From Corallococcus terminator (lineage in GTDB: Bacteria > Myxococcota > Myxococcia > Myxococcales > Myxococcaceae), in the NCBI RefSeq assembly GCF_003611635.1, contig NZ_RAVZ01000057.1, positions 1 through 36,500 on the forward strand: 36,500 nucleotides of DNA, in the 5' to 3' direction. The notes below the pieces were generated by a model. It had not been told where the DNA came from. It was given only the letters and a program-made list of their open reading frames with translations, and did not search any database. Shown here piece after piece: positions 1 through 36,500 of this stretch (its first letter is position 1; the number at the start of each line of letters is the position of its first letter). Made by a program: the position numbers and the translations under genes.

Positions 1-56
1 ATTCCTCCACTGCTGGACGGCCGGGGCTTCCGAGGGCGTCGCATCCGGCGAGGCCC

Positions 57-74
57 TGTTATAAAGCGCCCCCC
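57..74 (+). promoter_or_regulatory. Extended -10 promoter of ffh, apparently giving a leaderless mRNA
   Basis: TG at 57-58, one spacer base, then TATAAA at 60-65 form an extended -10 element (TGnTATAAT type). There is no good -35 match 16-18 bases upstream, which extended -10 promoters do not need. Transcription would start about 6-8 bases after the box, at 71-73, and the ffh ATG is at 75. The leader would then be 0-4 bases, with no room for a Shine-Dalgarno sequence, and none is visible. The start site is inferred. Confidence 0.5.
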
Positions 75-1727
75 ATGCTTGAGACCGTCACCAAGGGCTT
101 CCGGGCCGCCAAGAACCGCCTCGCCGGCAAGAGCGAACTCACCCCCGACCTGGTGGACGAGTCGCTGCGAGACATCCGCGTTTCCCTGTTGGAGGCCGAC
201 GTCGCCTTCGACGTGGTGAAGAAGTTCGTCGCCCGCGTTCGTGAGAAGGCCGTGGGCGAGGTGGTGCAGACCACCGTCACGGACGCAGGGGGCCAGAAGC
301 GCCGCGTGAGCGCGATGGACCACTTCATCAAGATCTGCCACGACGAGCTGGAAGCCCTGATGGGGCCGGTGGACACGAGCCTCCACCTGAAGCCCAAGGG
401 CCAGTTGTCGGGCATCATGATGGTGGGCCTCCAGGGCTCCGGTAAGACGACGACGACGGGCAAGCTCGCCAGCCGGCTCCTCCAGGAAGGGCGCAAGCCG
501 CTGCTGGTCGCGGCGGACATCTACCGGCCGGCCGCCGTGGATCAGCTCAAGGTGCTGGGCGAGCGGCTGAAGGTCCCCGTCTACCACGAGCCCGGCGTGC
601 AGCCCCCGGAGCTGGCGAAGCGGGGTTACGCGGCCGCGCGCGAGCAGAAGTGCGACGTGGTGATCATCGACACGGCGGGTCGGCTCGCCATCGACGAGAC
701 GCTGATGGCGGAGCTGGAGGCCATCAAGTCCAACGTGCAGCCGGATACCATCCTGCTGGTGTGCGACGCGATGATTGGCCAGGACTCGGTGCGCACGGCG
801 GCCGAGTTCGACCGGCGCCTCACGCTGGACGGCTTCATCCTGACGAAGCTGGACGGTGACGCGCGCGGTGGCGCTGCGTTGTCGATCAAGGAAGTGACGG
901 GCAAGCCCATCAAGTTCCTCGGCATGGGCGAGGGGATGGACAAGCTGGAGGAGTTCCGTCCGGAGGGCCTCGCGGGCCGCATCCTGGGCTTCGGCGACAT
1001 CGTCGGCCTGATGAAGGACTTCGAGAAGGTCGTCGACGAGAAGAAGGCCGAGGACGACGCGCGCAAGCTGTTGTCCGGCCAGTTCTCGATGAAGGACTTC
1101 GTCGAGCAGATCCGCATGGTCCGCAAGATGGGGCCGCTGAAGGACCTGCTGGAGAAGTTCCCGCTCTTCGGAGACCTCACGGAGCACCTGAACCCGGACG
1201 AGAAGGAGCTCACGAAGATCGAGGCGATGTACGACTCGATGACGCAGAAGGAGCGCCTGCGTCCGGACCTCATCAACGCCAGCCGCATCAACCGCATCTC
1301 GAAGGGCAGCGGGCGCAAGCCGGAAGAGGTGAAGGAGCTGCTGCAGAAATTCGGGATGATGCAGCAGGTGATGGGCACCATCGGCCAGAACCCGGGCCTC
1401 TTGGGCCGCATCCCCGGCTTCAAGCAGTTGGGGCAGCTGGGCCAGATGAAGAACATGGACCTGGGCAGCATGTTCGGGAAGGACCCGAAGGCGCTGGAGA
1501 AGGCCATGGCGGGGCTGGGTGGGATGGGCGGAATGGGCGGCATGCCCATGCAGCTGCCCCAGATTGCCCCGGGCTACACGCCCCCCATGGGCCAGGCCGC
1601 GATGGCCAAGGCCCGCCTGATGGGCTACGCGCCGCCCGCGGTGGGCAAGACGGAGGATCGCGACGCGCTCAAGGAGCGCCGCAAGAAGGAGAAGGAGAAC
1701 AAGAAGAAGAACCGCAAGAAGAAGTAG
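75..1727 (+). CDS. ffh: Signal recognition particle protein Ffh (SRP54 GTPase)
   Basis: Ffh binds signal sequences of nascent membrane and secreted proteins, pairs with 4.5S RNA, and docks with FtsY in a GTP-dependent cycle at the inner membrane. The 550-residue protein has the N domain (about 1-90, with the typical ELTPDLVDESLRDIR and LLEADVAF segments) and the G domain with P-loop GLQGSGKTTTTGKL (about 117-130), DTAGR (about 198) and TKLDGDARGG (about 257). The methionine-rich M domain follows (about 330-450). It is about 100 residues longer than E. coli Ffh (about 453). The excess is a Gly/Met/Pro-rich segment (GGMGGMGGMP) and a Lys/Arg/Glu tail ending in KKKNRKKK. The start at 75 matches the family N-terminus. 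The ffh-rpsP-trmD neighbourhood of many bacteria is absent downstream; a lipoprotein gene follows after 193 bases. Function is certain; the role of the tail is unknown. Confidence 0.98.
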   Translation: MLETVTKGFRAAKNRLAGKSELTPDLVDESLRDIRVSLLEADVAFDVVKKFVARVREKAVGEVVQTTVTDAGGQKRRVSAMDHFIKICHDELEALMGPVDTSLHLKPKGQLSGIMMVGLQGSGKTTTTGKLASRLLQEGRKPLLVAADIYRPAAVDQLKVLGERLKVPVYHEPGVQPPELAKRGYAAAREQKCDVVIIDTAGRLAIDETLMAELEAIKSNVQPDTILLVCDAMIGQDSVRTAAEFDRRLTLDGFILTKLDGDARGGAALSIKEVTGKPIKFLGMGEGMDKLEEFRPEGLAGRILGFGDIVGLMKDFEKVVDEKKAEDDARKLLSGQFSMKDFVEQIRMVRKMGPLKDLLEKFPLFGDLTEHLNPDEKELTKIEAMYDSMTQKERLRPDLINASRINRISKGSGRKPEEVKELLQKFGMMQQVMGTIGQNPGLLGRIPGFKQLGQLGQMKNMDLGSMFGKDPKALEKAMAGLGGMGGMGGMPMQLPQIAPGYTPPMGQAAMAKARLMGYAPPAVGKTEDRDALKERRKKEKENKKKNRKKK

Positions 1728-1920
1728 TCCGCTTCAGCGGTGCCCGTTGTTCCCCTGCCCGCCCGTCCCCACCGAATCCCGGGGGCCGGCGGGCAGACGC
1801 ATTTCCAGGGACGGAGCGACCGTCCATCTCGCCGGCTGGATGGAGATCCCCCGTCCCGGATGCCCATGGCAATGTGCCGGGTTGGGACCGACCGGAACAT
1901 CCCTTGCACAAAGCGCCCCC
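1728..1920. other. Gap between ffh and the lipoprotein gene, with small hairpins
   Basis: Just after the ffh stop, CCGC-TTCA-GCGG (1730-1741) is a short 4-bp hairpin. A better one is GGACGG (1809-1814) with CCGTCC (1820-1825) around a 5-base loop. Neither is followed by a T-run, so an intrinsic terminator is not established. No clear promoter is visible for the next gene. The bases just before its ATG (AAAGCG then five C) match those before ffh (AAAGCG then six C). Confidence 0.35.
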
Positions 1921-4035
1921 ATGCCCCGTTTGAAACTCCTGATGTTGTTGAGCTGCGTAGGGTTCGCCCCTGCCTGCATCGATATTCCGCCCATTGAAGA
2001 TCCAGTGGAGGACTCGCAGCCGGATCCCAACGCCGACTTCACGCTCTCCGTGGTTTCCGCCCAGGAACAGGTCCTTCCCGGGGGAACACTGGGCTGTGAG
2101 GTCCAGTTGCTGTGGACTGGGGAGAAGGGAGGAGACGTCACGTTGAGCCTCCTCAACCCTCCCGCCGGCCTCCAACTCCAGCCAGCCACCCTGTCGTCGG
2201 GGGAGGCGCGCAAGTCGCTGAGCATTGGCATCGGGACCTCCACTGCGGCGGGGACCTATTCGCTGACGATCCAGGGCAGGAGTGGTGCGGTCACGAAGCA
2301 GGCCACGCTCGGTGTGACGGTCGGGAAGGCTGGCGATCTGGTCGTGAACTGGGTCGTGCCTGCGCCCGGCAAGGCCTACACCCGTGGGCCGCTGCTGCTC
2401 CAGTTCACGGTGGAGGGTGGTTCTGCGGAGGCCGTGGAAATCCTGAAGGATGCCAGTGTGCTGGCGACGCCGACTGGAACACCCTTCTCATTCACCTGGG
2501 ACACGACCCAGGAGGCGGAGGGCACATACCAACTGTCAGTCCGCGCAACCCGTGGCGGCATCTCCTTCATCAGCGCGGCTCGAACGGTCATTGTCGACCG
2601 AACACGTCCGACGATGAGTTCTATCCAGCCGGCCAGGAACGGCTCACCGGTTGGAGTGAACGAGTCGATCCAGTTCACATTCAGTGAGCCCATGAATCCG
2701 CTAACATTCACCAATGATGCGGTGATTCTCTTCACGAGTACAGGTGCTAGCATTCCCAAGTCCCTCAGCCTTTCCGTGGATGCGAAGACCCTGACCATCA
2801 AGCCACTCAATCCCCTGGTGGCCCCGGGTACCGTCTCCGTCCAGGTCCCCCCAGTGTCGAATGTCATCACGGACCTAGCGGGCAACATCGTTGGCAATGG
2901 CTTCGGTTGGACCTTCTCCGTGCCGACGTGGCTCCCACTGGGAGAGGCAATCAGTGCGGTCACGGGCAAGACGTCGGCAGAGGACGTTGTCTTGAAGATT
3001 GACCGCGACAACCAACCAGTGGTCGCCTGGGCTGAGTCGGATGGAACGGCCAAGAACATCTACGTTACGCGGTGGACAGGAACAAACTGGAGCATGTTGG
3101 GCGCCCCCTTGAGCGGTCTGGTAGCAGCAGGAACCAACGCAGCGAACCCCAGCCTGATCATCGACTCCACCAACCAGCCAATCGTCGCGTGGGATGAGAC
3201 GACTGGCAATGGGTTGGGGCGAGAGCTATTCGCCAGGAGATGGACAGGGAACACCTGGACCGCACTCCCGTCCATTCCCTTGACGAGTGGTGCGGAGCAG
3301 CTTGCGAGTTCAGCCCAATTGGTCATGGACGCCGACGAAAATCTAATTCTCTATGCCGTCGAACAAAGTCCCAACAATTCAACTGTGGTGGGTTTCAAGC
3401 TTCCTCCTACAGGGTCCAACTGGATCGATCTGCATCCAGCGCAACCATCCAATCACTTCCAGGCGGGAGCCCCTTCCGTCGCGACATCAGGTCTGAATGT
3501 CTACACGGCCTACTCGGCCTATGATGATGCGCTTTCACGCAGAGGTGTCGCTGTCCTCCCGAACAACGCCTCACCCCTGGGAGGAACTTCCATTGGGCAA
3601 TCAGCCTACACACCCACAATCGCCGTGGACGTGAATGCACGCCCTTGGATGGCGTGGGCTCAATCAGGTGCTTTCAACCCATTGGTGGATGGGTTGATCT
3701 ACTCAGCCCATTGGATGGGCGCCGACTGGAGCTCTCCAACCCTCGTCAGTACGACGTCAGAAGGAAACAGCGCCCCCAGCCTTGCTTTCGGCGTCGGCAG
3801 CCCGAATGTCCTTGCGTGGAGCGGGGTTGTTGGCTCCGAGCGAAGCATTCTCGTGAGTCATTGCGTGAACGATGTCTGGCAGCCACCAGGAACGCCCCTG
3901 GACGCGCTGACGGCCCCAGGAACGCCCGCCTCCGCGCCTTCTGTGGCAATGGACAAGAATTCTCGCCCAATCATCGCCTGGGCCGAGGCCGATGCGACAG
4001 CCGCGAACATCTACGTCTACCAAATCAACGATTGA
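1921..4035 (+). CDS. Lipoprotein with Ig-like domains and a seven-repeat propeller-like region
   Basis: The frame is open from 1747, but the start chosen at 1921 gives a proper lipoprotein signal: MPRLKLLMLLSCVGFAPAC, with the acylated Cys near residue 19. The mature part begins Asp/Glu/Pro-rich, consistent with a surface or periplasmic lipoprotein. Residues about 147-230 look like a bacterial Ig fold. Residues about 230-338 match a Big_5/SbsA-type Ig-like domain (the TRPTMSSIQPARNG start, the FSEPMNP core). The C-terminal 365 residues hold seven repeats built on P[VI]xAWxE: QPVVAWAES, QPIVAWDET, two diverged copies, RPWMAWAQS, NVLAWSG and RPIIAWAEA. This suggests a seven-bladed beta-propeller. 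No enzyme motif is seen. GC is clearly lower than in neighbours (29 of 60 bases at 3361-3420). It is convergent with the next gene, 28 bases away. Possible roles are adhesion or binding of a surface ligand; function is unknown. Confidence 0.85.
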   Translation: MPRLKLLMLLSCVGFAPACIDIPPIEDPVEDSQPDPNADFTLSVVSAQEQVLPGGTLGCEVQLLWTGEKGGDVTLSLLNPPAGLQLQPATLSSGEARKSLSIGIGTSTAAGTYSLTIQGRSGAVTKQATLGVTVGKAGDLVVNWVVPAPGKAYTRGPLLLQFTVEGGSAEAVEILKDASVLATPTGTPFSFTWDTTQEAEGTYQLSVRATRGGISFISAARTVIVDRTRPTMSSIQPARNGSPVGVNESIQFTFSEPMNPLTFTNDAVILFTSTGASIPKSLSLSVDAKTLTIKPLNPLVAPGTVSVQVPPVSNVITDLAGNIVGNGFGWTFSVPTWLPLGEAISAVTGKTSAEDVVLKIDRDNQPVVAWAESDGTAKNIYVTRWTGTNWSMLGAPLSGLVAAGTNAANPSLIIDSTNQPIVAWDETTGNGLGRELFARRWTGNTWTALPSIPLTSGAEQLASSAQLVMDADENLILYAVEQSPNNSTVVGFKLPPTGSNWIDLHPAQPSNHFQAGAPSVATSGLNVYTAYSAYDDALSRRGVAVLPNNASPLGGTSIGQSAYTPTIAVDVNARPWMAWAQSGAFNPLVDGLIYSAHWMGADWSSPTLVSTTSEGNSAPSLAFGVGSPNVLAWSGVVGSERSILVSHCVNDVWQPPGTPLDALTAPGTPASAPSVAMDKNSRPIIAWAEADATAANIYVYQIND

Positions 4036-4063
4036 TCCTGACAGCGCTTGATTTGCAAGGGGC

Positions 4064-5164
4064 TCAGCCCTGCCGTTTGGGAACAACCAGTCCTCGACTC
4101 AGTCGGTTGAGGACTCGTCGCTTCTGCCGGCGCTTGTAGCTTTCGTGGGCGTTGTCCCCGACCTCATTGCGGCGGGCCGTTTCCTCATCCGCGATCTGGA
4201 ACTCCACCAATGCGAAGGTGACCCGCCCCTTACGAAGGCGGGTGTCACTCTCCGGAGGGGGGAGATACGGATCCATGCGTAGGGGGAGATCCACGACGAA
4301 GTTGAGAACCCGGTAGGACGTTCCCGAGAAGGCATTCCCCATACGGTCTTCGCGGTCCTCGAAGTCCCGGTCCAGGTGGAGCTGGGGGATGAACTGCTCG
4401 AAGTGGGGGTTCTCCGCGAGGAGCCCCTTGAACGGCAGCAGGGTGTTCTCCGTCTGGCCTGGGACGACGAAGTTGAAGGGGAACAGACGCTGCGTGAGGA
4501 AGTAGAGCACCGGAAGCAGGTCGGCGCGGGTGCGGGTGATGACCCGGAACCGCGTGCGGTCATACACCTGGGCCGCCACGGTCTCCTTCTTCGCGATCAG
4601 CTTCGTGACCAGGGAATCACGCGTCTTGATGGAATGCGCGAACTCGACAATGGGAAGCCCCAGCTCCTGCATCTCGCGCGCAACGCCCAGCACCTTCTCC
4701 GTGACCATCTCCGCCAGTTCGGCTTCGGAGGCGGCCAACCGGAAGAGGAGATCGCGCCCCTCGATGTGCTGGATGACGTGCATCACCTTCAGGACGATGC
4801 AGGCGATGCGCCGGTAGCGCGCAAGGCCCTTCGCTCCGGAGGCGAAGAGGAAGAGGTCGTGGATCTCCTCCGGCTGGGCCACCGCGTCCGCGACCCTGTA
4901 GTCGAAGGTCTTGCGCAGGTACTCCACTGCATCCGCGAGCACCGTTCGGGCCCAGTCGTCGTCGAAGGACCGCGACACGTCCAACTGACAGAGGCGAAGG
5001 AACCGGTCCACCTCATCGCGCGACTGGAAGTGCATGCGCCGCCAGTCGATGACGGAGCCGCCTCGCAGGATGAGCCGGATGCGCTCAAGCTCACGCAATC
5101 CCATCTGCGGCACCGGGCAGACAGGAATGGCGGAGAGGACGGGAACGAGAGAAGGGGCCTTCAC
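4064..5164 (-). CDS. Cytoplasmic protein with a diverged RelA/SpoT synthetase-like C-terminal half
   Basis: The start is taken as GTG at 5164: AGGA lies 8 bases upstream, and the ATGs at 5257 and 5104 lack a ribosome site. This gives 366 residues with no signal peptide or TM segment. I cannot name the protein; I think it belongs to a conserved hypothetical family known from myxobacteria. The N-terminal half is helical (WRRMHFQSRDEVDRFLRLCQ). The C-terminal half resembles the (p)ppGpp synthetase fold in order: SIKTRDSLVTKLI (about 178-190) for the basic ATP-site stretch, VYDRTRFRVI (about 201-210) with the metal-binding Asp, SYRVLN (about 283-288) for the YQSLH G-loop, and VEFQI...HESYK (about 320-344) for EIQIRT...AHWKYK with its Glu. 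The G-loop His is Asn and the Arg of EIQIRT is Ala. It could be an active alarmone or nucleotide transferase, or a dead relative. The similarity is from reading by eye. Confidence 0.8.
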   Translation of the reverse strand: MKAPSLVPVLSAIPVCPVPQMGLRELERIRLILRGGSVIDWRRMHFQSRDEVDRFLRLCQLDVSRSFDDDWARTVLADAVEYLRKTFDYRVADAVAQPEEIHDLFLFASGAKGLARYRRIACIVLKVMHVIQHIEGRDLLFRLAASEAELAEMVTEKVLGVAREMQELGLPIVEFAHSIKTRDSLVTKLIAKKETVAAQVYDRTRFRVITRTRADLLPVLYFLTQRLFPFNFVVPGQTENTLLPFKGLLAENPHFEQFIPQLHLDRDFEDREDRMGNAFSGTSYRVLNFVVDLPLRMDPYLPPPESDTRLRKGRVTFALVEFQIADEETARRNEVGDNAHESYKRRQKRRVLNRLSRGLVVPKRQG

Positions 5165-5214
5165 GATGCTGTTCCTAGCTGGCTGGAGCCCCAAGGGAAA
5201 GCCCCGCAATGCGA

Positions 5215-5246
5215 AGGGCCCCAGCCTGGGAGCAGGCAAGGGCCCT
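5215..5246 (-). terminator. Two-step hairpin downstream of the MORN-repeat gene
   Basis: AGGGCCC (5215-5221) pairs with GGGCCCT (5240-5246). An inner GCCT (5224-5227) pairs with AGGC (5234-5237) around a 6-base loop. It lies 20 bases past the stop of the leftward MORN gene and 50 bases before the next leftward start at 5164. No T-run follows, so it may be a weak or Rho-assisted terminator, or simply a leader structure for the 5164 gene. Confidence 0.4.
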
Positions 5247-5266
5247 CGTTGCCGCATCCTGCTCGA

Positions 5267-5749
5267 CTACTTGACCGCGACTTCCTTGCCGTTCTCGAAG
5301 CGGGCCTGGTGGACGACCTTGCCGTCCTCGCTCAGCTCCTGCACCACGCCGTTCTTCAGCCCGTTCTGGTACTCCTCGATGAAGTGGGGCTTGCCGCTGG
5401 CGAAGTAGAGGAGCCGCTTCCCGTGGTAGTTGCTCTCACGGAACTCCGTCTTGCCGTACTCGTTGCCGGCCTCATCAAAGAACGACCAGGAGCCGGTCTT
5501 GAAGCCGTTCGCATACTGCCCCACCGCCGCCTTCTTCCCGTTGGCGTGGAACGAGCGGTAGGGACCGTGCGCGACAAAGCTTCCCCCCGCGAGCTCAGGC
5601 TTGCGGCAGAACAGTCCCTCCTCCTTGGAACCAGACTGCTTGGTCCCTGCGGGGCAGGTCAACTGGGTGGTGGTCTCGCCAGCGAAAGCGACAGGAGAAG
5701 CGAGAGCCAACCCCAGGGTGAACATCCGCATCAGCTTCTTTGACTGCAT
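5267..5749 (-). CDS. Secreted MORN-repeat protein (YwqK antitoxin-like family)
   Basis: The ATG at 5749 is preceded by an excellent AAAAGGAG site; the open frame to 5797 is ignored. The 160-residue product begins with a Sec signal peptide (MQSKKLMRMFTLGLALASPV, cut after AFA). It then carries about four MORN-type repeats of the YwqK kind: GPYRSFHANGKK, YANGFKTGSWSFFDEAGN, SNYHGKRLLYFASGK and YQNGLKNGVVQELSEDGK. Two cysteines sit in the mature N-terminal part (LTCPAG, LFCRKP) and could form a disulfide outside the cytoplasm. The family is often labelled antitoxin because of Bacillus YwqK. Here the protein is exported and no toxin gene adjoins it, so that role is not supported. Myxobacteria have many such exported MORN proteins of unknown function. 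Confidence 0.88.
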   Translation of the reverse strand: MQSKKLMRMFTLGLALASPVAFAGETTTQLTCPAGTKQSGSKEEGLFCRKPELAGGSFVAHGPYRSFHANGKKAAVGQYANGFKTGSWSFFDEAGNEYGKTEFRESNYHGKRLLYFASGKPHFIEEYQNGLKNGVVQELSEDGKVVHQARFENGKEVAVK

Positions 5750-5977
5750 GGAGTCTCCTTTTGAAGTCGCCGGAATGCCCGTGCGCGCACCCGACAAGAC
5801 GAGGAAGCGCTAAACGAAATTCATCGAGCCCACTCGCGTTCCCGAAGGATGCACCAGACCCTCCGTGAGTACCCTGATGGACTCAAACGAAGAGCCCCGC
5901 CCCATGATTCCTGGGCGGGGCTCCAAAGCACTGCGGATGATGAGCGACCCTGACCTTATCCGCCCATCACTCAGTCC
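5750..5977. other. Gap between two leftward genes holding one strong terminator
   Basis: Apart from the terminator described separately, I see no gene and no convincing promoter. The stretch just upstream of the MORN gene is its presumed promoter region, but I found no TTGACA/TATAAT-like pair with correct spacing on the minus strand. Confidence 0.5.
5880..5923 (-). terminator. Intrinsic terminator of the cysteine-rich lipoprotein gene
   Basis: GAGCCCCGCCC (5892-5902) and GGGCGGGGCTC (5913-5923) form a perfect 11-bp stem with a 10-base loop. On the minus-strand transcript it begins 54 bases after the stop at 5978 and is followed by TTCGTTTG, a modest U-rich tail. This is the clearest Rho-independent terminator in the window. 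Confidence 0.8.
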
Positions 5978-6868
5978 TTAGTAGGTGGACTGGAAGCAGA
6001 AGAAGTTGCCGCCCGTGAAGTAGTAGCCCAGGGAAGCCGTGTTGGACGAAGGCAGCACGCAGAGGTTGGCCACGATGTCCGCGCGATCACGGTTCGTGCC
6101 GGTGACCGTGTAGTTGCCCGAAGAGGAGCTGATCGACACACTGGTCGGCTGGCCATTGACGAGAACGTAGAAGAACCCGTTCAGCTCGGCGGCGGTGGCC
6201 GGGAAGGGGGTGCTCGAGTACGCAGAGATGTTGATCTTCACGCGCTTGGTGGTCGAGTTGCCGCAGAAAGCGGTATCCGTCGTCACAGCGCCGGTCCCGA
6301 CCTTGAAGATGATCGGACCCGTGGTGCCCAGCGCCGCCTTGTTGTTGAACTTGTCGTAGTTCTCGCAGGTCGGAGCCGTGGGCGCCTGGCAGGTGCCGCT
6401 GTAGCAGGCCGAGCCGTACGCGCAGGTCGCACGACCCTCGCCGGAGCACGTCGTCGTGCCGCCGACGCACTGACCGGTGGACGTGTCGCAGGTCTCGCCC
6501 GTGCCGCAGTCGCTGTTGCTGGTGCAGCCGGTGTTCGTGCCGGGCTCTTCGCAGCGCTTGGACACCGCGCCGCAGACCAGGGACGTGGAATCATCGGAGT
6601 TGCACAGCTGGTTGGTCTTGCACTGGCAGACCTTCGCCGTGTTGGTCGCACCGGAGAGCGGAGCGCATTCCTTCTCGGTGTCCGGGCAGTCCGCCGCGCT
6701 TTCGCAGGTCTCCATGCACACACCCGCGGACGTGTTGCAGAAGTTGGAGGCGCAGTCCGTGTCGGACGTACACGAGTCGAGCGTCGTCGTGTCATCACCA
6801 CAGGCGGTCAGCGCAAAGCTCATCGTGCTCACCGCGGCGAGCATCACCATCATCTTGCGAAGCTGCAT
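5978..6868 (-). CDS. Cysteine-rich lipoprotein of myxobacterial type
   Basis: The start at 6868 has a strong AGGAGGAA site 6 bases upstream. The 296-residue product has a lipoprotein signal ending in the lipobox LTAC, with the lipidated Cys at 23, then GDDTTT. Residues about 30-165 are packed with cysteines in repeated motifs such as CTSDTDCASNFCN, CESAADCPDTEKEC and CTSNSDCGTGETCD, ending GxC. These disulfide-rich repeats are very common in secreted proteins of Myxococcales. Residues about 165-296 form a Ser/Thr-rich, probably beta domain with few cysteines and no motif I recognise; it ends FFCFQSTY. The gene is a single transcription unit with its own TTGACA promoter, a 5' inverted repeat and an intrinsic terminator. 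It probably sits on the cell surface or outer membrane. Function is unknown. Confidence 0.9.
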   Translation of the reverse strand: MQLRKMMVMLAAVSTMSFALTACGDDTTTLDSCTSDTDCASNFCNTSAGVCMETCESAADCPDTEKECAPLSGATNTAKVCQCKTNQLCNSDDSTSLVCGAVSKRCEEPGTNTGCTSNSDCGTGETCDTSTGQCVGGTTTCSGEGRATCAYGSACYSGTCQAPTAPTCENYDKFNNKAALGTTGPIIFKVGTGAVTTDTAFCGNSTTKRVKINISAYSSTPFPATAAELNGFFYVLVNGQPTSVSISSSSGNYTVTGTNRDRADIVANLCVLPSSNTASLGYYFTGGNFFCFQSTY

Positions 6869-6897
6869 TCGGAACTTCCTCCTGGATTGGTACGTCG

Positions 6898-6931
6898 CCC
6901 GGTGCCTCCGGCCACAACTCCAGGCACCGGG
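6898..6931 (-). promoter_or_regulatory. 10-bp inverted repeat in the 5' leader of the cysteine-rich lipoprotein gene
   Basis: CCCGGTGCCT (6898-6907) and AGGCACCGGG (6922-6931) are perfect inverted repeats with a 14-base spacer. They lie between the predicted start of transcription (about 6942) and the ribosome site at about 6874-6880. The element could fold in the mRNA as a stable 5' hairpin or bind a dimeric repressor in DNA. Confidence 0.5.
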
Positions 6932-6948
6932 TATTGAAGTCGAGCGGG

Positions 6949-6977
6949 CTTTAGTCCCCTCGCTCCAGACGTGTCAA
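6949..6977 (-). promoter_or_regulatory. Sigma70-like promoter of the cysteine-rich lipoprotein gene
   Basis: On the minus strand TTGACA (complement of 6972-6977) is a perfect -35 box. After exactly 17 bases comes CTAAAG (complement of 6949-6954), a poor -10 box. A further inverted repeat, GTGTCG (6981-6986) with CGACAC (7000-7005), lies just upstream of the -35 box, where an activator or repressor could bind. The weak -10 suggests dependence on an activator. Confidence 0.5.
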
Positions 6978-7060
6978 CGAGTGTCGACCGACCTTCCAAC
7001 GACACCGCCCAGGGGAAATTCACTGTTCACGAAAGCGCACAATCCCGCCGCACGGCACAG

Positions 7061-7092
7061 CGACATCGCCGTCAGCTATGACGGCGATGTCG
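7061..7092 (-). terminator. Perfect 14-bp hairpin after gltJ
   Basis: CGACATCGCCGTCA (7061-7074) and TGACGGCGATGTCG (7079-7092) are perfectly complementary with a 4-base loop, 10 bases beyond the gltJ stop. There is no U-tract after it on the minus-strand transcript. It marks the end of the glt operon as a Rho-assisted terminator or a 3'-end stabiliser. Confidence 0.6.
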
Positions 7093-7102
7093 GCGTTTCG
7101 TT

Positions 7103-9220
7103 TCAGAACGTGAACGGGAAGTCGATGGGGTCGCCCTGCTTCTGGTGCCTCGGGAAGGACCACCCCTTGATGAGGCCGGTGATGCAGGTCGCCATGTAGC
7201 TCTTGCTGAACTCGTCCGTGCGGCACGACACGCTGCTCGTCTTGCCACTCGTCTGCACCGTCCAGCGCATCACCAGCTTGCCGCTGAGGGACGGATCCTT
7301 CGCCTTCTGCTCGTTCACGCACTTCACGATGGAAGGCTTGTTGTTCAGCACCACCTGCATGATGTCCGACTGCTGGAGGCGCTCCAGCGTGCCGCCGCCC
7401 GGCTCGGGCGGGATGTAGGCCGTGGCCGTCGTCTTGCCCGTGGGCTTCGTGGTGGCCGGCGTCTTCTTCGTGCCGAACAGCTCGTCGAAGTCGTCGTCCC
7501 CGCCTCCGGAATTCGACGAGGACGCCGCCGAGGGCTTCGACACGGTGATCGCCTCCTCGTCATCGTCACGCTGGCCGTTGTTGCGGCTGCCACTGTGGCT
7601 TGAGCCCGGACGACGCTGCGTGTTGCGCGGTTCGACCTTCGCCACCGCCGTCGCCATGTTGGGCGCGGTCGCCGGAGGAGGCGTCACCACGGCGGGAGGC
7701 GGCGTCACCGCCGCTGGAGCCGCCGCCACGGCAGGCGGGGTCCCTGCGGGAGTTCCCGCCGCCACGGGAGCGCCCGCGGCAGGGGTCCCCGCCGGAGCAC
7801 TGTCCGCCGGCGGGGTGGCGGGCGCGGTCGCCGCGACAGCCGCGGGAGGAGGCTGCACCACCGCGGGGGGCGGCGGCATGGGCGGAAGCTCCGCCGGGCG
7901 CGTCTGAGCCACCGCGACCTGTGTCGGCGGGTCCACGGGGCGTTCGGACGAATTGCCGCGCGCGACGTAGACGACCGCGGCACCCGCGATCACGAGCACT
8001 CCCGCCGTCACCGCGACCATCATCCCCGTGCGGCCCTTGCCGCTCGTGGGCGGCGCCGCGGGCGGCGGATAGGCGGCAGGGTAGCCCGGAGGCGGATAGC
8101 CCTGCGGCTGCTGCCCGTAGGGCATCTGCGCCTGCTGCTGCGGATAGGCCTGGGGCTGCGGTGCGTACTGCTGCACCGGCTGCTGCGGCGCATAGCCCTG
8201 CTGCGGCTGCTGCGGATAGGCCTGGGGTGCGGACATCCCCGGAGCCGCGCCCATCATGGCCACCGGCATCGCCGGCGACGACTTCGGCTCCGGTGGCGGC
8301 ATGGGAACATCCAGGAGCCGTGACTGCGACAGCGGCTCGCGATCCAGCGAGGGCGCCGGACGCGGAGGCGGCTTGGTGAGGGCGTCGTTCTCCTCCTTCA
8401 CCAGCGAGGCCAGCACGCTCGCGGCCGAGGGCTTCCAGCCCACCGGCTCATCCGGCGCGGTGGAACCCCCGCCCAGCCCTGGACGGTTGCTGCCCGCGCT
8501 GAAGGCGGACTCCACCGGCCCCGCGGCGATCGTCGGCGACGACGTGGACACCGGCGCGGGCGCGACGATGACCGGCTTGGCCGGACGCGGCGCCAGCACG
8601 GAGGCCAGCTCCGCCGTCTCCGACAGGGGAATCCAGTCGCTGAAGCCCGAACGCCAGCAGAGGTTGTCGGGGCCCACCTCGCCCCGGTCCCAGGCGTCCT
8701 TCACCTTCTCCACCGACCAGGGCCCCACCTGCTTCTCGTCGATGGCGACGTACCACTCGTGCGACGTCGCGGCCTTCGCGTCGTCGGGCGAGGGCTCGGC
8801 GGCCTCGGCCTCGGCGAGCTTGCGCACCGTCTCGGCCTTCGCGGCCTTCACGGCTTCGGCTTCCGCGTCGCGGGCCTGCGCCTTCTGCGAACCGGTGCTC
8901 AGCACCTGGTCGAAGACGGCGCCAATCTCATCCTCTTCGACGTCGGTGAAGAGGCCGCCTTCGGGCGGCGTGCCCAGCGTGGCGGGCAGCCCCGTGCCGG
9001 ACGACTCCACGATGCGTGGCGCATTGGAGTCCGCGGCGCCGCTCTTGGCTTCCGTGGACGCGGGGGTGTCCGCCCCTCCCTCCTTCCCCGCCGATGCTCC
9101 GGCGGGCCTCACCAGGATGGTGTGACCACACTTCTTGCAACGAAGCTTGACCCCCTTCGGGCCAATCTTGTCGTCGCTGATCATGTACTGCGCGCGGCAG
9201 CTGTCGCAGACGAAACGCAT
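7103..9220 (-). CDS. gltJ: Gliding motility protein GltJ (AgmX): zinc ribbon, GYF, TM, TonB-like C-terminus
   Basis: The start is set at 9220, which places the zinc ribbon at the extreme N-terminus; the frame is open further upstream. Order in the 705-residue protein: MJ0042-type zinc ribbon (Cys 5, 8, 28, 31); an Ala/Glu-rich linker with an acidic patch (DVEEDEIGAVFDQ); a GYF_2 domain (about 152-208, QVGPWS...CWRSGFSDWIPL); a Pro/Gln-rich linker (about 330-390); one TM segment (about 398-420); a Pro/Ala-rich periplasmic linker; and an AgmX/PglI-type TonB-like domain (about 605-705) with Cys in IVKC and ATCI. This is the layout of M. xanthus GltJ. There, the cytosolic zinc ribbon and GYF domains deal with the polarity GTPase MglA and its regulator MglB, while the periplasmic part links to the outer-membrane complex. 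It is the last gene of the operon. Confidence 0.94.
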   Translation of the reverse strand: MRFVCDSCRAQYMISDDKIGPKGVKLRCKKCGHTILVRPAGASAGKEGGADTPASTEAKSGAADSNAPRIVESSGTGLPATLGTPPEGGLFTDVEEDEIGAVFDQVLSTGSQKAQARDAEAEAVKAAKAETVRKLAEAEAAEPSPDDAKAATSHEWYVAIDEKQVGPWSVEKVKDAWDRGEVGPDNLCWRSGFSDWIPLSETAELASVLAPRPAKPVIVAPAPVSTSSPTIAAGPVESAFSAGSNRPGLGGGSTAPDEPVGWKPSAASVLASLVKEENDALTKPPPRPAPSLDREPLSQSRLLDVPMPPPEPKSSPAMPVAMMGAAPGMSAPQAYPQQPQQGYAPQQPVQQYAPQPQAYPQQQAQMPYGQQPQGYPPPGYPAAYPPPAAPPTSGKGRTGMMVAVTAGVLVIAGAAVVYVARGNSSERPVDPPTQVAVAQTRPAELPPMPPPPAVVQPPPAAVAATAPATPPADSAPAGTPAAGAPVAAGTPAGTPPAVAAAPAAVTPPPAVVTPPPATAPNMATAVAKVEPRNTQRRPGSSHSGSRNNGQRDDDEEAITVSKPSAASSSNSGGGDDDFDELFGTKKTPATTKPTGKTTATAYIPPEPGGGTLERLQQSDIMQVVLNNKPSIVKCVNEQKAKDPSLSGKLVMRWTVQTSGKTSSVSCRTDEFSKSYMATCITGLIKGWSFPRHQKQGDPIDFPFTF

Positions 9221-9356
9221 CGTTCCCGTAAGCCTCAGAAATGACGGGCGAAATCCCGTCGGAATCGTAGGAGTGGCCACCGGGTGAGATCAAGGACACC
9301 CGCCTTGAACGCCCGCCTGCTTTCAACGCGTGAACCCTCGCGCCGGTCTGAGGGCA
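9221..9356. other. gltI-gltJ gap with two small hairpins
   Basis: GACGGG (9243-9248) pairs with CCCGTC (9255-9260), and CGGGTG (9281-9286) pairs with CACCCG (9297-9302). Both lie within 85 bases upstream of the gltJ start. The ribosome site of gltJ is weak (GGGAA close to the ATG). I see no clear promoter, so gltJ is probably read through from gltI. Confidence 0.4.
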
Positions 9357-12300
9357 CTATTTTCGAGCCTGCACTTCCACGTGTGTGCCAACAGCCACAC
9401 GCAGCTCCTGCAGGTCCTCGGACGTCGCAAACACCAGCAACTCCCGCAGCTTGGTGCGGGACGGGACGCGGAACGACGACCCCGTTTCCCCCTGCACCAT
9501 GCGGCGAACAGGCTCCAGCTCGCCCGCGGCGAAGAGGCCCGCGCGCGACGCGGTGAGCTCCGCGCCCTCCAGCCACGAGCGCACATCCTGTGGCGTCGCC
9601 GTGGGCAGGTAGGCCCGCGCGACCTTCGCCAGGGCGGCCCGGTCCGGCTCGCTCAGGCTCTTGTGGAGCAACTGCCGCTCCACGTCCACCAGCCGCGGAT
9701 CCACCGTGAAGCGCACGTTGCCCACCACCAGGCTGAGCGCGGCCTGCACCACCGCCTCCAGCCGCTCGGGCGCGACGCGCTGGCTGAACGCCAGCTCCGG
9801 ACGGGCCAGGGCCAGCGTCCTCCCCAGGAGGTAGTACACCTCCTTCTGACCCTGCTCCGCGAAGTACTTGCCGCCCACACGCACGCACGCTGGATGCGTC
9901 TGGAGCAGATCCACGTTCACGAGCGGCTCGGGGGCCGGTTCATTGGAGCGCTTCGCCAGGCGCTCGCGCGTGGCCACGAGGAACGGTGAGTACAGCTCCA
10001 CCGCCTCCATGTTGAAGAGCCGCGCGACGTAGCGGTAGTGGTTGACGTGGTACTCCTGCGCCGTCGCCACGTCGATGCGGTGGCGCTTCGGGACCAACTG
10101 GTACTGCGGGAAGGGCACCGCGTACAGGTGTCCCGCCTTCTCGAAGAGCAGGCCCAGCAGCTCCGACAGCGGACCGCGCACCTTCGGGTGGAAGAGCGCC
10201 GTCTGCCACAGCCGATCCGTCAGCGGACGCTGCGCCAGCTCCTTCTTCTTCGCGTAGGGCCCCAGCTTGGTGAGGATCTCCTGCTCATCCTCCCCTGCTT
10301 CTCCCAGGAGCCCCGACACGGCCTGCGCCGCGAGCCACGCGGCGTCGTAGTCCTTGCGCACCGCGGACAGCCGCACCAGGTGGCCCACCACCTTGCGCGG
10401 GTTCTCCGTGTTCGGCAGCGCGCGGCGCAGCGCCACGATGGCCTCTTCCTCGCGGCCCGGCATCTGACCGGCGACCTCCGCGAACGCCTCCTGCATGGCC
10501 GCGTCGTCCGGCAGGCCCTTCGCCGCGACGCCGTAGGCGGCCACCGCGCCCTCGGGGTGCTTGAGCACCTGGAGGTACAGGTCGCCCAACGCGCGCCACA
10601 GCGTCATGCGCGCCGGGTGCGTGTCCGGCGTCTTGGGCAGACGCGAGAGCATGCGCGTGTAGTTCTCCTCCAGGACCTTCCACTGGCGAGCGCCACCGAG
10701 CAGCGCCTCCAGCGCGCTGAAGGCCTCCACGAAGCGGTGGTCCAGGTCGAGCGCGGCGTTGAAGGCCTGCGTCGCGCCCTCCACGTCCTTCAGCTCGTCG
10801 CGGCGGATCTCTCCGAGCGCGAACCACACGCGCTTGGCCTTGTGCGGTTCGGACGCGAGTTCGGGCAGCGACAGCATGCGGCCCAACACGTCCGCGGCCT
10901 TCTGGCCCTGACGCGTCTCGCGCAGCAGGCGGTAGAGCGCGTCCATCACCTCCGGCGCTTCCGGATGCGTCTTGAGGGCACCGCTGAACGCGTCGATGGC
11001 CATGTACGGGTCGTGCAGCTCGTCGCGCGCGATGCGGCCCAGCTCCAGGTAGACCTTGACCTTCGCCTCGCCCTCCAGGCTGTTGACGAGGTCCTGGCGC
11101 AGCTCCGCGGACTTCTCGAAGCGGCCCGCCTTGTCCATCAACGTCACCAGCGCACGCAGCGTCGGCTCGTGCTGCGGGTCGATGGCGAGCGCCTTCTCGA
11201 AGTGGTTCTGCGCGCGGTCCGCCTGGCCCAGCGCGGCGTGCACGTCACCCAACTGCCAGTAGACCTCCACCACCTCCAGGTCCGTCAGCTCCTCGCGGTG
11301 GTGGATGAGGATGGTCTGGAAGACCTTGAGCGCGTCCTCGTACCGCTTCGCCTGCACCAGCAGGTTGCCGTAGCCCTCCAGCGCGGGCAGGTACGTGGCG
11401 TCCAGGCCGTAGGCCTTCTCGTACGAGCTGAGCGCCTTGTCGCGACGGCCCAGCTTCTCCGTCACGTAGCCCAGCCGGTACAACTGGCGGCAGAGGTCCT
11501 GGGCGACGGCGGCGTCCTTCTCCGCCATGGCCTTCTCCGCCATCTTGCGCGTGACGATGTCGAGCATCCGCTCCGCCGACGACCAGTCCTCGCGCGCGAT
11601 GTAGACGTCCGCCAACGGACGCGCCGCCTCCAGGCTGTCCGGGATGTTCTTGAGGGCCTCTTCCCAGTAGTGGGTGGCCGTCTCCCGGTCCTCGCGCGTC
11701 TCCGCGTGGTAGCGCGCGACGTCCAGCAGGGCGCGACCCTTGGCGGCCGGATCATCCGTCTGCTGCGCTTCCTGCAGCAGCGTCTGCTCGTAGCCGCCCC
11801 AGTCCTTCTCCTGCTCCTGGATGCCCTTGAGGGCACGGATGGTGGGCAGGTGGCCCGGGTCGATGGCGAGCGCCTGCTGGTACGCGGTCCGGGCGCTGGC
11901 CATGTCCGACAGCATGTCCTCGTTGATCTTCCCCAGACGGTGCCACAGCTCCACCGCCACCGGGTTGTTGCCCACGACCTGCGCTTCCTTCTGCAACATC
12001 TCCAGCGCGAAGGGCCAGTTGCCGCTGCGCTCGTAGAGGTTGCCCAGCGCGTGCAGGGCCTGGCGGGACTCGGGGTCCGTGGCGAGCGCCGCGTGGTAGC
12101 TGTTCACCGCGCGGTCCACCACCTTGAGCTGCTGGTACTGGACATTGCCGATCTCCACGTAGAGCTCCGCCTGCTCCTGCGGACTCACGGTGAGCGCGAG
12201 CTGGCGCTCGTAAGCGGAGAGGAGGTCCTCCCACCGGGCCTGCGCGCGGCGCAGCCGGATGAGGGACTTGATGGCCGGCACGTTCTGCGGGTCGATGGAG

Positions 12301-15300
12301 AGCACGCCCTCCACGCACGCGTCGGCGTTCGCCGGGTTCTGGTACGTGTCCTCCCAGATGGTCGCGCTGCGGAAGAGGACGCGGACCTTCTCGCGGTAGT
12401 CCTGGCTCAGCTCCAGCATCCGCTCGTAGATGGCGAGCAGGTCCGCCGGCTGATCCAACCGGATGTGCAGCCGCTCCAGCGACTCCAGCGCCTCGCGGTT
12501 GACGGGGTCGAACTCCAACGCCATCCGGAACGCGGAGACTGCGGACTCGTCGTCCTTCAGGTCGCGCTCGTAGACGGTCGCCACCTCCACCTGGATGCGC
12601 GCACGCTCTTCCGCGGACGACGCGAGGTCGCGCGCCCGCAGCAGCGTGGTGGCCACGTCGCGGTGGGCCCCTCCGCGCCGGTAGAGCTTCGTGAGGACGC
12701 CGAGCGTCTCCTGATCCGGCTCCAGCTCCAGCGCGCGCAACAGGGCGCTGGCCGCTTCGATGGGGTCTTCCAGCGTCTCATCCCAGACGCGGGCGATCTC
12801 CTTGAGGATGCCCTTGCGCGCCTCGATGGAGCCCGCCGCTTCCAGCTTCTGCTCCAGCGCGACGACGTACTCGCGGTCGCGACCGCGCCGCTGGAACACC
12901 GCAGCCAACCCGTCCAGCGCGGTGGCGTTGGTCGGGTCGAACTCGAGGATCTTCCGGAACGCCGCTTCGGCGGCCTGCGGATCATCCAGGCGCGTGTCGT
13001 GGATGCGCGCCAGCGTGGCGTACAGCCGCTCCGCGAGCGGTCCACGGGGCAGCTCGTCCGCGACCTCTTCGTAGACAGCCGCCAGCTCCTCGTGGCTGCC
13101 CGTCTCGTCCGCGAGGCGTTCGACCTCCTCGCGCAGCCCGTCCTCCGTCGCGTCCAGTTGCAGCGCGCGGCACAGCGCCAGGAAGGCCACGTCCTTCTGG
13201 CCCAGGCGCTCTTCCTGCACACGGGCGATTTCCCGCAGGGCCGCCAGCTTCTCCTCGTCGGTGACGAGGTGGGGCATGTAGCGGTCCATCACCGTCGCGT
13301 ACGCACGCCAGTCGTTGTGCGTGCGGTACAGCGCGCACACGCGCTCGTAGGCGGTGCGGTTGGCCGGATCCAGCTCCAGCACCTTCTCCAGCGCGCCCGC
13401 GGAGAGCTCGGGCTTACCGCCCTGCCCTTCCCACAGCTCCGCGACGGTGAAGTACGCGGCGATGGCCGGGTCACGCTCCTCGGTCTGCAGGTGCACCTGG
13501 ACCTTGAGTTCCAGGGCGCGCACCGCGTCGTTCCACGCGCGCAGCGACACGGACAGCGCGTACACACGCTCAAGGTCGGGGACCACGTGCGGCTCGACCT
13601 CCAGCGCGCGGCGGGCCGCGTCCAGCGACTCCTCGCGCCGGCCCATGCCCGCGAGCACTTCCGCCAGGCGCAGGCGCAGCGCCTTCACGCCCTCGCTGTT
13701 CTCCTGCAGCGGGACGAGGCGGCGCAGCACACCCACCAGTTCCTCGCGCTGCCCCGTCTCGTCGTACAGCTCGCGCAGCGTGTCCAGCACGCCCCGGTGC
13801 CGCGCGTCGCGGTCCAGCGCCGCCTTGAAGTAGGGCACCGCCGCGTCCGGCTGCTTGAGCAGGCGGTAGACGACACGGCCCAGCCGCTCGTTGAGGCGCA
13901 CCACCTCGCGCGGATCCAACGTGATGGCCAGACGGCCTTCGAGCAGCTCGCGCAGATCCTGCGGACGGCCCGCGCGCTCGTACAGTGACTCCAGCGCGGA
14001 GAAGACCTGCTCGTTGCGCGGGTTCTTCGCCAGCAGCTCGCGGTACAGCTCGATGGAGCGGCCCAGGTCCGACAGCCCCTCGGCCGACACCTGCGCCATC
14101 TTGCCGAGCACGCGGTCGCGCTCGCTGCCGACGACCTTGTCCGCCTGGAGCTTCAGGATGCCGTAGAGCTTCTCGGACGCACCCGCGCCCTCGTAGATGC
14201 CTTCCAGCAGCCGCGCCGAAGCGAGGTGCCCCGGCTCCAGCGCGAGGATGGCCTCGTAGGCGCTGGCCGCGCGGTCCGGGCTGTCCAGCCGTTCCTGGTA
14301 AAGCTGCCCCAGGCGGAAGAGGAAGCCCAGCTTGTCCGCCGGAGTGGTCGCCCCGGTCGCCAGCGCTTCCAGCACGCCGGCCAGCTCCGGCCACGCCTCC
14401 AGGTGGAGATAGAGGCGGTCCAACGCGATGAGCGAGCGCTCCTGCACCGAGGCATGCAACGTGCGCGCACGCTCGAAGTAGGACACCGCGCGGTCCGGAT
14501 CGCGCAGGCGCGTCTCCAGGACCTGGCCCAGCTTGAGGCACACCTGGGCCGCGTCGGCGGCCTCGGCGATGCGCGGCAGGGCCTCTTCGTAGAGCACCAC
14601 CAGTTCGTCGTAGCTGCCCGCGACGTCGGTGGCGTTCTCCAGCCGGCGGCGCACCTCGCCGTCGTTCGGGTCCTCCTTGAAGCCGCGGTAGAGCGCGAGG
14701 AAGGCAAGCTCGCTCTCCCCCTGCGTCTCGCGCAGCGTGGCCAGCTCACCGAGCAACTGCTTGCGCTCGACCGCGTCCGGGGACACGCCCACGCGCGTTT
14801 CAATCAACTGCGCCAGCCGCGCGACGTCGCCGCTCGCGCGGAAGGCGCGCAGCAGCGTCTCCACCGCCAGCAGGTTCTGGGGCTCGCGCGCCACCAGCGC
14901 TTCCATCCGGCCCACCGCGCCCGGGTGGTTGGGCTGCACCGACAGCACCTCGCCGTACAGCGCCAGCGCGCCCACCTTGTCGAGCAGCTTGGACTCGCGC
15001 ACCGTCGCGAGGCGGAACTTCAGTTCCAGTCCCTCCTCCGTCGGCATCAGCGCGATGCGCCGCGCGAGGACGTCCGCGAGCTCCGGCCAGCGCTCCTGCT
15101 TCTGGCAGAGCTCTTCCATCCGCGCGAGCGCGGCGGCGTCATCCGGCTTGAGCTCCAGCAGGCGCCGGAACGTGGCCAGCGCGCCCAGCGTGTCCTTGAG
15201 CTGCTCCTCCTGCAACGCGCCAATCTGGAAGAGCACCGTGGCGCGACGCGCCGGCTCCTCCGACAGCGCGAGCTGACGGCGCAGCACTTCCAGCAGCTCC

Positions 15301-18300
15301 GACGGACGGCCCTGCGACGCCACCAGCCGCGCGGTGCCATCCAGCGCTTCGTTGTCCGTGGGCTTGAGCTCCAGGACGCGCTTCCACGACGCCAGCGCTT
15401 CGGCCGGCTCGCCCAGGTCGACCTGGAGCCTCGCCAGCGCGCGGTACAGCTCCGCTCGGGCGGCGTCGCCCGCCTTGGGCGCGACCTCCATCAGCACCGC
15501 GCACAGCTCCTCCGGCGCCTCCGCCTTGTCCACCAGCGAGACGCACAGCTCCAGCGAGCGCGGATCCTCCGGCAGCTCACGCAATGCGCGCGTGGCCGAC
15601 AGGAACGCCATCTCCGCGTTCTCCAGCGCGGTGGCGTAGATCTCCGAGATGCGGCGCAGCAGCGCGGCGCGCTCCTGCGGCACGGCCTCCGCGGAGGCAC
15701 GCGACTCCAGCATCTCCACCTGCTTCAGGTGGTTGCCCACCGACGCGAAGACGGGCTCCAAGGCACTGGCCGCCGCGCCTCGCAGCGGGCTCTCCGAGCG
15801 CGCCAGCTCCTCCAGCGCGCCCACCGCACCCGGGTGGCCCGCGCGTCGCGCCAGGACCGCCTGGTACAGCTCCAGGGCGCCTCGCGGATCATCCAGGCGC
15901 GAGACCTTCAGACGGCCCAGGCGCACCCGCAGGTCGGACGCCTCTTCCTGCGCATCGCGCGCATCCGCCATCTGGATTTCACGCTCGACGTGCTGCGCGA
16001 GCTCCGCCCAGCGCTCCATGTCCGCGAGCACGCGGCCCAGGAGCTTCAGCGCGTTGGCGTTCTCCGGCCGGCGCTCCAGCACCTCGCGGTACGTCTGCGC
16101 CGCGAGCGACTTGTCCGCCAGCGTCTCCTCGGCCAGATGCGCCAGCTCGAAGAGCAGGTTCACCTGCGAGGCGGGGTTGCCCTCGGCGGCCACCTGCCGG
16201 CGCATGACGAGCGCCAGCTCCCGGTGCGCGGCCGTGCGCCGGTGCACGCGGGCGATGGCCTCCAGCACCGTCTTGTTCATCGGGTCGCGCCGGCTCACCT
16301 GCTCCCACGCGCGCACCGCCAGGTCGTAACGCTTCAGGCGGTTGTCGTAGATGGCCGCCAGCCGCCGCCACAGGTCGCCCGCCAGGGGCTCCGCGGGGTC
16401 GCGCTCCAACTGATCCTCGTACGCCGCCGCCACCTCCTCGAAGGAACCCGAGTCCGCCGCGAGCCGCTCCAGCTCGTCGCGCACGGTGGCTTCCGTCGGC
16501 TGCTCGTTGAACGCACGCAGGCGCGCGACGAACGCGAGCGACGTCTGGCCCAGGCCCTCGCGCAGGATGGCGATCTCCTGCAGGCGCTCCAGCCGCTTCT
16601 CTGGCGGCACTCCGGGCAGGAGCACCTCCAGCACGTCCACCAGCTTCCGCGTGTCGTTGAGGCCCCGGTAGACGGGCTCCAGGAGACGCGCTGCTTCCAG
16701 CCTGGGGGCGTCATGCGCGAGCAGGCGCTCCAGGCCGGCCACCACCTGGCCGTCGCCCGGCGACAGCTCCAGCAGGCGCCGGTACACGGGCAGCGCCTCG
16801 GAGGGGCCGACCTCCTTCTCCAGCAACTGCGCGCGGCGCAGCAGGTACGCGCGCCGTCCCGGTTCGTCCGCCGCGAGTTCGGCGAGCTGATCCAACACGT
16901 CCGCCTGCTCCACGAAGCGGCGCGTCTTGGCGTACAACTTGTCGAGCGCGAGCAGTCCTTCCGGCACCTTGCTCAGCGCCAGCGCGGAGCGGAGGACCTC
17001 GATGGCCTTCGCGTCCTCGCCCGAGCTCGCGTAGGCCTCGCCGGCCTTGAGCAGCAGGCCCAGCCGCGTCTCCGGATCCGTGGCGAGCTGCGCCTGACGG
17101 GCGTAGACCTCCGACAGGCTCTTGGCGTTCTGGCCCTTCTCGTACAGCCGGGACAGCGCCTCCAGCGCCTGACGGTCCTGCGGCGCATCCGACAGCAGGT
17201 TCTTCCAGAGGCGCGTGGCCTCCTCGGGCTGATCCAGGCTCTCGCGCAGCTCCGCCGCCCGGCGCAGCAGGTCCAGGGCCACCGGGTCGCCGGAGGTCAG
17301 GTCCACCGCGGCGCTCTCGTAGATCTCCGCCAGCACCTCGTGGCTGCCCGTCTCGCGCGCCAGCCGCTCCAGGTCCGGCCGCACGCCATCGCGGTCGAGC
17401 CCGTTGGCGAACGCCTTCACCGACGCCATGAACGCGAGCGACGGCTGCTGCATGTCGCGCTCGTAGATACGGCGGATCTCCCCCGCGAGGATGATCTTCT
17501 CCACCGTGAGCGCGGACTCCATCCGCGTCTCGCGCAGCGCCACGCGGCGGGCATGGTCGCCCACTTGCAGGAGCACCTTGTCCAGCACCTCCAGCGCCGC
17601 CCCGCTCGTGGGCACCGCCGCCTTCACCCAGGCCTCCAGCGCGGCGCGCGCGCCCGGGTGGCCGGGGTCCTCGGTCAGGATGCGCTTGTAGAGGCCCAGC
17701 GCCGCGTTGGCGTCGTCCAGCTCCGTGCGCAGCAGCTCCGCCAGGCGGAACGATACCTCACGGCCCTGCGGGCTCTGCCCCTCCTGGTTGCGCCGCAGCG
17801 CGAGCGTCCACGCCAGGTCCTTGGAGCGGTTGAGGTCCGTGTAGAGCCGGTCCAACGCGGTGGCGGCCTCACGCTGCGCGGGGTCGCGCTCCGCGATGGC
17901 GCGCCACGCGGCGGCGGCGCTCTCCTTGTCGGTGAGCTTCGTCTCATGAAGCAGCGCGGCCTCGCGCAGGCACACGAGCTGATCCGCGGGCTCCTGCGTG
18001 GCCACCGCCAGCTTCTCCAGCACCTCCGCCAGCGCCGCCCACTCCTCGCCCGCGCGGTGCAACCGCTGCAGGGCCCGCAGGCTGTCGAGGTTGCCCGGCT
18101 CCAGCAACAGCAGCGCGCGCAGGGCCTTCACCGCCCCGGGCCGGTCGTCGAGCTTCTTCTCCTGCACTTCCGCCAGCTCGCGCAGCAGCGCCGCGCGGGC
18201 CGGGCCGACATCGCCCTCTTCCGTCAGCTCGCTGATGATCTCCGCGAAGCTGTCGAGCGAGTCCGCGTCCTCCGCGGCCTGACGCGCGGCGGCCCGCAGG

Positions 18301-21300
18301 CCCGCGTCCGCCGGGGCCATGCGCAGCGCCCTTGCAAGCGACGCGAAGGCCAGCTCCGGCTGCCGCAGGTGCGCCAGGTGCACCTGGGCCGCGGAGCGCA
18401 GTGCCTGCACGCGGCCCGCGTCGTCGCGCGCCACTTCGGCGAGCACGTCCAGCGTCGCCACCAGCTTGCGGTGCTCCTTGGTGCGCTCGTACGCGGGAAT
18501 CAACGCGCGCGCCGCCGCCTCGCGCGACGGGCCCGAGGCCAGCATCGCCTCCAGCGCCGCGAGCGCGTCCGGATCCGACGGGCGCTGCCGCAGCAGGTCC
18601 CCGTAGCTCTGCACCGCCTCCGCGCTGCCGTCCTGCGAACCCTGCAGCAACTGCGCGCGCCGCAGCTTCAGCCGCGACACGTGGTCCGCGTCACCAGCCG
18701 TCTCCGCGAGGCCAATCATCCGCGCCAGGGTGTCCCCCAGCTCGCGATCCATGCCCGCCTTCTCATAGAGCTCGGCAAGGCGCGGCAGGTGCCGGCCCTC
18801 CTCCGCTCCATGCGTGATGGCGGACTGGAGCGCCTCCGCGGCCTGCAGCGGACGGCCCAGCTCCACGTTGAGGTCCACGAGGCGCAGCAACAACTCCAGA
18901 CGCTCCGGCCCGCGCGTGGCGTGGATGCGCTTGCGCAGCAGCGTCTCCGCGTCCGCCGAGCGGCCCGCGCGTCCGTACAACCTGACGAGGCGCTGAAGCA
19001 CCTGCGGGGCCTCGGGCGCGCGCGACAGCGCGGCCTCCAGCGCGGTGATGGCCTCCGCCGCCATCCCGCCCTCCTCCGCCAGCACCGACGCCTCGGAGAG
19101 CAACTGCACGGCCAGGGTCGGCTCCTCGGCCTCGGTGGCGAGCGTGCGCAGCACGCGTCCCAGCTCCGCGTGGGCGGACAGGTCGCGCGCCAGTCGCGCC
19201 GTCTCCGCGCGCCCCGCTTCGTCCTTCGGCTCCTCGCGCACCATGCGCAGCCGCGTGTCGAAGGCGGCCCGGCTGTCCGCGAGCTGCTTCTCGTGGATGC
19301 TGGCCAGCACCGTCAGCAGCCGCTTGCGCGTCGCCGCGTCCGTCGTGGAGTCCAACTGCTGCTGGAGCGCCGCCACCTGACGCTGATGGTCGCCCGTGCG
19401 ACCGTAGTGGTTCGCCAGCGCCTCGGTCAGCGCGACCGTGCGCACGCCACCGGCCGCCAGCCGCTCCAGGCCGCCCACCACCACACCGGTGGAGACGTTC
19501 TCCGCGAGCAGCGACAGGAACAGGTCCGCCGCGTCCTCCTGACGGTTCAGCCGCTCCGCGTACAGCTTCGCCTGCCGCGCGGTCCACTCGTTGCGCTCGA
19601 GCTGCGACTCGGCCAGCGTCGCGAGCTTCGCCGCCAGGGACGCGGCCTCCTCGAACTTCGACAGCGCCACGCACAGGGTCTGGAGCCGCTGCACCGCCTG
19701 GACATCCTCGGGCGCAAGCTGCACCCACTGACGCACCAGCGCTTCCAGTTCCTCCGGGGGCGCGCCCGCCGCCTCGCGCCGCGCGATGTCCGTCTCCAGC
19801 CGCGTCTTCGGATCATCCGCCAGCGCCGCGACCGCCTGCAGCGACTTCACGGCCTCGCTCGCCGCCGAATCCCCCGGCACGCGCGAGAGCACCTCGCGCC
19901 ACGCGGCCTCCGCGCGCACGGGATCCGCCAGCGGCCCCTGGAGCAATTGCGCCAGGTGCCGCCACAGCGCCACCGCGACCGCCGGAGGCGCCGCTGCCTG
20001 CGCGGCCCGCAGGAGCGCGTGCGCCAGCGCCGGCTGCGCGTTGGCCTTCTCCGCGTGCTCCACCACCGTGTTGAGCAGCAGCGGCCGTCCCGGCTCCAGC
20101 TCCAGCGCGCGCGCAAGCACTTCAAAGGCGCCGCGCTCGTTCTCCTGCTCCTCGAACATCAGCGCCAACGCTTCGCAGAACGCCACGCGCTCGGCGCGCG
20201 GACGCGGCGCGAGCATGGCCAGCTCCAGGAGCGGCAGCACTTCATCCAGCTTCTCGTCTTCCGCCAGCAGGCGCGACAACTGGAAGGCCGCGAGCGCGTT
20301 GGTGGGCTCCAGCTTCAGGGCCGCTTCCAGGTGCTCGCGCGCCGCGTCCGAATCCTTCAACTGCTGCATGCACAGGTCCGCCAGCCGCAGCCGCAGACTC
20401 GCCTGCTGCGCGCGGTCCTTCACCGTGCCCAGGTAGCGCTCCAGCGTGGCCACCGCCTCCAGGTAGCGCTCCTGGCCCAGCATCAGCTCCGCGGCGAGGC
20501 TTGCCGCATCGGCGCGCGACGGATCCGCCGCCACGGCCTTCTCGAAGGCGGCCAGCGCTCCGGCCGCGTCATTCATCCGCCCCAGCTTGAGCGTGCCCAC
20601 GCGCAGCCACAGGTCCACCTGCGCCGTGCGGTCGCGCGCCTCGCCCGCCATCGCCTCCAACTGCACGATGGCCGGACCATGGTCGCCCGCTCGCGCCGCC
20701 ATCCGCTCGATGAGCGTGAGCGCTTCAGGCATGCCCGGCCACAGCAGGAAGCAGCGGTCCAACGCTTCCTTCACCTTGCCGGTGGCGGTCGGCTCGTACC
20801 AGGCGAACAGCTTCGCCACGAGCAACGACAGTCGCGCCGCGCTCTTCCGGTCGCGCTCTTCCAGCGACATGCCTCGCAGCATGCGCACCTTGTCGCGCCA
20901 CACCTGCTCGAAGCGCTGCATCGCGCGGGTGGCCTTCTCCGCGCGCGCGTTCTGCGGATCCAGCTCCCGCGCCACGTCCAGCACCTGCTGCGCCAGACCG
21001 TGCTCGGTGGGATCGTCCACCAGTCGCTCCGCGAGCCCGGCGTACTCCTCCGCCATGCCCGCGTCGCCCAGCGCCGCGCGCTCCCGTTGCAGCGCCTCGA
21101 AAGCTGGCTGGAAGCGCTCCTCGCTGAGCAGCAACTGCCGCACGCGCCGGAACGTCGCGCGGTCCGGCTTCACCCGGGCCGCGCGCTGCAGGCACAGCAC
21201 CGCGCGGTCGCGCCGGAAGAGCTTCTGCTCGTACAGGTCCGCAGCCTTCAGGTAGTGGCCCGCGCTCTCCTCGCCCTGGGTCGCGGCGCCCAACCGCTCC

Positions 21301-21632
21301 AGCACGTCCACGAGCGCCGCCGAGTCCTGGCGGATCTCATGCAGTCGCTTGAGCCCACGCAGCGCGGGCATCGGATCCTTCGCGACCAGCAACGCGCGCT
21401 TGAGCAGATCCTCCGCGCGCGGAGCATTGCGCTGCCGCTCGTGCGCGAGCTCCGCCGCGCGGCACAGCAGTCGCGCCGCCTCTTCCGTGGGCACATCCCG
21501 CGAGCGTCCCTCGTACAGGCGGATCAGCTCCTCGACCCGGCCTGATTTCTCCAGGGCCGCTTCGGTCTCGACGAAGGAGCGGTCATCGGTCACACGCAGC
21601 GTGGGACGCGCAGGGGTGGAAGGCAGTTCCAT
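9357..21632 (-). CDS. gltI: Giant TPR gliding motility protein GltI (AgnA)
   Basis: The only sensible start is ATG at 21632 ([17 protein letters not shown]), giving 4,091 residues. The frame is open to 21719, but that extension runs through a hairpin and is Pro-rich. There is no signal peptide or TM segment, so the protein should be cytoplasmic. Residues about 40-3,780 are almost entirely TPR-like helix pairs of the kind ALALYxxVLxxxPxxxxALxxLExLY. They are organised in a higher-order unit of about 300 residues marked by the motif (q/d)xxxAFxxxxRAf. The last about 260 residues are different: [51 protein letters not shown]. Position, size and the following gltJ identify it as GltI, which from memory is about 3,800 residues in M. 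xanthus and is needed for A-motility. It probably acts as a large cytoplasmic scaffold at focal adhesion sites. It alone fills a third of the window. Confidence 0.93.
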
Positions 21633-21654
21633 GATGCTCGGGGGCCAGGGGGGT

Positions 21655-21703
21655 GAATGAAACGAGGGCGCCAGCGGCCGGAGTGTACCGGCCGCGGGCG
21701 CCC
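21655..21703 (-). terminator. Terminator/attenuator-like hairpin between the RG-rich TPR gene and gltI
   Basis: GGGCGCC (21666-21672) pairs with GGCGCCC (21697-21703), and after one A-G mismatch GCGGCCGG (21674-21681) pairs with CCGGCCGC (21688-21695) around a 6-base loop. The minus-strand transcript continues TCGTTTCATTC, a U-rich tail. It lies 36 bases after the upstream stop and only 33 bases before the gltI ATG, so it sits inside the operon. Confidence 0.6.
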
Positions 21704-21739
21704 CCGGGCAATCGCGCAAAACCCGTCAACCGATGGGAT

Positions 21740-23650
21740 TTATTGGCTTTCTTGCTCGCCAGCCGAGGAAGCATTTTCCGTCGATGCCGCCGCGCCATCC
21801 GCGTCGTCACCGGCGTCCGACTTGTCCGCCGCAGGGGGCGTCGCCGGGGCGTCGGGGAGGGCCTTCGCCCGCTCCAGCCCCGCGCTGTCGTTGAGCTGCG
21901 TGTACAGCGCGACAGCCTTGTCCTTCTGCTGCAGCTCTTCTGCGATCTGCGCGGCGCGGGGCAGGTCGCCCAGCTTCTCGTACAGGGGCAGCGCCTTGTC
22001 CTTGCGACCCGCCTGCGTCCACGTCTCCGCGGCCGCGGCCGTGTCGCCCAGGAGCTCCAGCCACCGGGCACGGCCGGCGGGCTTCTGCTCCTGTTCGGCG
22101 CGCGCCAGCTCACGCTGCGCCAACTCCTTGGCCTCGTCCTCGAGGGTGAGCCGCTGCATGAAATGGAACGCCTTGGGCGGAGGCAGGGGGCTCAGCACCT
22201 CCACCGCTTCGCGCCGCTGGCCCACGGCCACCAGCAGGGTCGCCGCGCCCAGCCGGTCACCACGCTCCACCAGGGCCTTCACCTCCAGGCCCCGGATGCG
22301 GTTGGCGCTCGGCAGATCCCGGGCACGCTCGTACGCCTTGCGCGCCAGGGTCAGCTTGTTGGCGCGCTCGTACGCGAGCGCCGCCTGGTCGAACTGGCGC
22401 GCGCGCTCGTACAGGCCGGCGACCTTCTCGAAGTCGGCCTTGGCGACGTAGTGCTCCATGAGGAGCTCGTACGCGCCCGCCTTCTCCAGCGTGGGGCCAA
22501 TCTGATCCGGAGGCAGCGTGCCCACGAGGCGGCGGGCCGCGTCGTTGTCCTGCCCGGCCAGCGCCGTGCGCAGCGCGCTCTTCAGGTCCCCGCCCGCCTC
22601 GAAAAGACGGGTGGCGTCCGCGAAGCCGTTGTTGCGCTCGTACAGTCGCGCCGCGTCGCGCGTGCGGCCCATGCCTTCAAGCTGGGTCGCCTGCTCCTTC
22701 CAGTCGCCCGTCAGCTCCGGCATCGGTGCGCGCTCGGGGCGCTCACCGCGGGCCGGACGCTCGCCACGCTCCGGACGCTCGGCCCGGGGCGGACGCTCAC
22801 GACGCTCGCCGGCACCGGCGGCGCCACGCTCCGGACGGTCCCCACGGGGAGGACGCTCGGAACGCTCCCGGCGCTCGCCAGGACCGCCGCGCTCCGGACG
22901 CTCGGACCGCTCACGCGGCGCCTCGCTCCGGGCAGGAGCCTCGGGCTCCGGCGTCGGCTCGCGGCCGCTCAGCGTGAAGGCCGCCTGCGAACGCTCGCGA
23001 TCACCCGCGGCGCGCCAGACGCGGCCCACCAGGGTCATCACGTCCAGCCAGGCCGCGTGCTTCTCCTTCGCGGGATCCACGGCCGGAGCCGCAGGAGCCG
23101 CTTCGGCGGGCGCGGCACCTTCGCCAGCGCCTTCGGCGGCCGGAGCCTCCGAGGACGCTTCGGCCGGAGCCGCCGCCTCGGTGCCTTCCGTCGTCGCCGC
23201 CGCTTCCGGAGCCGCGGACTCAGCGCCCGCTTCCGGCAGGGCCGGCTTGGACTGACGCTGCACGCGCAGCATCGTGGTGATGAGGCGACCGCGCGTGTTG
23301 AGGTCCAGGTCGTCCAGCGACTTGAGGTTCATGGGCCGCAGCGAGCGGACGATGGCCTCCAGCGGACCCTTCTCCGCGCCAAAATCGTTCTTGGAGAGCG
23401 CCTTCTCCAGCACGCTCAGCTCGGCGATGACGCGCTGGCCCGGACCCACCGGACCCGCATCTCGGTCGCGGCCACGGCCTTCGCCCCGCCCGCGCCCTTC
23501 ACCACGGCCACCGCCGCCGGGACCACCAGGACCGCCACCACGACCGCCGAAACCACCCGGCCCGTCACGGCGAGGCCCCTGACCCGGCGCGCCCCCGTTA
23601 GGACCGCGTCCACCCGGACGCGCTCCACCGCTTCCATTCTCCTGAGCCAC
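21740..23650 (-). CDS. Arg/Gly-rich TPR-like protein of the glt cluster, unnamed
   Basis: GTG start at 23650 with GGGAG 6 bases upstream. The ribosome site lies at the very end of gltH (12-base gap), so the two are translationally linked. The 636-residue product has no export signal. Residues 1-70 are Gly/Arg/Pro-rich with RG and GRG repeats. Residues about 75-135 look folded and helical (VIAELSVLEKALSKNDFGAE). An Ala/Glu/Pro linker follows, then RPERG/ERRER repeats at about 238-312. Residues about 315-600 are TPR-like helix pairs (KVAGLYERARQFDQAALAYE), and the tail is Asp/Ser/Ala-rich. Automatic annotation may mislabel such RG-rich proteins as helicases, but no helicase motif is present. 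The position suggests a cytoplasmic partner of GltI, possibly the unnamed M. xanthus gene(s) between gltH and gltI. The disordered RG segments could support RNA binding or condensation; that is inference. Confidence 0.85.
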   Translation of the reverse strand: MAQENGSGGARPGGRGPNGGAPGQGPRRDGPGGFGGRGGGPGGPGGGGRGEGRGRGEGRGRDRDAGPVGPGQRVIAELSVLEKALSKNDFGAEKGPLEAIVRSLRPMNLKSLDDLDLNTRGRLITTMLRVQRQSKPALPEAGAESAAPEAAATTEGTEAAAPAEASSEAPAAEGAGEGAAPAEAAPAAPAVDPAKEKHAAWLDVMTLVGRVWRAAGDRERSQAAFTLSGREPTPEPEAPARSEAPRERSERPERGGPGERRERSERPPRGDRPERGAAGAGERRERPPRAERPERGERPARGERPERAPMPELTGDWKEQATQLEGMGRTRDAARLYERNNGFADATRLFEAGGDLKSALRTALAGQDNDAARRLVGTLPPDQIGPTLEKAGAYELLMEHYVAKADFEKVAGLYERARQFDQAALAYERANKLTLARKAYERARDLPSANRIRGLEVKALVERGDRLGAATLLVAVGQRREAVEVLSPLPPPKAFHFMQRLTLEDEAKELAQRELARAEQEQKPAGRARWLELLGDTAAAAETWTQAGRKDKALPLYEKLGDLPRAAQIAEELQQKDKAVALYTQLNDSAGLERAKALPDAPATPPAADKSDAGDDADGAAASTENASSAGEQESQ

Positions 23651-23662
23651 GTGAATCTCCCG

Positions 23663-24301
23663 CTAGAACGCGTAGCGAATGTTGGGCGCCACCGCGAACC
23701 CGAAAGCGCCCTTGGAGGCGAGGTAGTTCCCCGTGACCTCCAGCCCCACCGAGAAGTGGCGCAGCCGCGTGTAGTACTCCACTCCGGGCCCGGCAAACAC
23801 AAGAATGTCGGAATCCGGGAGGAGCTTCTTGGGAGAGAACATCGCGTACCCCGCGCCGGCGCGCGCGTAGATCCACGTGCGCTTGACCTCCTGGCTGTCG
23901 GCGAAGCCCACCAGCCTGGCGCGCAGGACGGCGCCCGGCACCAGCATGGTGAAGTCACCGGAGGCCGCGCCCTGCGAGTAGCCGATGTAGTCGGAGCCCG
24001 CCGTGTTCGCGGAGCCCATGAAGAAGACGCCCAGCGACAGGCGCTCCCCCAGGTCGACGCCCAGCTCCACCTGGGCCATCTGGCCGGACGAGAAGGGCCG
24101 GGGCCCCTGCGACGCGGGCGGGTTGGCGATCCACGACGGGCCGCCATACACGGCGAAGTACACACCGCGCTCGACCTCGTCGAAGGTCACCGCGGGCCGG
24201 TCCCCGGCTGCGGACCCGGCGCTGGGAGTCTCCTGAGCGACCGACACCCCGGGAAGGAGGAAGGCGGCACACAGGGCGAGAGGAGCAAGGACTTTCTGCA
24301 T
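23663..24301 (-). CDS. gltH: Outer-membrane gliding protein GltH (CglE)
   Basis: The start at 24301 gives 212 residues with a clear Sec signal peptide (MQKVLAPLALCAAFLLPG..., cut after VSVA). The open frame to 24397 is non-coding leader. The mature protein alternates beta-type stretches (GVYFAVYGGPSW, AQVELGVDLGERLSLGVFFMG, TWIYARAGAGYAMF, RHFSVGLEVTGNYLAS) and ends in FAVAPNIRYAF. The terminal aromatic residue is typical of outer-membrane barrels inserted by BamA. By position between gltG and the RG-rich gene it is GltH, which I recall as the contact-stimulable motility gene cglE of M. xanthus. It would be part of the outer-membrane Glt subcomplex. Identification rests on synteny and barrel features rather than on a signature motif. 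Confidence 0.85.
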   Translation of the reverse strand: MQKVLAPLALCAAFLLPGVSVAQETPSAGSAAGDRPAVTFDEVERGVYFAVYGGPSWIANPPASQGPRPFSSGQMAQVELGVDLGERLSLGVFFMGSANTAGSDYIGYSQGAASGDFTMLVPGAVLRARLVGFADSQEVKRTWIYARAGAGYAMFSPKKLLPDSDILVFAGPGVEYYTRLRHFSVGLEVTGNYLASKGAFGFAVAPNIRYAF

Positions 24302-24335
24302 GGAAGGCAGCCTGGGGGGGCAGGACTCCCGCGGG

Positions 24336-24388
24336 GAACGGGAGGAGGAAGTGAAGAAGCGGGCAGCCCTGTCGCCAGGGCCGCCCGC
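24336..24388 (-). terminator. Terminator-like hairpin between gltG and gltH
   Basis: GCGGGC (24359-24364) pairs with GCCCGC (24383-24388). An inner CCCTG (24367-24371) pairs with CAGGG (24376-24380) around a 4-base loop, with a 2x2 internal loop between. The minus-strand transcript continues into a pyrimidine stretch (TTCTTCACTTCCTCC). It starts 30 bases after the gltG stop. It is weaker than a classic terminator and may attenuate rather than stop transcription. Confidence 0.5.
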
Positions 24389-24417
24389 GCGGCACACGGA
24401 TGAAGTTCGAGTCTAGG

Positions 24418-26379
24418 CTAGTCGCCGGCCTGCTTGAAGATGAACGGGTACGTCACGATCACGGAGCCGCCACCCTTGGGCTCCGGGAACTTCCAGGTGC
24501 GCACGCGGCCCGCGACGCAGGTCTCCAGGTCCGAGTTGCCCGCCGTGGACTGCGCGACGTTGGACGTGGCCACCGAGCCCGTGGCGCTGATGATGAACTT
24601 CACGGAGACCTTGCCGCCCAGCTTCGGGAAGCGGTTGAGCAGGCTCTCGTAGCAATAGCGGATCTGCCCGCGGTTGCGCTGGATGACCTGGCGGATGAGC
24701 TCCTTGTCCAGCGAGCCCATGACCTCCGGGTCCGAGGACGTGATGCCCACGTCCACGCTCTGCTTGCCGCCGAGCGTGCCCACGCCGGTGCCGTAGCTGC
24801 CGCTGCCGCCGCCACGACCCTTGGTGCCGATACCGCCGATGCCGATGCTGTCACCGGTGCCGCCACCGCCACCGCCGCTGCCGCGCAGGCCCAGGCCGCC
24901 GAAGCCGCCCGCGTCGCCCGCCTTCGCGCCGAACATGTTGCCCATGGCGCTCTTGAGCTCGCCGCCCAGGCCCGCCTTGCCGAAGATGGTGGAGATGCCG
25001 CCCTTGCCGCCGCCGAAGATCTTCGCGGTCAGGGCGCGCGCCTCGTCCTTCTTGTTCGGGTCGCCCTTGGGCGCGGTGCGGTTGGCGGCCTTGGGCTCGT
25101 TCTTCTTGCCCATCTGGCCTTCGTCAGCGCGGGCCTTCTGGGCCATCTCGCCCGACTTCTTCTCCTTCTGCTGGTTGAGCTTCTCCAGGAACTTGTTCTT
25201 CTGGGTCTCGGGCGCCTTGATGATCAGCTTGGCGATGCGCGCGTCGTTGCCCGCGAGCTCGTCCGCGTACTCATCCCCTTCCCCGCTGCTGTTCATCGAA
25301 TGGATGACGAACGCGGTGGCGATGAAGAACATCACCAGGAAGATATTGAGCGCCGTGTAGTCCAGGTTCTCGCCCAGCGGCACGACGACGCGCTTGGGCG
25401 CCGACTGCAACTGCGCCTCCAGCGTGAGGCCGCCCAGGTCCACCCAGAGGAAGTCGTCGCCCTCCAGCGTCAGCGCGTACGCATCGCCGTCGCTGCTGGC
25501 CTTGCCCGACTCCATCACCGCTTCCAGGTCGAGCGTTTCGCCCTTGCGGGTCAGCTCGCCCTTCATCTTGCGCGCGAAGCGCACGGAGAAGGTCTGCCCG
25601 TCGGTGCGCAGCACTTCGAAGGAGGGGCCGCCCAGCTTGGCGTCGCCCATCACGAAGTCCACGCCCTTGGCGCTGCCCACCGTGAAGCTCTTCTTCACGC
25701 CCGGGGCCAGGAAGAACTCACCCACGCGCTGATCGCCCCAGAGCAGGCGCACCGACGCGCCCAGCGGGCCGTTGGACTTGGTGCGGCGCACGGTGCGCAC
25801 GCGCGGCGCCTCCTCTTCCTCCGAAGGGGCCTCCGGAGCGGCGGCGGCGGGCGCGACGATCTTGTTCTTCTGCGTGGGCGCGACCGACGCATCCAGCGCC
25901 GCGGCGGCGGGCGGCGGAGGCGCGGCGACCGGAGCCGCCACGGGGGCGGCGACCGGCGCGGCCACGGCCTGCGCGATGGCGGCGGCGGAAGCGCCGGCCA
26001 CGGGGGCCACGGTGGTGTTCTTTTCGGTGGGCGCGTCCGCCTGCGCGACGGCGGCGGCCAGGTTCACCGCGGCGACGGCGGCCGGGTTCTCCAGGCGGAT
26101 GGTGGTGCCACCCACGCGGACCTCGTCACCGAAGGAGACCTGCCCCTTGTTGACGCGCTTGCCGTTGACGTAGGTGCCTTCGACGCTGCCCATGTCGATG
26201 ATGGACATGGAGCCGTCGCCGGCCACTTCGATGACGGAGTGGATGCGGCTGACCTTGTCGTCCTCCAGGCACAGGTGCGCGGAGGAGAGACGACCAATCT
26301 TGATGATGTCGCGCTCGTAGTCCTTGGAGGCGACCAGCGTGTCGCCCTTGAAGACCTTGAGTGTCAGGGGTACGGCCAT
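24418..26379 (-). CDS. gltG: Gliding motility protein GltG (PglI): FHA domain, TM, TonB-like C-terminus
   Basis: ATG at 26379 with GGGAG 8 bases upstream; 653 residues. Residues about 5-100 are an FHA domain with the usual signature: GR at 29-30, SRIH at 44-47, and GTYVNGKRV at 68-76. It could therefore bind phosphothreonine partners in the cytoplasm. An Ala/Pro-rich linker and a beta-rich segment (about 215-335) follow, then one TM helix (about 341-361, NIFLVMFFIATAFVIHS). A charged, helical periplasmic stretch leads to a long Gly-rich linker (about 450-545). The end is an AgmX/PglI TonB-like domain (about 550-653) with Cys in RYCYE and ETCVAG. It is thought to be an inner-membrane component that works with GltJ, carrying force or conformational change across the periplasm. 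Confidence 0.94.
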   Translation of the reverse strand: MAVPLTLKVFKGDTLVASKDYERDIIKIGRLSSAHLCLEDDKVSRIHSVIEVAGDGSMSIIDMGSVEGTYVNGKRVNKGQVSFGDEVRVGGTTIRLENPAAVAAVNLAAAVAQADAPTEKNTTVAPVAGASAAAIAQAVAAPVAAPVAAPVAAPPPPAAAALDASVAPTQKNKIVAPAAAAPEAPSEEEEAPRVRTVRRTKSNGPLGASVRLLWGDQRVGEFFLAPGVKKSFTVGSAKGVDFVMGDAKLGGPSFEVLRTDGQTFSVRFARKMKGELTRKGETLDLEAVMESGKASSDGDAYALTLEGDDFLWVDLGGLTLEAQLQSAPKRVVVPLGENLDYTALNIFLVMFFIATAFVIHSMNSSGEGDEYADELAGNDARIAKLIIKAPETQKNKFLEKLNQQKEKKSGEMAQKARADEGQMGKKNEPKAANRTAPKGDPNKKDEARALTAKIFGGGKGGISTIFGKAGLGGELKSAMGNMFGAKAGDAGGFGGLGLRGSGGGGGGTGDSIGIGGIGTKGRGGGSGSYGTGVGTLGGKQSVDVGITSSDPEVMGSLDKELIRQVIQRNRGQIRYCYESLLNRFPKLGGKVSVKFIISATGSVATSNVAQSTAGNSDLETCVAGRVRTWKFPEPKGGGSVIVTYPFIFKQAGD

Positions 26380-26458
26380 GAAGGGGGCTCCCGGTTCGCT
26401 TTGGCGCTCGTTGGACAACGGCTGCGGCGGAAGGTTCCCGCCGGCAATTCGTGGTGAA

Positions 26459-26722
26459 TTACAGCTCGCCCACGGACTGCATGACCTTGTCCTCGAAGTC
26501 CTCGCGGATGCGGATGAGGTTCGAGTGCTTCACGGACTTGCGCGCCTCGACGTACTCACCATCCGGCTTCGTGAGGTCGCCCTCGATGGTGTCGTCCTCG
26601 AAGTCGACCGTGGACGTCTTCTGCATCTTCGCGCCACCACCGCCCGCCTTGTCCCCGCCCTCATCCTGGGCAAAGGCCGGAGCCACCGACAGCGTCACGC
26701 ACAGCATCAGCCACTTCCGCAT
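26459..26722 (-). CDS. gltF: Small periplasmic gliding motility protein GltF (CglF)
   Basis: ATG at 26722 with GGAGG just upstream gives 87 residues. The larger open frame to 27007 lies in the end of gltE and is rejected. A Sec signal peptide (MRKWLMLCVTLSVAPAFA) is followed by a Gly/Asp linker (QDEGGDKAGGGG). A charged mature domain follows (STVDFEDDTIEGDLTKPDGE, then HSNLIRIREDFEDKVMQSV). There is no lipobox and no TM segment, so it should be soluble in the periplasm. By position between gltE and gltG it is GltF, which I recall as cglF in M. xanthus. No wider family is recognisable. Confidence 0.82.
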   Translation of the reverse strand: MRKWLMLCVTLSVAPAFAQDEGGDKAGGGGAKMQKTSTVDFEDDTIEGDLTKPDGEYVEARKSVKHSNLIRIREDFEDKVMQSVGEL

Positions 26723-26858
26723 CCTGCCTCCACGAGGAGCCCCTTCCCGGGCCCACTTGTTCCGCACGGCAACCCCCGCGAATTCCCGGGGGCTCACAAG
26801 GTTCGCATCATCCGGAGTCGCGCCGCCAGCGTGAAGCCACTGGCGGGCTTCTCCCACA
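26723..26858. other. gltE-gltF gap with two hairpins in tandem
   Basis: CCCCCG (26773-26778) pairs with CGGGGG (26787-26792) around 8 bases. CCGCCAG (26823-26829) pairs with CTGGCGG (26840-26846) around 10 bases, 13 bases past the gltE stop. Neither is followed by a U-tract. They are more likely mRNA 3'-end stabilisers or processing boundaries than terminators. Confidence 0.45.
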
Positions 26859-28298
26859 TCACAGCAGGTCGTCGGTGGGCTCGTCTGAGTCCGCCGGGGC
26901 TGCATTCTTCTGGGCAGGCGCTGCCGGAGTGCCTCCCGCCGGCGTGGCCGCGGCCGGCTGGTTGCCGTTGCCGGCGGCCGGGGTGGCCTTGGGCGCGGTG
27001 CCGTCACCCGACACGGGCGTCACGGCGTTGGGCGCGGGCTGGCCCTTCTGCTTGGCCTCCTCCGCCTTCATCGCGGCCTGCTGCTGGGCCTGGAGCGCCT
27101 CCATCTGCTTGGCCTGCTCCTCCGCGGCCTTCGCCTCGCGCTTGGCCTGCACGATGCTCTCCGCCTCGCGCATCAGGCCGAAGACGGGGGCCTCGCCGTT
27201 GAGCGCGACCTCGCCGCCCGCCAGCGCGACGTACTTGCGGTACAGCTCCACCGCGCGCTCCGGAGCATCCTTCACCTTGTGCAGGATGATGCCTCGGTTG
27301 AGGTACGTGGCGCCCAGCTCCGGGTTGAGCTTCTCCGCCTCGTCGTACTCCTGCATGGCCTTGTCGTACTGGCCCTGGCCCTTGAGCGCGATGCCCAGGT
27401 CCACGTGCGCGGCGGCGTTCTTGCCATCCGCCTGCAGGATGCGGCGCAGGTGCTCCTCCGCGCCGGGGAAGTCCTCCGCGTCCAGCGCAAGCTGCGCCAG
27501 CGCCACGTGCGACGGCACGTAGTCCGCCTTGGCCTCCAGCGCGCTCTTGAACTGCACGCGCGCGCCTTCGTTGTCCCCTTCCTTCTGGAGGATGAGGCCC
27601 ACGGCGTGGTGCAGCTCCGGATCCGCGCCGTCCAGCTTCACCGCGCGCAGCGCGACGAGCTTGGCCATGGCCAACTGCTTGCGCTCCAGGTAGCTGCGGA
27701 TCATGACCTTCAGGGCGTTGGTGTTCGCCGGGTCGCGCATGAGCGCGGCGCGCGACAGCTCCATCGCCTTGTCGTGGTCGTTGTTCTGCCGGTAGATCTC
27801 CGCCAGACGGGCGCGCGAACCGGCGTCGTCCGGGTAGCGGGTGAGCACGTCCTGGTAGAGCGCCACCGCGCCGGCCACGTCGCCGGAGTTCTGGCGCATG
27901 ATGGCCAGGTTGTCCGACGCCTGCCGCAGCGACGGCTTCTTGGTGAGCGCCGCCTGGTAGCGGGCTCTCGCCTCGTCGGGCTTGCCCATGCGCTCGGCGA
28001 TGACGCCCAGGTTGTACTCGGCCTCCGCCAGGTTCTTGTCCGCTTCAGCCGCGGCCTTGAACTTGCGCTCCAGCGACGGGTAGTCGAACGCCTTGGCCTT
28101 CTTCTGCGCGTCGAAGGACTTCACCGCGTCATCGAACAGCAGCATGGCGCGGTTGGAGATGGACACCGGCCCGGTGGGCGCGGCGACGGGCTTGTCCACC
28201 ACCGGCTTGACGGCCGGCTGGGACGACGTGCAGCCCACGGCGGTGAGGGCCAGCGAGGCCAGGAGGAGGGCGGGACGGAACGGGTGCGTGCGATTCAT
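26859..28298 (-). CDS. gltE: TPR lipoprotein GltE (AglT)
   Basis: ATG at 28298 shares one base with the gltD stop (TAATG), and GAGG in the gltD tail serves as ribosome site, so translation is coupled. The 479-residue product has a lipoprotein signal ending TAVGC (lipidated Cys 23). Residues about 60-385 hold roughly eight TPR helix pairs (AEYNLGVIAERMGKPDEARA, AHVDLGIALKGQGQYDKAMQ, ATYLNRGIILHKVKDAPERA). The end is an Ala/Gln/Pro-rich, probably disordered tail finishing DSDEPTDDLL. It matches AglT/GltE of M. xanthus, an envelope lipoprotein required for A-motility and likely anchored in the outer membrane. It would scaffold the periplasmic and outer-membrane parts of the machine with GltD. 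Confidence 0.93.
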   Translation of the reverse strand: MNRTHPFRPALLLASLALTAVGCTSSQPAVKPVVDKPVAAPTGPVSISNRAMLLFDDAVKSFDAQKKAKAFDYPSLERKFKAAAEADKNLAEAEYNLGVIAERMGKPDEARARYQAALTKKPSLRQASDNLAIMRQNSGDVAGAVALYQDVLTRYPDDAGSRARLAEIYRQNNDHDKAMELSRAALMRDPANTNALKVMIRSYLERKQLAMAKLVALRAVKLDGADPELHHAVGLILQKEGDNEGARVQFKSALEAKADYVPSHVALAQLALDAEDFPGAEEHLRRILQADGKNAAAHVDLGIALKGQGQYDKAMQEYDEAEKLNPELGATYLNRGIILHKVKDAPERAVELYRKYVALAGGEVALNGEAPVFGLMREAESIVQAKREAKAAEEQAKQMEALQAQQQAAMKAEEAKQKGQPAPNAVTPVSGDGTAPKATPAAGNGNQPAAATPAGGTPAAPAQKNAAPADSDEPTDDLL

Positions 28299-31200
28299 TA
28301 GAGGAAGTCCTCCGGCTCCTGATCATCAACGGTCTTCTTGGGCGCGCTGCCGTCCTTGGAGGCGGCGGGCTTGGCGATTTCGGACTCGGTCTGCTGACGC
28401 AACTGGTTGGTCAGCGTCGACAGGTCCTCGTTGAGCGCCTCGCTCTTGGCCAGCTTCTCCGGTTCGGGCTTCGCCGTCGGAGGCGGGATGTCCTGCACCG
28501 CGGCGAGCATGTCGCCCGCGAGCACGAACTCCTTGTTCTTCAGCGCCAGCTTCTCCTCCAGCACCTCCGGATACTTGTCCGGAGCGTAGGTGGTGCGGAG
28601 GATCTTCAGGCTCGCCGCGGCGCACTCGTTGAACACGCCCAGCTCGCGGCTCTTGGCGACCGCGCCGGAGAAGGCCTCCGTGGCCTTGTCCTTGAGCGGC
28701 TGCGCCTGGTTGGAGAACTCGTCGCGCAGGGCCTGTTGCGACTCCTCGTCCAGACCGCGCGGCATGGGCGCGTTCACCACGATCTCCGCCATGTGGTCAT
28801 ACGCCATGCCAATGCGCTGCAGCGCGCAGATGGCGGGCTCCGGGGCGCCCAGGGCCACCGTCTGCACGTACTTCTTCTGGACGACCTCCAGCGCGCGGCC
28901 CTTGTCGGCCAGCGAGCCCTTGAAGCGCTCCGGCGACGCGGGCACGCCCCAGTACAGCTTCAGACGCTTGTACTCCACCCAGTCCGGCTCGATGGCGAGC
29001 AGGTTCGCCTGCGCGGCGGCGGCCAGCGCGGGCTTCTCCAGCGACGCCTTCTGGTTGCGGCCGAGCTGGTCGAAGTACTCGTAGATGCGCTTGTTCATGC
29101 GCGTCACGTCGCGCGGCTTCTTCATCTTCTCGTAGATGGCGACGATGCGGCCCTCGGCGTTGAGGAACTTGCTGGACGAGCGCATGTTGTCGCGCTCGTA
29201 CTCCTCCAACAGCTTGATGGCCTTCATGTATGCCCCCTGCTTCACGTGCAGGTCCACGATGGAGAGGAACACGCCTTCGGCGTCCTTCGACTTGGGCCAC
29301 AGCTCCAGGTAGTGCTCGCGGTTCTTCAGCGCGGCCTTCAACTGGCCCAGGCCTTCACGGTAGGTGGAGGCGTTGAACAGGGCGATCTGCGCCTTGGACT
29401 CGTCCCACTTCTGCACCACCGCGGGCTTCGCGGGGCCGTCGTCGTTGGAGGCCTGCTTCGCCTTCGCCCTGGCCTTCGCCTTGGCCTTCGCGGCAGGGGC
29501 GCCGCCCTTCTCGCTCAGGTTGCGCTCGTAGCCGCGCACGTAGAGCTCGTAGGTGGACGCCGCGTCCTCGAAGTCGCCGATGGCCTCCAGCGCCTCCGCG
29601 TTCGCGTAGATGGAGTCCGGCACGTACTTGGACCGCGGGTACTCCGCGAACAGGCGCTTGCGGACCTCGATGGCCTTGTCCAGGCTCTTCGCCTTGTAAT
29701 AGTCGACGGACGCATTGTAGAGCGCCAGGTCCGCGATCTCCGTCTGCGGGAAGTCGTGGACGAAGTTCAGGTACGCCTCGGCCGCCTTGGAGAACTCCTT
29801 CTTCTCCTCCAGTTGGCTGACGAGCTTGAACGACGACTGCTCAATCAGCTTCGCCAGGTCGTCGCGGAACTTGCCGACCGCCAGCTTGTCGTTCGCGTAG
29901 AAGCGGCGCGCCCACTCGTTCACCTTCGCGAAGTCCTGCAGCAGGTTGTACGAGTCCAGGATGAGGTTCGCGGCGATCTCTCCCGCGCGCTGGCCGTCCT
30001 CGAACTTGTACTCGGGGTAGCCGAGCGCGATCTCGCTGAAGCGCAGCACGGCTTCATCGAAGTGGTTGTGGCGGTAGTAGATGTTCGCCGCCTTGAAGGC
30101 GATCTCCACGCGCTTGTCGCCCTTGGGGACGTACTTGAGGTAGCGCTCGCACGCGTCGAGCAGCGACTTCTTCAGCGTGGGGATGGTGATCTTCTTGGTG
30201 ATGTCGGTGCCGGCGGACTCGCTCTTCGCCTCGCCGCGCGCCTCGGCCGACTTGACGACCTCGTCGTACGCGAGCACGGCGTTGTAGGAGGCGTTGCTCA
30301 GCCACTTGCCCGGCTTGCCCGGCTTCGGCTTGCCCTTGTCGTCCTTGGCCTCCAGCACCTTGGCATCCTGGAGGACGACGAGGGTGTAGTTGGCGGCGGC
30401 CTTGTCGAAGTTCTGCAGGTTGTCGTTGAGAAGTTCCGCCCAGAAGAAGCGCAGGTCGTACGCCTTGGGGTTCTCCGGGAAGAGCGTGAGGTAGTCGCTG
30501 TACACGGCGTCCGCGTACTTGAAGGTCTCCTCGTTGCGCGTCTTCTTGCCCTCGTTGTGCCAGGTGACGGCGAGGTTGGAGAGCGTGCGCTCGGACAGCT
30601 CCTTCGCCTCCGCGAGCGCCTTCTTGTCCTTGTCGTCCTTGATGACGCCGGAGGACTCCACGTCCTTCATGATCTTCACGAGCCGGCGCACCTGGGCCAC
30701 GGTGCGCTCCTTGTTGCCCATGCGAAGGATGCAGTCGACGATCTTGCCCTGGAAGCCGGGCGACTCCGGCGACAGCGGCTTCTCCTTGATCAGCGCGTTG
30801 TACGTGATGGCCGCTTCGCGGTCCTTGCCGTCGCCGTAGTACAGGTTCGCGAGCTGCTTCATCATCGCGAAGCGGTCTTCCGGATTGGTGGCGACCTTGC
30901 CGAAGTCCGCGCGGGCCTGCGTGACGTCACCCTCGCGGGCGAAGGAGCGTACGTAGTCGGCGCGCGCTTCACGCACGAGCGACCCCTTGGCCTTGGCCTT
31001 GCCGTCCTTCTCCACCGCGGCGGCACCCGCCAGCTCGCCGTAGAGGACCACGGTCTTGTACTTGTCCTTCGCGGACTCGTACTCGCCCATGTTGAAGTAG
31101 CACCAGCCCTGCTTGTAGAGGGCGAAGGCGTAGACCTGGTTCTCCGGGAACTCGGCGGCCTTCTTGTAGGCCACGAGCGCCTTCTCCAGCTCCGGGCGCT

Positions 31201-31885
31201 TGCCCTTGGAGTTGTTGAAGTAGTACTCGCCGAAGGCGAAGTACGCGTCCGGGATGTACTTGGACGTAGGGTGCTTCTCGATGAGGCGCTTGAACGCGAC
31301 GAGCGCCTTCTTGTCCTGGCCGTCCTCCATCAGGTACTGGCCGAGGAAGAAGAGCACTTCGTCCGTGCGCTCGAACTTCGGGTACTCCTGGACGATCTTC
31401 GTGTACTGCTCGACGGCGTACTTGCCGTTCTCCTTCACCTTCGCCATCAACTCCGCCTTCTCCGCCTTGGCCTTCTGCTGGCCCGCGGCGTCGTTGCGGT
31501 TCATGGCGACGATGAGCTCGTCGTCCTTCCGGTTGGCTTCGAAGAAGAAGAACTTCGACTCCTCCCAGTAGAGCTCGCCCAGGCGGAACAACAGGCTGGG
31601 GGCCTCCTTCTGATCAGGAGACAGGGAGATGATCTTGCGCAGCGATTCGATCTGTTCGCGGCGCTTGGAGGCGACCTGCACCTCAACGCCCAACCGGAAC
31701 TGATCATATTGCAGCGTGGGAGCGGCCTGCTGGGCTTCCTTCGGGCGCGTGATGTCGCCAGCGAGGGACTTGTCCACGGTGGTCGTGGACTTCTTGCCCA
31801 GGTCAGCGTCGCGCAGTGCTTTCTTCTCCTGGGCCGAAGCCATGGAAGTCAGGAGAACGAGGCAAACGAGTAACGAGCGGCGCAT
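28298..31885 (-). CDS. gltD: Periplasmic TPR gliding motility protein GltD (AgmU)
   Basis: The ATG at 31885 has AGGA 7 bases upstream and starts a Sec signal peptide (MRRSLLVCLVLLTSMASA). The open frame to 32191 overlaps the divergent gene and promoter and is rejected. The 1,195-residue size matches AgmU (about 1,200). The body is a long series of TPR helix pairs of the BamD/YbgF kind, with YPxxxyxPDAxxxxG signatures (YPKFERTDEVLFFLGQYLME, HPTSKYIPDAYFAFGEYYF). A Lys/Ala run (AKAKAKARAKAK) at about 792-815 breaks the array. The tail ends DDQEPEDFL. AgmU is a core Glt protein reported to follow the moving gliding complexes; here it is exported and first in the operon. Confidence 0.93.
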   Translation of the reverse strand: MRRSLLVCLVLLTSMASAQEKKALRDADLGKKSTTTVDKSLAGDITRPKEAQQAAPTLQYDQFRLGVEVQVASKRREQIESLRKIISLSPDQKEAPSLLFRLGELYWEESKFFFFEANRKDDELIVAMNRNDAAGQQKAKAEKAELMAKVKENGKYAVEQYTKIVQEYPKFERTDEVLFFLGQYLMEDGQDKKALVAFKRLIEKHPTSKYIPDAYFAFGEYYFNNSKGKRPELEKALVAYKKAAEFPENQVYAFALYKQGWCYFNMGEYESAKDKYKTVVLYGELAGAAAVEKDGKAKAKGSLVREARADYVRSFAREGDVTQARADFGKVATNPEDRFAMMKQLANLYYGDGKDREAAITYNALIKEKPLSPESPGFQGKIVDCILRMGNKERTVAQVRRLVKIMKDVESSGVIKDDKDKKALAEAKELSERTLSNLAVTWHNEGKKTRNEETFKYADAVYSDYLTLFPENPKAYDLRFFWAELLNDNLQNFDKAAANYTLVVLQDAKVLEAKDDKGKPKPGKPGKWLSNASYNAVLAYDEVVKSAEARGEAKSESAGTDITKKITIPTLKKSLLDACERYLKYVPKGDKRVEIAFKAANIYYRHNHFDEAVLRFSEIALGYPEYKFEDGQRAGEIAANLILDSYNLLQDFAKVNEWARRFYANDKLAVGKFRDDLAKLIEQSSFKLVSQLEEKKEFSKAAEAYLNFVHDFPQTEIADLALYNASVDYYKAKSLDKAIEVRKRLFAEYPRSKYVPDSIYANAEALEAIGDFEDAASTYELYVRGYERNLSEKGGAPAAKAKAKARAKAKQASNDDGPAKPAVVQKWDESKAQIALFNASTYREGLGQLKAALKNREHYLELWPKSKDAEGVFLSIVDLHVKQGAYMKAIKLLEEYERDNMRSSSKFLNAEGRIVAIYEKMKKPRDVTRMNKRIYEYFDQLGRNQKASLEKPALAAAAQANLLAIEPDWVEYKRLKLYWGVPASPERFKGSLADKGRALEVVQKKYVQTVALGAPEPAICALQRIGMAYDHMAEIVVNAPMPRGLDEESQQALRDEFSNQAQPLKDKATEAFSGAVAKSRELGVFNECAAASLKILRTTYAPDKYPEVLEEKLALKNKEFVLAGDMLAAVQDIPPPTAKPEPEKLAKSEALNEDLSTLTNQLRQQTESEIAKPAASKDGSAPKKTVDDQEPEDFL

Positions 31886-32189
31886 GGTCTTCCTAGGAGC
31901 GAGGGACCGGCGTTCCCGATGGCCTGCCTGCTTGGCAAGTGTCCGGGAATCTTCGGGAATTTCCATGAGGGGACCCGTACTATGCGCGGTTTCCGCAAGG
32001 CGGGTCAACTTGGACGGACGGACGTCAGGTCCGTTGGATAGCAGGCGAGAAAACTTCAATTTCGTTGTGCTCGGAGGGCGGCCAGACAGGTGTTGAACAG
32101 GGGCCGGAAGGTTGCGATGAGGGATCCAGGGAGTATGGGAAGCGGACGGTCGCAAGACTGGCCGCCCTGCCTGGAGCCGTTCGCGGATC
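31886..32189. other. Divergent intergenic region between gltD and the 32190 gene
   Basis: This 304-base region holds the gltD promoter and its inverted repeat, described separately. In the gltD leader, CGGGAAT occurs twice (31944-31950 and 31954-31960), exactly 10 bases apart, next to a GGGAATTTCC palindrome (31956-31965). I see no convincing promoter for the rightward gene; TTGAAC at 32093 lacks a partner box. An A/T-richer patch lies at 32049-32065. Confidence 0.5.
31979..32034 (-). promoter_or_regulatory. Predicted promoter and upstream inverted repeat of the glt operon
   Basis: On the minus strand TTGACC (complement of 32003-32008) is followed after 18 bases by CATAGT (complement of 31979-31984), a reasonable sigma70-type pair. 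Transcription would start near 31972, leaving a leader of about 87 bases before gltD. Just upstream of the -35 box, ACGGAC (32018-32023) and GTCCGT (32029-32034) form an inverted repeat centred about 54 bases before the start, where activators usually bind. Three GGAC repeats run through 32012-32023. Confidence 0.55.
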
Positions 32190-32840
32190 ATGAGCCTTCT
32201 GCCGGAGAGTGCCAGCTTTGAAGAGCTGGTGCAGGACTACTACCTCGCGGTGCGTGGCTCGGGGTTGATGCTGTCCGCGTTGGATACCCAACTCGTCACG
32301 GCGTGGGCGCAGGAGGGGGTTCCCTTCGAGGTCGTCGCGCGCGGCATCTCTCGTTCCGCCGAAAAGGCGCTGTGGGACGCGCGGCCCGGGGAGCCGGTGC
32401 TGCGCTCGCTCCGGGCGTGCCGGCGTCAGGTGGAGACGGAGATCCGCAAGTACCGCGATCTGTCCGCGGGCCAGGGGGAGGAGGCCGCCCTGGAAGTGAA
32501 GAAGAAGCCGTCCCGCTCGTGGGAGGAGGTGCGCCATGCGCGGCTGTGCACGGCGCTCCGGGCCCTGACGGAGCGGGAGTCCACCCTGGCGCCCCGGGTG
32601 CACCGGCTGCTGGACACGGTGCTCGCGAGCGTGCCCCGGGAGCCCGCGGCCATGGATCAGCAGGAGGCCTGGGCGCTGCTGGTGCTTCTACGTGCCCTGC
32701 CCTTCACGGAGCGGCGCACGGTGTGGCGCGAGGCCCGGACGGGCGAGCAGCAGCTCATGACGGCCCGTGCGCGGCGGGTGTCGCGCAGGTTCCGGTTGCA
32801 GGCGGCGGTGCGCCGGCGGCTGGACATGAAGGAGACCTGA
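32190..32840 (+). CDS. Hypothetical protein paired with a DnaC-like ATPase
   Basis: ATG at 32190; no strong ribosome site. The 216-residue protein has no signal peptide or TM segment and is rich in Arg, Glu and Ala. The N-terminal 90 residues (LVQDYYLAVRGSGLMLSALD, then WAQEGVPFEVVARGI and SLRACRRQVETEIRKYR) resemble a helical module I have seen in deltaproteobacterial hypothetical proteins. I cannot name the family, and a link with DnaD-type primosome proteins is only a guess. A charged linker (VKKKPSRS) leads to a helical C-terminal part ending in a very basic segment (RARRVSRRFRLQAAVRRRLD) that could bind nucleic acid. It ends just before the ATPase gene, so the two are likely co-transcribed. 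Confidence 0.78.
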   Translation: MSLLPESASFEELVQDYYLAVRGSGLMLSALDTQLVTAWAQEGVPFEVVARGISRSAEKALWDARPGEPVLRSLRACRRQVETEIRKYRDLSAGQGEEAALEVKKKPSRSWEEVRHARLCTALRALTERESTLAPRVHRLLDTVLASVPREPAAMDQQEAWALLVLLRALPFTERRTVWREARTGEQQLMTARARRVSRRFRLQAAVRRRLDMKET

Positions 32841-32907
32841 GGCGTTGGGTCAGTTCCGAACGCCTGAACGGAAAATCAGCGTACTGACGGGCACGGCCGA
32901 CGGTGTT

Positions 32908-33870
32908 ATGGCTGGACCCCAGATGGCGGCCAAGGCGAACGGCGAGGCGTGCGGGGAGTGCGGCGGGCGGACGTACCTCATCGAGCGGCGCGGAGATCTC
33001 GCGTCGGCGAGGGTGTGTACGTGCTCGGAAGCGTGCCCGGTGTGTGGCGGGCGCGGGCACATCCTGGTGGAGAAGGAAGGCACCTTCAGCAAGAAGGTGG
33101 GCGCGCGGACCTACGAAGTGCTCCAGCCGTGCATGTGCACGCTGCGGCGCAAGCGGGTGGCGCTCTTCAACGACGTGCAGATGCCCGGCGTCATGGCGCA
33201 CGCGTCGTTCGACAACTACCGCGCCTTCAACGAAGCCCAGGACCGGGGCCGGGGCGTGGCGATGCACTTCGCCCACCAGTACGTGAAGGGCGACACGGCG
33301 AAGAACAAGGGCTACGTGCTCAGCGGGCCGGTGGGCACGGGCAAGACGCACCTGCTGGCGGCGACGCTCGGGCACCTGGTGCTGGAGATGGGCGTGCGCT
33401 CCCGGTACGTGGAGATCTCCCTCCTGTACGCGACCATCCGGCGCGGGTTCCAGGACGGCAAGAGCGGCGGAGAGATCATCGGACCGCTGTCGGAGGTCGA
33501 GGTCCTCGCCATCGACGAGTTGGGCAAGGGGCGCGGCAGCCCCTTCGAGATGGAGACGCTCGATGAGCTGATCGCCCGGCGCTACAACGCGGGGCGCACC
33601 ACGCTCTTCGCGACGAACTATTCACTGGAGCCGGAGCGCAAGGGCGCGCGCAGCACCGCGCCGACGGGCTACCGCACCACCGACGACACGCGCACGGCGA
33701 TGAAGGACGCGGAGCTGCTGCGCGAGCGCGTGGGCGAGCGCATCTACAGCCGGCTGTGCGAGATGTGCAGCTTCGTGGAGCTGCCGCGCGACACCCCGGA
33801 CCGGCGGCGCACGCGGCAGGAGATGGATGCGCCTCCGCCCCTGGGTGGGATGCGCAACCCCGGGCGCTGA
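32908..33870 (+). CDS. DnaC/DnaI-like AAA+ ATPase with N-terminal zinc-binding cysteines
   Basis: The start is uncertain. ATG at 32908 (MAGPQMAAKANGE) is chosen, giving 320 residues. A TTG at 32845, 10 bases after AAGGAG in the end of the previous gene, would add 21 residues. The N-terminus has four Cys pairs (CGEC, CTC, CPVC, CMC) with CPVCGGRG, a DnaJ-like zinc ribbon. The ATPase core has Walker A GPVGTGKTHLL, Walker B VLAIDELGKG, sensor-1 TTLFATNYS, and GERIYSRLCEMC, the box shared by DnaC, DnaI and IstB. DnaI also pairs an N-terminal zinc module with such a core, so a replicative helicase loader or a related ATPase is likely. IstB is unlikely because no IS21 transposase adjoins. The partner may be the preceding gene. 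Confidence 0.88.
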   Translation: MAGPQMAAKANGEACGECGGRTYLIERRGDLASARVCTCSEACPVCGGRGHILVEKEGTFSKKVGARTYEVLQPCMCTLRRKRVALFNDVQMPGVMAHASFDNYRAFNEAQDRGRGVAMHFAHQYVKGDTAKNKGYVLSGPVGTGKTHLLAATLGHLVLEMGVRSRYVEISLLYATIRRGFQDGKSGGEIIGPLSEVEVLAIDELGKGRGSPFEMETLDELIARRYNAGRTTLFATNYSLEPERKGARSTAPTGYRTTDDTRTAMKDAELLRERVGERIYSRLCEMCSFVELPRDTPDRRRTRQEMDAPPPLGGMRNPGR

Positions 33871-33889
33871 TCACCGCACCCTCCGCCCC

Positions 33890-36466
33890 TCAAGGCGTGA
33901 TGGCGCGCACCAGCGAGTTGCCCGCGTCCGCCACGTACAGGGTGCCGTCCGGGCCCACCGCGAGCCCCGCCGGCAGCACCAGTTGGGCCTCCTTGCCCGA
34001 ACCATCCGCGTGGCCGTAGCGGCCACTGCCCGCGAGCGTGGTCAGCTTCTCCGGCTCCCCCGCCGCGTTGAACACGAGTCGGCGCACGCGGTAGTTGCCG
34101 GGGTCGGACACCGCGAGCGAACCATCCGGCAGCAGCGCCAGGCCCAGGTACGGCAGGAGCTGCCCGCCTGACGGCTCTCCGTCCCTGAAGCCGGGCGTCG
34201 AACCGGCCACCACGGAGGTCACGCCATTGCGCACGCGAAGCACGCGGGCCATGCCGCTCTCCACCACGTAGGTGGTGCCGTCGGCCGTCTGGACCGCTGC
34301 GGAGGGCCGGTAGATCCAATCGCCCTGCAACGTCGTCACCGGGTTGCCCGGCAGCACCAGGTCGATGCGGCGGATGACGCCGTTGTTCAGGTCCGCGACG
34401 AGCAGCCCCGTTCCATCCGGCGTGAAGGACAGGCCCGCCGGCTGGTTGAAGGCCGACGCCAGGGCGAGGCCGTCCTGATAGCCCGGCCCGGTGCCCGCGA
34501 ACACCTCCGCCTTGCCCTCCACGGGGATGCGGCGGATGAGCGCGTTCTCCGTGTCCGCCACGTAGATGTTCCCCAGCGCGTCCGCGGCGATGCCCATGGG
34601 GCCGATGAGGCCGGTGAGCACCGTGCGGATCTTCCCGTCCGCCGACACGCGCTTGACGCTGTTGCCCAGCGAATCCGCCACCGCCCAGCCGCCGTCCGGC
34701 ATCACCGCGACCGCGAGCGGCGCGCCCAGCTCATTCGCCGCCACCTTGCCGTCCGAGCGGCTGCGCTTGCCCGGCTCGCCCGCCACCGTGTGCACGGCCT
34801 GCGCGAACGGGCCCACGGCCGGGGACGCCGCCGGCGGCTGGAACTTCACCAGGTCGTCCGGCACCTTCCGGCCCAGCGCCTTGTAGAGCACGTTGGCCAC
34901 GATGCGGCCCGCGCGAGGATCCGCCACGCGGTCCCCCACCCCGGCCAGCTTCTGCACGAAGTCGATGCCGCCCGAGGAGAACACGTACGCGTCGCCCTGC
35001 TTGCGCACCACCATGTGCGCGAAGCCAAAGCCGCCCTGGAGCGACAGCAAGGGGGACTCGGCGAGCACGTCCACGCCGGCCGGCTGACGACCGTTGTTCA
35101 CCAGTTGGTCCACTTCGTAGCCATTGGCCATCCACAGGGTGTCGCCCGCCTTGAGCCCCGTGCCGGCGAAGGCCCAGTGGTCCGGCGCGGTGATGACCGT
35201 GGGGAAGGGCCACTGGTGCCAGCGCGCCTGGAACTGCACGCCCAGGAGCGCGTTCTCCGGCCGGGGCGCGGGCAGGTCGCGGAACTTCACCGTCCTGCGC
35301 TGATCCTTGTACGGATCCGCCGCGTGGCCCTTGTAGCAGGTGACGATGCGGCGCTCGCGGCCGTCCGCCGCGGGTTCGAAGCGCACCTGCCAGTAGGCGT
35401 TGTTCGCGCCCAGGTTCAACAGCGATCGGCCGTCCGCCAGCGAGCGGTCCGCGTAATCCCTCTGCTTCGAGGACCAGTACTCGTCATGCCCGGACATCAC
35501 GAACACCTTCGCGCCACGAAGGAAGTCGTAGCTGGAGTCCATGTCCTCGTCAGTGAAGTAGCCCACGTCCAGGTCCTGCGACTCCAGCCACATCACGAGG
35601 CTCAGGTCGTCCAGCATCAGGTGCCCGGAGCCCTGGCCCCGGTAGTAGGGCCGGTCGTAAGAGGACTGGAACGCGCGGGCGACGCCGTGCGCCTTCATCA
35701 CGCCCTTCTGGTCGTCGTAGAGGCTGGTGCCGCCCCAGGTGTTGTACGCCGCCCAGTTCGAGGTGGGGATGAGCACCGCCACCTCGGAGCGCGGGTTGGC
35801 GTCACGCACGAAGAAGGGCACGTAACGCGAGGGCTGGTCCTCACGCACGAGCTTCACCACGTACACGCCGCGCACCCAGTCCTTCTGGATGGGGATGTCC
35901 AGCGTGGGGGACCACGCGCATGCGATGACGCCCGTCGTCGGATCCGCCGGGCAGTCCGCCTGACGCGTGCCCTTCACGGGGCCACCCCGCGCGACTTCGC
36001 GCGCACCCACGCCGCCGTAGTAGCCCAGGCGATAGACGAACCACGTGAAGTTCTTCGCTTCGGATAGGGACACCGCCACGCGCAGGGACTCGCCCTGCGT
36101 CACGGTGGCCTGGAGGGGATAGCCCTCGACTTCACGCTGGTTGGCGTTCTTGGTGATGCGCCAGTTGGCGGTGCCCTTCTTCTGGTTCTCCTTGTGCACC
36201 GCGTCCGCGTCGCGCGGGGGCAGCGAGGAGCCTCCATCCGGAAGGGTGCCAGCGTCTGGCTCGTCGTCCGGAATGCCCGCGTCGTATTCGGGAACGATGA
36301 CGCCGCCGTCCGCGGACGCCGTCACGCCCGCGTCGTCGGTGTTGAGGGGCGGCTCGTCGTGGCGGTCGCCGGGGGGCGCCTCATCCACTTCCGACGCGGG
36401 GCCACAGGCCGACAGGATGCCCACGGTGACGCTCATCAGGACCAGGGCGCGAATCATGTTTCGCAT
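33890..36466 (-). CDS. Lipoprotein with an N,N-dimethylformamidase beta-like domain and NHL repeats
   Basis: ATG at 36466 with GGAG 8 bases upstream; 858 residues. The lipoprotein signal ends ILSAC (Cys 21), followed by an Asp/Pro/Gly-rich linker typical of myxobacterial surface lipoproteins (to about 95). Residues about 100-520 match the large-subunit domain of N,N-dimethylformamidase: VYRLGYYGGVGAREV, SNWAAYNTWGGTSLYD, SYDRPY, DVGYFTDEDMD, VMSGHDEYWSSKQR and GANNAYWQVRF. Residues about 575-858 are NHL-type repeats (GIAADALGNIYVADTENALI, GLAVGPDGTLYVADAGNSLV), forming a six-bladed or similar propeller. The Tyr and Glu residues of the HDEYW region may bind iron, as in the known enzyme. DMF itself is an unlikely substrate; a surface amidase or binding protein is possible. 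The gene is convergent with the ATPase gene (19-base gap). Confidence 0.88.
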   Translation of the reverse strand: MRNMIRALVLMSVTVGILSACGPASEVDEAPPGDRHDEPPLNTDDAGVTASADGGVIVPEYDAGIPDDEPDAGTLPDGGSSLPPRDADAVHKENQKKGTANWRITKNANQREVEGYPLQATVTQGESLRVAVSLSEAKNFTWFVYRLGYYGGVGAREVARGGPVKGTRQADCPADPTTGVIACAWSPTLDIPIQKDWVRGVYVVKLVREDQPSRYVPFFVRDANPRSEVAVLIPTSNWAAYNTWGGTSLYDDQKGVMKAHGVARAFQSSYDRPYYRGQGSGHLMLDDLSLVMWLESQDLDVGYFTDEDMDSSYDFLRGAKVFVMSGHDEYWSSKQRDYADRSLADGRSLLNLGANNAYWQVRFEPAADGRERRIVTCYKGHAADPYKDQRRTVKFRDLPAPRPENALLGVQFQARWHQWPFPTVITAPDHWAFAGTGLKAGDTLWMANGYEVDQLVNNGRQPAGVDVLAESPLLSLQGGFGFAHMVVRKQGDAYVFSSGGIDFVQKLAGVGDRVADPRAGRIVANVLYKALGRKVPDDLVKFQPPAASPAVGPFAQAVHTVAGEPGKRSRSDGKVAANELGAPLAVAVMPDGGWAVADSLGNSVKRVSADGKIRTVLTGLIGPMGIAADALGNIYVADTENALIRRIPVEGKAEVFAGTGPGYQDGLALASAFNQPAGLSFTPDGTGLLVADLNNGVIRRIDLVLPGNPVTTLQGDWIYRPSAAVQTADGTTYVVESGMARVLRVRNGVTSVVAGSTPGFRDGEPSGGQLLPYLGLALLPDGSLAVSDPGNYRVRRLVFNAAGEPEKLTTLAGSGRYGHADGSGKEAQLVLPAGLAVGPDGTLYVADAGNSLVRAITP

Positions 36467-36500
36467 GCGGGAGACTCCAGGTGATGGAGGCAACAATGCC

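Follow-up and report, generated by a model that had tools for sequence, protein, structure and literature searches.

The window, the whole stretch of 36,500 nucleotides of Corallococcus terminator DNA analysed here, carries on its reverse strand the gene gltI, whose product is among the largest parts of the gliding machine of myxobacteria and has been little studied. In the G1 cluster, a TPR gene of about 4,100 aa has gltG/gltH on one side and gltJ on the other, the place of GltI/AgmK; no gene was recognised as that of GltF. Its assignment to the Pfam TPR clan follows from significant TPR profile matches and an array of helix-turn-helix units. With 18 members of its family, whose open frames measure 4,088-4,139 codons, the protein shares 51-94% identity. 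According to the accessible part of PMC3169522, the same gene in Myxococcus xanthus (MXAN_4863) codes for a TPR protein of similar size, given as 4132 aa, that lacks a signal peptide, the glt cluster is arranged alike with GltD/E/G/H upstream of gltI and GltJ downstream, and, as regards a possible role in gliding motility, a transposon hit in agmK is reported. GltI and GltG have been described as a scaffold between the motor and MreB (PMC13104615, as far as the available text goes). In contrast to what is seen here, the table in PMC3169522 records no more than two stretches of TPR, around residues 3114-3218, and the accessible part of that paper makes no mention of a super-repeat, an odd helix or block-wise length changes in GltI. 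A literature search covering titles, abstract openings and passages of open-licence papers found no description of a GltI super-repeat. The features of the gene are as follows, all on the reverse strand:

9357-21632 (-): gltI (agmK; MXAN_4863 orthologue), which codes for 4,091 aa if counted from Met at 21632; the open frame extends to 21719
19518-20378 (-): block a, residues 448-734, with AF motif F532 but without the odd helix, module score 43 bits
18603-19517 (-): block b, residues 735-1039, odd helix (predicted from sequence), AF motif F820 and TPR pairs, 150 bits
17688-18602 (-): block c, residues 1040-1344, AF motif F1125, 160 bits, 17 helices as modelled
16782-17687 (-): block d, residues 1345-1646, AF motif F1430, 167 bits, 17 helices as modelled
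15864-16781 (-): block e, residues 1647-1952, AF motif F1730, 170 bits, 17 helices as modelled
14955-15863 (-): block f, residues 1953-2255, AF motif F2039, 163 bits, modelled to residue 2199
14040-14954 (-): block g, residues about 2256-2560, AF motif F2340, 172 bits
18537-18572 (-): short odd helix in block c at residues 1050-1061 (model residues 51-62), by DSSP of the AlphaFold2 model
17622-17657 (-): short odd helix in block d at residues 1355-1366, by DSSP of the AlphaFold2 model
16722-16751 (-): short odd helix in block e at residues 1657-1666, by DSSP of the AlphaFold2 model
15798-15833 (-): short odd helix in block f at residues 1963-1974, by DSSP of the AlphaFold2 model
12960-13439 (-): terminal AF module h, residues 2761-2920, AF motif F2846, no odd helix, 96 bits (108.9 bits in the genome scan)
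10350-14039 (-): plain TPR array with the TPR-pair period and without the 305 register; includes module h
9360-10202 (-): conserved C-terminal non-TPR domain, residues 3840-4120

Residues ~448-2560 of GltI form a real super-repeat with a period of about 305 residues, in which a basic repeat is contained in a longer homologous unit as in titin and nebulin. A first-pass annotation of this DNA had proposed a higher-order repeat of about 300 residues marked by a recurrent Phe motif, the AF motif. All eight of its copies, including the diverged one near 20126, lie in the GltI frame and at most 9 bases from where they had been placed, with Phe codons starting at 20126, 19262, 18347, 17432, 16532, 15605, 14702 and 13184. 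The successive intervals are 864, 915, 915, 900, 927, 903 and 1518 bases, that is, 288, 305, 305, 300, 309, 301 and 506 residues. When the orthologue profile was compared with itself (HMM-HMM), the best off-diagonal match fell in the block register for 33 of 38 comparison windows (starts 481-2331), versus 2 of 29 (starts 2381-3781) and 0 of 9 (starts 31-431). The bare GltI sequence gave a similar picture by Smith-Waterman, with 30 of 38 comparison windows in register, versus 0-3 of 19 in each control with permuted 36-residue segments (n=12) and 1 of 16 for the TPR array further downstream. Between blocks b-g, the mean profile score per column was +0.164 in register versus -0.04 to -0.24 at shifted registers (offsets of 72n, n = 1 to 4, in both directions). 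The register of about 305 thus exceeds chance in three tests, and the dot-plot with the TPR period alone, named beforehand as a refutation, does not occur. The extent of the repeat had been overstated: rather than running throughout the TPR array, the register is limited to the super-repeat, and downstream of it 10 of 29 comparison windows match best at a multiple of 72, less than 400 residues off.

The unit of the super-repeat consists of four 72-residue TPR pairs and one extra helix of about 17 residues, so that the 8-9 TPRs suggested at first become eight TPRs (4 x 72) plus this odd helix. The AF-type TPR lies about 65-75 residues past the odd helix, which is present in six modules (b-g) and absent beside the flanking AF motifs F532 and F2846. 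In the AlphaFold2 model, which reaches block f, each of blocks c, d and e has 17 helices; the model has a pLDDT of 89.2 and a pTM of 0.38, a value that does not fix the overall course of the solenoid. Confidence at the odd helices is 82-89 per ten residues, at most slightly under the mean. The spacing from g to h (506 residues) equals 7 x 72 with no odd helix, module h lying 505 residues past block g. Identity among the blocks of the window protein is 18-31%. Block a falls 17 residues short of its length in most other families, with a first interval of 288 where about 305 is found elsewhere, and an alignment of 41 proteins places 16-18 extra residues at residue 627 in 18 of the 19 aligned sequences outside the window's family. 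The idea that this gap marks a lost odd helix of block a was rejected: it sits 95 residues past F532, and block a is devoid of the odd helix in all six proteins inspected (window, L027, L032, L036, L039 and L041), so the two are separate features. A 16-residue insertion was also observed in L035, near residue 440.

A module profile built from blocks b-g alone of the window and nine family members recovers the same block layout in further classes of Myxococcota. In L032, which belongs to another class, the module anchors lie at 425, 735, 1039, 1344, 1656, 1960, 2268 and 2772. The spacings were counted for modules of at least 58 bits in 68 representatives (including L020, L051, L054, and also L041 and L042, which are paralogues), drawn from the 120 proteins of at least 2,500 aa in a pool of 139 that includes some duplicate records. 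Among the 390 spacings, 249 equal 72x4+17 and 47 equal 72x7, while 72x3+17 (19 cases), 72x5+17 (15) and plain 72x4 (5) are rarer; some lineages have 233 or 377 in place of 305. In the window's genome, where 150 out of 277 candidates were scored and 21 matches obtained at E 1e-6, the seven matches of at least 100 bits all fall within GltI and other TPR frames reach at most 50 bits. Outside the window's family the scores of modules and ordinary TPR pairs overlap. A block tree of 15 proteins groups the blocks by position, with SH-aLRT values of 95 for a, 91 for b, 96 for c, 99 for d, 99 for e, 100 for f and 99 for g; the blocks of L032 and L033 join their position only partly, and one comparison took in 36 of the 42 listed segments. 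Within the order at least, the blocks are thus inherited according to position; at phylum level pairwise identity did not resolve their positional orthology.

Blocks a-g and module h are homologous in register and hence descend from tandem duplication. Growth by duplication of blocks, as had been surmised, finds support in this homology, in the position clusters of the tree, in length changes of 72n or 72n+17 residues that include some whole blocks, and in the paralogue L041. The latter displays tandem duplication directly: it has 11 blocks in the order abcd(ef)(ef)(ef)g, with a block pair as the duplicated unit, and its blocks share 34-48% identity with their counterpart in the window or in L013 versus at most 33% elsewhere. 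A general two-block ancestor, which the frequent top lags near 608 had suggested, was discarded: c+e and d+f joinings were not supported in the tree, and block-pair duplication is therefore claimed for L041 alone. The main growth of the blocks is ancient: 19 of the 23 ordinary GltI loci of the window's family (L001-L018 and L024, the latter compared separately) have no internal gap of at least 10 residues relative to the window once the first 100 and last 60 alignment columns are set aside. No ongoing growth was seen among these 23 loci. The comparison of block number among relatives that had been called for hence shows a number fixed in most Myxococcaceae, but not constant everywhere in the family, since L019, L054, L020 and L051 are shorter than the window protein. 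The only recent length change seen is in L051, where 211 residues, about three TPR pairs and not a whole block, have been removed relative to L024 (82% identical), and the N-terminal losses of L019/L054 and L020 could not be split into blocks. Summed pairwise gaps amount to 301 in L035 (block e lost), 297 and 305 in L036, 226 and 311 in L038, 237 in L037, 383 in L030, 140 in L025 and 211 in L051, each no more than 8 away from a multiple of 72 or from 72n+17. Length differences thus come in such units. The view that they are mostly whole blocks was rejected, as this holds only for L035, L036 and one of the two gaps in L038, and the partial-block losses correspond to about 72x2 (L025), 72x3 (L051), 72x3+17 (L037 and the other gap of L038) and 72x5+17 (L030). 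An exact period of 305 is not required, given the spacings of 233 and 377 and the loss in L051.

The fold of a block resembles regular TPR superhelices such as OGT (Z 14.3), LGN/Pins (13.6) and CTPR8 (12.6), values to be read against the Z below about 13 that is common for helical repeats. These proteins differ from GltI in being far shorter and in superposing at an rmsd of 14-21; the CTPR structure 8chy, for instance, superposes poorly on block e (rmsd 13.9 over 272 residues). None of them is known to carry an odd helix per eight repeats. The best Foldseek matches to 1,200 residues of GltI are very large TPR scaffolds of the eukaryotic IFT-A and Ski complexes (E 1.6e-16 and 3.5e-15), presumably IFT139 and Ski3, but at TM-scores of just 0.11-0.15; no comparable super-repeat is known in either. 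Titin and nebulin, giant filament-bound scaffolds for which a ruler role has been proposed, have small repeats nested in a larger one. They share with GltI this two-level repeat in a giant scaffold, but have other folds and are eukaryotic, and no filament of matching period is known for GltI.

The best explanation, which we regard as probable, takes GltI as a giant TPR solenoid whose blocks would each form about one superhelical turn and act together as a spacer or spring of defined length. Eight CTPRs make one such turn (PMC7885266), and on this basis a block of eight TPRs would make roughly one turn in a regular TPR superhelix. Local packing would be set by the odd helix together with the shifted Phe, as a phase corrector or hinge, and successive blocks would thereby offer equivalent surfaces at equal spacing. 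In that case the repeats would form a stiff spacer or spring of fixed length with equivalent docking edges, reaching from the motor/GltG/GltJ side to MreB and anchored by the conserved plain array and the C-terminal domain.

A real possibility, though short of probable, is that the 305 register is only a fossil of how the solenoid grew, with selection acting on total length and foldability and with the odd helix and AF Phe as structural features copied along. The low identity between blocks in the window protein fits this account, as do the nearly flat conservation by block phase, the likeness of the AF positions to packing positions, the spacings of 233 and 377 in other lineages and the recent loss in L051 that is not a block. 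It is opposed by the persistence of the 305 spacing with its odd helix in most module spacings even though distant sequences are only about 30% identical, and by its retention in the 19 ungapped family loci. The first-pass annotation had pictured a special face recurring from block to block, perhaps with one binding site each. It seems unlikely that the blocks form such a multivalent ladder, with one putative binding site near each AF motif for a many-copy partner such as MglA, AglZ, or subunits of the AglR/Q/S motor or MreB. Conservation within the block is indeed highest in the AF segment (2.61 bits at the smoothed peak versus 2.24 on average for residues 448-2540, in a profile omitting L019 and L020), this segment recurs in every one of the eight modules, even in the two that lack the odd helix, and eight TPRs per turn would place the sites along one edge. 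However, the margin is small in a profile only mildly peaked, and the motif maps to TPR helix-B positions 20/21/27/28, which in the TPR consensus presumably pack between repeats and are at least partly buried; the AF motif may thus be a packing feature. More doubtful still is a mechanical spring whose odd helices are hinges or weak points that let the solenoid yield block by block under motor load: the predicted helix defect once per eight TPRs and the reported place of the scaffold between motor and MreB track (PMC13104615, available text) agree with it, but model confidence hardly drops at the odd helices. That an ordinary TPR array acquired its spacing of about 300 residues by chance is hardly credible, for off-diagonals at many multiples of about 36 do arise in TPR arrays, but chance and plain TPR periodicity are ruled out by a register far above the TPR-phase and shuffled controls, by the spacing counts and by the layout repeated in other classes.

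A bolder reading, less likely than not, makes GltI a bacterial analogue of titin or nebulin, in which the docking edges of successive one-turn blocks, kept in phase by the odd helix, would line up in register on one side of a rod, block number would set the spacing or valency between gliding motors and cytoskeletal track, and evolution would tune this number through gain or loss of blocks, block pairs or TPR pairs. GltI offers a clear bacterial two-level super-repeat (36/72 inside 305) whose evolution is readable, and since the borders of its building block are defined, it can be divided into single blocks for study. Length changes the size of a block or a TPR pair constitute a natural experiment on ruler, ladder or spring, and the whole-copy gains and losses of some lineages make a possible ruler or spring role testable.

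Fold searches with the C-terminal domain (VIA-align, Foldseek) gave no confident match. With regard to a gluzincin metallopeptidase fold, zinc peptidase entries fill 38 of the 40 best VIA-align rows (exceptions at ranks 19 and 39) at Z of at most 6.9, under the caution level of 8, ten of these 40 being lethal-factor entries, several of them aligned to the N-terminal part of that factor; Foldseek E values were at least 0.28. The HExxH motif of gluzincins was present in none of 45 domain sequences (45 of 58 were taken into the comparison), and Pfam returned only DUF6101 for the window copy (E 0.058) and nothing for two relatives. With C-terminal residues 3839-4120 as the query anchoring the family, the domain shared by GltI/AgmK proteins was detected in 153 of 195 Myxococcota genomes (E 1e-10).

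Much of the TPR array of GltI, the giant scaffold of the gliding machine, is organized as a real super-repeat of about 305 residues, and its blocks are homologous to one another. The protein is encoded by the following frame:

9357-21719, minus strand: GltI open frame, 4,120 codons

The start is likely the Met at 21632, where orthologues such as L001 begin, which would give a protein of 4,091 residues. The first-pass annotation had placed an AF motif, (q/d)xxxAFxxxxRAf, at eight positions along the array, and all of them were borne out within 9 bases. When 200-residue windows of the protein were each compared as profiles with the whole of GltI, the best off-diagonal match fell in block register for 33 of the 38 windows starting at residues 481-2331, for 2/29 downstream of the repeat region and for 0/9 upstream of it. 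With the bare sequence, 30 of 38 windows were in register; each of 12 controls with permuted 36-residue segments gave 0-3 of 19, and the downstream TPR array gave 1/16. The mean score per column was +0.164 in register and dropped to between -0.04 and -0.24 at shifts of 72, 144, 216 or 288. Identity among the blocks is only 18-31%.

Blocks b-g of the seven copies (a-g, residues ~448-2560) share a common plan: the end of a TPR pair, an odd element resembling 'ALExLLxxxPxxxxAAxxLxPxY' and accounting for ~17 extra residues, a TPR pair containing 'ER..LL.elA', an AF-type TPR reading 'lAFxxxxRAfxxxP', the stretch 'LERLA.e.G..EELA' and then further TPR pairs. The block spacing is therefore 4 x 72 + 17 = 305. 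The AlphaFold2 model covering residues 1000-2199, built on 36 sequences with a mean pLDDT of 89.2 and a pTM of 0.38, gives blocks c, d and e exactly 17 helices apiece, the first one short (10-12 residues); for b and g the assignment comes from the sequence only. The odd helix is absent from two AF modules, a (F532) and the terminal module h (F2846), the latter following g at a distance of 505 residues, or 7 x 72. The AF TPR has its aromatic residue (position 21 in TPR numbering) immediately behind the conserved Ala rather than three residues later. It had also been proposed that each block might carry one binding site. Smoothed phase conservation is nearly flat (maximum of 2.61 bits at the AF segment, followed by 2.50 at the partner of the odd helix; mean of 2.24 over the repeat region and 2.57, higher, in the downstream plain array) and thus neither supports nor contradicts such a candidate site.

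Of 195 genomes from the phylum, 153 yielded GltI-like proteins to a C-terminal query of 282 residues. A module profile, for which only blocks b-g were taken, from the window and from nine family members, gave 95 bits or more for modules b-g of ordinary family proteins and 62 or less for ordinary TPR pairs; in distant lineages the scores overlap, with modules down to below 40 bits and TPR pairs up to 63. The same eight-module layout is present in other classes, as in L032, with modules at 425, 735, 1039, 1344, 1656, 1960, 2268 and 2772. Within the window's own genome, where 150 of 277 candidates received a score, strong modules occur nowhere but in GltI, which holds all seven matches of 100 bits or more; the remaining 14 of 21 do not exceed 52 bits, nor do those in other TPR frames exceed 50. 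Module spacings across the phylum are as follows.

Distances separating modules that score at least 58 bits, in 68 representatives (390 spacings; classes within 8 residues)
72x4+17: 249
72x7: 47
72x3+17: 19
72x5+17: 15
72x2 (neighbouring pairs over threshold): 15
72x4+34: 11
72x2+17: 6
72x4: 5
72x8+34 (below-threshold module between): 5
other multiples: 12
outside all classes: 6

Length variation follows these units in part. Proteins L001-L018 (51-94% identical) align with the window's GltI without any internal gap reaching 10 residues, as does L024 (40% identical to the window), which shows a terminal gap only. Four other loci of the family, taken from its named relatives to be Myxococcaceae, do not align gap-free. 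L019 and L054, from two genomes of one genus, have a frame of ~3,120 codons and lack ~1,000 N-terminal residues, either by real loss or by frameshift, and L020 is 572 codons shorter. L051, compared with its close relative L024 (82% identical, same genus code), misses 211 residues across block b; this is a recent length change, the loss of about three TPR pairs, which leaves an interval of 377. Outside the family, 18 of 19 proteins in an alignment of 41 are longer by 16-18 residues at position 627 of the window protein, restoring to ~305 the first interval, which is short in the window (288). Open-frame lengths track block number in part: seven blocks correspond to about 4,100 codons, six to 3,821 (L035), five to 3,507 (L036) and eleven to 5,294 (L041). 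In ten pairwise alignments, the summed gaps of seven loci were 301 (L035), 297 and 305 (L036), 226 and 311 (L038), 237 (L037), 383 (L030), 140 (L025) and 211 (L051), near 305, 233, 377, 144 or 216; those of L020 and L019 were not divisible into such units.

In a maximum-likelihood tree of 101 blocks from 15 proteins (quick search, SH-aLRT only), blocks cluster by position within the order, with SH-aLRT values of 95 (a), 91 (b), 96 (c), 99 (d), 99 (e), 100 (f) and 99 (g); block e is missing from L035. Outside the order only some of the positions can be told apart (L032/L033 in the tree; L032 against the window by identity), so it is likely, not proven, that every position, taken singly, has a common origin throughout the phylum. 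The tree and plain identities both give L041 the order a b c d e f e f e f g, an arrangement seen in one genome (L111 is the same record). Identity of its blocks to their counterparts in the window or L013 is 34-48%, and to all others no more than 33%. The L041 frame lies open on a contig of 82.6 kb from a Myxococcales MAG, in which the ordinary GltI L013 is found too. Its repeated blocks are 35-44% identical to one another, which rules out an assembly echo as their source.

At the structural level, comparison of the GltI model indicates a TPR superhelix. Consensus TPRs form eight repeats per superhelical turn according to PMC7885266, so an eight-TPR block would be about one turn. The review PMC13104615 assigns GltI and GltG a scaffold role, with the Agl motor on one side and MreB on the other. 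The repeat region would then probably act as a spacer or spring of defined length, in which the odd helices would keep successive turns equivalent; one turn per block, a docking edge and a partner are what we infer. At its C-terminus GltI has a non-TPR domain:

9360-10202, minus strand: GltI C-terminal domain (AF2 pLDDT 93, pTM 0.90)

It resembles gluzincin peptidases, among them BlaR1 at Z 6.9 and ZMPSTE24 at Z 6.5, with scores too low for a secure match. HExxH was found in 0 of 45 sequences, and an RPE is conserved after the helix; the domain is possibly a pseudo-peptidase that serves for binding.

The genes around gltI correspond to the M. xanthus glt G1 cluster; their names were assigned by comparing domains and gene order with the table of PMC3169522:

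28298-32191: GltD
26859-28298: GltE
24418-26418: GltG
23663-24397: GltH
21740-23650, minus strand: AgmV-like protein, 636 aa, with Clathrin/IFT140-type TPR matches
7103-9280: GltJ, with zinc ribbon and GYF domains

Among named relatives, a genome scan placed Corallococcus praedator closest (99% over the best segment), so the window probably comes from Corallococcus or a very close neighbour. In PMC3169522, MXAN_4864/65, at the place of the AgmV-like gene, were discarded as likely pseudogenes; agmV is nevertheless among the transposon hits listed there. The homologous frame is open (558-688 codons) in 17/17 loci tested, including M. xanthus AM003 (627), out of 56 with a match, some being the same record twice, and dN is below dS in all 15 loci where dS could be estimated. 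Within the mostly open-licence literature, MXAN_4863 is named in PMC3169522 only. The accessible portions of that literature yielded no mention of the super-repeat for Myxococcus GltI, and super-repeat together with tetratricopeptide led only to plant leucine-rich repeat work. Antisense to gltI runs an open frame of 2,439 codons (14226-21545, plus strand), most likely a by-product of codon use at about 71-75% G+C.

Among 23 loci inspected, a GltJ match, in some the zinc ribbon alone, adjoins GltI at all 16 ordinary ones; none for GltD, E, G, H, J or AgmV was found within the flanks, a few kilobases at most, of the seven paralogues (L041 with its second copy L111, L042, L060, L061, L062 and L064). 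Judging by their sequences, the neighbours of L041 encode a protein resembling PilZ, one resembling an outer-membrane barrel, and an ABC ATPase. L060, L061, L062, L064 and L065, of one family (f11), are short GltI-like paralogues whose open frames span 1,821-2,201 codons; they share the C-terminal domain of GltI and mostly have Lys-rich N-termini, and second short GltI-like frames also occur in families f14 and f17.
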